Shown one piece after another: positions 1 to 64,000 of a DNA stretch of 64,000 nucleotides. Origin of the DNA: Hawksworthiomyces lignivorus (lineage: Eukaryota > Ascomycota > Sordariomycetes > Ophiostomatales > Ophiostomataceae); assembly GCA_002917075.1 (NCBI GenBank), contig NTMA01000036.1, forward strand, positions 186,001 to 250,000, in the 5' to 3' direction. The notes under the pieces are model-generated. The model was not told where the DNA came from and ran no database searches. It saw only the letters and a program-made list of their open reading frames with translations. Both the position numbers and the translations under genes were made by a program. How positions within the stretch are numbered: the stretch's first letter is position 1; each line of letters starts with the position of its first letter.

Positions 1-2146
1 TTGCAGAGCACAGCAGTTTGCTATCGGTATGGCGTGTCGGGCCCCTTCTGGTACGCTTCTGGCGCCACGGTGCAAGTCTTGCTGTTTGCGACGCTTGCCA
101 TTGAGCTGAAGCGCCGTGCTCCCAATGCCCATACGTTCTTGGAGATCATCCGTGCTCGCTATGGCACCGTTGCCCACGTCGTGTTTTTGGTTTTTGGTCT
201 TGCAACGAACATCCTCGTGTCTCTGATGCTCATCATCGGCGGCTCAGCCACTGTCAGCGCGCTGACGGGCATGCACACCATCGCTGCCATCTACCTACTG
301 CCCGTGGGTGTCGTGGCTTATACGCTAGTCGGCGGATTGAAGGCGACGATTTTGACTGACTGGATCCACACCTTCATTCTCCTTATCATCCTCATCATCT
401 TCTCCTTAACAACGTATGCGTCCTCCGACCTTCTTGGTTCACCCGGTGCCGTCTACGATCTCCTCGTCAAGGCAGCGGCGGCGCACCCTGTCGAGGGCAA
501 CAAGGGCGGCAGCTACTTGACCATGCGTTCCAAGGAAGGTGGCATCTTCTTCGTGATTAACATTGCCGGTGTATGTATGCTCCTCTATCAGGATATTGTG
601 ACCGCTCTGCTGATGAATTTTTTTTAGAACTTTGCTACGGTTTTCAACGACAACGGCTACTGGAACAAAGCCATTGCCGCGTCCCCCGTCCACGCCTTGC
701 CCGGCTATATTGTCGGTGGTCTGTCTTGGTTCGCTATCCCCTTCCTGGCAGCAACTACGCTCGGCCTTGCCGCTCTGGCCTTGGAGTCCAACCCCCGCTT
801 CCCCACATTCCCCGATCGCATGTCCGAAGCGGACGTCTCCGCCGGCCTGGTGCTGCCCTACGCCGCTGTCGCTCTCCTGGGCAAGGGCGGTGCAGCCGCA
901 ACCCTGCTGATCGTCTTCATGGCTGTTACATCCGCCACGTCTTCTGAGCTCATTGCCGTCTCCTCGATCTTCACATATGATGTGTACCGCACTTACTTCA
1001 AACCGGATGCCAGCGGCCGCAGCCTCGTCTGGATGAGCCACGTCATCGTCGTAGCCTACGCAGTCTTCATTGCTAGCTTCTCTGTCGGCCTGTGGTATGC
1101 CGGTATCAGCATGGGCTATCTGTATTTGATGATGGGTGTCATCGTTTCGAGTGCTGTCCTTCCTGTGACACTAACACTGACCTGGTCTGGCCAGAATAAG
1201 TGGGCTGTAAGTCGAAGCTCTTTGATTTCTAGCAGCTTCCCTCTGAACTGTGTACGTTTCTCTTCTGGCAGCATCGCGTTGACTAATTGAATCGCAGGCT
1301 TCGCTCACCCCTATCCTGGGCCTCGCATTCGCCTTGATTGCTTGGCTTGTCACTGCTAAGAAAGAGTGCGGCTCACTGGATGTCGCCTGCACGGGCTCAA
1401 ACAACCCCATGCTAGTTGGCAATGTTGTTGCGTTGCTCTCCCCGCTGGTTTTCATTCCGATCCTCACCCTCATCTTCGGCCTTGTATGTTTCCCTCCAAG
1501 CTATAATTATAAAATTTTGCACCTATTTAGCAATCTCTAAATGTCGTTTACTTCACTGACACAACTCCCCAGGACAAATACGATTGGCAGTCAATGATGA
1601 ACATCCGGAAGGGTGACGATCATGACTTGGCTGCTTTGGCTGGCGTCGATCTTGAGAACACTGTCGGTGGCCATGTCGAATCAGCCAACGAATTTCAGGA
1701 GGAGCAGAAGAATCTTCTACGTGCCAGCAAGATCAGCAAGGCCTCTACGGCTTTCCTTGCGTAAGTATCATATCTCTCTTTGCTCTTTTATAGAAGCGAG
1801 TCACGTGCTGACAAATACGACTAGATTTGCGTTTTTGGTGCTCTGGCCAATGCCCATGTACGGCTCGGGCTACATCTTCTCGAAGCCGTTCTTCACCGGC
1901 TGGGTTACGGTTGGCATCATCTGGATCTTCTGCTCGCTGGGAGCCGTAGGCCTATTCCCCATCTTCGAGGGTCGCAAGACGTTAATTCACACCTTTAAAT
2001 CCATTGGGCGCGACCTTGCCGGCAAGGGCCCGCGACGACCGATCGAGGCGGAAGTGGCGGAACCGGAGCCGGTTGTCACGCCTGGCGATGTCACGCCTCC
2101 TGAGAAGAAGGACGGCCCAAAGGAGGAGATGGTTGCTACTCAATGA
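1..2146 (+). CDS. DUR3: Urea active transporter (sodium:solute symporter family), 5' end outside window
   Basis: Plasma-membrane high-affinity urea uptake carrier; the 3' 614 codons are present. Exons read as 1-570, 628-1206, 1298-1483, 1573-1760 and 1825-2146, all with GT-AG introns of 57-91 bases and matching phases. The frame is already open at base 1 (a Dur3-like stretch containing YRYGVSGPFWYASG), so the window begins inside an exon and the N-terminal part with the first membrane segments is missing. Many hydrophobic segments follow (for example around residues 55-80, 95-115 and 120-140, two near 230-290, two near 450-500 and the last pair near 520-560). The tail is hydrophilic and rich in Pro, Glu and Lys. 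Family members are about 650-700 aa, so roughly 50-100 residues are lacking. Fungal DUR3 is usually nitrogen-regulated, but the promoter is not in the window. Another solute:sodium symporter is possible but less likely. Confidence 0.88.
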
Positions 2147-2348
2147 TCATCCTTCTCGAATGGCATATAGTTAAACTGGCATTTGCCCTGTGGGCCTCCT
2201 ATACGGCATAGAGGAAGAAGAAATAACCGCTAGAGATAAAGTGTTCATCTGGTTTTTGTCATATTAGATACCCTTTTGTTTGTCCAGAAAGACTAGAGAA
2301 TCAATTTATCCATCACACTAGCTTTTATGTATGCGTTTCCCAGACTTA

Positions 2349-3280
2349 TTACACTTCTTTGACGCCATCAACGAATACATCAAACTTTTCGTTATAGAAG
2401 GAAAGACGGCCCTGGATAGCAGCCGACTCTAGCGTCGGATATGTATAGTACCACACGGCATCCTTGATTTCTCGGCCGCCCACCACCAGGTGATAATAGC
2501 TCGCTTGGCCTTTGTAGGGGCAAAATGAAGTGGTAGTACTCGGGCGAAGGGTGCTCCAGTCGAGTACCGATGTGGGTGATAGGTAGTAGCGGGTCCGAAG
2601 GCCTGTCTCATGCAAAAAGATGCTGTTGGTGCTTTTCGCGAGAACTTTGCCGTCCATCTCAATGCGGACCTCACGGGATGATGGAAGGCACTCGACACGC
2701 TTGTACGGGTCCTTGGGGTGTGTGCCGAGCAAGAGTTCGTCTTCCGCGTACCAGTCTAAGAAAAATATCAGTCCCGAGGCGCGGCAACAAGATACACGAA
2801 GAGAAAAGGAATTGCTTGATGTTCATAGTATAAAGTAAGACCCACCGAGAGTGGAAGCGGGGGCTGAAATTTTGACTAGGCCAGCCAAGGGCCCTTTTTC
2901 GAACACAGTGATATTGGCAGATGGGCCAGCTTCACTCTTTAATTCGCCGTACCAATAGCCATCGCTAACCGTCGAAGGTCCAGGAATGGCCTTGTGGATG
3001 TTGCCCGGTCCGGCTTCTAGGGCAGCCAAAGGCACGTAGTAGAGAGGGTCTATCAAGAGTCCGCCTCTTGCGTTAGCATTTTCCTAGTTTGTTCCGCTAG
3101 GGTTTCTGCGAGCCCAGCCCAAACAGAGGAGCTGAACCTACAGTACACCTTTTCCCAGACATACACGGCGTCAAGCGTGTCGAACACCCATTGGCCTCCC
3201 AATAGGCCCCTCACTCGACGCCGGGCGGGCTCGTATTTGACCGGCCCTTCGTTAGCCAGCTTGAAGGCGGCGTCAGCCAT
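2349..3280 (-). CDS. DUF427 (NTP_transf_9) domain protein
   Basis: Small protein of 249 aa from three exons: 3280-3142, 3049-2846 and 2755-2349. Introns start GTAGGT and GTGGGT and end AG, and all phases agree. The C-terminal half (about residues 135-245) has the DUF427 pattern: a region around VECLPSSREVRIEMDG, then a Cys-Pro-Tyr-Lys-Gly stretch and VWYYTYP. The N-terminal half contains a shorter, similar motif (RRVRGLLGGQWVFDT, VYVWEK), which suggests a second, partial DUF427 unit. The biochemical function of the family is not established. It ends convergently with DUR3, with 202 bases between the two stop codons. The start is the first ATG of the open frame, followed by MADAAFKLANEG. The gene is convincing; its role is unknown. 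Confidence 0.8.
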
Positions 3281-4283
3281 AGTGGGAGATTTTGGTTAGC
3301 AAGGCCGAGAGGTGTTAAGAGCTGAAAGTAAGTGGATGCAAGCCGAGGCCGACTAAGATTGTTAAACAAAGAGATTCTAAAAGATCTCAAAAAGAAAAAT
3401 GGGGAATGTCTGAGAATTACGTATGGTCTTATAATTTTGATCTGGGATGTCAGATCGGCAGAAAAAGGCTACCGTGGGTCATTTTCCGATGCGGGGGGAT
3501 GATTACGACATCGTTGATCTGATTTCGTTTCTTGGGACGACTTGTCAGCAACCTGCATGTAGTTCGATACTGGTGTGGAAATGGCTACAGAGTCACCGAG
3601 AAAACTTGGAGTTTGGTAATATATCATAACGAAAAATACGACATGAAATGCATGATAGATGCCCTTCTCTAGATAAGAGAATTACTAGAGAGATCTGGTG
3701 GATAATGCATCTAAAGTAACGAAGACCCTTGCGTATTTTCCTTACCGTTGAATTTAAATGTGGTGCGCTCTGACCCATATATATTTTCTTTTTTCTTCTA
3801 GAACAAAGTGAAAGGCTTTCACGCATGTGAAGAGATTAGCTTAGGTAGTTTTAGTGGATCTTGTATTCAAAGCAGAGTTTGCGAAGCTCTTATATAGTAT
3901 TATACTCCGTAGATGAAAAATTCCTAGACCTAAACCCCCCGTGTGATCCCATACCTGAAATGCCTGTTGCCGTATTTTTTTTTTCGACTCTAAACCCCTG
4001 ACCTGGTGTGCCATAAATCACTAAAAATGCGGAAGCAAACATGAATCAAAACGTAAAAAAGAAAAGAAAACTAAGCAAGAGCGCCTTTTTAGTGCTCATT
4101 TTTCGGTAATGCCGGCCGCTGAACCGGCGTCGTTTCTCTATCTCCCCCTGAGAACCGGACTGCTTGCGAGGAGGCAAAGATGCACCACTGAACTCCGTCG
4201 CCACCCTCCCTGCGTTGGTGCTTATTATAGGTAGAAAGATCGGATTTAACCTCTTTCTTCGTATTTGCTAGTGAATGCGTTGT
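3281..4283. other. Intergenic spacer between DUF427 gene and aquaporin
   Basis: About 1 kb without a supportable gene. It holds the upstream region of the DUF427 gene and the 3' flank of the aquaporin gene, which both read on the minus strand. It contains T and A runs and one copy of the 9-mer TACTCCGTA (3903-3911). Short open frames here have no recognisable composition or motifs. Confidence 0.6.
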
Positions 4284-5307
4284 TTAAGCAGACATGTTGT
4301 TGCTGGCTGCCTCAAGCATAGGACCAGTTTTATAGGCGGTATCACCGCTCAGCTTTGTCTCTAGCTTTGCCGGGCGACTTCCAGCGACATCGCTACCTGA
4401 GGTATGGTGTGGGTTTTTAAGGCGTAGCTCTTCGAACGTCGGCAGGCCGTCATTGTCTTGGCCCGGGTTGACCGTTTCGTATTCAAGAACCTTGATTATC
4501 TTGTAGACCGCAGTAGCAAGGAGGGCTCCAAGGAAGGGTCCAACCCAGTAGATCCAATGATAGTGAGTGAAAGTGTGAGTAGCTACACAAGGTCCGAGTG
4601 AACGGGCCGGGTTGACACTACCACCAGTGTAAGGAATGCTCCTATAGAGACAGGGTGGTTAGCATTGAAAACACTCTCTTGAATCGTTTTCACTCGCAGT
4701 CGACGGTATGCTGAAGCGAAGCGCGAACTTACGTCAGTTCTGCAGCGAACAAAGCCATGCCGATGCACAGCGGTGCAGCAAACGTAGCCCGGTGCTTCTC
4801 GACGGCCATGAAGAGAATAGTCAAGACGAGAAGCGAGGTCGCAAACATCTCAATGAACAATCCTCTGGAAATGCTGGTGTCATCTCTCAAGGTAGTACTA
4901 GCCATAAACGGGCCAGGAAGGAGTGCAGACAAGACCGCAGATGCGCAGATGCCGCCAAGCAGCTGAGCAATGAACACAACGACACCGCGAACCGGTCCGA
5001 CCGCTCCGATGAGAACCAGACTCAAGGTCACAGCGGGGTTGAACAGGCCGCCAGAGATGCGGAAAAATATCCAGACGGTCACAGCCAAAGATAGTCCGAA
5101 GCACAAGCAGATATATCCCAGCTGTGCAGGGTTGGAAGCCAGTACCTGGTTCTGCGGGCCGGCCGTGTTGACCGCAGATGTTCCGCCAAGAGAAAAGAAG
5201 ATGAAGAGGAACGTGCCGATGAACTCGGCGAAGCCAGCCACAAAAAGATTCTTCGCTTCTTGGGGCAGCCTCTGGGCGAAGCTGGTTTGGTTGCCTTTGG
5301 ATGCCAT
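4284..5307 (-). CDS. Aquaporin (major intrinsic protein)
   Basis: Membrane channel for water or small solutes, 310 aa, from two exons: 5307-4733 and 4641-4284. The intron starts GTAAGT and ends TATAG, and the phase 2 join is clean. Both pore motifs are canonical: the first in GGLFNPAVTLSL (about residue 90-100) and the second in GGSVNPARSLGP just after the splice, with Arg following NPA2 as in the aromatic/arginine filter. Six hydrophobic segments are visible. The C-terminal tail of about 60 residues is hydrophilic and presumably cytosolic. The unmodified NPA boxes and the Arg fit an orthodox aquaporin better than an Fps1-type glycerol channel, though substrate cannot be settled by reading. 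The ATG at 5307 is preceded by an A-rich leader (14 A at 5353-5366). It is divergent from the truncated oxoprolinase fragment, only 194 bases away. Confidence 0.9.
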
Positions 5308-5429
5308 GTTGAGCGATTGTTGACTATGTTCTTTGTAGTAAAATATTTGTGGAAAAAAAAAAAAAAGGAGAAAGATTTAATAAAAGAGCGATAACAATGG
5401 TAACGAACGTATATGTGACGGCCTATTTG

Positions 5430-5459
<30 letters not shown>
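5430..5459. repeat. Poly-A tract, 30 A
   Basis: An uninterrupted run of 30 A, followed after two G by another 7 A. It lies between the aquaporin leader and the splice acceptor of the truncated oxoprolinase fragment, so it marks the likely breakpoint side of that fragment. It may be a genuine homopolymer or an assembly-prone site. Confidence 0.95.
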
Positions 5460-5461
<2 letters not shown>

Positions 5462-5501
5462 AAAAAAAGTCAGAAACTAACCTACGTGCTTGTGTCTCTA
5501 G

Positions 5502-6584
5502 TTTTACATGCGCGCCATCCAGGAGAACGCCGAGATTGCGGTGCGCCGGCTGCTCAAGGAGACGTACGCGCGGTTCGGCGGCAAGCCGATGGAGGCGACG
5601 GAGTTTATGGACGACGGCAGCCCGATCCACCTGAAGATCACAATCGACGGGGAGGCGGGCACGGCGGACTTTGACTTTACGGGGACGGGCCCGGAGGTGT
5701 ACGGCAGCACGAACGCGCCGACGTCGGTGACGTACTCGGCGATCATCTACGTGCTGCGGTGCCTGGTCAAGGAGGACATTCCGCTGAACCAGGGGTGCCT
5801 GACGCCGATCAACGTGATCATGCCGGCGCGGACGCTGCTGTCGCCGAGCGCGGAGGCGGCGGTGGTGGGCGGCAACTGCGTGACGTCGCAGCGCGTGACG
5901 GACGTGATCCTGCGGTGCTTTGACGTGTGCGCGGCCAGCCAGGGCTGCCTCAACAACCTGACGTTTGGCAAGAGCTCGCGGCTGGACGCCGACGGCAAGT
6001 ACACGCCGGGCTACGGCTACTACGAGACGATCGCGGGCGGCGCGGGCGCGGGCCCCGGATGGCACGGCACCGACGGCGTGCACGTGCACATGACCAACAC
6101 GCGCATCACGGACGCGGAGATCTTTGAGCGCCGCTACCCCTGCCTGGTGCGCGAGTTCAGCCTGCGCCAGGGCAGCGGCGGCGCGGGCGCGTACCGCGGC
6201 GGCGAGGGCTGCGTGCGCGACATTGAGTTCCGCCAGCCCTTGTCGGCTGCCATCCTGTCGGACCGCCGCGTGCACCCGCCCTACGGCATGCGCGGCGGCG
6301 AGCCCGGTGCCGTCGGCGTCAACCTGTTCATCAAGAAGCTGCCCAACGGCGAGGAGCGCGTCATCAACCTGGGGCCCAAGAACTCCATCCAGGCCGCCGT
6401 CGGCGACCGCATGGTCGTCATGACCCCCGGCGGCGGCGGCTGGGGCAGCGCCGCCGACGCCGACGCAGCCAGCCACACCAACGGCGAGCCCGTCGCCATC
6501 AAGGCGCCGATCACTGCCGGCACCGCCTACATGCGCGGCACCGGCAGCGTGGCTGCCATCCACTCGATGCAGAACAGCAACTAG
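5502..6584 (+). pseudogene. 5'-truncated 5-oxoprolinase / hydantoinase B (C-terminal part only)
   Basis: An intact frame of 360 codons matches the C-terminal end of ATP-dependent 5-oxoprolinases (hydantoinase B domain, 5-oxoproline to glutamate in the gamma-glutamyl cycle). Visible family signatures include DFTGTGPEVYG, VGGNCVTSQRVTDV, YYETIAGGAGAG, GWHGTDGVHVHMTNTRITD, REFSLRQGSGG and a late MVVMTPGGGGWG. Fungal members are about 1,250-1,300 aa, so about 900 N-terminal residues (hydantoinase A part) are missing. The frame begins exactly at a splice acceptor (ending CTCTAG) with an upstream branch-like ACTAAC near 5477, so the fragment keeps the 3' end of an intron. There is no room for more exons: the aquaporin start lies at 5307 in the opposite orientation. 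The GC-rich codon use equals that of neighbouring genes, so foreign origin is not indicated. It is a relic, a new short gene using the ATG at 5508, or an assembly join. Confidence 0.75.
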
Positions 6585-9500
6585 ACATAGATGTAGAGAA
6601 GCGAGGAGACGAGGACGAGGACGAGCTAATGAAAGATTGGGCATTGGACTTTTTTTTTTTTTTTGCACGGGACTTGTATTTTTATGTGCGTTAGGCCGGT
6701 ACATCAGTTTATGTCTCTGCGTTCTATTTCTTAGATTTAAATAAAGCATTCAATCAAGACATATCAAAAAGACTGGCCGTGCCATCGCTTTCCACTACAC
6801 AGAACATCATAGACTATTCCTGATTCAACGACAATGCCGAGCCAAGGGATGCCAGACGCGCTCTCTCTTTATTGCCGAACCTACTACAGGTCGCACAAAG
6901 ACGAGATGCTAGAATGGGCCATTTGCGTGCTGAGGCGTACCTGTGGCATGGTGACCGGTAACTTGCCCGCCCGGTCCAGGCACGGGTCGTCTCCCATGTG
7001 CGTGATACAAGTCTACATTTGCGAGACAACGTGGGCGTGCACGACGAGTGGTTCGCGTATCCGCACTTACGGATACATGCAGAACTCTGTCTGGGCTCTG
7101 CAGCTGGCCGTCTCGTCACACCCACCTTGGCAACGGAGCTCCCCAAGTGTTTAGCTTGGCCAGTCAGGTCCGCTCAGGTTCTTATCGCGGACATTGCAAA
7201 AATATGCAATACGCATATTAATTGAATCCTGGTCTCCTTGTTCAACGACCCGCCAAGACGAATTCACCCGGTTTCCTGGTAGTGCCGCGCGTGCAGGTTA
7301 GATGAGACGGCCAATCCCAAACCATACGCGTATAGTGAGCTGCCACGAGGAGTGCAGCATTGGGGCTCTCCTTCTGGAGCGCTCTTTCAGCCAGGAATCC
7401 CCTCAGCAGAACCGAAACAGGCTGTCTGCCAAATTCCCCGGCGTCATGCCAATTTGCTGATAGCTTTCCGGGCGGTGCAGCCCACGGCAGCGGAAAAGGG
7501 GAAGAGGCGGCACGGGCAAGAAAACGTGTCTTGCACGGGATAGATACGAAGCATTAGCACAGCACAACACTATTGTACATACATGTATGCTTAGAAAATA
7601 TATGCTTAGTGCACGCAGCGTGCAGAGATTCCGCAAAGACCTGTAGTGCAGAGAGACGGGCCGACGGTTGTAATTGCATAGATCATTGACAAGCTGCAAG
7701 CAGCTCTGGCGCTTCATTGCGATCTGCAGCGAATTTGCGAGAGCAATCTTGGCCACTATTCGCTATTCCTGCCGCTGGGGCAACGCTATCAAATTCCGTA
7801 TGCTACGAGCCTCACGTGACCAACAAGCGCACTGAAAGGATGCAGAACAGAGGACGAAAGAACGGCAGGCAAGATTGCACAATCCTTCTGCCAAAGGAGA
7901 AGAAGAAACGACCGAAAAGTATGGAGTAAGCGTGATCCTATCTCACTGCGTAATAACGACGTATGCACATTTGTGTAGATTCGGCGAGAGAGATCGATGC
8001 ATGCATCTTCCACAAGAAGAATCCTGCAGCAGCAGTATCGTATGCATAGCTTAGAACGTCTCTTTCTATTTACACTAATCCGTTCTATTCTTTATAAAGA
8101 TATCCAATTATCAACAACACGGTATTGTGTTAAGCGAGATGATGGGGATTCGATGCCGCCGTATGAGTATTACCTATGTACTCGTACTCGTAGGCTTACA
8201 GGGCTTCATCCCCCCCCCCCCCCCCCCCCCAGGCCTTCATCTGTCCAAGTCTTCAGACCAGGTGGGAGTGGCTTACGGCTCCACTCCCCGCCCCCTCTAC
8301 TCCGTATGCCAGGCACAGACAGCACAGATGCCAGACCAGGCCATCCATCCTTCGAGCACGGAGTACAAATGTGTCTCACGGAGAATGCATTATAATGCCT
8401 GCCTGGCACTCCGTAAGCACAAGAAAGAAAGGTCTGCCTTTTTTACACACATACACACTGTATGTAGTCCGTACTCGTACACGCACACTGGTCAGACTCG
8501 TCCGTACACCGTAGTTTTGTACCCCACCATTTTTCATGGAGCCCACAGAGAATCCGTCACCAGCCCACCAGAACGACCAGAACGACCAGCCCACAAGCCC
8601 ACTGTAAAGTACCCTGCTAGAAAAATTAGTGGTGCCCCGTAATATTAGAACTTGTGTTAGACTATTAGGGGGGCTGTTTAGTAGTTGACTTTTTTCTTTT
8701 GCTGCTTGATTTTCTAATTGATTTTTTCTCTCCGGCCTAAGATGCTCTGTAATTTTTTTCCCATTTTTTTCTTGCATTTTTTTTTTAAATAAATATTTCC
8801 GCTCAGGGTTGTCCACCGACTGGCAGCAGCCACGACCCTAACTAAGTACATGAATGGGCTCCCAACCAACAATCACAAGTCACCACATCGTCAACGAAAA
8901 CACAGACAACGCAGCGCGGCTTTGACGCCAGGCCCACGCAGAAAGTAAGCAGCCAGAAAAGAATAAAAAAAGAAATAGACGATAAGTACAGTGGCTGCTC
9001 CAGAAGTAGCAAAGAGGCTCGCTTGGCTCGCTTCATCTGCCGCATCTGTATCTGCAGAAAAACGGGAAACGGGGAGACCGAGAAAGAGCTAAGGAAAAAA
9101 AGTTAGCGACCGCCAAAAACTGTGCCATCCACGGCCCTATGTGCTCCCCGGACGCACAATAGCAGCACACACGACGACAGCGACATCGACGACGACGACA
9201 ACAACGAACAACAGAAGCAGGCGCAGGAATTCGATATCGAACATCGATATCGACATCGCTTTTCTTCTTCTTTGTCGCTTGCTTTCTTCTTCTTTCTCGT
9301 TGCGACGCTTCTCTCACCTCTAGCCTCACACCCCCCTCTCTCCCCCCCCCCCTCCTTTTTTGTTTATTTTAAGCTCCCCTGCATTTTCTCTCTTTCGTCT
9401 TCACTTTCTCGTCACTCCCCGCCCCAGAGCCTGCTCTCATTCCCCCTTCCCTCTCTCTCTCTCTGTCTCTCTCCTCGTCTCTCTCTCCCCTTGTAATTGT

Positions 9501-9588
9501 CTTCCAGCGATCTTCTCGCCTTTTTGCTTCCTCTCTCTCTCGGGCCGGCCCTCGATTCGCACGTCGCACGCGCGACACATCCAGCGAC
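6585..9588. other. Intergenic spacer and importin leader
   Basis: About 3 kb with no gene that I can support. It contains the 3' flank of the oxoprolinase fragment with a 15-T run at 6650-6664, a poly-C run, one exact TACTCCGTA (8298-8306), and a strongly pyrimidine-rich stretch (about 9240-9560) just before the importin start. Such CT-rich leaders are typical of highly transcribed filamentous-fungal genes. A small open frame of 110 codons at 6814-7146 (minus) has no recognisable features and is not called. Confidence 0.6.
8210..8230. repeat. Poly-C tract, 21 C
   Basis: An uninterrupted run of 21 C in spacer DNA (G run on the other strand). It could form G-rich secondary structure and is prone to length variation. 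No gene is attached to it. Confidence 0.95.
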
Positions 9589-12500
9589 ATGTCGTTGGAC
9601 TTCGAAAGCATCAAGAGTTGGATTGTCGCAACTCTCGATCCTGATGGTGGCGTCCGCCAGACAGCCGAGGCTCAGCTGAAAAGCGTATGCCTGCCTCTCT
9701 CTTCTCTGCTGTCATTTTGCGATCCGTCTGGCCCACTATTCTTCTGACCTTGCGCGCCCTTCTTTTCTTTCTAGGCCGAGTCCCACGAGGGTTTCACCGA
9801 TGCCCTGCTCACCATCCTCGAGACTGACCAGGGCCAAAATGTCAAGCTCTCAGGTATGCCCCAATCTTCTTCTCCTCCTCCTCTTCTCCTCTTCTACCTC
9901 GTTGAGCTGGTTGAGGACTTGCTCTTCTGCCAAGACTTGGCCGGCTACCTGTCTGCCTGCCTGTCTGCATAGATCGTCAAGTGCTTACGCATAGCATCTC
10001 TCTGCAGCTGCTATTTATGTTAAGAACCGTGTGAACCGAGCCTGGACATTCGTCGATGTCTATCCCGATGAGCGCCTTCTATCCGAAGACGAGAAAGCCC
10101 AAGTGCGGAATCGTCTGCTGCCCATCCTTGGCTCCTCACCGGGCCTCATCCGCCAGCAGCTTGTGCCCCTGCTGCAGCGGATCCTGCACTGGGACTACCC
10201 GGGACGATGGCCCACCTACATGGACTACACCATGCGTCTCATGTCCACCAACGACGCCCAGAATGTGCTCGCCGGCATCCAGTGTCTCCTGGCCGTCTGC
10301 CGCACATACCGCTTCAAGGCCTCGGCCGGCGTCAGCCGAGACGAGCTGAACGCCATTGTCGAGGCCGCCTTTCCCCACCTCCTGGGCCTCTGCCAGCAGC
10401 TTCTCGATCTCGACAGCGAAGAGGCCGGTGAGATGCTGCACTACGCCCTCAAGATCTATAAGCAGGCCGCCTGGCTCGACCTGCCCGCCCGCCTGCGGAC
10501 CGACAACCTCGCCTGGTGCACAGTCTTCCTGCGCACCATCTCAAAAGATCCTCCGCCCTGCTCCATGGTGGACGATCCCGCTGACCGAGAGAAGCACCAC
10601 TGGTGGAAGGCCAAGAAGTGGGCCTACTTCAACCTCAACCGGCTGTTTATGAGGTAAGTCAGTCGGCGCGTAGTGCTGAGCATTGCTGGTTGTGCGACTG
10701 TGCAGCGGTCTTGAATTGGTGCTCTCGAATCGATGCACGAACTGCAAGAGAAGGACTGAAGTGACTGACGCAAAATCTCCCAGACACGGCAACACCTACA
10801 CCGTCTCCACCGACAACCGCGACCAGATCTCGTTTGCCAACGAGTTCACCGCCACCGTGGCCCCCGAGATCCTCAAGGTCTACCTCCAGCAGATCGAAAA
10901 GTGGGTTGCCAAGCAGGTCTGGCTTAGCCGTACCTGTCTCTCCTACACCGTCGTCTTTCTCGAGGAGTGCATCCGGCCCAAGGAGATGTGGCCCCATCTG
11001 CAGCCGCACCTGCCCAACCTGCTCACCCACCTGCTCTTCCCTCTGCTCTGCCTGTCCGAGGAGGACATCACCAGCTTCACCGACGAGCCCGACGAGTACC
11101 TGCACCGCAAGCTCAACTTCTACGAGGAGGTGTCGTCTCCAGACGTCGCCGCCACCAACTTCCTCGTCTGCCTCACCAAGGCCCGCCGCAAGCAGGTCTT
11201 TGAGATTCTGCAGTTTGTCAACAACATCGTCAACACGTACGAGCAGGCCGCGCCGGGCCAGAAGAACTTTGTCGCCAAGGACGGCGCCCTGCGCCTCATC
11301 GGCACGCTGGCCCCGATCCTGCTCGGCAAGAAGAGCCCCATTGCCGAACAGGTCGAGATGTTCCTCGTCCGCTACGTCCTGCCCGACTTCTCCAGCGACA
11401 AGGGCATCCTCCGCGCCCGGGCCTGCGACACCATTGAGAAGTTCGAGGCCCTCGACTGGCGCGAGCCCGCCAACCTCTTCACCGTCTACCAGCGCATCAT
11501 CGACTGCATGGCCGACAGCGAGCTGCCCGTCCGCATAACGGCCGCCCTGGCTCTGCAGCCGCTGATCCGCCACGACGCCATCCGCGAGCACATGCGCGCC
11601 AACATTCCCACCATCATGAGCCAGCTGCTGAAGCTGGCCAACGAGGCCGACGTCGACGCCCTGGCCAACGTCATGGAGGACTTTGTCGAGGTCTTCTCCA
11701 AGGAGCTGACGCCCTTCGCCGTCGCCCTCAGCGAGCAGCTGCGCGACACCTATCTGCGCATCATCCGCGAGCTGCTGGACCGCGCCAGCCGTCTGGACGA
11801 CGACGCCGAGGCAAACGAGATCGTCGACGACAAGAGCATCACCGCCCTCGGCGTCCTGCAGACCATCGGCACGCTGATCCTGACCCTCGAGAACATGCCC
11901 GACGTGCTCCACCACATCGAGAGCGTCATCATGCCCGTCATCCGCGTCACGCTGGAGAACCGCCTCTACGACCTGTTCAACGAAGTCTTTGAGATCGTCG
12001 ACAGCTGCACCTTCTCCGCCAAGAGCATCTCGTCCGTCATGTGGGAGGCTTTCGACCTCTTCCACGCCACCTTCAAAGGCGGCGCCGAGCTCTACCTGGA
12101 GGACATGCTGCCAGCCCTCGACAACTTTGTCCAGTTCGGCGCCGATCACCTGCGCCAGAACCGCGTCCGCATCGACGCGCTCTTCTCCATGGTCGACGAC
12201 CTGTTCGCCGATCCCAAGGTGGGCGGTGCTGACCGCGTGTGCGCCTGCCGCTTGGCCGAGGCCATGATGGTGAGCCTTCCAGGTGCCATCGACGATCTCG
12301 TCTCCCGCTTCATCCGCCTCGCGCTGGCCGGCCTGTCTGGCGGATCTGTGAATGCGGAAGGCGCGGTAGTGCCCAGCGAGGCGTTCCTCGCACAGAGTGC
12401 CGCGTCGTCCGTCCACCAAGTTCACCCGCGCTCCTACCGTGTTCACCTGATGGAGATGGTCATCAGCGCCATCTACTACAGCCCATTGTTGGCGCTCTCC

Positions 12501-13473
12501 GAGCTGGAGACCATCGGCTGGACGAACCGCTTCTTTACCATGTGGTTCGGCAACATGGACGTCTTCAGCCGCGTCCACGACAAGAAGCTGTGCATCTCCG
12601 CCATCGTCTCCCTCCTCTCCATCCCTCCCAGCAACATCCCTGCCAGCGTTTCTGTTGGCTGGCCAAGGCTTCTCAAGGTGCGTCTCTTTCCTCTGTCGCC
12701 CGCTTCCATAATTCTGCTTCTTCTCCGTCTCACGCTAACAACACATCACAGGGTGCCATTGCCATGTTCAGGACGCTGCCAGCGGCCATAAAGAGTATGC
12801 ACAAGATCTTCTCCTTAGCGATTGTTGGGCTTTTGCACATGTGCTTGCAGTTTTTCTAACTTTTTTGAATCTTAGACCGGGAGGATGCGCTTCAAGACGA
12901 CTTCCAGTTCGCCGGCGGCGCTGGCGACGACGAGTGGGATGACCCCGATGATGGCTGGGTCGAGGAGGAGGGTCCGATCGAGACAACGACCGAGACCAAG
13001 GACGAGAACACGGCCTATATCGAGTTCCTCAGCGAGGAGGCCCAGAAGATCGAGCGCCTGCGCAACCAGGCCGAGTCAACCGACGAGCTCGGCGAGGAGA
13101 GCTTGCTGCTCGAATCTTCTCTGGACAAGATTGAACCTTATCAGCTTTTCCGCAATGCCATAACCCGTACGTGCCATTCCAGCTACGACTGTTTTGCAGC
13201 CTTCTCATTCCCCCTTTCCTCTTTCATAATTTTCATGAGAATGGACTTTTTCATATTGCATTTCGGCTAACACTCTCAGAACTGGAACGCGACCAGCCGC
13301 AATTTTCTGCTGGCTTAGTAGGCCATCTGTCCCCAGACGAGCGAGGCATTATGGAATCCGTCTATGCCCAAGCCGACCGGGAAGCCCAGGCTGCTCAGAT
13401 TCTCTTCAACGAACAACGAAAGCTGATGACAGAAAACGGCGTTCCGGCGGCCAATGCTGTCCCACCAAGCTAG
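9589..13473 (+). CDS. NMD5: Importin beta-family karyopherin, importin-7/8 type (Nmd5/Kap119-like)
   Basis: Nuclear transport receptor of 1,080 aa. Exons: 9589-9684, 9775-9853, 10008-10653, 10784-12677, 12752-12794, 12876-13166 and 13280-13473, all GT-AG with consistent phases. The N-terminus has the Ran-binding importin-N layout (VRQTAEAQLKS, then LETDQGQNVKLSAAIYVKN) followed by HEAT-like helices throughout. Importin-7/8 hallmarks include HWDYPGRWP near residue 125, WWKAKKWAYFNLNRLF near 260, and an acidic patch (DDEWDDPDDGW) near residue 935, before the C-terminal helices. Family length is 1,040-1,050 aa, so it is full length. Yeast relatives are Nmd5/Kap119 and Sxm1/Kap108, which import ribosomal proteins, TFIIS and Hog1. 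Which one this matches is inference. Exon 5 is only 43 bases. It stands alone, with a CT-rich leader upstream. Confidence 0.92.
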
Positions 13474-14817
13474 TTGTTGTGTGCGATAGTCTATTTTCTG
13501 GTCTTTTGTCGGGTCCGAATTTCGAAGAGCCAGACCCGAAGGGCTTTCACTGCTTTGGCTGAGGTAACTGAAAAAAAAAAAAAATAAACACCGAGTCCTG
13601 CAGCCGTGCGGTCCTGGTCTAGACGCGAAGGCTCTTCCCCTTCAAAAGCCGTTCTGGTATCTTGCGAGGCCGATTGGGATACTATACTGCATTAAAACTT
13701 CTCTGCCTACGAACCAATCTATAGCGTGTCTCTTATTGTCTTTTTCGTTCTTGTCATGCATTGGTTTTTGCTCCTTTGCCACCAGCTTCCATTGTTCCCA
13801 CTTCTACCATCCCAAGTACCAGCACATATGTTAACAATAAAAAAAAAGCTCAAAAAAAAGCCAGAAGGAGAAGAAGAAGAAGAAGATAATAAACATCATT
13901 CCCCAAAGGAAACTCCATCCAAAAAAAGAAGCAAAAAAAAGATAAGAAAACCAACATACGAGACAGAATGATGAAGAGAGAATGAGAGACAATGAGGTAT
14001 ACCTGGGTTAACAATCTCTTAAGGAAAGACAAAAGTAAGAGGAGGCATTTGATTTTAGAAGGGAAAAGGATGAGGAATAGCAGTTGGGGTGCACGGGCGT
14101 CTTTTTCTTTTCGAATAGTATATACATAGCTTTACAAGAAATTCTCAAATTCTGCGATAGCTGTCCGTCCGTGAAATCCATTAGGCTTCCATTCATTTAG
14201 CCTCTCTTCTGGCTTATATTATGTCGTCGTTTCTCTCGAGTTAGAGCTACGCATTCTCCGGTCTTGACATATCTACTGGGAAATCCTAGCAAGGAGTTTC
14301 ACGCGGACCTCGCTCGCACAAAGAAGGACAGAGAAATGAAACCTCTGCTTCCATGCAAATCAGGCAGGCTGGTCTTGCCTACGGAGCCATACCCTTGGAA
14401 CAGTAACGTATAGAAAGAAGCCAAGCTGCTGCAGTAGCAACTACAGATGTTGATCTTCATCTGATAGATTTCCTAAATAAAAGACGAAACCTACTAACCC
14501 CTTCTCCATTTTTTTGGTCTAGAAGACAGAATATTGTGAAATCCAGCACAGCAGCCAAGGCTGTTCATTTTTCATTTGCAACTCACTAGCAAACCACGTG
14601 CCATCCATCAATATCGTCTCTTCATATGAAGACTTCGATCCAAATGAAGTCCATTTTTGCTATACCAGGCCCTGACAATATGCGTACCATATCCCCATTT
14701 CACGCTCCGACTAGGAGACGGAAGTTACCATCGTATGATCGAAGTGTGCACATCTAGACAGAAAAAAGAAGTACTAATCGGGCCGCATCGTGGCAAGGCG
14801 AAGAAAAAGTGGTGAAA
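13474..14817. other. Intergenic spacer, importin 3' flank to ARPC4 3' flank
   Basis: Convergent spacer of 1.3 kb. It contains A runs (13571-13584), purine-rich low-complexity sequence (13840-13950, repeated GAAGAAG and AAAAAGAAG) and no gene. The AG-rich open frames here are low-complexity artefacts. Confidence 0.6.
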
Positions 14818-15610
14818 TTAGTCAAACTACAGAGAGGGGGGGGGAAGAAAAAACGTCAGCAAAACAAAACTCTGTCTAATAGATATTGAGCGAAGGGCCA
14901 GCTTACCGGTGTCAAGAAGGACTCGGCCACAAAACGGGCGCGTGCGTTTAACTATGAGCAGTCAGAAAACGTTGCCAAAAAGAGGGAGAGAGAGAGAAGT
15001 CAGGCAGGCGGCGACGTACAAACAGCTTCATCTCCGAAATCTCCTTGTCGACCTCCTCCATGAACTGGATGATAAAGTCGACGAGCTTGTGCTTCAGCAT
15101 GGCCTCGGTGTGGAAGTTGGTGATGAGGAAGGAGATGTCGTAGCCCTCGACGGGCTTCCGCCGCAGCACGAAGAAGGACTCGGCGCGCTGGGTCAGGAAC
15201 CGGGTGAACTTGTGGACCAGGATGTGCTCGATCTCGTCGGCCTGCTTGATCTTGATGCTGACGCGGACGCTGTTGACGCTCGCCTCGATCAGCACGCGCT
15301 CGTTCTCGTTGCGCGCGACGACCAGCGGCGCCAGCAGCACCTCGGGCGACGTGCGCGCCTCGACCTCGGGCACGTTGTGGCGCTCGGCCGTCTGCGACGC
15401 GAAGTCGCCCAGGCAGAGGGCGACTGTCAGGCTGCTCCGGACCGCCTGGAGGTAGGGGCGGAGGGACTGGGACTAGAGATGGGAGAGGGTGGCACGGTGA
15501 GCACGACGTTCAGATGAGGAGTATACCACCATTGCAAGGGAACTCTCGACAAGATGGAGAGAGAGAGAGAGAGAGAGAGGCCAATGCCGCCTCCGTGCGA
15601 AACTCACCAT
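14818..15610 (-). CDS. ARC19: Arp2/3 complex subunit 4 (p20-ARC)
   Basis: ARPC4 subunit of the actin-nucleating Arp2/3 complex at cortical actin patches; 169 aa, the family's normal length. Four exons: 15610-15608 (the start codon only), 15472-15020, 14951-14907 and 14826-14818 (two codons plus stop). Introns begin GTGAGT, GTACGT and GTAAGC and all end TAG. Recognisable segments are [12 protein letters not shown] at the start, [20 protein letters not shown], then [19 protein letters not shown], and [14 protein letters not shown] followed by [17 protein letters not shown] at the end. The intact C-terminus obtained only after joining the 9-base last exon strongly supports the model. Intron 1 carries a (TC)n tract, and a (CA)n tract lies just upstream of the start codon in the leader. 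Confidence 0.92.
15557..15579. repeat. (GA)n microsatellite in ARC19 intron 1
   Basis: An uninterrupted GA dinucleotide run inside the first intron, (TC)n on the coding strand, near its 5' end. It can serve as a length-variable marker and may act as a polypyrimidine stretch. Confidence 0.95.

Positions 15611-15613
<3 letters not shown>

Positions 15614-15645
<32 letters not shown>
15614..15645. repeat. (TG)n microsatellite immediately upstream of the ARC19 start codon
   Basis: 32 bases of alternating TG, (CA)n on the ARC19 coding strand. It ends only three bases before the start codon, so it probably lies in the 5' leader. Confidence 0.95.
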
Positions 15646-15647
<2 letters not shown>

Positions 15648-16575
15648 ATCTGTAAGGGAGAAGTGGTTTATATCGATGGCGTTGCTAGGAAGAAAGGCCC
15701 CTTCCGAGCAGGCAGCGCAAGCTGTGGGCTCTGTTCGAAAGGAGAGTAGCACCCTCGCGCTGCTGTCGACAGGATTGTGTGGGTCTTCGTTTCGCTAGAT
15801 GTGCCGTCAGCAGTCGCTGTCCCGCATTACTGCTCCGTCCGGCCACCGTCGTTCGTCAAGGCTCTTTTTCTGTTCGCTTCCCTGCGTTCTGTTGACGAAT
15901 TGGACGTTTCCGCCTTACAAGCAGCACAGATCAGGGAAGCTTCTCGTTTTGGAGGGGGAATGTTGATCGGCTTGGCTGTGGCCTGGGCACACAAGCCACA
16001 TGGTTACGACGGCGAGCGCCCTTAATGATGCCCCGCGCTCTCTCCCCTTCCCCTCCACATATAGTGCACGTGATTTTAATTTTGCAACGTCACTTTCTAG
16101 AATGGACAGCTGCCGTTAGCATTTCGCCAGGTGACAGGAAACGCTTGTGAAGCTTTTGATAATAGCGGTAGACAAGGTGCTGCGTCCAAATAAGCAGAAA
16201 CAAAAGCGCAGAAACAAGGCAAAGCATATCATCAGTGCAGAGCTCGTGCCAAGAACGTGTCCATGATCTTCATTCGTGCCATAAAACCTCTCTATCTACC
16301 TTTTTATTTACTCCGTATACTGCCCTTTGATTCACCGTCTCGGCGCCAGAAACAACCATGCCTTTGATTTCTCCCGCTGAGACTACATGTCGCCCAGCGT
16401 TCGTCTATATCCAGCTGGAGCCATGCAAATGCAAGAGCACAACAGTACAGTAGACGCGAAGAAAATGAGGAAAGAAAAGTGTAGAGGACTAGAGTGACAT
16501 AAAGAGAGGTACAAAATTCATTACATCGCTGTCGGCATCTTCCCGTCAACAGGGTGCATCGAGAGAGCGTTCTTC
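15646..16575. other. Intergenic spacer upstream of ARC19 and downstream of UBP6
   Basis: About 0.9 kb with no supportable gene. It includes the ARC19 promoter side and the UBP6 3' flank. One exact TACTCCGTA copy lies at 16309-16317. Confidence 0.55.
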
Positions 16576-18487
16576 TCATGGCTGGAAGAACTGCTCCGTG
16601 ACGCGGTTCTCTGGCAGCGGCAGGGGCACGGCGCCGTAGATAAGGATGAGTGCCGAATGCGACTCACCGCCGCCGGCCAGGGCGTCGATGCGCTCGCTGC
16701 CCACCTCGGACACGTTTTCGTCGTTGAACCACCACCAGTTGCCGTCCTCCTCGGACATGCGCCCGTTCTTGGGATTCAGAAGCGTGCCCTTCTTGACAAA
16801 GGCCGTGTAGTGGCCGCTGTCGGCGCCGGGCCCCTGGTGGGCCACGACGGCGCGCAGCTCGTACAGGCCCGTGTGGTTGGCGTACCGGTCCTCTTCCAGC
16901 CGCGGCCGCACCAGCTGGTACAGCTCCTCCTTGGCCTTGTGCAGCGCCGTGCGCTTCTCCGCGTCGATCTGCGCGTCCGTCTTGTACTCGACGTCTTCGC
17001 CATCCTTCTTTTCCTCGGCCGGCTGGCCGCTGCTGCTGCTGCTGCCGCCGCCGCCGCCGCCGCTTGCCGACGCAGTCGCCTCCGCCTCCGCCTTTCCGTC
17101 CGACAGCGGCCGCTTCCGCTTCTTGTTGGTGCGCTCGATCTCGTCCATCTCCTTGCGGATCTCGCGCACCTTCTCGCGCACGGGCACCAGCTGGGTGCGC
17201 AGCTCGTCCGTGCACATCTCCGAGACGTCCAGCTCGTGCGGGAAGGTCACCTTGCGCATGATCTTGGCCTTCTTCTGGATGTCGCGCTTCCAGTAGAAGC
17301 GCACAAAGTGCACGGTGAGGTACTTGGGCAGCCGCGCGATCTTCGACGTCGACGTGAACGTGGCGTCGCGGCCCAGCTCGTCCGAGTGCTTCTCGATCTT
17401 CTCCGTCAGGCCGGCCAGCAGGCCGTCGCGCAGGTGGTTGATGGAGATGCTGATGTGGCAGGGCAGCGTCAGAAACGACTCGCGCGTCGGCTGCGCCTGC
17501 GCCTCCGTGCGGCCCTCGGCCTCGTCGCACACCAGCGTCTTCTCCATCTCGCCGGCCATGTAGCGCCGGATCACGCTGACGCTGTGGCTCTCTCCGCCGC
17601 TGGGCCCGGCTGCCGGCGCTGCCGGCGCGACCGCCGCCGCGTCGCCGCCCTCGGCCTTGCTAGATGGCTCGGGCGGCGCGTCCTTGATCAGCAGCGTCCG
17701 CCGCAGATTGTCCACGATAAACGTCCACGCCTCCTCGGCGTCCTGCTGCGCGAAGCCCTGCCCGGTGCGCGACCGCTCGGCAAAGCGGGGCTGGAACGTG
17801 CGCAGCGTGTTCAGGAACCGGTGCGGCACAAACGTCGCATGCGAGCTCGCCAGCCGGAAGAATACCTCGCGCAGCTGGCGCGCCAGCGTCGCCGTCGCGT
17901 CGCCGTTGTCCGACTGGAACTTGTTCACCAGCGAGTCCTGCAGCTCCGGAATCGATCGCATCGCCTGCAGCGACGCGTTCAGGTAGCACGTGTTGCCCAG
18001 GTTCGTCAGGCCGCCCGGCGTCGCCAGCACGTCTTGCCGCGCTGCGTCCACCACGCCGTCCTCGATGAAGCGCGTCTTCTCGGCGGGCGCCTGGAAGCGC
18101 ACGGGCGCCGCGCCCGGCTGGCCGAGCACCATGATGGCCTGACCGGGCTTGAGGCTGAGCGTCGACATGTCCGTGTCGTCTTTGACCTGGCGGCCCTTGA
18201 TAAGGATTTTCTGGTTTTCCGGCTGCACTCCGGTCAAGCTGTACACTTGGTACTTGAAAATGGCGCCCGGCTCCGAGACGTCGACGTCAACATCGTACTT
18301 CTTCCCTTGGTGCTTGATCGATACTGAGAGATGCATGTCAGTAGCCGCGCTGGGCTGTAGTTGGCCAATATAAAAGAAGCTTCCCTGTCATCATCCGAAA
18401 TGACTGACACAGTCCTACACCCCACTACGTACCAGAAACGGTGCTGGAGGCATCCGCCGCGGAATCAACTTCCATTGTGCTTGCCAT
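16576..18487 (-). CDS. UBP6: Proteasome-associated ubiquitin carboxyl-terminal hydrolase (Ubp6/USP14)
   Basis: Deubiquitinase that binds the 19S proteasome and trims ubiquitin from substrates; 600 aa. Exon 1 is 18487-18433, the intron starts GTACGT and ends CTCTCAG, and exon 2 is 18323-16576. A ubiquitin-like domain occupies about residues 19-90 (VSIKHQGKKYDVDVDV, KILIKGRQVKDD). The Cys box GLTNLGNTCYLNASLQ places the catalytic Cys at about 131. The His box GADSGHYTAFVKK places His at about 523, followed by NWWWFNDENVSEV. Yeast Ubp6 is 499 aa. The extra length lies mostly between these boxes and includes a Gly/Ser-rich stretch (about residues 435-450). A downstream in-frame ATG at 18336 (inside the intron) gives a shorter frame, but the spliced start gives the better ubiquitin-like N-terminus. 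Confidence 0.93.
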
Positions 18488-19505
18488 TGTAGGCTGAAGT
18501 GTCGGAATGTGATGTAATGTGATATAATGTGAACAGAAACTGAGGAGGGGTCTCAGATATCGGCCTGCCGTTTAGGCGAATGGAAATAGGACAGCTGTCG
18601 AAGCTCAAGCGAGGCTGCCACGAAAAATGTGTATCAAGAGCCGAAAGCTTAAACCGAAAACAAATCGAGAAACAGACCAGACACTCTTCGGTAAACCAGT
18701 GGAAAAAGAAAAAGGCGGCTGCGGTATACTTCTTCTGCCAATTGCCACAGTCCCAAATCTTGAGCAATATCACAAGAGGCGGCGACGGCGAGAAGCTTCG
18801 AAATCAACAGTGAGAGGCAACAACGTTGATGGCGCAACGAACGGGCTAGCGAGGGAAAGACCCACACAAGTTCCCTGGTGGCGGGGGGGGGAGTTTCCAG
18901 AAGCTTGCCGGCCAGGAACAAAAAAACTCCGTTCCATCAAGCAGCACCGCTTATGCAAGAAAACCATCAACTAGTTATATACCTAAGCAATCTCAAATAT
19001 TGCATTTGTTGAAGTAGCACCGCCAGGGCGCTGTGCCCAGTGTAAGCCATCATCTCAATGTGCATCTTACAGCAATACGCTGGGCGTCACTCGTGTTTGG
19101 GGAAATTGGCGAAGCTTCGTTGCAGAACCTTGAAAAAGTGTGAGACAATGCGACTGGAAAATTTAATTTTTTTTTCTGTTCATGTTCACTTCTAGTTCTA
19201 TGTCCTGAACTGGTGACGTGTGATGTGAGACACCGTCATGAAGTTCCGCCGACAAATATTCCACCGGTAAGAAACAGAACCAAAAAGACGCCTCTAATAC
19301 ATTGTCTGGACCGGCAGCCAAGAAGTCTTTTATGAATGCAGCAAAGTAAGAACCACGTATAGCGCCTACCAACCAGCCAGTCCGAAAGTATAAATCCCAA
19401 TATTCCCCGATCCAGATGTACCGCATGTAGTACCGTACTCCGACAAAAAAAAAAATAGAAAATTCCACTACTCTTACAGAGCTACAATAGTGTGGGCCCC
19501 AATGC
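18488..19505. other. Intergenic spacer upstream of UBP6
   Basis: One kilobase holding the UBP6 promoter and the 3' flank of the next minus-strand gene. Open frames of 60-115 codons here overlap one another on both strands and show no motif. No gene is called. Confidence 0.55.
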
Positions 19506-20235
19506 TCAGACCACTCGAGCTGCTGCTAGTTTCTGCTTGCTCTTTTGACTCAAGATGCCAAGCCGCAGGCTGTAGTCACTGATGCGCATGATGGTGCCTA
19601 GGTCAATGCGGTCCATATCGTATTCGCCGTCGATTCTCCTTGGAAGCGTATCTGCCGTCACTGGAAATTCGAGTTTTCCTGTTTCTTGTGTTTCTCCTGC
19701 GTCCACTTCGAAGCTGTATATGCCAGTGGAATCTGTTGGCGAGTCCTCTATTTCGGCTGCCTTTCTCTTCTGGGCCCCGTTCCGTCTGAAAATCAAGTTA
19801 GCTGGCACGACTTTGCTTGCGGACAGCTTCGCATTTTAAATACAATAAAACAGAGCGAGGACGTACTTTTCTGCTACTTCGCTCTCCCTTGCTAACCGAA
19901 GCTTCAGTGCAATCTGCGAAGAAGGATTAGGATATGCTGCCAGACCCGTCTTGTGCCACAATCTGCAGAGCACCTACTTGTGCAAGCTTCTGCTCTATGC
20001 TCAAGGAGCTGTCGCGCATGGCGTGAAGTTGGTGGGATATGTAAAACCACTCCATTAGAAAGTATGGGGCGTAATCGTCAGATATGCCCAATTTGGAGAA
20101 CTCGTCTGGTGGTAGCATCTCAAGCTGACTCTCAACCCGCGATGCGCAAGTTTGCATATTATTGTATGCAAGGTACCGGTAAATAAGCGTGTTGAGGATC
20201 TGCTTATGCTTGGGCTGGTCAGTCATGTTGTTCAA
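19506..20235 (-). CDS. Hypothetical protein, three exons, not recognised
   Basis: A spliced frame of 194 aa: exons 20235-19978, 19913-19867 and 19785-19506. Introns start GTAGGT and GTACGT and end GCAG and TTCAG, and phases 0 and 2 are both consistent. The consistent joining of three short exons is the main evidence that this is a gene. The N-terminal 85 residues are predicted mostly helical (ILNTLIYRYLAYNNM, SLSIEQKLAQ). The middle contains a basic cluster (EKRNGAQKRKAAE) that could be a nuclear localisation signal. The C-terminus is charged and ends SQKSKQKLAAARVV. There is no signal peptide or membrane segment. I do not recognise a family. A small nuclear or chromatin-associated protein is only a guess from composition. 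Confidence 0.6.
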
Positions 20236-23002
20236 GACAGGGGCCTGTCCTGTTAGGATGCGGTTGGTTTAGGTTGCAGGAGATGGGTGATCGGCAGATC
20301 AAAGCGGGTCGAAGGTTCGGATAGATTTCAGAGCTCTTGGTGAGCAATGTACATGATAGAGAGGCAGCAAATGAAGTATCAAAAGACTAGGATTAAGAGC
20401 TGCAGCATCCAAGGCTATATACGCAGGAAGTTACCGAGGCATAGCAGAGAAATAGAGCGACAGAAAGCACATAGAGTTCTTATAAATGGATTATTTGAGC
20501 CTTAGGAGAGCAAAAGGAAGAGGGCAAAATACATTTCGATACAGGTCAGAAAAGGAGAGAAAGAGGGAGCAGGGAAAAGAAAAGAGCGCCAACATTCTAG
20601 TATCCCGTAACTAAAGTACAGCGGCGTTCCACTCACAATCATAGCTCATCTTTGCAACATTTCGGTCATTTTCCCTTTCTGTCTCACCCTCTTCCTCGTC
20701 TTATTTCTTTTGCTCAGAAGCTCAGCTCCCCTCCCTAGCACTGTTGACGCAATTGCGTAGGTAGTACACGGAGTTGGCGAAATACAAGCATATGAGGGTG
20801 TGCGGGCAGAGCCTAGCGTTCCTTTACAAGCGGACAGACTTACAAGGCGAGTAATCTCCGCTTTCCAACCTCGTAATGACGATGCTACAGGAGCTTTTGG
20901 TCCGGAAGAGAGCTTGAAGCGGCCCTTCACAACTTTTCCTTGCATATTCAAGCTCAGCATAGAAAATGGAGCTCAATTCCCAATGTTACATACAGTGAAC
21001 TGTGGCATCGTTTCATATGCCGCAGAGTGTTCTTCGTTAACAACGAAATGACAGTACCGCAGAATAGAGCTCTGTATGTATGATGTTTGCCATCCTTACA
21101 TCCGAATGCTGTGGGAGATCCCAGAGGAACTCTTCCCTGCTTCCCAGAAAGATGGCAATAGGACGCTGAGACATCTGCTCCACCCCACTGGAGCCTTTTC
21201 CAAGTTGGGGGATGTAAACTCTCGTCATTACGCACAGGGCAAATCATATTTACGATTACCGAGACGTTCATTGGCTCAAGTGTCACGTTTAATCACATAC
21301 GTAGATACTCCATACTTACTCTGAGAAGATGGGTAATACCGCGTACGAAACCAGGGAGGTACGGGTTTTGCCTTGGAATGACTGTGAAGATGGGATAGCG
21401 TTCCAGAAGAACGTAGAAACGAGCAGTTTCAAAGATAATGGCCAGCTACCATCCCGGCTGAGGCGTTCATGGATACTCCGCGGAGACGAGGACGTAGCTC
21501 AGCTGGCGGCGATGACGCCCAGAGAGAGTTAGTATCCCTAGTCTGTCTTTCCATTCTTTCTTCTCGGGTTATTTATTCTCTTGGCCCTTCCTTCTTAACG
21601 ACCCACTTCACCTGTACCTGTACCTTGGATACATGGAGAAATGCCAGAATCTATTAAAACTTTACAGCGCAGGCTTTGGATGAGCGACCGAGAGGATGCA
21701 ACTAGCTAAAATATGAGAGGCCAAAGTCGAACTAAAAGCAGAAATGTTCCGAGGTCGCGCATCTAAGAACGAAAAAAGCACACGCCCCATCCGTCCCCTC
21801 TCTTGATGCACTTCTAATATACGTGAGAGCTTATCATTCAATATGGAGCATATGCCGAGCACAATAGCGTGCATCTGAACCGGGAGGACAGTTGAGGCTG
21901 GGCTTCTGACAAGCCCAGCCCATGCTTGCTTTTTTGACCCGTTCCCCTATTTCATCCGTTTGGTTCTTTCTTTTCTTTTCTTCTTTCTTTTCTTTTTGAG
22001 ACATTAGACCTGTTCGTTTCGTTTCAATGGCCCACTCACACGCCAGTTATTCAAAGGAGCGGCGAGTATGTAATATACCGACGAAATAAGAAACCTAGCG
22101 CGGGCAAACCAACTTAGACCGAGAGACGGCGGCTTTCTTAGTTTGTATGGCCATCCTTTAAAATGCATTCGTGCTATGGAGAGCTGGAAAGACAACAACC
22201 CTTTGCGCTTTTAGTCTTTTCCGCTTGGCCCAAGTGCCCATTTACTGTTCTTGATACTCTTGTGAGGTAAACCGCAGAAAGAGCTTGATGTTAAGCATTA
22301 CTCTGTCATCTTTTTATTCGACCTCGCTGCTGTTTGGAGTGTGCTGAAATCTCGAGTTCATTTTCAACCCCTGTCACCCTCGCATCCTCCCAGAATCACC
22401 CCCTTCCTTTTATCCGAACTTTGTCGTGTCTCATTTCTCTCTACAGCACCGTTTTAGAGCTCTGAATTTTGCGTCATTTTTCATAATATTGGTGACATTT
22501 ATGAGAGACAGTTCGTATTACTTCAGATATACGAAACAGATAGTATATAGTGTAATTGAATTGCAATTTGAGAAAGGGCTTGTTTCTCGTAAAAACCCAG
22601 GGCTATGGATTGCTATGGAGTCGGAGATATGATCTGCAAACGCATCTAATAATCTCCCGGGGCCTTCCTTGGCATAGCTTCGGCAATGTGACAGGGCCAG
22701 GCCAGAGGATCCAGGTTACCGGCAAATTGGTCTGAAGTCAAGGCAACGCGAGGCACATTGAATTCTTCAACCTGGTGCAGCACCAGCAAAAAAGCTCTCA
22801 ATCAAATGGGACGGGGTAGAGAGGCTTCATACTGCACCCGAACAGAAAAACTATGGTAGCTAGGCAGCGCCGCCTGGTTCCCTTCTTTGCTCTTTAATTC
22901 ATTTCCTTTTTTCTCTTCCTTTTAATGTTCTCTACAACAAATACTCGACCGTTTTCCAATTCTCTCTTGCTTGATGACTACTCATACTTTACTGTGCACA
23001 AC

Positions 23003-23035
<33 letters not shown>

Positions 23036-25745
23036 AAAGAGAGGGATCCTTAAAGGACTAATCCGCAATACATTTAATCTTGCAAGGCCACAAATAGCGT
23101 TGATAAATAGCTTTAATAGCTACCATCGTGCCCACAGTGATTTCTTGCGTTCAGCCGTGCCAATCACCTTGCAAGACCACCAAAAACAGGCCTACTTTCA
23201 CGTACCCAGCACGTGGTTTGTCTCGTGGAATGTTAAATCTATTCACAACAATTATAATACGGCCTCTTTCTGAATGGATCTCCAACCTGTTGCAGCATAA
23301 CAGCTTTGTGAGGTGGTTCTTGCCAAAACCTTCATCCTGGGCTTTGTACGCCTCCCTTGCGCTTTTAACTTAACAACCTGTGGCGCCTAGTAGACCTTTT
23401 TATTAGCATATATTAATTCCGCAGCTCGTTACTTTCAGCGTCGAAGCCTTTTAGAACCACTGGCGCCAGATGGGGAATCTGTTGCATCTGAGCACGAGAC
23501 GCTGTTCTTAATTTTATCTTAGTCGTTGAGTTGGGGACACTGCAACAACAGTCGTGGCCTGTTCTTCATCGCCTGCGCTATTTATACACGTATTGGTGTG
23601 ACTCTGTTTTGTAAGCCTTGAATCCTTGCTGCCGGGCGACAGATGGTGCTCATCTTGGTGCGTTGCTGGTGCCCACCGAGCTACCCTTAATTTTCCAAAC
23701 TTGGTCTGCTTTAGCGCTTCTGTTTTTCACGGAGCAGTTCAGCTCGGTTTCTTCCTCCCTCTCCGTGCCCGCCTGCAATTTCATTTACTACCTAGAAAAG
23801 GGAGCTCTACTAGCGTCCGGGACCATCATGCTTAATTTGCCTCGATGCGAGACCCTTAGGCCACATTGTGATCTTTCACAAAGTGGCCGGACTCGGGATT
23901 GATTCAAGACAGACCCGAATATCACACAAAAAAAAAAAAAAAAGACATATGGGTAGGGCTAGTTTAAAATACTAACATGTTAAAAGAAAGAAAGAGAACT
24001 AAGCATGGCTCCCGTCCGTGCCTGCCAATCCAGATGATGGCGATATGTGTGCGCATGTAGAAGAGGAGTCCACAGAAGCAGCTTTTTGAGACGACAGAAG
24101 AAAGAAACATCAAGGGGCCAAAAGCGGAATATAAATTCCATGAAGCAAATGTCGTGGTCTGTGCCATGTCCTACGCTATATTGGTCATATCATTCTCAAT
24201 AGAGATTGATCTGCTCTTCGTCAGCCATAAAGCTATTCTTCTACCGAGTACAACAATTGTGCTTCCTATAGTGGAAATGAAGGGCCAGGACAAAGAAGAA
24301 GGAAGAAAGACAGAGGCATCAGTACCATGCCCATTCTCTGCATAATAATCTGTTCAGTTTGATGTTTGCATTGATGCCTTTTTATTTTTCGTCTGCTTAT
24401 GTTTAGAGGTCTGAGGTTGTGGGACCACAGCGCAGGAAACATGAGGTTTGTCTATTCATTGACAAGCCTTGGGGGCCGAGGAAGATCATGTTGTTGGCGA
24501 TTTTGTACGGGCTCTGCTTTGGAGGGTGCGAAATGCAGAACCCCTCCACCCGGGATGTAACATGCGGCCCGGTGAATACCAAGCTGGGTGAGCTAACGCA
24601 CGGCCTGTCGAGAAAGAGGATAGAAAGAAAGCCCCCTTACCATATTCACACTGACGGGGCCCAATTCGAGCTTTGCGCTTGCACATCAGTTGCGGCTGGC
24701 AAAAGCAAATCCAATGGGAGCCAAGGGCTCTATCAGCTACCTGAAGGACAATGCACCGGCTGATGTGCCGAGACCGGGATCTAGTGTTCGCTTCAAGGCA
24801 TTCCTTGTTCATTTGCTTTCTCTCTTACGTATCATGTCGGGAATTCATTCGCTCTGTTTTCTCACACGCTACGCACTCACGGACTATGCCGTCTGTTGTG
24901 TGCCCACCATCAGAGTTATCTGTCGGCTTCCCGTTTCAATGTTTTTCGCTTGGGGTTTTGCTTGGTCTGGTCTTGACATCATGTCTTCCGACTGTTCCTT
25001 CGGCAGGGCGATCTCAGTCTTTCTTAGCAGCATTGACGACCTGTCTGGAAATCTCAGCTGTGCCTTGCACCGCGATCTGATTCATCATTTTCTTTTCATC
25101 CTTTTTCGATTCCGCATGCCATTTATCAAACTCTAGGACCTGTTTCACCGACCTGATGTTCGAGTACCGCCAATCTCACAGGCCAGAGTGAATTCGGCAT
25201 GCCGAAGTCATATTCCTCTCTCGCAATTCTCATGCGACTCGACATGCGCGCCCAGATGCAGACATGCATGCAACCCTCCAGTTTCCTCTGGGTCTAGAAT
25301 TCCACTAATTGAGAATTTATTTAGCATCTGTTTCGGGCACGGATGAAGTGACACTCGCCCAGGGGCCTTGGCATCCAGCTTTTGGCAGGTTCAGCTGCGA
25401 CTAGGGCCATTCTCGACGAGGATCTGCTCGCAGCCAAGATTTAAAAAAGCAACTCAAAGCGCAAGATGCGGGCAATACGTATCTTTTCAAGCATATGAGA
25501 GCATGTCACAGCGCAACACAGATACCAATTTGGTCATACAGACTTTTAAGAAACAGTAGCTATGAACAAGCAGCGTACATATACAAACACATGGCAGAAG
25601 TAGACAAGACCTTTGATGCGTGCGGTCCGGAAACCGAAAGAAAAGCGCGTTATGTTGAGCCAAGAATGGCTATTGTGGAACAGTGATTAAAAGCTATAAG
25701 TTCTTTTCCCAGCAAACAAAAAAAAGGCAGCAAAAAAAAAGACAT
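20236..25745. other. Gene-poor AT-richer spacer
   Basis: About 5.5 kb without a gene I can defend. Open frames up to 148 codons exist on both strands (for example 24690-25136 plus, 24486-24812 minus) but overlap each other and lack domain-like sequence, splice support or codon bias. The segment contains a 30-base poly-A run and the 3' flank of the MFS gene. Decayed transposon sequence is possible, but I saw no terminal repeats. Confidence 0.5.
23004..23033. repeat. Poly-A tract, 30 A
   Basis: An uninterrupted run of 30 A in gene-poor DNA, followed by GAAAAGAGAGGGATCC. It may be the tail of a decayed retroposed sequence or a simple homopolymer. Confidence 0.95.
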
Positions 25746-27906
25746 CTATTCTTCATCCGTAAGGTGCCCGTGCTTCATGGTGAGCTCTTCCGGAACATCC
25801 ATCGCCTGGGTGCCGCCAATACGGCGGCTTACGTAGTCGTTCAGGTGCTTGTCAATGTCCGTGCTGAAGCAGGCGGCGACCACGGCGACACCAGCAAAGG
25901 CCAGCGAGGAGTAGTACACCGTCGAGAAGGTTGCGGACCAGGCGTTCTTGACACCCTGGCCGATGGCCTCTTCGATGGCGGCATTGATGCCAGGAACGGC
26001 AGCGAAGGCCGCAGCGGTACCGTTGGCCGCCGCGCCGATCGCAGCCTCGAGAGAGCTCTCGGGGAGACCGGCGCCTAGAGCCGCGGCGCTGACATCCTTG
26101 GGGAAGTTGACCGCATAGCGGTTGGACAGGATGGCAACGTAGATGCTGACTGTGCGGGGGTTAGCTATGATGGATACACAGAAAACGCGGACTGATTAAG
26201 GAGCGTCACATACCAGCAATAGTGCCGACAAGCTGCTTCATGGAACCCAGGAAGCCGTTGGCAAGACCAAGGTCACCAGGCTCGTTGACGAGACCGTTGG
26301 CAACCGAGGCCACGATATCCAGCCAGCCAGAGAAGAATCCAGCCAGGGTGGTGAACTGCAACAAAATTAATACTTGTACTTGTGACCAGGATGACGGGCT
26401 GTTCCTGTGGGACATGGGCAGGCACATACAGCAATGGCGTAGCTCTGGTCCTTGTAGGTAGTGCCGCCGACAGCAGCAAGGAAGATGAACAGAAGAAGAG
26501 TGGCAGTAATGAGCTGGAGCCGGGTGTGGCCGATGGGCTTCATCAGGGTGCCGAAGAGAACCTCGCCGGCAATCAAAGCCAGACCGGAAGTAAGCTGGGA
26601 TGTGCGTTAGTCCCGATGTTTTCAGTACAGAAAGAGGGATTGCAGTAACAGGAGTGCTATTACTCACCGACATCCAGCCAATCTTGATGTTGTCGGTCGT
26701 GTACAGGGACTCGATCTGCTCAGGCCACAGGATGGCCAGGGCGAAGTAGCTCATCTGGCCAATGCAGGCAACGATGGTAATGGCAATGTAGGCGCGGTTC
26801 TTCAGCAGCTTGATCGGCAGGATGGGCTGCTCCAGAGGCATAAACGTTTCTGTCGAAGAGCAAAATTAGCCATCACCGCATTCGGAGCCGCAATCTCGTC
26901 CAAAATATGAACTCAATGCTTACCATAGAGGCCAAAGACAATAATGAGGACGCAGCCAATGATCAGAGGAGCCAGAACGTGAGCATCCGTCCAGGGGTAG
27001 GCGCTGCCACCCCAATTGAGGCCGAGGAGGATGAGGACGGACATGGCCGTGAAGATGATGATGCCACCGTAGTCCAGCTTGCCGAGCTCGGTCCTCCAGG
27101 TCCACTTGGTGTGCAGGTCGTTCAGGTTGGGGGGGAAGTAGCAGATGCACAGAAGGACTAGGGTCACCGCGTTGAAGATGACGTTGATCATGTATACCCA
27201 GCGCCAGCCCAGGGCACTGTACTCGATCAGGTCACGGGCGATGATGGAGCCGAAACCGGCAAAGGGCAGGACGGCGAGGGTGACAAGAGCCTGGGCGATA
27301 CCACGGTGCTTGTTGGGCACGAGCTCCTGGATGATGAAAGGGAAGGTGAGCTGGGTGGTGGTGGCAACGCCATAGATCGTGGCGCCGGCAACGAGCATGT
27401 TGATGGAGGTCGCCTTGGCACAGATGGCGGAGCCGACGACGCCGAACACCTGACCACCAATGAGGAAGTACCGACGACCCAGGATGTCACTGAGGCGACC
27501 CACGATGAGCAGGCCGACGCAGGTCACGACGGTGCTGGCATCGCTGATCCAGATATATGCGGGGGAGAGGCCAAGATCCGCATTGATGACGGTGATGGCG
27601 CTAGCCTACACAGTACAGGTTAGAATGCATGCTCGTCTTTTACTCATTCGAATAGGCAGATTTAGTCGCAAGCTCAAGGGGACTTCGTACCGGAAGGTTG
27701 AAGTTCACGAAAAGCGAAGAGGCAAGAAGCACAATACTGAGAGAAGAGCCGATGAAGCGGTAGGAATACCAGTAGCCGGCTGGGATGTTTTCGGCCTGAA
27801 CGGCGCGGGCGGCGGCGGCCTCGCTGTCGCTGTCGCTCGCGTTCTGGCTGAGCTGATCAAGGTCGCCCTTTTCGTTGGCCTCGGCCTTTGCTGCTTCGAC
27901 ACTCAT
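25746..27906 (-). CDS. MFS transporter, TRI12-like efflux family
   Basis: Major facilitator membrane protein of 596 aa. Six exons: 27906-27691, 27605-26924, 26849-26668, 26594-26430, 26355-26214 and 26149-25746, all GT-AG with matching phases. A hydrophilic N-terminus of about 50 residues is followed by about 14 hydrophobic segments. The loop motif GRLSDILGRRYFLIGG (MFS motif A) is at about residue 100, and a second-half relative (FGTLMKPIGHTRLQLI) is near 375. The C-terminal end (FSTDIDKHLNDYVSRRI) and overall layout resemble the fungal TRI12 / siderophore-like drug:H+ antiporter group. The substrate cannot be deduced, and no biosynthetic genes are next to it, so a toxin-export role is not implied. 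It is flanked by gene-poor DNA on both sides. Confidence 0.88.
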
Positions 27907-30900
27907 GGCTGCTGAGGTGTCCTGCTACTTTCGACCTTAAAAGAGTGGTTTGTAATGAGCGTAGAGAAAACGGGAAGAAATAAGAAACCAAAAAATAAAA
28001 GGGTCGGACCGTTTCTTTTACAGGGGGAGAATTGCCTCGATCACGTCCGTCACACCGAGAAAGGAAATCAAGGAAAGCAAAACAAAAACGATGCGGGAAA
28101 CAAAGCGATGGGAGAGGAAAAGATCTACCTGAACCTTTATATCTATCCTAGAAGGAAGATTGACCAGGAGAAGGAAAAGCACACAATCCTCGTCCTATTC
28201 TCAGTCTCTGTCTCGCGTTCCGACTGCAACCTCAACCATGCAGGCCTCGCATGTACGAGTACAAGTAATCTTCATCTCACCCTTGCATGTCAATTGTCTC
28301 CATTGCTCTGTGGTTTTTCTCTCCCACCCCTGTTTGCCCCCCCCTCCCTACTCCCCGGGAGCCTAAAAAAGCAGAGGTGCACCCTGGTAGCTCATTAGTG
28401 GCAACCATTAGTTAGTTAGCTTCAACTGCTTTTTCTCCCCTTCCGCCTTGCCCCCTTTCCCCATCTTCCCCCGAATCTAGGCCATTTTGGCGTTTCTTTT
28501 GGCGTCTCTTTTGGCGTCCCCCATTCTTTTGTTTTTGTTCCCCTCCTCAACGATATAGTTGACACAAGTGTGTTTTCTCCCCCCCTCATGCAGCGAATGA
28601 ATCCGGAGACACGCATCTCTCCCTCTATGGACCCGGATTCTCGACCTCTGAAGGAAAAGCTTTCTCCGTTGTCACAGACCAAACAAACCCCCCACAGTAT
28701 CAGTGAGCGTTCAAACGGCAGAGAGAGCGGGTAATGGGGACCGCTGTACTGAGTCACTAGCGCATCAGTAGCCCTACCCAAAAGCGTAAGGTGGTGCAGA
28801 ATGCTCTTTTTATTTTGTGGTCTCTTACGACAGTTGATGTTGCAGCATCACGGAGAACATCGCCTATTGTGGCTTGTGATGGGACCCTGGGAGGAGGGCG
28901 TAGAGGGCGAGCAGGGCGTGGAGGGCGTGTAAACGTCGTAGCATTGGAGATAGCAGATTCGTGAACGGCAGGCAAAACAACTGCCTTTCAGCCTCCACCA
29001 TCCTCGCAGCGACAACCATGTCGTTACAACAGCAGGAGTACAATGAATCGCGGCATGCTTTTGCTTCACTTCCCTCTCGCTTTCGCTCTAGGAGGAAGCT
29101 TCAGATCGCTCAAGGCAGAGGTGAAATTACGACCTGCTTGCCTTTCATCCCCTCCATATATCAAAAAGTGCATTTTTCTTCTTGCTGTATGGATTTGCAT
29201 TGCCAAGTGGATACCCCAAATCTCCATAATTTTATCCCCCCATACTCTATTAGCTGCTGATTCACATTCCGTCGATAGCTTCAGCTAGCTTCATGTCTGC
29301 CCCAGACTTCACGTCTTGATATATCCCAAGAGACGCAGAAAACAATAGTTCATGGCAGATTTTCAGACAAATTCGGAGACCTGCTTCTAGCCTTAGTTTA
29401 TCAGGCGTGTGACGTGGTATCAGTAAGCTACGGGGACGCAGCTGAGAGGAACCGAACAGTTTTGTTGTACATATGAGCATCGAAAAGACGCTTGGGACGT
29501 ACGAGAACGTGTTCTGTCGGCATACCGGGCTCATCACCAACGGTCCCTGATAACCCGATTTGTCGGCTCTGCAGCAGCTAGGGCGGTGCCATCGAAACCT
29601 CGTGGTGGCCATGTGTCAATCAATAATCAGCTCTTCGAGCTGCTGAAAGGGGGTGGCATAGGCAAGGCCTGAACGTCTTCGAGAAGGCACCAAATATGTC
29701 CCATAGCCTTGGTAATGTCACTTTGGCAAAAGGGATCAGACGACGCATTGAAATTCCCCGCTTCCATGTGGCTTGTAGCTTATAATAAGAAAAGCAATAA
29801 GAAAAAAAAAAAGTGTATCACATCCAAGGAGGTAAACGAAAGGGGGGTTATAGACGCCGGGGAAGAGCGAAACGATATCAGAACATTGGAGCACAGCTCT
29901 CTGTCGTGACTGTGTCGCTTGGCCCCCAATTAGAAGCATGAAATGCGCATGCGCAGAATGACCAGGCTCTTTTCTTCAAACACCCCGAATGCCAGCGTCA
30001 TGTTGTTCGTCAGTACCGCATCCCCTGTGCTCGTACGATAGAGCTACCCCACGCTCACAACGGGCAGGACCTTCTCTATTCAAGTCCCTATTGTTCGTGC
30101 CGAGCAAAACTCTCGAGACGGGAACACAGATGCTACTGAGCGAAACACGGCTCGCACCTACATGTACGTGTGCAGGACTTTCACATAGCGTGCGAATTCA
30201 GTTCGGATGCACGACAGAATTGCTCTCCTTTGGAATACAATCAGTCCTGATCTCCACCAGGTACAGGAAGCCCTCCGAGTTTGGTATTAGCAATCGGCTT
30301 GCCTACTTCGCATGGATGCACCCAAGGCGATGGCCAATTAGGACAACTGCTTTCATCTGTCGTTGATCCGCCTGTATGCTACCCACACCATTGTAATAAG
30401 GCTTACGCCGCTGGAACATGTGCGACTGCGAGTAGAACGACACCCAGCATGGATATTTCCCGTCTAGTGCCGGAGTCTCCACAATAAACATGCAGGCCTT
30501 GTACAGTTTTGGTAACGAGTTCGTCAAATCGTTTTGAGCTTAGCGCACAGAAAAAGTGCGGGATGCCGATTCCGTCCTTGCACGATTCGATGCTTGTCCA
30601 ATGCGTAAATCGTTCTCCCGCACTTGGCCTCCTCTCCCTGCAAATCTTATTTTCCTTATTATTTGAACTAAGAAACAAAAATCTCTTTGGCATGAGCGAG
30701 AGTATTTTTCAAATAAAGAGCACAAAAATGTAAAGATATAATAGACACTGCTACTTAGTTCGCCCAAACATTTCCCAAATCGAGCTCATTGACTAATAAA
30801 AAAAAATAAAAGCGTATATAGCTTCTCGGTTCATCAGAATTAGTTCCGTACGCTTTGGAGGTCGACGTTGCTATCATATGGCGTATTGTTTTGATACCCT

Positions 30901-33900
30901 GCACAATTCGTATCACATACTCCGCTCTGCTGCGAAATGCACCCAGCTGAGGCGGATACGACACCCCTGACTCGAAATCATATGAGAGGAGAGGTGCGAA
31001 TTTAAATGCAGATTCTGGTGGAGAAATCTGACAGAATTCTCACTATTGCGTACATACTTTTGTGCCAAAGCTCAAATCGTATCTTACTAGGTATGTGTGT
31101 TGAAGGGGTTACGATGATTTTGGCCTGTTTTGGCGATCTGTTCGTGGTCAAGCCAAAAATGACTCCTGAGCTACTATACGCCTCGTTGCCGGTTCCACTC
31201 CCAGAGAGGCATCGCCGCGCCGAAATAAAAATATGTTCAAGCTAAATCGTGTTTTCAAAATGCGAGTACGAGAAAACACAGTCATTTATGCCAATAAAGT
31301 GCTGGAAATTATTTCGTATCTGCTTGGCGAGAAATAAGAGATGCTATGTTTACTATGTCTATGTAACCATCATGCATGATAGTTTACATATCCTCCGTAC
31401 ATAGAAAGAAGAAGACTCCAATGGGTAATGAAAAATATGACCCTCCTACGATAAAATGAACCAATCTTTACGGTCTTTCACGTTTTGTCTTGACCAAGGG
31501 TTGGTTCTGTCGATATCCATGCGATTCACCCTCTTGACGGATTTCATGCCAATATAGTCTCTTCTGTATACGGCATTCAACTCGCAGGTTTCAATTGTTA
31601 CTATGATCACTCCTCTCGTCATCTAATTTAAGCAAATCTCATAATGTCTGCTTCTGTCTAAAGCGAATGATGTCTTCGGCATGGCTTAACTGTAGATAGC
31701 TCTTTCCACCTTTCTCTATATTCAGGATCCACCGAACTATTAACGCACGCAATCCGCAAACGAAGAATTGTACGAGAACATTAGAGCACTGCTAATTGGA
31801 GTTCTAAGCGTGAAATTCTATTGTGGTGCAGCTATTAGGCACCGGTTCAATGTGCAGCGAACGCTGCACGGAGAGTCACCTTGCTGGCCTGGTACTGGGA
31901 TTAACCTGCAGATTCCATGCATATTCCAGCTCGCTGTAGAAAATACTGCTTGGAACTGGAGATGATTGGTCATCGTTTTTTTTTCCTGTGCTAATTGATG
32001 TACGAAGCATACAATGTAGCTCGCCTATTCTCGCCCACGGACAAAGTTCTACAGGTTCTAGATTGCAGATCCGAAATCTTCTACCCCGGTAGACCGCCGC
32101 ATCTTAAGTGCTAGACCATGAACATTTCTAGAACGAAAATGTAGGAAGATCTGAACTTCTATGGACTAGACGGTCACTGATGAGGCGTTTGAGGAACATG
32201 AAACAGACACAAAGAATACAATACGACGAAAGAGACAAACGGCCCAGGGGTGCGACCGAAAGTGGAAGTGGCGATGTCGATGACATGCTCTATTCTCAGG
32301 GCTGCTGCTGCTGCTACCGTCGTGCTACAAAGATTACAGCTGCAGTGCTGTTTCAAAGTGTTTTGTTAACCAAAGATGCTTTGACTAGTTTGGACAATTA
32401 CGAGACTGCAATGCAACTGACTATAACGCATTGGAAGACTTTTGATAGCTAGTTGAGATACCCTTTTCGCAACGGTAAAAGTTGCCGGATACGGATGCAT
32501 ATGTCCGCAGAAACAGCAGCAGGTAACTATGTAGGTCTTCAAACACATCTTAGCATGGCCTCTAGCCTGCCAGAAGAAAGTTGAAGGGGGAGCGGCGACG
32601 ATGGCGCCAGATGTATTCAATATGGTTTTGTGAGAGATATGATAGAGAGTAAAAACTTTGAACTTGCTGGTAAACTACTCGCAGCTGAAACAAAACACGG
32701 CTTTTTTTAACTTTGGAAATAAGTGATGGCAAAAGATTTTCTGAGGATACCATTCAATACCTCGAGTTTCCTTTTCCTATGATGTGACAAATGAGCACAG
32801 GTTCTGTTTCACAATCGATACTGCTTATGGTTCCTGACGAATAGTATTAAATGAGGAACAAAAAAAAAAAAAGCCGTGTTTTGTTTCAGCTGCGGTGCCC
32901 GATGCGGTAAGAATTAAGTCTGTTCCCCATCTGCGCTACTCTAGGCAAATTTTTCAGTACGCTTCGAAACAACACCCAGCTGAGTGAATAATAATAAATT
33001 AAATGCATAAGTAGAGGGGGTAATCAAAGCATTAAAGTTTTTCTTAAAAGAAGCAGACGGTGCCCATGGGATTGACGGGCTCGATCCGCGATGACGGAAG
33101 TTAACTTCCCCAGTGATTGCCTTTCAAGTGTAGCGCATCATTGGCAGCAAATCAGTCTAAATGCGGTCGGAGTAACGTAAAAATAGGGGTCGGCCATGTA
33201 TGTAGTCGTAGCGGCGAGGGACTGTGGCACAGCTCCAATTCTGCGATTCAGAAGATTCGCAACATCGACGTCTTATTGGACACTATTTTGTGGCTCTGCG
33301 ACTACTGAAGGAGAATTACCAGGTTAGGCATGCATCGGCAGAATGGTGACAGCGAGCTCGAAGCGAAGAAGACAGGGGGCCGGAGACGGAAATTAAAGTT
33401 ACCTGTACCCCTGTGCAAAGATACACTGCTGCGTAACTGACTTCTAGAATCAACTGACAAGACCTTTGTCAGTGCTCTGCAGGGACGATCTCTTGTCCCT
33501 TTCACAGGGTTGGAACTGGCAGAAGCCGATCTCAAGAGTGCAGGAAAGGCATGAATATCGAGGGTTATCCGATGGCATGTTGCAACAGCAGTATTTCGTA
33601 ATCTACTCGTACGTTTTAAAAGCTGCGGGCCACGAACACTACTACTTCGCTTTGCAATAATTTTTCCATTTCTCAGGTCTACGCCGTTTCAATCTATTTT
33701 TTGTCGAACTTTACAGGAGCCGTCCATCATGCCACGCCTGCTGCAATGCCAATCAGATCTTATCTTGAGCATTTGTACCACAAATAGGACTCCACAGCTA
33801 GATGGGGTGTGTCCGTAATAGTACTGGAAGCAAATTGACTAACTGGGCATGCGAATTTGAGCTCAAACAGCATGTTTGGGAACGAGATGAAAAAGCGCTG

Positions 33901-35167
33901 GCATGATATGCTGTGCGGGCCTCTGGTCAACCCACGAAGCAGTAAATGTCCGTAGTGTGTTTCTTCGTGCTATGGATCAGCGACTACAATAGCGGGAGCT
34001 ACGACGGAGGAAACGAAACTAGACCCGCGGGCACTATGCGAACGGGCACCCGAAGGCTTATCCTTTTAGTGCCCGGGAGGCTCATAGTCGTACCTCTAGC
34101 AGCGAGACGGTTTCCAGCTACATATTCTTTGAAAACGACGCTCATGCATTGCGAGACCGCTGTAAAACGCCATCTCTATGGTTAAAAAAATTTCGCTTGT
34201 CCGCGCGTAGGTGACAACATCAAATATTCGTGTTCTGTATTGTGCTTTCTGTTGGAGTTATAAGAGACATCATTACCATAACTTCCCGGCAATTTCGCTG
34301 AAATTAATAGCTATTTCAGCCTTTTGGATTGAAGCGTACTAGCTAGAATAGCGGTTAGGATTGTATCGTCTCTAACTCAATCCAGTCCGGGGGTTACTCC
34401 TCACTGGATACTCATACAGCCAGCTGCTCGGTTAGGTAGCCTGTGGACCCAGGATCCATGACCGTGAGAAATTTAATGCTTAATTGACTGGTTGTATTTT
34501 TTTATCATTTGTACGTTTGAGGCACTGCTGGGTCCAACTAGAACTATTTCGCATGTGTGAATACGCCTAGGTCAATTAGTCTAAAAGCTAATGATAACCA
34601 TTCCGCTCATCCGCCCATCCGCTTTAAGAATACTCCATTTACAAGTATACAGCGCACGGCGTACGGCATATGCTGTTTTCTTTTTTACCAATAAAAGAGA
34701 GGAGCCAGGGGTTTGGTGTCGAAGGAAAGCGAAAAAAGTTCGGAGGCGTGAAACCAATAGTTCAACAGGGAATCAAAGAGACGACGCTAGTGTACTACGT
34801 TATCTTGATTAATACGCATACACATAGACTTGTCCAGAGTGCTGCTTTACACATTCTCCTACGTATCAAAGAACAGACGCCATAATATCAAGCATGTGCA
34901 GAAAAACTGAAGGCATTTTCTTAAGATGAATTGAACAAGACTAGAGGAACCTGGTTGCATTGAAGTGAAAGGGCACAGTTTAAAGATGAAGCGTTCTAGG
35001 GAACAATGCAATGAGCAAGCCCGGTGAAATCGCCAATTACTTCTACTCGTTCACCAGTTGTAAATCATCTAGCGATATCTACTTGTCCAAGTAAGTTTTG
35101 TTTCAAAATATATTTACCAATATGTGACACTGTTCAATCCTACCTCTGGCAAGAAACCCTCCCCGAC
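27907..35167. other. Long gene-poor region
   Basis: Over 7 kb with no convincing coding gene. Features seen are short GAGGGCGT-type tandem units around 28886-28930, TTTTGGCGTC units at 28490-28518, a CTG/CAG stretch at about 32301-32315, and a perfect inverted repeat (separate entry). Sequence from about 30.8 kb onward is AT-rich, with stop codons in all frames. This is compatible with old transposon sequence altered by repeat-induced point mutation, although no element end was identified. Confidence 0.5.
32680..32894. repeat. Perfect 29-bp inverted repeat with 157-base spacer
   Basis: The left arm 32680-32708 (begins CGCAGCTGAAACAAAACACG) is exactly complementary to the right arm 32866-32894. 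The arm includes 7 T / 7 A at its inner end, and the right arm has a longer A run. The spacer is AT-rich and has no open frame of note. No obvious target-site duplication flanks it. It could be a small foldback or MITE-like element, or a transcribed hairpin. Confidence 0.85.
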
Positions 35168-35797
35168 TTATCGTTGTCTTAAAAGGTTGGTAAAGGATAG
35201 CAGCGTACGCCTCTGCTTGTTTGTCCTGCTGCTGATGATCTTCTCGCTGGGAGCTTCTGTCCGCACCATCAAGGAATACGCTCCGCCTGCCACAACGACC
35301 ACGGTGGCAACGCTGCCAAATAAATAACTCGCCATCAGAATACCAATAACTGCTGCGATAGGGTCGTATGTGCTTGGTATTGCTGTTCTCGATCTGATTT
35401 TTGACGGAGATGTGACTGGGCCAGTGGCAGAAGAAATTGCTGGAGAGATCAGGACTATTGCAGCAATGAGAATGACTCCCTGAATGACTCCCTGAATGAC
35501 AGAGAGGATGACGAAGGCGATTGAATAGATGGCAATAGAGAGTGCGACGATGATAGCCGGCATCATGGGGCCGCGAAGATGAGGCTTAATAGCGCTACTC
35601 AGAGAGTAGACGGTGGCGGCATTATCGTTGTAGAGCTGAATGACAGCTTTTTGCAACCCCAATTTTCCAGGCCCGACTCCGATTGGTAATGAGGACAACT
35701 TGGCGGATTTGAGATTATCGATGAAGTTTGGTGATACCTCCAAGTCAGAGTCCGACATCCTGGACAAAAACTCTCGTATGTTCTGCATGATGTACAA
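35168..35797 (-). CDS. Possible orphan membrane protein
   Basis: A single open frame of 209 codons, the longest in the gene-poor middle region. The first about 75 residues are hydrophilic and helical (NIREFLSRMSDSDLEV). Then come two long hydrophobic stretches (about residues 80-125, MPAIIVALSIAIYSIAFVIL and VILIAAIVLISPAI) and another near 150-175. An internal 12-base duplication encodes VIQGVIQG. The tail is basic. I recognise no family. Frame length, amphipathic start and clustered membrane segments argue for a gene. Isolation in AT-rich DNA and lack of introns leave open that it is chance or a decayed remnant. Confidence 0.42.
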   Translation of the reverse strand: MYIMQNIREFLSRMSDSDLEVSPNFIDNLKSAKLSSLPIGVGPGKLGLQKAVIQLYNDNAATVYSLSSAIKPHLRGPMMPAIIVALSIAIYSIAFVILSVIQGVIQGVILIAAIVLISPAISSATGPVTSPSKIRSRTAIPSTYDPIAAVIGILMASYLFGSVATVVVVAGGAYSLMVRTEAPSEKIISSRTNKQRRTLLSFTNLLRQR

Positions 35798-38700
35798 TTC
35801 GGCTCGGCTATTCGAGTCACCAAGAGCTGGTGATGCCAGTTATGTTATCTCGCCAAACTGATATGTGAAGAAGTTTAAAAAAAAAAAAAAAAAGGTCAGC
35901 TTGGGGAGTTCCTTAGGCTTAATTGCAATCGACCATAGGAACAGAATAAATATACCATGCAGTGCGGCAGCATCGGATAGTCGGGTCCGCAACTAGAGCT
36001 CTGGAAGCTATGATGGCATTAAACTAGTGTAGTAAGTATCATGACCACGAGCTACGCACGACTAGTGTTGTGATGCTAAGAAAAGAGCTTGCAATCAGCC
36101 TTCAAGTCGCATAGGTGAATACATTCGGGGACTCGGATTTAGGTACCTTCTTTCAGGATGGTGCTTTAGCTGTGTTCTTTCAGAAGAGCTGCCAGGTCCA
36201 ACCACTTACGTATCCTTGCCTCAACTGAAGCTCAAAAATGGGCATGTATCCAGCATGGCGATTAACTCGTCAAAGGAGAATTGTATCCTTTTTTGCTTTG
36301 TGAATTAGAATAATATGTACTTCTGCTTGTTACACTTCTTAGTTAAGTGAACAGTGACGTTATGCTCATAAGGGTCACTCCACGCTGCTATCCGAGACAA
36401 ATAGGGTCATAAACACTTCCCAGACACATATATCAAGACAGTGTGCCCTGAAATTTGAAATAGAAGGCCAAAGGCTCCTATGGTGGCGCTGAGAAACCAT
36501 CGTATCGTACGTTGTAGCTTTGTCGCGACATTGAAAGAGTGACAATTACGCGAGGTATATCTGCGAAGCACTCAGCAAGAGGAGTACAAAGGAGATGGAC
36601 AAAGTACACGACGTAAATAGAACAATGAGTTATCAAGGGAGAACGAGGGGAAAGAAAACATGATCAAACAGCCAATAAAACATCCCAGCAATCCATTATG
36701 ACGTCTCGTCTGTCAGCGGTGAGGCTTTGTCCAACTCAATCAGCTAAGAAATGGAGACTGGGTCCGTAATAATGCCTCAAAATATCTATCTTCACAATAT
36801 TTACAAAACATTCTCATACTAGGACTATACATTTTCTTTGTATCCCTTAAACAGAGCAGGAACCTCCCATTTGTCTTGTAGTATTATATAAAATGTCTCA
36901 GACCACCACCGTAGGAGCAAATTGTCACTTGCATGCCTTTCCGTAGGAGTATACTGTGTGAGTCCTGTCCCTTTAGTGTCTCTTTGATGAAAGAATTCTT
37001 TCTTCCCCTCTCAATACCCAATATGTCAGCACACATGGTCATATGTCTCACAATAGCCAGAATGAGAGCTTCTATGGCATCAAAATGCCCATCAAGCTCT
37101 GCGTTCCTACCGGAATGAATTATGCTATCCACGTGGCTGTGAATTACGAGATGTCTATTTGTGTTCAATTCTTGTCATTATTATTTCATTTGCTTGGATC
37201 TGAACAAACTTATCGGGCACTTCATTTACTATGTAGGAGCTGCTGCTACTTCAATGTATACTAAAAGCGCTTTATAACATTGGCTCGGGAGAATGACGCA
37301 GATGCAGTTGCGGAGGACAGAAACGCAACACCACAAGCACAATCAAGGCAGCCAAGGCTCGAGGGAAAGGTGCTGACGTAGAGCAAGAGGTTAATTACAG
37401 ATACAATAATAACTGCACTGCTGAATATGTGCTAAGTGATACGCTGTCGGTATCTCTGCCTGATTTACGGGGACAACACTGACGAGATCCAATCTGAATT
37501 CTACAAGTGCAGTAGAGAAGTACCATGCCTGGATCTGAAGGAATTGTTCGACATGTTCACCTATGGCAAGGTCTTCAACTGCAATCAGGAATGTCTCTGA
37601 GCCAAGCACCAGCCCGTATCGTTGTTCCTGGAATACAGCTTGGGCCGGACCTACCGGAGCGGTGTCGAGACGACAGCGGCCAAAAATGAGATATCTCAAA
37701 TTATTGGCCAGAGAAAGGTAAAAGAAGCTTCTTACTCTCTAATGAAAAAAAAAAAAAAAATGCAATGAGATTACTAGCAACTATAGTCTTGAATGTGCTT
37801 CAATAGTCAAGCAGGCACAGAGACTTCGGTGCTGATCTGGTGTTCGCTTTAATACTTCAATATATCGAGCTGCTTCATACAAAAAAGACGCATCAAAATA
37901 AGTGTCTCTTCTTTCACTATTTTCCTGTCTTGCTTTTCTAATTAAAATTGCAGCGAAAATTATTGAAATGAATTTGTCCTTATATGAACATTTTCTTACC
38001 CTTTGTGACTTTGTATGGTCAATATTACGACGTAATAATCAAGATATTTACGAAGCTGAAGGGAAACGAGTTGGATGTACTGCCAAACATATCTCTTCTC
38101 AACTTTTACTTTCCTCGCCAACATCTCACAATTTCCTCTCATCCTTGGTTGCTATAAAAAGACTACATCCAAGTTCAAAGAGCCCGGCTACTCTCTTCCC
38201 TTCAAATCCAAGACCACTTCTAAGCTGCCGAGCTTCACATTCTGTTTAGCATACCCTCAGCCGTACAATACGTATTAAATAGAGGGAAAGAAAACTCTAT
38301 CAGGGCGACGGAGTCCAAAAGAAAAGCCTCATTGGGGTATCATATTTTTTCACTATACTTTTGCTCGTTCTATTTCACTTTCGTGTGTCACATTGTTCTC
38401 TGACTTGCTTGACGCCGATTTAACAGGCCAACCTCATGGCATCTCTCACACGGTACTCAGAAGAACAATGCTATGGTCTTTTCAACACTCTTCAGACTTA
38501 TTTTATGTATTTTCTGCCTCGCTCAGTTCTTAATCGGAATGCTCTGCGCCATCACTATTTCAAATTTCAAATCTCGTCAAGCTGGGGTCATCTGTATATT
38601 CTGAGTCGAGGCTACAACATCCTATCTTCTACCAAATGAAGTCAACGGTCGTTCTGTCTTCAGGTATTGCTCTCAGACTCTACATCTTCAGGGAGCTTCT

Positions 38701-39063
38701 CAAGTCGACATCATCTCCTCTACATACACACCTCTAGTCTTGCCAATCTCTGTTCTCTCTAAGCTGGACGGTACACTTCTTAATATCACCCATAAACTTT
38801 GGCTTTTGCACAAAATCATATTTTATTCAGATTTCGCGTCTCGTTAATTTCGCAATCATACTGATTTAATTGTGCCCGGGTATCTCAAATGCAAACTCTC
38901 TCTCCAAAGGAACCAAACCCATGCAACCAAACCAGTCTCACCTATTTCTATGCAACCCAACCATTTCAATGCTAATCTCCATCAACACACCCTCTCTCGG
39001 AAATAAAAGTAAAATACGACCCAAATGCAAGCGACCAAAGAGGAAAAAAAGAAAATATTGAAA
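35798..39063. other. Gene-poor spacer downstream of REV3
   Basis: 3.3 kb without a firm gene. A minus-strand frame at 37391-37699 has a protein-like stretch (QEQRYGLVLGSETFLIAVED) and could be a gene fragment. A TATA-like CTATAAAA at about 38153 and a CT-rich segment at 38160-38760 precede a 67-codon plus-strand frame at 38436-38639, which might be a small gene but has no recognisable features. An A run lies at 37743-37759. Confidence 0.45.
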
Positions 39064-42000
39064 TCACCAGTCCAGGTCTTTCAGCCCTCGCCGAGCCAAA
39101 ATGTCTATCAACGGTGCTTTGGACCGTTCAATTCTAACCTGGACTGCCCGCTCGGTCCGCACAAAATAGACAGGGCAAGTCATATTTTCACACCGCACCT
39201 CGTCCCGCGGACCCAGCCCTGCACAGTAGCGACATCCTCGCAGAGCTTCGCGGTATGCTGCCTCTGCGTCTCGGGCCCGGCTCTGTAGGAACAGCAGGGT
39301 GCCTCGATTATCTTTGGTGCAGCTCTTGCACAGTACTGGTGTCTTTGTTGACGATGTCTGCTGTTGCCCAGGCGGGCCAAACGAATTCTCCGTCTCGCTG
39401 CCTGTGCCAAGATCCCAGTCGTTGTCATTCCCCAGGAAATCATCGCTGTCGCCTTCGGCGGAGCCGGGATCATCAGCGCTGGTAGCAGCAGATTCTTCGC
39501 CATACAGCTCGGGCCAGCGACGTCTCTTCCTTTTTACGGGCTGATCACAGCGTGCGCATCGAGAGCCTCGCAGCCATGTATCAAGGGTTTGCTGGCCAAT
39601 GTATCCTCCAGGATTTTGTTGGGTGGGAGCCGGGTCGATTGTCCGTAGAGGCATGCGGGCGCGCGGCATCTCCAAGTACCATTGCAAAACTTCGACGTCG
39701 ACTAGCCGGAAAATACGATCTAGTGGCGGAATGAGACTGTTTTGAATATAATAGTCCGAATCGATACGAAGATGTCGGTTCTTCACAACCTCTTCTGGTG
39801 CTACGCACCGATCGCGTAATGGAGTTCCAGGAGGACCAGCGATAACAACATACGGTACGCGTTCTCCAGGAAGAAGAACGGCTCGCGGATCTTGAGCCAT
39901 GCGACGAGAAGCCACGACGGCACCAGGAGGTGGAGCACGGTAAGATCCAGGTTGGCGCACGTCCTTTGCAAAGCATAGATCTGCGATTGGCAGTCGATCA
40001 TGGATCACATCGTCGAAGCGAGCTTGTAAGTAGGATTTTACTCGACTTAAGTCAGCCGAGTCAAAGAGGATGCGCAGGCATTCTTCCAGCACTTTGGCAG
40101 AGGCTGGTGAACCATCCCTGCGGACTGTCTCGATACCCTTCGCGTCGAAAATCGGCTCAACTTGGTCCGGCGTATCATATTCGTACCCGACATAGCGCTT
40201 CTTAGTGAGCAGCACACAGGGGTGGTATACTTTTTCGAATTTGAGGCGGACGGGGTGAGGATTGGATGCCGTCACGGCCTCTGCCATCTCGGCGCCAATT
40301 TGAAAAGCCTGCTCGCGAGTGCGGCCGGGTAAGTGAACGAACAAACTGTCTGTATCGCCGTATACGAGTTCAGCATTCCATCGCTTAACTGAGTGGATTA
40401 GAGCAATGGCTCGGTCTAGAGTTTGCCGGCCTGTTTGAACAATGCTGTCTGCAACTTCTACGCACGGCATGCGACCCGAAAACGATGCTGACGTATATCC
40501 GTAGGTGACATTGGCCAGCAGCTTGAGAGCAAGTTGCCGATTGTTGAGTCGCTGCCGTTCCGCTACTTTTTTGGCCGCCGTCTTCTTCATGGCGGCCTTG
40601 ACCATGACTCTGGTGTCCAGGATCTCTGCCAACATCTTGGCCAGGAGTGATTGCCGCGTTCTTGCACCCACATACATCATTCCTGTAGGTGCTATAACAA
40701 TGCCGAGCTGCGACAGCTGTTCCAACATTCCGACAGGGCGCTCGTAAGTTGTGAAGCCCATTTTGGTCGCTGCCATCTCCACGTGCTTTCTTATCAGGGC
40801 TTCCGTGTCGCTTTCGGCGGATTCGGCTTCATTGCCTGGAATGTCCCCCTTTGAACCACTGTCGGCAGGATCACCGGCTGCATCGTGCTGCCGTTCCTTG
40901 TCTTTCTGTGCTGCTTCCATTTTCTTCTCGTGATATAGAGGATCGAGGCGGCCAACATACGTGGAATAACAAAGATTATAGGCAATCATCAAGCTCGGAT
41001 ACAGACTCGTGAAGTCCAATACGACGACAGGGCTACTATAGAAGGCGCTGCGCGGCTCAAGGACCAACGGTGTGCACTCAGCCGCATTTTGTTGGCCAAC
41101 TTGTTCGTGGTTGGGAGACGGCATAACAAAATTCTCGGGCTTCGCCACGCGCAGCATTACAGATTCCACTTTGAACTGCGACCCACGATCCAGGACAGAC
41201 GCAAAGTCGATGCCCAGGACCCGAGCCTGTTCGCTGGTCCGCGGCACAAGTTCTATGGCGTTGATCAGAGCGAGGTCGACTGCTGTGCGACGACGGTAGT
41301 AGCGGATAGCTCGACTAAAATCTCGTGGCCGGCCACTCGACATCCACGTCGTCAGTACTTGTGGACGATAAAACGGCACGCGGCGCCCAAGGACATGCCA
41401 CGCAGCGCTCTCTAATGTGTACTGCCGCAGATCAATGTTCGCTCGCATGATCAGGCCGATCGAGAGCATATACCGGCCTGTCACGCCTTGTCCCCGTTCG
41501 TAAAACGGCACAACCCGTGGCTGCGATACGCGAGACAGTTCTTGCCAAAGATCCATTTCGCACAGGGAAGCTCGCTCGCTGAGGTAACCCCATGACGATG
41601 CCACAATTTCGTATCCAGCAAGAATGTCAGGGTCAAAGGAATGGACCAGCCGAACAACGCGCTGTATCAAGTCTCGCTCGTCTGCAGCCACTTCTACAGA
41701 AAAATCGTCACGCAGCGACCTAGATACCGAGATCACGCCGCCGCCTTTGCTTTTGTCAGAGATGCGGTCGGCGTCAACGTCGGAGGTGATGCCATCTGAG
41801 CCGATGCCGTCTCCGCCCGTTACTTTCCAAAACACGCACTGAATGGCATCTCGCTCAGGGTTCGGCAGGAATGTGCCGCGCGAATTGGCATGCACTTCTA
41901 GACACAAACAGCGCATATCCAGTGCTATGCCAGATTTTTTGGTACGAGCAGCGGCCCGTTCTTTCTGCGACAAACCGGCATTGGATATTCGCTGCTGCGT

Positions 42001-44067
42001 ACTACTCAGCGTTTCCCTCTCAGACTTGCTGGCAGCCGACTCCTCCTTCGCCTCAGTATCTAACCAAGCCTGAACATGATTATAAGATGGTGGAGGTCTT
42101 GCTATTTCCCATGAGCGGATGCTGTGCTGTTGCTGTTTCCTTTGGGTTGGCGGATTTTTCGCTCTGCTGCCGTCACAAGGAGCAAACTCAGGGAGGAACT
42201 GAGGAGCCTTGCCAATACCCATTAGATCTTTTTTGCTGTCTCGAAAATCGGCTTCTCTGCTGAAGAAGGCATCCTGGTGGAGCTCATCGGGGCCAAATTT
42301 AGCCAGTGTGGTCATCACAGCCTTTATAGTTGGCGGCCGCTTGGCAAACGCCATGGTCTTGCCGGAGAGAAGATAAAATGACCCACATGCCGTGGCTGGT
42401 TTGCCCCTTTTTTGTGCTTCAGATCCTCCAACTTCATTTGATTTCTCAGACGAGCCAGGAGCCACACGATGATATCTCTTTAGTTTTCCGACCGCATTGT
42501 CATGGCGTGGCGTAGAACGCTGCTCAAGCGAAAACTCTGGTGTCGAGGGAACAACGGCAGTTGCATTACCGTCGTCCCCGCCGCCATCGTTGTCTTTGTC
42601 GCTAGCCTTGGCTACAATTGGCAACGATTTGGGCTCATCCTCCCGTGGAAAAGCGGACTTCACCACGGAAAATTTCTGTGACAGCGGCCGATGAGCGTTC
42701 TTTAAACCGCGTTGCTTTCGTTTTTTGATTTGCAGTTCTTGGGATCGGCGCGGGTCGGATTGCCGACTGCGCCGCGATTCATTGCTGAACGAAACCTTTC
42801 CTGGGCCCCCGCGGTCTGCCTCTGTAGAATTGCTAACCTGATGCTTCAATTCAGGGGAATGAGAAGGAGTGCTTTCTGCTGCGGGCAGGATATCTCCTTT
42901 GTGACCTCCCGACTGCTCTGTATCCATCGCTACCACTGAACTCTCACCCGAGTCAGAACCGCCAAAGAGCACACTTTCTTCATCTCCCTGCCACTTCCGC
43001 TTGAGCTTCTTATTGCCGGATCGCGCTGCCGGCGGGTAGAAATCTTCGACAGACTGGCGGATGGTTGGCAATTCGTCGGCAAGTGGATCGTGCGGATGAT
43101 GGGAACGCCCATCGCGAAGTCGTTCGGACTCAATGATGTCTGCGATCTGTTGTCTGTACTCATCTTCGTGCAGCCATGGCGCAGGTGTCCGCCGCGGGTC
43201 AGAGGATGAAGCGCCCAGCTGAGCAAAGGCCTCTTGAGTGCTGATCATCTCCCAGATCTTGCGTTCTCTAGCACTCTTCTTCCCCTTCTTGTCGTACTTG
43301 GCTGCCATCTCCCGCCAAAGCACTGCCATGCTATAGACAAGTCGCTGGCTAGGGTCTACAGGAATCTCGGGAAGATTTTCATGTTGCCAGCGCTCAGGTA
43401 CGGCGTGGCGATTTTCAATACCATGTGCAAAGATGTCCACTTCCACCGGACAGCTGCCCCTGCTAGACGCGGAAGTGCGTAAAAAGGCCTCGGTAGCGTC
43501 CAGAGTGTCGCAGCCGTATAGGTTGTAATCAGTCATAAACTGCAGCAGGAAGGGAATGTGCGACTCGTGCGGCTGGAGCTTGGGGATACCAGCGATGCGG
43601 CCTTGGCGTAAAATATCGGCCACGCGAATCACAAGAGACGGGTCCAGGAGATAGATTTTGAGATAGAGACGAAAGCCAACATGAAATCCATAAAAGGGTA
43701 TGGCCCGGACAAGGGAGATGGCGAGCACCACATTACGCCCGACAGCCTGGTCGATGCCATTTCGGAGGCTAGCGATGATGCGGTCGGATTCGGAGAACTG
43801 GAAGAGGTCGTAAGGAACATACAGGTACGGAAAGACGCCGTGGATGTGAGCACAAGCGATCTGGCCGTTTCCGGTTGCGCCAAAGATGCGTATTATTGGC
43901 ACGCGCACTTCTGTATCAGGCTGCTGCTGCTCGTCGCCATGGCCGCCGAGGATATTCTGGTTGCCGACATGACTGCTTTTCGGGATCGGGGCGCGAGAGG
44001 CAGCACGGTCGGCTTCTGTCGGTGGCGCCAGACAGTAGTCGAGGCAGTGGATGCGCACCTGGAACAT
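39064..44067 (-). CDS. REV3: DNA polymerase zeta catalytic subunit
   Basis: Translesion-synthesis B-family polymerase of 1,667 aa in one uninterrupted exon. The start MFQVRIHCLDYCLAPP is the family's N-terminus. The N-terminal domain spans about residues 1-230 and is followed by a long Ser/Lys-rich linker (about 290-620). A degenerate exonuclease-like region contains DPDILAGYEIVASSWGYL (about 820). Polymerase motifs follow: DFTSLYPSLMIAYNL near 1017 (motif A), KLLANVTYGYTSASFSGRMP near 1180 (motif B), and ELVYGDTDSLFVHL near 1234 (motif C, catalytic Asp pair). The C-terminus carries CysA (CARC near 1504 and CKSC near 1585) and CysB (CRYC near 1610, then CENMTC), which in Rev3 bind zinc and a 4Fe-4S cluster for Pol31/Pol32. 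It is complete and divergent from SLA2. Confidence 0.96.
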   Translation of the reverse strand: MFQVRIHCLDYCLAPPTEADRAASRAPIPKSSHVGNQNILGGHGDEQQQPDTEVRVPIIRIFGATGNGQIACAHIHGVFPYLYVPYDLFQFSESDRIIASLRNGIDQAVGRNVVLAISLVRAIPFYGFHVGFRLYLKIYLLDPSLVIRVADILRQGRIAGIPKLQPHESHIPFLLQFMTDYNLYGCDTLDATEAFLRTSASSRGSCPVEVDIFAHGIENRHAVPERWQHENLPEIPVDPSQRLVYSMAVLWREMAAKYDKKGKKSARERKIWEMISTQEAFAQLGASSSDPRRTPAPWLHEDEYRQQIADIIESERLRDGRSHHPHDPLADELPTIRQSVEDFYPPAARSGNKKLKRKWQGDEESVLFGGSDSGESSVVAMDTEQSGGHKGDILPAAESTPSHSPELKHQVSNSTEADRGGPGKVSFSNESRRSRQSDPRRSQELQIKKRKQRGLKNAHRPLSQKFSVVKSAFPREDEPKSLPIVAKASDKDNDGGGDDGNATAVVPSTPEFSLEQRSTPRHDNAVGKLKRYHRVAPGSSEKSNEVGGSEAQKRGKPATACGSFYLLSGKTMAFAKRPPTIKAVMTTLAKFGPDELHQDAFFSREADFRDSKKDLMGIGKAPQFLPEFAPCDGSRAKNPPTQRKQQQHSIRSWEIARPPPSYNHVQAWLDTEAKEESAASKSERETLSSTQQRISNAGLSQKERAAARTKKSGIALDMRCLCLEVHANSRGTFLPNPERDAIQCVFWKVTGGDGIGSDGITSDVDADRISDKSKGGGVISVSRSLRDDFSVEVAADERDLIQRVVRLVHSFDPDILAGYEIVASSWGYLSERASLCEMDLWQELSRVSQPRVVPFYERGQGVTGRYMLSIGLIMRANIDLRQYTLESAAWHVLGRRVPFYRPQVLTTWMSSGRPRDFSRAIRYYRRRTAVDLALINAIELVPRTSEQARVLGIDFASVLDRGSQFKVESVMLRVAKPENFVMPSPNHEQVGQQNAAECTPLVLEPRSAFYSSPVVVLDFTSLYPSLMIAYNLCYSTYVGRLDPLYHEKKMEAAQKDKERQHDAAGDPADSGSKGDIPGNEAESAESDTEALIRKHVEMAATKMGFTTYERPVGMLEQLSQLGIVIAPTGMMYVGARTRQSLLAKMLAEILDTRVMVKAAMKKTAAKKVAERQRLNNRQLALKLLANVTYGYTSASFSGRMPCVEVADSIVQTGRQTLDRAIALIHSVKRWNAELVYGDTDSLFVHLPGRTREQAFQIGAEMAEAVTASNPHPVRLKFEKVYHPCVLLTKKRYVGYEYDTPDQVEPIFDAKGIETVRRDGSPASAKVLEECLRILFDSADLSRVKSYLQARFDDVIHDRLPIADLCFAKDVRQPGSYRAPPPGAVVASRRMAQDPRAVLLPGERVPYVVIAGPPGTPLRDRCVAPEEVVKNRHLRIDSDYYIQNSLIPPLDRIFRLVDVEVLQWYLEMPRARMPLRTIDPAPTQQNPGGYIGQQTLDTWLRGSRCARCDQPVKRKRRRWPELYGEESAATSADDPGSAEGDSDDFLGNDNDWDLGTGSETENSFGPPGQQQTSSTKTPVLCKSCTKDNRGTLLFLQSRARDAEAAYREALRGCRYCAGLGPRDEVRCENMTCPVYFVRTERAVQVRIERSKAPLIDILARRGLKDLDW

Positions 44068-44898
44068 CCTAGCAGAAGATGCATGATGTGTTTTGTGAAG
44101 AGATTTGCATTGTACAGCAAGAGGATGTTGATGGTGTCTGTTGTGCAGTTTTGACGCGTTTGATAAAGAACAGATGTGGGTTTGGCGGCACTGGCGACAA
44201 TGGCAACAACAACAAACAACAGTAATTATGCTTAATACTGATTAAGCCGCCTATGAGCCTGCATCGCCAATTGCCAATTGCCAATTGCCAATTTAGGCGC
44301 CGGGCATGAACTAATACTTTGGTTACAGGGGTACCTAGAACACCAGAGAACACCTGGAACGCTTAGAAAAAACAAAAAGCTACGGGAGTACAGAGTTAGT
44401 TATGCGGGGCGGGGCAGCCAACAGCAGCAGGCGCGCCCGTTGGGAATGTTGCAGGAACGACCTGGCCTCCCTGGTTTGCCCTTGCCATTTTTGATTGCGT
44501 CACGTATTCGACGTACATAATGTGGGGCGCCTTCCAAATTAAGCACCCTCGACCGCTGCCACGTTTTTCCGATAGCCGGAACAGCTTACGCCGCAATTTG
44601 CGTGTCACACGCTAGGCGGAGCTTGTTTCGAGGCAGCAATATGCCAGCCTCCTTAAACTTTGACCTGCCAATATCAACGGGGCCGCATCATCGTGCAGCT
44701 GCACCTGCTACGTCTAATCTCGCTCGTGCCGCATTGCAACAAGATTCTGCAGTCGCTGGATCATCTATTTATCTGTTTACTCAATCGACAGAAAGAGTCT
44801 CTTGTTTTCTGTCCCGGCATTCTTGCCTGTGAAGCAGCTCTCCCAACAGCTATCTCTTCCCGGCTGATCCGTCACGCCCTAGGGCAGCTTCGCCCATC
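44068..44898. promoter_or_regulatory. Divergent promoter region between REV3 and SLA2
   Basis: An 831-base spacer between two start codons in opposite directions, so both promoters must lie here. It contains four tandem CCAATTG units (separate entry). No open frame inside is supportable. Confidence 0.7.
44267..44293. repeat. Tandem CCAATTG heptamer, 3 full units plus CCAATT
   Basis: Four consecutive CCAAT pentamers spaced exactly 7 bases apart, 199 bases upstream of the REV3 start and 606 bases upstream of the SLA2 start. CCAAT is the binding core of the fungal HAP complex (CBC). The CAATTG core is palindromic, so an ATTGG-like signal is partly present on the other strand too. Confidence 0.9.
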
Positions 44899-47800
44899 AT
44901 GACGACCCAGGGTCATGCAAAGTTTGTCTCCCTTTTCAATCCGGCTTCACTTTGTTCTCATCCGCTAACTGGACTTCTACGTTGACTTACAGGACCGACC
45001 GCGAGCTCGCGATCAACATTCAGAAAGCCACCAACCCTGAAGAAACAGCTCCCAAACGCAAGCATGTCCGCAGCTGCATCGTCTACACGTGGGACAACAA
45101 GTCGTCTCTCGCCTTCTGGGCGGGAATGAAAGTGTGCGTCGCTCTTCGGTGTCTCTTCTTCATACGCTTTCTCCTCTCGATGAACCAGCACTAACTGTGA
45201 TTTCCTCGTCTTGCAGCCAGCCGATCCTCGCCGACGAAGTGCAGACATTTAAGGCCCTGATCACCATACACAAGGTCCTGCAGGAGGGGCATCCCATCGC
45301 GCTGAAGGAAGCTATAGCAAACCGCTCATGGATTGAGTCGCTGGGCCGTGGTTCTGAGGGCATGCGCGGCTATGGCCCCCTGATCCACGAGTATGTGCGC
45401 TACTTGCTTGCCAAGCTCGCCTTCCACCACCAGCATCCCAACTTCAACGGCACATTTGAATACGAGGAGTACCTGTCTCTGAAGCTCATCAACGATCCCA
45501 ACGAGGGCTACGAGGTGATCACCGACCTCATGTCCTTGCAGGACAAGATCGACACGTTCCAGAAGCTCATCTTTGCGCACTTCCGGCATTCGGCCAACGA
45601 GTGCCGTATCTCTGCTCTTGTGCCACTCGTGCAAGAGAGCTATGGTCTTTACAAATTTGTCACAAGCATGCTCCGTGCAATGCACCAGTGTATGTCGACT
45701 TTCTGTTTGTTGACGCTGTCGCTGTCGGGTCTTTCCTGCTAATCGTGCCTTCCCGCGTCAAAGCCACCGGCGATGACGAGGCTCTCCAGCCGCTCCGCGA
45801 GCGCTACGATGCCGAGCACTACCGACTAGTCAAGTTCTACTACGAATGCTCCAACCTCCGCTATCTCACGTCGCTTATTACCGTCCCGAAGCTGCCGCCA
45901 GACCCACCTAACCTGTTGGCCGACGAGGGCACGGCGCCTGCCCTGCCGCAGCGGCCGAAGCAGGAAATAGAGCGCGAACCATCGCCGCCGCCCATACCCA
46001 AGTCAGATGAGCCGGACGAGATGAACGAGTTCTGGACGAACGAGATCGAGCGTCAGAACCAGGAATTCGCCGACCAGCAGCGGGTGCTCGAGGAGCGTGC
46101 CGCCCAGCAGGCCCTGGCGCAGCAGCAGGCTGCTCTGCGCGCCCAGCAAGAGTTTGAGGAGCAGCAGCGCGCACTTGCCGAGCAGCAGCGGCGCGAGCAA
46201 GAGGCCCTCGTGGCGCAGCAGGCGCAGTGGCAGACCCAGGGCCGCCTGGCCGAGCTCGAGCGGGAGAATCTCAACGCCCGCGCCCAGTACGAGCGGGACC
46301 AGCTCCTGCTGCAGCAGTACGACGCGCGAGTCAAGGCGCTGGAGGGCGAGCTGCTGCAGCAGCAAGAAAACGCGAACCGCCAGCAGGGTGCCAAGGACGA
46401 CCAGATCCGGGCGCTGCAGGAGCAGGTGAACACGTGGCGGACCAAGTACGATGCTCTTGCCAAGCTGTATGCCCAGCTGCGTCACGAGCACCTTGACCTG
46501 CTGCAGAAGTTCAAGCAGGTGCAGCTCAAGGCGGCGTCTGCCCAAGAGGCCGTCGACCGGCGCGAGAAGCTCGAGCGCGAGCTCAAGACCAAGAACCTGG
46601 AGCTCGCCGACATGATTCGCGAGCGCGACCGCGCTCTGCACGACCGCGACCGGCTGAAGGGCTCCAACAAGGACGAGCTCGACCGTCTGCAGCGCGAGCT
46701 GCGGCTTGCCCAGGACCGTGCCGACAATCTGGAGAGGTCCAAGGGCAACGAGCTCTCGACTATGGTGTCCAAATACCACCGCGAGCTGGCGGATCTGGAA
46801 GAGGCTCTGCGGCAGAAGACGCTCGCTCTCGACGAGGCGCGGGGCCAGATGCGCAACGGGTCTTCGGACCTGGAGCGCGCTCTGCGCGAGAAGGAGGACG
46901 AGCTTGCCGTCTACAAGGCCGGCATGGACCAGGCTCTCGAAGAGCTCGAGGTGTTGAAGGAAGGACAGGTAGGGCTAAGCACAACTTTAAATGCTCTTTC
47001 AAAAAGTTACATGTCTTCTGGTATACTGTGCTAAACGCTTCTTTTCTCCAACAGTCCGCCGACCGCGAGATCGATTCTCTCGTCGTTGGAAAGCTCGATG
47101 ACCTTATCGACGCCGTTCTCGATGCTGCGGCGACCCGTGTTGATGATTCACTCTACGAACTTGACTCTACGCTCCACGCCGGTAACCCCTCGGCGATGCC
47201 TCCGTACCTCATGTCTCAAGTCGAAAAGGCCTCCTCCGCAGCTATGGAGTGCGCGACGGCGTTCAACAACTACATCGCAGACGGCCCGAACACACCCCCG
47301 CAGGCTCTGGCCGATCTGCCCAAGAACATCTCTACGCTGGCCAGCTCTGTCGCCGATCTCGTGCCCAGCGTGAAGGGTATTGCGCGGCGGACGACGGACG
47401 ACGACAAGCTCGTGAATGCCGCGCGGGTGGCTGCGCAAGCCACGGCGCGCTTTTTCCGCAACTTGCAGAGCTGGCGGCTGGATGGCTTGGACGCGATCCA
47501 AAGGACGGACGTCGTTATCAATGGCAACAACGACGTGCAGCTCACCCTGCAGGCGCTGAACAAGCTGGTGGACGTGCTGCCGCGCGGGTTTACGCTGGCC
47601 AAGGGCGGCGATCCTAGCGAGATTGTGGAGAAGGAGCTGGCCAAGGCCGCCGATGCCGTCAAGGCCGCCGCGGCGCGGCTGGCGGCTCTGCGCAACAAGC
47701 CGCGCGACCCGTTCGCCGCCTACGAGGTGAAGGTGCACGAGGCCATCCTGGACGCAGCAGCGGCAGTCACCTCGGCCGTGGCCGAGCTGGTGCGCGCAGC

Positions 47801-48320
47801 CACTGCGGCGCAGAACGACATCGTGCAGGCCGGACGCGGCACGTCGTCGCGCACGGCGTTCTACAAGAAGAACAACCGCTGGACCGAAGGTCTCATCTCG
47901 GCAGCCAAGGCGGTGGCAGCGTCGACCAACACGCTCATCGAGACGGCAGACGGCGTGCTGTCAGGCCGCAACAGCCCTGAGCAGCTGATCGTGGCGTCTA
48001 ACAACGTGGCGGCCAGCACAGCACAACTGGTGGCGGCCAGTCGCGTGCGGGCAGTGGGCGGGCTGGCGAGCCGGACCCAGGAAGCGCTGGAGGTGGCCAG
48101 CAAGTCGGTGGGCGCGGCCTGCCGGTCGCTGGTGCGGCAGGTGCAGGAGCTGCTCAAGCCCGAGTCCGAAGAGGCTGTGGACTACTCGAAGCTGGGCTCG
48201 CACGAGTTCAAGGTGCGCGAGATGGAGCAGCAGGTCGAGATTCTGCAGCTGGAGAACGCGCTGTCGGCCGCGCGGCGGCGGCTGGGCGAGATGCGCAAGA
48301 TCTCTTACCAGGAAGAATAA
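44899..48320 (+). CDS. SLA2: Endocytic adaptor Sla2/End4 (Hip1R family)
   Basis: Cortical actin-patch protein coupling clathrin-coated membrane to actin; 1,035 aa. Exons: 44899-44921, 44993-45133, 45217-45689, 45764-46968 and 47055-48320. The first donor is GTTTGT, with branch site GCTAAC and acceptor TTACAG; the others start GTGCGT, GTATGT and GTAGGG. The ANTH lipid-binding domain (about residues 5-270) includes EETAPKRKHVRSCIVYTW and DEVQTFKALITIHKVLQEGH. A Gln/Glu/Arg-rich coiled coil spans about 320-610. The THATCH/I-LWEQ actin-binding domain fills the last about 230 residues, ending in SAARRRLGEMRKISYQEE. Length matches fungal orthologues. SLA2 is the classic border gene of ascomycete MAT loci, and here the alpha-box gene follows 1.4 kb downstream. 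Confidence 0.95.
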
Positions 48321-49685
48321 GAGGGAGAAGCCTAGCGACGTGCCTATGCTCCTCGTCTCGCTTTGTCCCTATTTTGCTTTTACTGATACGTTCTGGCCTC
48401 CCGTTTACAACTTTACATTAGTGTCTTTCTCTCTCTTTTTTTTTTGCCCTCCCCCAATTTCGTCTTCTCAATTATCCATCTAGTCTGTACATAGCAAAAC
48501 CAGAGGGAGCAAGAATGAAGTTTGTCTCTACGCGCATAAGAAGCACACGTGAAGTATAATGTGAACTGCAAACCGAAGACGCAGTGTTTGCGGCCCTACA
48601 CAATACGCAAACAAAAGACGCAGGAGGAAAGAGGCTGGCGGTGGGCACTTTCCGAAAAAGGAATGAGCAGACTAATAAAAATGAATGTGGAGACTTCGTC
48701 GAGCCATGTCATTTACTTCAATGCTGTAAATCATCAGCACCTGAAGTGATGCGGTCATCGAGGAGCGCCGCGAACAATGTGCTGTGAATATAATCTCATC
48801 GAGAAAGTCAAAATGAAAGCGAGAGTGAATAGAGGAAGTTCATCAAGTGAGGAATGTGGAAAGAATGGCTTCTTGATTCGTGAGGGTAATGCGGCTTTCT
48901 ATTGTTTGCTCTTCAGTCCATTTCCAGCTTTCTCCACTTCCTCGTTTTCTCCACTCCTCACCTTCCTCACTTTGCTCAACTTCCTCACTCTCCTCACTTC
49001 CCTCACCTTCCTCACCTTCTTGAATTACCTCGACTATCTCAGTTTCACCAACCTTCTTGATTATCTTTCTTTTAAGCATTCTTGTTAATAGTTGCTATGG
49101 CAATTAGCACTATTCCACGAATGCTGGCATTGACTATATGAAGGAAGAGATTTCATTGATAGGAAATAAAGTCTTGAAAAAAGTGCAGCTAGCTGTCCCG
49201 CATATCCATTCCCAACTACGCACTCCGTACTGGTGATCTTGCGCTAGCAGCCTTGTTCCTGTTTATATTGCATGCATGCGGAGCTTGTTTCCTCCCTGAT
49301 TTATATTTTCTTACATTTACCGCACGCGTCCAATAGTCCTTGTTCCTCTCCTCTCTGAGCTTCTGCGGTCTTTGTCTTTCCCTTCTCCCCTGTTCTTTCA
49401 TTGAAACCTCCACCGTAGTAGTATCCCAGGCGCTCCTTGCTCACGACTCTCCCTTTGCATTTCTTATTCATTCAGCACAATGTTTCCGGGCGTGCTCTTA
49501 TCCTTTCGTTGCTGGGGTCTAGATTGCCGGCCAATTGAAAAAGGACGCGGGGTCCGCAGCGGCAGCTGTTTGTAAATGATTAGCAAAACACTATGTAAGA
49601 AACAACAAAGGAAAGTGAATGAAGACAAGGGGAAGACAGATGAAAATAGAACAAAGGAGAGGCAATGGATATTTCCATGCATGCT
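48321..49685. other. Spacer between SLA2 and MAT1-1-1
   Basis: A convergent spacer holding the 3' ends of both genes. It includes a low-complexity CTCACTTCC/CTCACCTTC tandem tract at about 48930-49020, which makes a spurious Glu-rich frame on the minus strand. No gene is supported. Confidence 0.6.
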
Positions 49686-51978
49686 TTACACACCCCTCGT
49701 AGCCTCGTCCTCCGTGAACCCCAGCAGGCGGTCCATCGACGCCGGCTGGGTAATGTCTAGCGCTTCTGCTGTTTCCTGTGTGTTGAAAAAATCCGCAATC
49801 ACGGAATCGTGACCGGTACTGTGCATGTTTGGCGCCGCCGTGGCATATCCGTATGTGGCCAGAGCAGCAGTGGCGGCAGTCGCGTGGGCCGCCAGGGATA
49901 TCTCGTGGGCACGCATGCTCGTGTCGTTTGTAGTGCCACTATTGCCAGTAATACAGCTCTTCTGACCTTGTACTAGCTGAGGCTGGAGCTGGTTGCGGTA
50001 TATCTCGCCGAAAATAGGCGGTCGCTGGTGGCGAGCGAGTTGTGCACACATCTCGACCTCGTTCTGATTCAGTGTGTCTAGAAGGTAATGCAAATCATGT
50101 TGTAGGCGGTTGCGCTTTTTAGGTGGCGGCTCGGACGACATAGTGTGAACAGTACTACCGATAGATGTTGAAGCAGTGGCGTATCCGTCCCAGCTATCGC
50201 CGTGTCCGCGTTTTCCAAGGCTGGCTCCTCCATAAGCGCTGACCGGCGCAGTTGATGTGAGATCGACAAAGCGAATGCCGGCATCGCCTGCTAGGTGAGC
50301 GCTACTAACGAAAGATTGGTCAAAAAACTCCATATCTTCGTCATAAGCATTGATGTGGCTAGTCCTCTTGACCATAGCGCTGCTGTTGAACTCGTTGGCA
50401 AAAAGCGTTTTGTTGATGAATGGGTCCTGGCACTGTAATCCTTCGGCGTTCACAACAGTCTCTGCATCGGATACATGCCCAGCGCTTGCTTCATCGTCTT
50501 GTCTAGAAGCTCCTAGAGTAATGTCCTGAAGCCAACACATTTCGGCAGAGTTTACTCCCATTTTGACATAGGTTTCAGAAGGCGTAACAGAGACATTGTT
50601 GCTGATGCCACGGCGTCGGAGGTGGCTTCCTTGATGGATACCTAAGTTGTCACTGGACTGATTGGCAGTGCTGCTAGAAATGATGCTACCGTCAGCCAGT
50701 GATGGCTGGCTGTTGATCACATAGGATTTTCCGCTATTGTGGAAGGCCTGGAGCGGTATCTGCTGCTTGTAGCTTGGCGTGGCCTTGCTCAGAGTGACGT
50801 TATGACCATCGTTAATCCAATTCTGTTTCTTAGTTTGCCAGTCCTCGTTGTCTTGCTCCCGTTCGCCTCGAGAACTCATATAAAACGGCCCTGCCATAGC
50901 GTGTGCCATCGTCGCCATCTCACCGTTAGTCTGCATGGCAACGGCCCTGTCGCCGCCCTCAGGTTGCACATTACAAAAGACGTGGTTTTTCACATGGTCG
51001 GCTTTGTCGACAACGAGCACGTCGAAGTTGAAAGCTCTATCTCTGGAGAATAGCTGGGCTGCTGCTGCAATGGGGTTATGCTTTATTGTGTGTGAAAAGC
51101 CTGAGGTTCCGAACGCGACAGGGAACTCTCCTCTAATGAGCATCTCGTACGCCTTGGAGTACAGCTTCTGAACCAGCCATTGTTTCTGGGCATTCGCAGT
51201 TTTGCTGTTAGAGTCATTCGACGTTTTGCAATCCAGGCAAAGGCCCTGGTCAAACACTGCCTGTAAGAGCTCATGCTCTGCGTAAAGCCCAGCAGCTGCA
51301 TGATCATCCCCGAAGGATGTCTTTTTGGTTGCGTTTCTCCTGGCTTCAGCCGTTACTGTATCCTCGCTCTCCTTAGCAAATGCAAAGGCAGCAACGGAAA
51401 TGTTTTCCTTATTTCTCTCTTTGAATTCTTGGAAAGTTGAACTCTCGATCAAAGATCCAGGGATGCTTGATCCATTTTGTTTGCTTTTCCCACTGGTACT
51501 ATCCCGCACTGACAGTATGTCTGTTGTTCTCGATTTCCATTTAATTGAGTCCGTGTACTTAATTAGACTCAGCTGCCCAGCGTCTCCCTCCAACAAGGCA
51601 AATCCTTGTTCTTTCAAATACACATCGAGTGGAGGGATTCTGAGCACATTACAGGCGTGCTCCAAGAAAGAAGGCAAAGACACTGCATCCTTCCCCAATT
51701 CGGCTCGTAAATAGGAGAACACCTTGGCCATCATCGTCCATTGATTTTTGTAGGGATCAATGTTCCACAACGCTGTCAAGATACCTGATCGTTCTTTTTG
51801 CTGCATGTTAGGAAGCATTTTATTGTAAAATGCTAGTTCAATATTAGTCCAAGTTGAAGAGAAGGAAGTTTGAGGTTCACTCACAACGGAAAGCAATAAA
51901 TGCATTTAGAGGACGTGGATGAGAGACTGTTCCTTCTTTTCCAGTTAAATTCTGGCTGTTAGTTTCTACCAACGGCAT
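49686..51978 (-). CDS. MAT1-1-1: Mating-type alpha-box transcription factor MAT1-1-1
   Basis: Master regulator of the MAT1-1 mating type; 746 aa from two exons, 51978-51885 and 51832-49686. The intron starts GTGAGT, ends ACTAG and splits a Ser codon. After joining, the alpha box is clear at about residues 20-112: HPRPLNAFIAFRSFY, QQKERSGILTALWNIDP, then NQWTMMAKVFSYLRAELGK and a C-terminal helix ending YLKEQGFAL. The intron inside the alpha-box start is at the position usual for this gene. Most Sordariomycete MAT1-1-1 proteins are about 300-450 aa, so the tail of about 630 residues, rich in Ser, Thr, Asn and Ala with no domain that I recognise, is unusually long. Hidden in-frame introns in the tail cannot be excluded. 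Transcription is towards SLA2. Confidence 0.9.
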
Positions 51979-52854
51979 GGCTATTTTTGAAGACCTAGAT
52001 TGATAGATATCTAGTGCAAGAAGACAATAAAGTTGGGAATATGGCAATAAAATGAAAGAGTGCCTTAAGCGTGGAACGATGGAGAAATTTTGATGGGCAA
52101 GTACTTAGACTTCTTGTAAGAAGAAGAAGCGAGGGGAGAGTGGAAGAAGTCGGATTTGTATGAAAATTCTATGAAAGGGAGAGAATGCCGTATATTGTTT
52201 GTTGTACAGACTTACTTTTTCATCTTTTTATCACTTTTCACTTTTTGCAATCTAACTCTAAGCTCGCCTGCCATCATTTCTTTCGCTAAAATAATTACTC
52301 TTTCACCGAAATTTCAATCTGCTCTGTAGCCATTCCTTCCACAATACAACCAAACCCTTACTCAGGAATTATGTATGTCATCTGCTCTTGCTCCTGTATG
52401 TATTCTACCTCTGGAACTGTGCCCGTGGAAATTTCTTCGACTCTGCAACAAAGATGGTCAAGACGTGGAAGATTTGGTATATGCGTAGATCTGCCCTACT
52501 CATTATTAGTACTTAGGAATAAATCATGGAAATTGTTAGCCAGTACTTACAAATTTTCCGGTGACCATGTCTCGCACATCTATACTATATCTCTCTCTCT
52601 AGCTTTAGTTAGAAATAATTATCCCATTTTTTCCTGTGTTTGATGCTTGAGTTATGTTTTGGGAGTAACAACGCTATAGTAATGCTATACCTCAATATTA
52701 ACACGATCTCGAACAGGGTAAGATAGCCCTGTTTCGACAGCGAGCAGTTCATTTTTTTGCTGTCTATATGTTAGATATGTTTTAACCTGGAATTGACGAG
52801 GTACCTACCAAAAGCTCTCGACTAGAAGAGTTCGTCATCTAACATATATAACGA
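51979..52854. promoter_or_regulatory. Spacer upstream of MAT1-1-1, downstream of MAT1-1-2
   Basis: 0.9 kb of AT-rich DNA holding the MAT1-1-1 promoter and the end of the next minus-strand gene. A plus-strand frame of 90 codons (52371-52643) has no features and is not called. Confidence 0.5.
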
Positions 52855-53709
52855 TTAGCTCTTGTAGCTATTGTTTAATGGCATTCCACAACCCACCTTG
52901 GTTGGAGCTTCACTGTGCATGAGCATCTGGGTTGATTCAAGATGTTTCAAGAGTCTCATAGAGGGAGTAGCGTGGTACCATTCGACTTCAAGACGTGTTT
53001 TGGCATTATAAAAACTTCCTGGCGTCATATCGTAGTGGAATTTCCCCCACGAGCTGCCAGGTATGTTCCGACAAGGATGAAAATCACCAGCGGGCTCCCA
53101 ATCCGCATCTTCTTTGCTCCACACCAGAACCTCTCCATCTCGTGTCAACATTATGTCGTGAAATGGCCGAAGTCCGTATTTTTCTCCGGGAGCCACCGCA
53201 TCATGATTAGTATTCATATGCTTCTGAGATTGATTGATGCTGTCCTTCATTTTCTTGTACAACTTTCCTTGCTGGACAATGTATTCTTTGAGTTCATCTA
53301 TGACTGAGAGATCGTTCACGGTCTGGAGCGCCCTAATCATGCCCTCCAATCTAGTGACAATTTCAAGGAGCTGGTCAAGAACAAAAAACGTATTCGAGAG
53401 ACAATTCTGGTATTTCTCTCGAGAACCTAACAAAAATTGAAATGATTTTGCGATGCTTTCCCCCTCTTGGTTATCGTTGAGAGCATCCTGCTGAACGCAT
53501 GTGGATTCAATTTCTTTTCGTATAGAAGAAAGACGTGTTTGATTCATTTCATGGGAGACAGTCTCCTTCAGGATATCTGTAGCAAATGCAGCGACCCTTG
53601 ATTCCTTGCCGTGCCGAATTTCGCAGTCTGAAACGATCTCCCTCGCAACTTGGATAGTACGAGCTGACATTTCGATAAATGTGGCTGCGTCCTGCGACTG
53701 TCCATGCAT
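52855..53709 (-). CDS. MAT1-1-2: Probable MAT1-1-2 protein
   Basis: An uninterrupted frame of 284 codons between the alpha-box and HMG genes, the slot and orientation normally held by MAT1-1-2. The C-terminal part contains GDFHPCRNIPGSSWGKFHY (about residues 215-235), fitting the conserved His-Pro-Gly-Trp pattern described for MAT1-1-2 proteins. The N-terminal 170 residues are helical and charged. There is no signal peptide or known DNA-binding domain. MAT1-1-2 is needed for fruiting-body development in several Sordariomycetes. A good splice acceptor (TTTTATTTTCAG) lies 16 bases before the ATG and the frame stays open back to it, so an upstream coding exon or a leader intron is likely, and the true N-terminus may be longer. 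The family call rests mainly on position plus the HPG-like motif. Confidence 0.65.
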   Translation of the reverse strand: MHGQSQDAATFIEMSARTIQVAREIVSDCEIRHGKESRVAAFATDILKETVSHEMNQTRLSSIRKEIESTCVQQDALNDNQEGESIAKSFQFLLGSREKYQNCLSNTFFVLDQLLEIVTRLEGMIRALQTVNDLSVIDELKEYIVQQGKLYKKMKDSINQSQKHMNTNHDAVAPGEKYGLRPFHDIMLTRDGEVLVWSKEDADWEPAGDFHPCRNIPGSSWGKFHYDMTPGSFYNAKTRLEVEWYHATPSMRLLKHLESTQMLMHSEAPTKVGCGMPLNNSYKS

Positions 53710-54195
53710 TGTTTGATTCCGCTTCCTGAAAATAAAAAGAGAGATAAAATATTAATAAATTGGCACGTAATTTGGAATTAGAGGCCTAGAAAGTTGGCAG
53801 TATGCTTGACAGTAGCAGAAGAAAAACATATGAGTAAGAGCTTGTAGTTCGGTCGGCTTTCATATTAGCATTGTTCCACTTTTTGTTTGTCTTGTAGCAT
53901 CTGTCAATGACATTCTGCAAGCAAACGCAGGTAGGAAATAGTGATATTTGCAGCTTCGATACAAAATTTCTAGAAAGGCCCGAATCATCAAATATCAACT
54001 CAGGACTTTCTTGCCATACGTTCAGGTTCAAATATCTCATATTCTCTACTCTAGTTTGCCGTAATTTCTCACACTATCATCCTGAAGACAGTTCCATTTC
54101 CCTTCACTTCACGGCAGCTCAAATAAGTATTTTAAGAAAATATCGCTTTTCTAACTTCTACAACCTTCTAAACTATCGTTAGGAAAAGAGGCAAG
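53710..54195. promoter_or_regulatory. Divergent spacer between MAT1-1-2 and HMG-box gene
   Basis: Fewer than 500 bases between oppositely oriented MAT genes, so it is the shared promoter region. An 84-codon minus-strand frame (53786-54040) inside could include an upstream MAT1-1-2 exon, but I found no donor with the required phase. It is otherwise AT-rich. Confidence 0.55.
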
Positions 54196-54899
54196 ATGTC
54201 TACTTCAGACGCGCGCCGAATCACTTTCATTGTCAACGATGACGAAAAGAAATTCATCGTCGTCATTCCACAGGAACTTATTAGCATCCATCATCTTAGG
54301 AGAGTGGCTTGCAATTATCAGTATGTCCCCTGGGTGTATTTTCTGGATTGTCTACGACTAATTTCTGTAGATATATGACAGAATCTGATTGTTCTATTAT
54401 ATATGATGCCCATGCAAAATCATATCGGCTTGTGCAGACGCCGGACAGTGTTGCTATTGATACTCGCCGCTTTGATGTTATTGGTCATGCAAAAGGTATG
54501 CTTCTCTCCCAGCTCTATATATGTATTTCTTCTGACCTGTATGCTTTGTAGTCACGGAAGACGAGAAATCTTCACAGCCGCTGATGCCGAAGACTCGCAT
54601 TCCTCGTCCCCCAAATGCGTGGATAATCTATCGCTCTCACAAATCAAAAGATATTCGTCGAAAACTTCCTCATGTCACAGCTGGATATATCTGTAAGTGA
54701 TGAGCTTTTTTGCTTTCCATTTACACTAAAAGTCAGCAAATACTGATTTATACTAGCAACTCTTGTGTCTCAGATGTGGAAACAAGAAAGCCGACAGGTT
54801 CGTCTACAATACAATTCGAAAGCACTGGCTGCTCAGAAACTCCACAAAGAGATGTATCCGAATTACAAATACAATGCGGACGGCAAGAAAAAAAAATGA
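54196..54899 (+). CDS. MAT1-1-3: Mating-type HMG-box transcription factor, best read as MAT1-1-3
   Basis: A DNA-binding protein of 177 aa in four exons: 54196-54320, 54371-54495, 54552-54692 and 54757-54899. Introns start GTATGT, GTATGC and GTAAGT and end TAG, with consistent phases. The HMG box spans about residues 99-170 (RIPRPPNAWIIYRSHKSKD, VSQMWKQESRQVRLQYNSKA, KEMYPNYKYN) and sits at the very C-terminus. The third intron splits a Ser codon inside the box, as is usual for MAT HMG genes. Small size, C-terminal box and position beside MAT1-1-2 favour MAT1-1-3. MAT1-2-1 proteins are usually larger with a more central box. If it were MAT1-2-1 instead, the locus would be of homothallic type. 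A basic tail ends in four Lys. Confidence 0.78.
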
Positions 54900-57800
54900 G
54901 CATTTATACTGCCGAAGTTGTGATTTATTTATTTATTTTTTGCTGCAGCAGAATATGAGCATGGGAGCCTGCTGGATGAGATGCATCAAGAGTGAAAAGA
55001 GACTGCGCGCCATTCTTCTAATCCTAACTTTATTTCGCCCGTCAAGAATTTTTTGGGCAACTCCTACGCTTTGCCTCGCAGTTTTTCTTTCGAATCGAAC
55101 TTTTCTAATGTTTTAATTTTGCCTCCGCTGATTCTATTACCCTTCATTTCAATATTCAACTGGAAAGGTAGTAAATAAACGGTACAAGCTAGGTGCGAGA
55201 AAGAAACTAGGGAGCATAATATCATTATTTCAATGTGGTCCAACTGGAGGGCAGGAATAGATCCGTATGCTTGGAAAGTAAGCCTTTTACTGCAACAGGA
55301 ATGATGCTCAAAAAAAAATTCTGTGTTGATGTAGTTTGTTCTGTGGCAGCGTATGGTAGGCAAACAAGTAAAATTAACCAAGGTATGCAAATGCAGAGGC
55401 AATAATCCTTGTGACTGGCGCCATGCTTAACTTTTTGTCTATCCCTTCCTTCTTCAGATATTTGAATTCTCTAACTTGATATCAATACAAATAATACACT
55501 AGCTTTCGACTCAACCAGGCAAAGACTTCGAAGCAGGTAAACATACTTTCTACAGAATTTCTACTTTTCTCCATCATATTCTATTGGTTATCAGTTCTTC
55601 CCCAGATATCTCTTGCATTTTCTTATTGGTTTTATTTATTGTTCTATCGTTCGTTGTCAACTTAAACTATTCGACCTCAGTACGCTTAACAGTATATAGC
55701 TTGTCTCATCAATCCTTTAATTAAATATGTCAATGTTTCTTGATTTGCTTTTCTAATTCTCTTCGGCCTCACATCCTTGATGTTGATAGTATGCCAATGC
55801 ATTTTCTCCGTTGTTGGTCGCCTAGCTTGTCAGCCCTAGCAATACTGCTGTTGGCTTGCTCCATGTTATTTAACAACACAGCCTTTGGGTGGCTTGTCCC
55901 TTGCTTCTAAACTTCCAACAGGTCCCTGCTCTATTGGAATATTTTATAATTATTCTGAATTTTCCGCGTCACATCGCTTGTCATTAAAAGCAAGTGCCCA
56001 AATTTCTTCAAGCTATTTCCTATTAATGGCATGCCTGTAGTTGTATCCCTTGCCTCACTTTCTTCGACTTCAATGTCTTGGCTTGAACTATTTCAAAGTC
56101 CTTCACTTAACCTTAATCATCTTCTTCTCTTAGTAGCCAATCCAATTATGGCATTTTGTATTTTGTTACACAAATTCTGTTTATCTAATTCATAGTTCGT
56201 ATGTCCAATTGCTAGAACTATTCTATTGACATTTGCAGTCTTGGATTAAGATCTCTGAAATTTTACGGGGACTTTGAGGGGTTCAACTTATATGTGTGAT
56301 TGGATTATCGAAAATGGCTGTTTCCCGAAACATTCCGTGATTTATTCGGTTTTCGTCATCACATCTCGGTTTCCTGTCTTATTGGTGCCTTTACCATCAA
56401 TGCCATATTTCGAATCCCTTTCTCTTCTCCCTTGCAGAACATATTTTATCAATAATATGATGGAGGACAAAGCGATAGGCTACACGTAAGGCTCAGGTCG
56501 AGAGCGATCTTGCATGGTATAGGCATGCCGAAGACTACGGCTGCTTGTATTTTCCTTTTCCTGATATTCCCTCATAGGTTTAGGCAGCAGAAAGTCAGGA
56601 GATAGCAAGCGAAAATTGTAGAATAGAGTCATGCATATTTCTATTACCAATATAAGATTATCTACCTTTATAAGCTAATCGAGAAATTTGGCAAGCTGAC
56701 TCTAGAAGATTACTTCAGGCAGTTCTCCTACAACCTCGTTATCCTATAATTATACTCCTTCCTCGAGCAATTCTTCTTCCATGCCCAGCAAAACCAGATA
56801 AATTTGGAATATAATTATATATGACTGATTAACATTATTTATTTTAGTAGTGGGCTAAGTTCGATCTAAGTTATGGATTCTCCGCGTATATGTAAATACA
56901 AGTAGCCATGAAGTTGTAGTAGCTGGTGTTAAAAACGGGGTTCAAAGCAAACACAAAGATACAAAACTTTGCTTGCGCTTGATATGTAATTGGACGTTGT
57001 CGTTAAGGGAATTAAAGAATTCAAATAATACATTTTGTTGTCTCCATAAAAATAATATAATCAAATGCATTAACGACACAGATATAAAGATATCAATACC
57101 ATGTCATCACCACCTAACATGAAAAAAAAAAAAAAGCTGAATGTCTAACTCCGAGAGTAGAAATGAGAGAATAACTAAGACAATCGAGCAAATAACGAAG
57201 CATCCATACAGATACAAGAAGATAGTAAAGCCACGCAATTAGTTGAGTAGAGCGAAAGAGAAATTAATAGACGAAGGTTGACAAACAGGATTTCAATGCT
57301 CCGCAGAGAAGAGGCGGGAAATAGATCGAGAAAGGGGCTAAACTTTGATTATTAGAGTGTATGCCGCTCTATTAAACACACTGAGGAGCTTCGCATTAAA
57401 GAACCAGAATGAAGCTTGAGGCAGTATTATATCCACTTTTTCGTACTAGCATGTAATATGTCTCCTAGATTATCATTCAGCCATGCGTCAACGGCACACT
57501 CGAAATAATGGCGGAATATGTGCTGAAAAATTTGAGGTTATGTATACTGATTTCTGTCTACTCAGAGATTGGGGATGCCCTCACAGCTCTTAGAAACCGT
57601 CACTGATTTGTCGATCGAGCACTACTAGTAAGACTTGTCTATTGAGAGGGCAAGGTAGTTGGCGGCCGCGTTCACATTGTAGCTGCAGGACAATTTTGCT
57701 TTATTTGGGTTGAGGCAAGAGAACTGAGATAAAGGCATTGGCATTGTTTGCTGGTGGTAGCATTGTGTTTCCCAGACCGTGATTCAGGTCTCGGCACAAG

Positions 57801-60800
57801 GTATCCACATAATATCTGATAGCATACCTTTTCTAGCGTAAGGCTGACACGATTAAGCGCACGAAACAAATTTTAGAGGAAATAGCTAGGAACTTATAGT
57901 TTCTGCAAAGGCAGAAGCACTGAAAGTATACTCTCAAGTATCACTTAATCGTGGCCAAGCTGTCTCTGCAATTTCTCTTCATAGATACAAATCTAACGAC
58001 GCCGATGAGCTGGGTGAAACTACCTGTAATTTACGAAGTTATATAAGTGTGACTAGAACACGGACGTTTTTCTTACTCCTAGAGGAATTCCTATTTCGTG
58101 ATGAAGAATGTTCTTGGGAGGAGAATGAGTCTGGAATAAACAAATATAAGGACTTGTACAAAAAGTATCAGATTTCCAACGGCTGCATTATCTAGTGGGG
58201 TCGGTGGGGAAAATATTAAGAAGACAGAAACGAAAAATGGAAATATTTTGCTATTTTGTCTAAAGATTTGGCCAGCAAAATTTTTCTATTATCTTCATTA
58301 TTGAAGCCTCATAGATATGATGTTTCAAGCATCAAGCTTAGTGATACAAGGGTAAAAAGACGTACTGGCTTTGTGCGAAGTGATTATCTAACGGTCATGA
58401 CCCCTGAATCCGAGTGTAAAAAGCTCGTAAAGCAGAAACAATAAGAAACAAACGGAAAGCTATACGAAATAATATCATATAGACCATAAGCTTTCTTCGA
58501 GGAAAGGATTTGATGTGGCAATGCCGTCGGGATATGAAGGCCATAGTTTATTTAAATAAGGGGGAAATGAAGGGTAAAAAAAACCAATAAACTAAGATAT
58601 AATAAAAGGTATGGTCCAAAAAAGTAGCGACGCAGGACAGTAACTTTTTTTCTTTTATCGACAGTTACCAAAACAGCCTGAGTCTTATCCGATCTCCTTG
58701 CTAGTTAGGATTATTGGGCTACCTTATACCTTAAATGTCTCGCCGTTCTTGTTCTTTGTATATGCATGCTTTTGTTGCAGTTTACTTTAAACACGAAAGT
58801 GACGGTTCTTGATGATTCAATATCTTATAGTTGAGATATCAGAAATACCGTTCATCATTGTTTCATGGAACTCATTGATTGTCGGCGTCAGTGGTCAAGT
58901 TTTGGCATTGCACGTCGGTTCGGAGCGAGTGTCCTTAGAACGGCTTGGAGGCCCGCACGACTGGTTGCTACCGCGGCTCTTGACTTGACATAGACTCAAC
59001 TAAATTGCGAATATTGGGGAGAAAAAACACTCATGACTGTCTTGATCATGACCCTTCATCAATGAGATTGATTCTGAAGAAGAATTTTGTGAAAGGTACA
59101 TACGTGGTTATTGATGTTCCTGCGAAGATTTGATATTTTTGAAAATTTTAATGCTCGGTATCGTGGATCATTTCATCTTCTGAAATCTCTTGATCTGGCT
59201 GTTGTCTCTGCTCACGTTGCAGCCGTGAATGTGGCTGCAACCGCCGGTTGTGTTGCCTATAATACTCTTCTGACTGATTTCCTTATGCATAGGAAGAGAG
59301 TCATGGTTACGCATTGAACAATTGTAATAATGAGGCCGATCATCACAATAGCCTTATCACATGGACCTGTAGAGATTTTCTTACCACTTTCCCACTGTGA
59401 TCTCATAAAAGGCTGGTTTCCAGAGTGATGAGATCTAGTGTTTTAATACACAGAATAACATTCCTGAGATGGACTCCTACTTAATTGTTTTGAAGACAAA
59501 TTTCTGGCTTCGGCTACCGGTCACTTGTTACCATCCTCTGTTTTCCTATCCATAGGTGATAAGAGCAACTTTGTCGCCATATCCAGAGTCACAACTATGC
59601 TATAATGAGTGATCTGAAGCCGTTTAAGCTTCGGCTTTGCTTGCTTCATTAAGAGGAAGATGTATCGTGGTCTCCTAACATCTAACAGCCCTAAACACTA
59701 CGGTCAAGCTGGACGTAAAGGATAGACTGCCAAGCATTCGTGATAGCGTCAACTTCTCTTAAGAGATGTCAGCATCAGCTATGATTGCAATTTTTATTCA
59801 AGACTGATTTATGCTGAAACTGAAGCCGAAGCCGTCTACACTTATTGAAACCTGCGTGCAGCTCTGATTGCGAGACTTCATTGATCGTGGTCGTTGAGGA
59901 ACAGATGTTGGGGGAGATGGTTTAAATCGCTTGAACAGCAGCTCCATTTATTCGTGCTTCCTATGAAGGCATCAAAGATATTTGGCTCTGGGTATATGTA
60001 ACTAGAGGAGTTTCAATTACAATCTTTGCTTGCTTTATCATTGCTTTTCTGCTTTATTCTTCAATTAATTCCGGATCCCAATCTATGGAACTAGTTGCTA
60101 TAGTCTTTGAACATAATAAAATTGGTATTTCTTCAAAATTGATGCCCCTTCGCGGCGTAGACATGGTTGTCTTGACTTTGTTTTTGTTACCTGAATCGGA
60201 ATAACGCTACGGTTTTGAAAGCGGCACACTATGATTATTAGCATTCTCTCTGGGCTCTCCGGTCGTCCTCTCTGGTCGTCTTCACGACCTGTTTTTCTTA
60301 AACTTAAATTTACTTACAAAAAGAGCTTGAGCTTCACCGATGGGTCACGAAGGTGATATTCCAGTTATTGGAGTCAGTGAACTTGCCTTTTTTGGCCCTT
60401 AAGGTGGCGTCGGCTCTGTTGACCACCACGATGCTGGTACCGCTTTTCATGTCGTCAGGAATCGAAATGGCACTTTAACTTACTGTTATGGGGATGACCA
60501 TGTTGCCAGGAAAAGGTCCAAAGGGATAAAGTTTTACAGGATCTACGCCTTTAGTTGCTTCCACAATGATATATGTACTTGTAAGTGACTTATTGCTATG
60601 GCGAAACCTATATCTTGCTAATTATAAGATGGGTCTATCTCCGCCAACATGGGGGAAAATAGAGTCACTTCGAGGAGCCTGCATAAATCTTACATATACA
60701 AAAGGGAGGTTTATTTATTCTTGACTTGATACATGTATGTCTCATCTTTTTATGAAGATGTTGAAAACCTTAGAAGAAGCGACATTGCTGCTCTGATTTC

Positions 60801-60865
60801 ACCTTAGCTTCCCCGCTACCCTTCTATCAACGCTCTCTGGGTACATTCTAAATAATTACCCTGAT
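54900..60865. other. AT-rich gene-free region where APN2 would be expected
   Basis: Almost 6 kb between the MAT HMG gene and COX13. No open frame exceeds about 75 codons and no exonuclease III-type APN2 motif is visible, although APN2 usually lies here in Sordariomycetes. AT content and TpA density are high, and stop codons fill all frames. This would suit RIP-degraded or expanded non-coding DNA. A short degraded stretch around 56680-56790 keeps a few protein-like words (KLTLEDYFRQFSYNLVIL) that could come from an old transposon; this is weak. Confidence 0.6.
60321..60600 (-). pseudogene. Possible degraded coding remnant, family not recognised
   Basis: Two protein-like minus-strand stretches sit next to each other. 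One reads STYIIVEATKGVDPVKLYPF followed by GPFPGNMVIPIT, ending at a GTAAGT. The other reads SIPDDMKSGTSIVVVNRADA and continues to NNWNITFVTHR and a stop. The codon composition is more coding-like than the surrounding AT-rich DNA. I could not find a start, an acceptor or a family. It could be two short exons of a small gene, or the relic of one. Confidence 0.25.
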
Positions 60866-61526
60866 TTATACGACCTTGTCCTTGTTGTGGTAGTTGACTT
60901 TGTCGTTCCAGCTGGAGAAAAGGAAAGTTAGCCCGTTGTAGACACACCTAAAGTAGCATTGAGAAATTTCCTCGGTGATTCAACCATCACTTACAAAAGG
61001 GTCTTGTCGCCATCGCCCCAGGAGAAGTTCTTGGTGCGGATGTTCTGGTACGGGTATTCGACGCGCTCCTCCAGAGGGGGCAGGTGGTTCCAGTGCTCCC
61101 AATGCTCATTCCACAGGTAATAAGCGTTGGCGCCAGCCGCAACTAGGGCCGGGATGGTGACACTGTTCCCTTCGGTTAGTACGATTTGCAGACCACATAA
61201 ACAAGTAACCGTGCTCCTAGTAGCAGAAGTGATGATCGTTGTCGTCGTGAGCAGTCGAGGTTTCGGACCGGAAGCTTACAAGATGGAAATATTGCGCCAG
61301 AGACCTGTGCATATTAGCAGTCCGATCGTAGTCTTCACAGCGGACGAATCGAGTTGTCCGAAGCTCCAGGAGCAAAGGGATACTCACCAGTCGTCTGGCC
61401 AGCGTGCTCCTTGACAGCGCGGCGCTCACGAACGAACGCGCTTTCGCCGGGGGTGCCAGCAGACGGGGCCGAGAAGAAGCGGCGGGCAGCCGGCATCGCA
61501 CGGCGGGTGAACGCAGAGCGCAGCAT
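60866..61526 (-). CDS. COX13: Cytochrome c oxidase subunit VIa
   Basis: A small nuclear-encoded inner-membrane subunit of complex IV; 125 aa in four exons: 61526-61388, 61304-61280, 61162-60995 and 60911-60866. Exon 2 is only 25 bases, and all introns are GT-AG in phase. The N-terminus is Arg/Ala/Ser-rich without acidic residues for about 30 residues (MLRSAFTRRAMPAARRFFSA), a typical mitochondrial presequence. A single membrane segment crosses the exon 2/3 join (LWRNISIFVTIPALVAAGAN). Conserved VIa features follow: EHWEHWNHLPPLEERVEYPY, NIRTKNFSWGDGDKTLFWND. COX13 is a standard neighbour of the ascomycete MAT locus, which supports the mating-type calls. Confidence 0.93.
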
Positions 61527-63580
61527 GGCGACGAGGAAGAAAAAAAAGATAGATTCCGTTCGAAGCTGCACACAATTGCAATAACGTTGGCGGAGGGGAG
61601 ATGTTCTGACGAAGATTCGATGCAATTGGCAAATGACGAAAACGAGAAGAAGGGGGAAAATTCGTCGGTTGTCGGGAAACGAGGGATTGGAAGCTTTTCC
61701 CGCAACCAAGCAACACTCCACTACGCTCTCACAGATCAGACCACACAAAGCCCGGAAAATCCTGTGGTCCGGATTATTCGCGTCGGCCAGCAGCAAATGC
61801 GCTGTGGAGCTCTGCTCAAAAAGTGGCACACTTGGAGAGGATGACATAATGCCAACGCCCGCTCGTCCATTCGTCATGGCTTTTGCTTACTGGTCTCAAG
61901 GCAGCCTCCATTGTTTATCACCTGACTTTCGATCGTCCGACTCCCAGAGCGCCATTTTACCTCAAGCGTTACAGTGACACAGTAGCACATAGGCTTGGAC
62001 TGCCCAGACCCCGAGGCCTACGACAGCGCGGACAGTCATGCCGGCACAAAGTGTGCCCCTCTCGCGTGCCCAGGTGCCTCTGTTTGCCTGCCTGTGACTC
62101 CACGTCACTTACTCTTTCCCCCCATTGCTGGCGGCGGCTCGCAATTCGCGATTTCCTAGTGACGTTTTTGCTTTGCTTCCGTCTCTTCCCTGATCGGCCG
62201 TGTCCTTTCTGTCCCGCTGCTCGTTTTTCCCATTTCCGACTCAGCCTTCGTTTTCTTCTTCTCTTCCTCTCTCCCATCTAGCGTTTGTTATCTTCTTCTC
62301 TCTCGATCCTCACAAGCCCTTTCCTTATCGCCATCGCGGCCACTGGCCGAGGAGGCACGTCGGTTCCGATATATTTCATTCTATCGACTTCTATCTTCAC
62401 GTCTCATTTTTTCCTCTTTGCGTCTTTGCGCCACAAGCGACGTCACGCCGTTTTGCTAAACCTCACCACCTCCTTCACCATAGTGACGCTCGGTTTCCTC
62501 TACTGTAAACGGCTTTTTCCTCGCACCTTGACTAAACGTCTCGTCCTTTCTCTCATCGGCCCTGGTGTTGCATAGTGCAGGATTGCCACTTCCACACGTC
62601 CTTCTGTAAACTGATATCTGACCTATTTCTTTGCGACTTTCCGCTGCTTGCCGCTCCACCTGGACAACAGCGTCTCCGTCACAGGACGACGTCTCCAACT
62701 GTTCTCCAGTATTTTCCCAGTGCGAAGTACTGCAGATTGTGCGACAAACAAATATTGCCTGCATAGCGACTCGCTTTCGCCTACATACGCTCGCTGTTCT
62801 CATCTTCACCGACTCTACGTGACTTTGTTCTTCCGGCCCTCTACGTCGTGTCTTCATCTTTAACGAGCTGCTGCCAGCGCATTTCTCATCTTCTCCGCGG
62901 TTCCTCAATCCTACAGACGACGCTGGCTTTCCTTTTATCGGCTGCATGCATATATACCGACTCTGCGTTGTACGACACCAGCCAGCGACCTGCAGATAAG
63001 GAGGGGGGAGAGAACAGCACTCAAGTTTTTCTTTGCACTCAACGCTGAACTTTTGGATGGCCTGTGTTTCCGGAACCCAACCTGCCCAACATCGACCTCA
63101 AATCGCTGTGTGTTCCTTTGTTGACAATTGTTTGTCTCTTCCTCAGACGTCTTGCGGGATTGCCGGTGGAAAAAGAGTCTCTTGTAGCGACTCGAATCAG
63201 ATTCCATCAAGGTAAGCGATCTGCACGAAATGAAATGAAATGAAGAAAAGAAGACCGAAGCAAAAGAGGGGTCAGAACGGACACCTGCATTTGCATCGTG
63301 TACCTGCTGGGTGTCACAGCATATCTTGTACTAACATATTTGTTTGCTTTCTTCTTTACGATAACCTTCTAGTTCACATATTTATTCTACGTCTGCCTGG
63401 TCTTCGATTCCTGGCTTCGACTGCAAAATATTTTGGCCACCACATCAAAACCGGCTCGAAGCGGCTCGTCCATAGCTTATTCGTTATTCTTGATTTATTA
63501 TTCAACGTCTTAGCGGTTTTTGCTCTTCGTTTGCTTGCTATATTATACCCACTATCGTTTTTTGTTTCTGTTTCGCCATC
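61527..63580. promoter_or_regulatory. Divergent spacer and long CT-rich leader
   Basis: About 2 kb between the COX13 start and the start of the last gene. From about 62.1 to 63.2 kb the plus strand is strongly pyrimidine-rich, as in long fungal 5' leaders. Minus-strand frames there (for example 62456-62947) are antisense artefacts. A leader intron is visible at 63212-63372. No separate gene is supported. Confidence 0.5.
63212..63372 (+). other. Probable 5'-leader intron of the last gene
   Basis: The donor CAAG/GTAAGC, a near-perfect branch site TACTAACA about 40 bases before the end, a pyrimidine stretch and the acceptor TTCTAG make a complete intron signal. It lies 208 bases upstream of the start codon of the next gene, and the spliced upstream sequence does not connect in frame to it. 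Confidence 0.55.
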
Positions 63581-64000
63581 ATGTCGCTCCTTATCCGTGC
63601 CTTGTCCACGCTGGCTGCATGCACTGTGACGGTTTTCGTCATCGTCCGAGCAATCGCCGCTTCTAGCTACCCGGTGCCTCCTCGCACCAGGCCGCTCCGT
63701 GCAGTTCCTGCCTTTCAACTCTTTCCCCCGAACGCAGCGATATCTCTGACCGAGGACAACAGCACCTTTTTCCCTGCCCGCCCTGCTGCCTTCGGGCCGG
63801 AATTACCTGTTGATGGATTGAGTGCTATACTTTGGATCGGTGCTGGTTTTGGAGAAGATGGTGTTGAACCGCAAGGGGAGCTGGGCTGCAGCGATGTGCC
63901 TGGGTGGGACGGGCGCCGTGCTGCTGACGGCATGCCTATTTTCCCCGACGAAAAATACCTAGACGATGGCACAGACAACTATCTCGAAGATTACTCCGCA
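63581..64000 (+). CDS. Unrecognised protein with N-terminal membrane anchor, 3' end outside window
   Basis: An open frame of 140 codons from MSLLIRALSTLAACTVTVFV to the window end with no stop. Residues about 3-27 are hydrophobic with an Arg, fitting a signal peptide or type II anchor. Then comes a Pro-rich stretch (SYPVPPRTRPLRAVPAF), followed by a motif-like segment LWIGAGFGEDG and ELGCSDVPGWDG, and an acidic DDGTDNYLEDYS. I could not place the family. In many Sordariomycetes APC5 follows COX13, but this does not look like APC5. Upstream it has a long CT-rich leader with a probable intron, which supports a real transcript. Confidence 0.6.
   Translation, partial: MSLLIRALSTLAACTVTVFVIVRAIAASSYPVPPRTRPLRAVPAFQLFPPNAAISLTEDNSTFFPARPAAFGPELPVDGLSAILWIGAGFGEDGVEPQGELGCSDVPGWDGRRAADGMPIFPDEKYLDDGTDNYLEDYSA

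What the first reader, a model, noticed from the sequence alone, without database searches (positions are those of the whole stretch)
44899..61526. Complete MAT1-1 mating-type locus between SLA2 and COX13
After splicing, the alpha-box gene, a MAT1-1-2-like gene and an HMG-box gene lie in the order and orientations expected of a Sordariomycete MAT1-1 idiomorph, next to the border gene SLA2. This identifies the mating type of the sequenced strain and gives the full set of regulators in one piece.
Basis: partly seen in the sequence, partly recalled or inferred. Interest (0 to 1): 0.8.

Follow-up and report, generated by a model that had tools for sequence, protein, structure and literature searches.

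The report
Fungal mating-type locus, MAT1-1 form
This is an intact set of MAT1-1 mating-type genes of a fungus from the order of blue-stain fungi and Sporothrix, laid out as in its known relatives, so it tells the strain's mating type but is ordinary biology.

Summary
The finding is right. Between SLA2 (44899-48320, +) and COX13 (60866-61526, -) lie three open MAT genes: MAT1-1-1 (49686-51978, -, 746 aa), MAT1-1-2 (52855-53709, -, 284 aa) and MAT1-1-3 (54196-54899, +, 177 aa). Pfam E-values: alpha box 1.3e-30, MAT1-1-2 3.4e-8, HMG box 1.6e-14, COX6A 2.4e-52. Two SLA2 exons match ANTH and I/LWEQ. The named relatives of MAT1-1-1 (6 of 10 hits) and the nine best of 11 hits of MAT1-1-3 are Ophiostomatales. 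APN2 lies past COX13. The order SLA2-MAT-COX13-APN2 and the long MAT1-1-1 are as reported for Grosmannia clavigera and relatives (PMC3583454). A Grosmannia MAT1-2-1 query found no clear MAT1-2-1 in the 43.7 Mb assembly: its best hits, 37.3 bits, are two other HMG genes. As control, halves of 11 such proteins scored 36.6-316 bits, those of Leptographium 168-316. So this is most likely a MAT1-1 strain of a heterothallic type. One oddity: a 6 kb AT-rich, single-copy stretch between MAT1-1-3 and COX13 without a long frame. New member of a known kind; low interest.

The parts
44899..48320 (+). SLA2 (cytoskeleton assembly protein), left border gene; exons 44899-44921, 44993-45133, 45217-45689, 45764-46968, 47055-48320
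   Evidence: Spliced open frame; ANTH 6e-47 on exon 3, I_LWEQ 3.2e-58 on exon 5
49686..51978 (-). MAT1-1-1, alpha-box regulator, 746 aa; exons 51978-51885 and 51832-49686
   Evidence: PF04769 1.3e-30; 10 relatives, 6 of 10 named, those 6 Ophiostomatales; splice model
51833..51884 (-). 52-nt intron inside the MAT1-1-1 alpha box
   Evidence: GT-AG; joining gives a 27-residue stretch that agrees in 25 of 27 residues with Leptographium clavigerum P0002
52855..53709 (-). MAT1-1-2, 284 aa, unspliced model; a possible 3' intron at 52839-52896 would give 289 aa
   Evidence: PF17043 3.4e-8; alternative end
54196..54899 (+). MAT1-1-3, HMG-box regulator, 177 aa; exons 54196-54320, 54371-54495, 54552-54692, 54757-54899
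   Evidence: PF00505 1.6e-14; 57-61% identical to the seven relatives aligned; splice model
54900..60865 (.). 5,966-bp AT-rich spacer (39% GC) in which no gene was recognised; genes made of short exons are not excluded
   Evidence: Longest stop-to-stop frame 120 aa; 200 shuffles of base content gave a median of 106, 5-95% 84-147; 55000-60800 matches only itself in the assembly; RIP indices not raised
60866..61526 (-). COX13 (cytochrome c oxidase subunit VIa), right border gene, 125 aa; exons 61526-61388, 61304-61280, 61162-60995, 60911-60866
   Evidence: COX6A 2.4e-52; splice model

Best explanation
This is the MAT1-1 idiomorph of an ophiostomatalean fungus, in a strain that holds only this mating type. 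As in other Sordariomycetes, the alpha-box protein MAT1-1-1 and the HMG protein MAT1-1-3 would bind DNA and switch on mating-type-specific genes such as pheromone and receptor genes, with MAT1-1-2 acting in fruiting-body development; the fungus would need a MAT1-2 partner to mate. Shown here: gene content, order, open frames, family membership, no clear MAT1-2-1 in the assembly. Inferred from knowledge of these families: the regulatory roles and the need for a partner.
For: Pfam matches over the curated cut-offs for all three MAT proteins. Named relatives are MAT1-1-1 of Ophiostoma and Leptographium/Grosmannia and MAT1-1-3-like proteins of Ophiostoma, Leptographium and Sporothrix. Same order SLA2-MAT-COX13-APN2 as reported for G. 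clavigera. The alpha-box family matches one place in the genome (2 candidates scored), and a truncated MAT1-1-1 finds only that gene. A Grosmannia aurea MAT1-2-1 gives at most 37.3 bits, in two other HMG genes, while the four halves of two Leptographium MAT1-2-1 proteins score 168-316 bits.
Against: No transcript data. MAT1-1-2 ends are uncertain and it was not compared with its relatives beyond Pfam. The assembly has 191 contigs, so an unassembled MAT1-2-1 is not excluded. Two of the 22 control halves (36.6 and 37.1 bits, from Neurospora and Colletotrichum) score no better than the two genomic HMG hits (37.3 bits), so a very divergent MAT1-2-1 is not excluded. The control was run on proteins cut by a motif rule, not on genomes with real introns.
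Confidence: 0.95

Rival explanations
1. The species is homothallic, or can switch, with a second mating-type gene elsewhere in the genome.
For: Both idiomorphs are reported in a single-spore strain of another ophiostomatalean fungus, Wilhelmdebeerea oxyuri (PMC12930180, passage seen). O. novo-ulmi H327 has a divergent MATA-HMG gene far from its MAT1-1 locus (PMC4350166), and the present genome has other HMG genes, at C42 and C113 among others.
Against: The C42 and C113 genes sit in long frames of 941 and 458 aa and are 33% and 27% identical to Grosmannia MAT1-2-1 over the HMG region (37.3 bits each), far below the Leptographium controls (168-316 bits). Homologues of the H327 gene are reported from genomes of either mating type, and selfing tests of H327 gave no perithecia.
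Confidence: 0.04
2. The alpha-box and HMG genes are paralogous regulators unrelated to mating that happen to lie near SLA2.
For: HMG boxes are common: seven HMG matches in this genome, one of them MAT1-1-3 itself.
Against: The alpha-box family matches one place here, the three genes lie together beside the usual border genes, and the named relatives of MAT1-1-1 and five of the named relatives of MAT1-1-3 bear mating-type or alpha-box names.
Confidence: 0.01

Closest known systems
MAT1-1 idiomorph of Grosmannia (Leptographium) clavigera B101 and related species, Tsui et al. 2013 (PMC3583454)
   Same: Three genes MAT1-1-1, MAT1-1-2, MAT1-1-3; SLA2 on one side, COX13 and APN2 on the other, COX13 between MAT and APN2; long MAT1-1-1 (619 aa there and 714 aa in O. 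montium, 746 aa here); MAT1-1-3 of similar size (171 and 177 aa).
   Different: MAT1-1-1 is 40% identical to the 619-aa Leptographium clavigerum protein; MAT1-1-2 is shorter (284 against 340 aa); MAT and APN2 are about 11 kb apart here (more than 10 kb, or at least 15 kb, in the paper's two statements); several putative genes are reported between MAT and APN2 there, while the part up to COX13 shows no recognised gene here.
MAT1-1 locus of Ophiostoma novo-ulmi H327 (PMC4350166)
   Same: The same three MAT1-1 genes in one cluster in a strain of mating type 1, with a distant gene that has a MATA-like HMG box.
   Different: The trees group the window with Leptographium/Grosmannia rather than with Ophiostoma. 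Whether the HMG genes at C42 or C113 correspond to the H327 gene was not tested.

Membership tests
Sordariomycete MAT1-1 idiomorph | Alpha-box gene MAT1-1-1 | tested here: met
   PF04769 106.6 bits against a cut-off of 28.1
Sordariomycete MAT1-1 idiomorph | MAT1-1-2 gene | tested here: met
   PF17043 33.7 bits against a cut-off of 26.3
Sordariomycete MAT1-1 idiomorph | MAT1-1-3 HMG-box gene | tested here: met
   PF00505 54.5 bits; 9 of 11 relatives are named Ophiostomatales, five of the nine under a mating-type name, four as hypothetical or HMG-box proteins
Sordariomycete MAT1-1 idiomorph | Position between SLA2 and APN2/COX13 | tested here: met
Sordariomycete MAT1-1 idiomorph | No MAT1-2-1 at the locus | tested here: met
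   HMG_box and MAT1-2-1 searches of the genome match only MAT1-1-1 and MAT1-1-3 exons on C122, at 15-26 bits; control
Ophiostomatales-type MAT locus | COX13 between MAT and APN2 | tested here: met
   COX13 at 60866-61526; APN2-like frame at L019:1901-3967, that is C122:251901-253967, with PF03372 and the GRF zinc finger
Ophiostomatales-type MAT locus | Truncated MAT1-1-1 in the MAT1-2 idiomorph of the opposite mating type | not testable with these tools
   No MAT1-2 strain is held; a truncated MAT1-1-1 (P0009) finds only the full-length gene here
Sordariomycete MAT1-1 idiomorph | Control of mating in crosses | not testable with these tools
   Needs culture

The most novel reading that the evidence does not exclude
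The 6 kb AT-rich stretch between MAT1-1-3 and COX13 belongs to the non-recombining idiomorph in this lineage and holds a decayed gene, a gene of short exons or a non-coding regulator, so that the idiomorph border has moved outward compared with Grosmannia.
Probability: 0.1. Interest if true: 0.35.

Novelty: new member of a known kind. Interest (0 to 1): 0.15.

Why it matters
It gives the mating type of the sequenced strain and targets for mating-type PCR, and adds a divergent sequence near Leptographium/Grosmannia to the comparison of MAT loci in an order in which idiomorphs have exchanged gene pieces (Tsui et al. 2013). It opens no new question.

Tried and rejected
Judged unlikely: a hidden MAT1-2-1 (control, with the overlap at 37 bits told under evidence against). 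Rejected: the gap as a repeat or RIP-mutated transposon: 55000-60800 matches only itself, its RIP indices lie within the range of the window, and no repeat longer than 25 nt was listed at the settings used. Not supported: long single-exon genes in the gap: the longest frame is within the shuffled range (shuffles kept base content only), and the two frames that I gave to Pfam, 120 and 101 aa, match no family. Shorter frames and spliced genes there were not tested.

Led nowhere: naming the species. I recalled Hawksworthiomyces lignivorus as a candidate from memory of its genome size; the paper I looked for is not held, and the listings gave nothing that I could tie to this assembly. A search of solved structures with the first 121 residues of MAT1-1-1 gave one weak HMG match, E 0.1. 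Early exon borders of MAT1-1-3 and SLA2 were off by one base and were corrected.

Full report
Observation. Three MAT genes lie between them. MAT1-1-1 (minus strand, 49686-51978) has one 52-nt intron inside the alpha box; the joined stretch RPLNAFIAFRSFYNKMLPNMQQKERSG agrees with Leptographium clavigerum P0002 in 25 of 27 residues. MAT1-1-2 (minus, 52855-53709) is read as one open frame of 284 aa; a 58-nt intron near its end would give 289 aa. MAT1-1-3 (plus, 54196-54899) has four exons, with the last intron in a serine codon inside the HMG box. That introns at these two places are usual for MAT alpha-box and HMG genes is recalled, not tested. The three MAT proteins and COX13 match their Pfam families over the curated cut-offs. 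Of SLA2 two of five exons were tested and match ANTH and I/LWEQ.

Relatives. Of 10 database relatives of MAT1-1-1, six carry names, all Leptographium, Grosmannia or Ophiostoma; eight of 10 carry the alpha-box family, and the other two are a truncated MAT1-1-1 and an unnamed protein (only the 7,995 candidates sharing most words were scored). Of 11 relatives of MAT1-1-3, nine are named Ophiostoma, Leptographium or Sporothrix (five of them named as mating-type proteins), one is unnamed and one is a weak Lentinus HMG match. These genera are Ophiostomatales. MAT1-1-3 is 57-61% identical to the seven relatives aligned. Trees of eight rows each group the window with Leptographium longiclavatum for MAT1-1-3 (support 99/96) and with three Leptographium/Grosmannia rows for MAT1-1-1 (96/95). 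Against this: for MAT1-1-3 the nearest row by path length and the highest identity is Ophiostoma montium (0.89, against 0.95 for Leptographium); one MAT1-1-1 row, P0008, has a very long branch; roots are midpoints, for drawing only. I chose seven of the 11 and seven of the 10 hits and left out P0018-P0021 and P0003, P0009, P0010. So 'near Leptographium/Grosmannia' is likely, not proven. No relative of MAT1-1-2 was sought beyond Pfam.

Surroundings. The window is contig C122:186001-250000 of a 43.7 Mb, 191-contig assembly. APN2 lies beyond COX13: a frame with the endonuclease domain and the GRF zinc finger is at C122:251901-253967, about 11 kb from MAT1-1-3. Tsui et al. describe SLA2 on one side of MAT and COX13 and APN2 on the other in Grosmannia clavigera, with COX13 between MAT and APN2, and MAT1-1-1 of 619 aa, or 714 aa in O. 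montium (PMC3583454; I saw the abstract, the first of three parts of Results, one Discussion section and passages; not its figures). Between MAT1-1-3 and COX13 is a 5,966-bp stretch of 39% GC whose longest frame (120 aa) is within the range of shuffles; 55000-60800 matches only itself in the assembly, and its RIP indices are not raised. Only two of its frames were given to Pfam, without a match, so a gene of short exons is not excluded. In G. clavigera several putative genes are reported between MAT and APN2; the passages I saw do not say which lie before COX13.

Mating type. The alpha-box family matches one place (2 candidates scored). A truncated relative of MAT1-1-1 finds only the same frame. 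HMG boxes match at seven places (11 candidates scored; counts are lower bounds), one of them the second half of the MAT1-1-3 box; its first half was not reported, which shows the limit of that search for split boxes. A Grosmannia aurea MAT1-2-1 query gives six matches at E up to 10: two of 37.3 bits in long frames at C113 and C42, and four of 15-16 bits, of which three overlap exons of MAT1-1-1 and MAT1-1-3 and one is at C169. As a control, 11 of the 28 proteins found with a mat a-1 query, nine of them with mating-type or HMG-protein names, the other two being the Neurospora match P0022 and a hypothetical Neonectria protein (P0040), were cut in two by a motif rule: 22 of 22 halves score 36.6 to 316 bits, the two Leptographium proteins 168 to 316. 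Two of the 22 halves score below the two genomic hits. So a MAT1-2-1 like those of Leptographium is very unlikely to have been missed in the assembled sequence, while a very divergent one is not excluded. O. novo-ulmi H327 has a divergent HMG gene with homologues in Sordariomycete genomes of either mating type (PMC4350166, section 25 read); that C42 or C113 corresponds to it is a guess.

Mechanism. That MAT1-1-1 and MAT1-1-3 regulate mating identity as DNA-binding proteins, and that MAT1-1-2 acts in fruiting-body development, is knowledge of these families, not shown here. The lack of a clear MAT1-2-1 fits a heterothallic species, but Wilhelmdebeerea oxyuri, of the same order, is reported to hold both idiomorphs (PMC12930180, passages seen).

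Verdict. A real, correctly interpreted MAT1-1 locus of a known type in an unnamed ophiostomatalean fungus. Ordinary.

Noticed in passing
39064-44241 (-): Long open frame of 1725 aa that matches the catalytic subunit of DNA polymerase zeta (REV3_N 7.9e-12, DNA_pol_B 1.3e-101), next to SLA2 on the other strand.
   Followed up: partly
54900-60865: AT-rich 6 kb stretch without a recognised gene between MAT1-1-3 and COX13; 55000-60800 is single copy in the assembly.
   Followed up: partly
16576-18387 (-): Ubiquitin carboxyl-terminal hydrolase with a ubiquitin-like domain (UCH 6.6e-53, ubiquitin 6.5e-8).
   Followed up: no
9995-12791 (+): Importin/exportin-like gene (IBN_N 4.9e-5 and Cse1 2.1e-6 in neighbouring frames).
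   Followed up: no
26913-27605 (-): Frame that matches part of an MFS transporter of the TRI12 family (5.3e-35).
   Followed up: no
L003 (C42:53332-53520) and L004 (C113:386982-387188): Two other HMG-box genes, the best genomic matches to MAT1-2-1 (37.3 bits each); whether one corresponds to the divergent HMG gene reported in Ophiostoma novo-ulmi H327 was not tested.
   Followed up: partly
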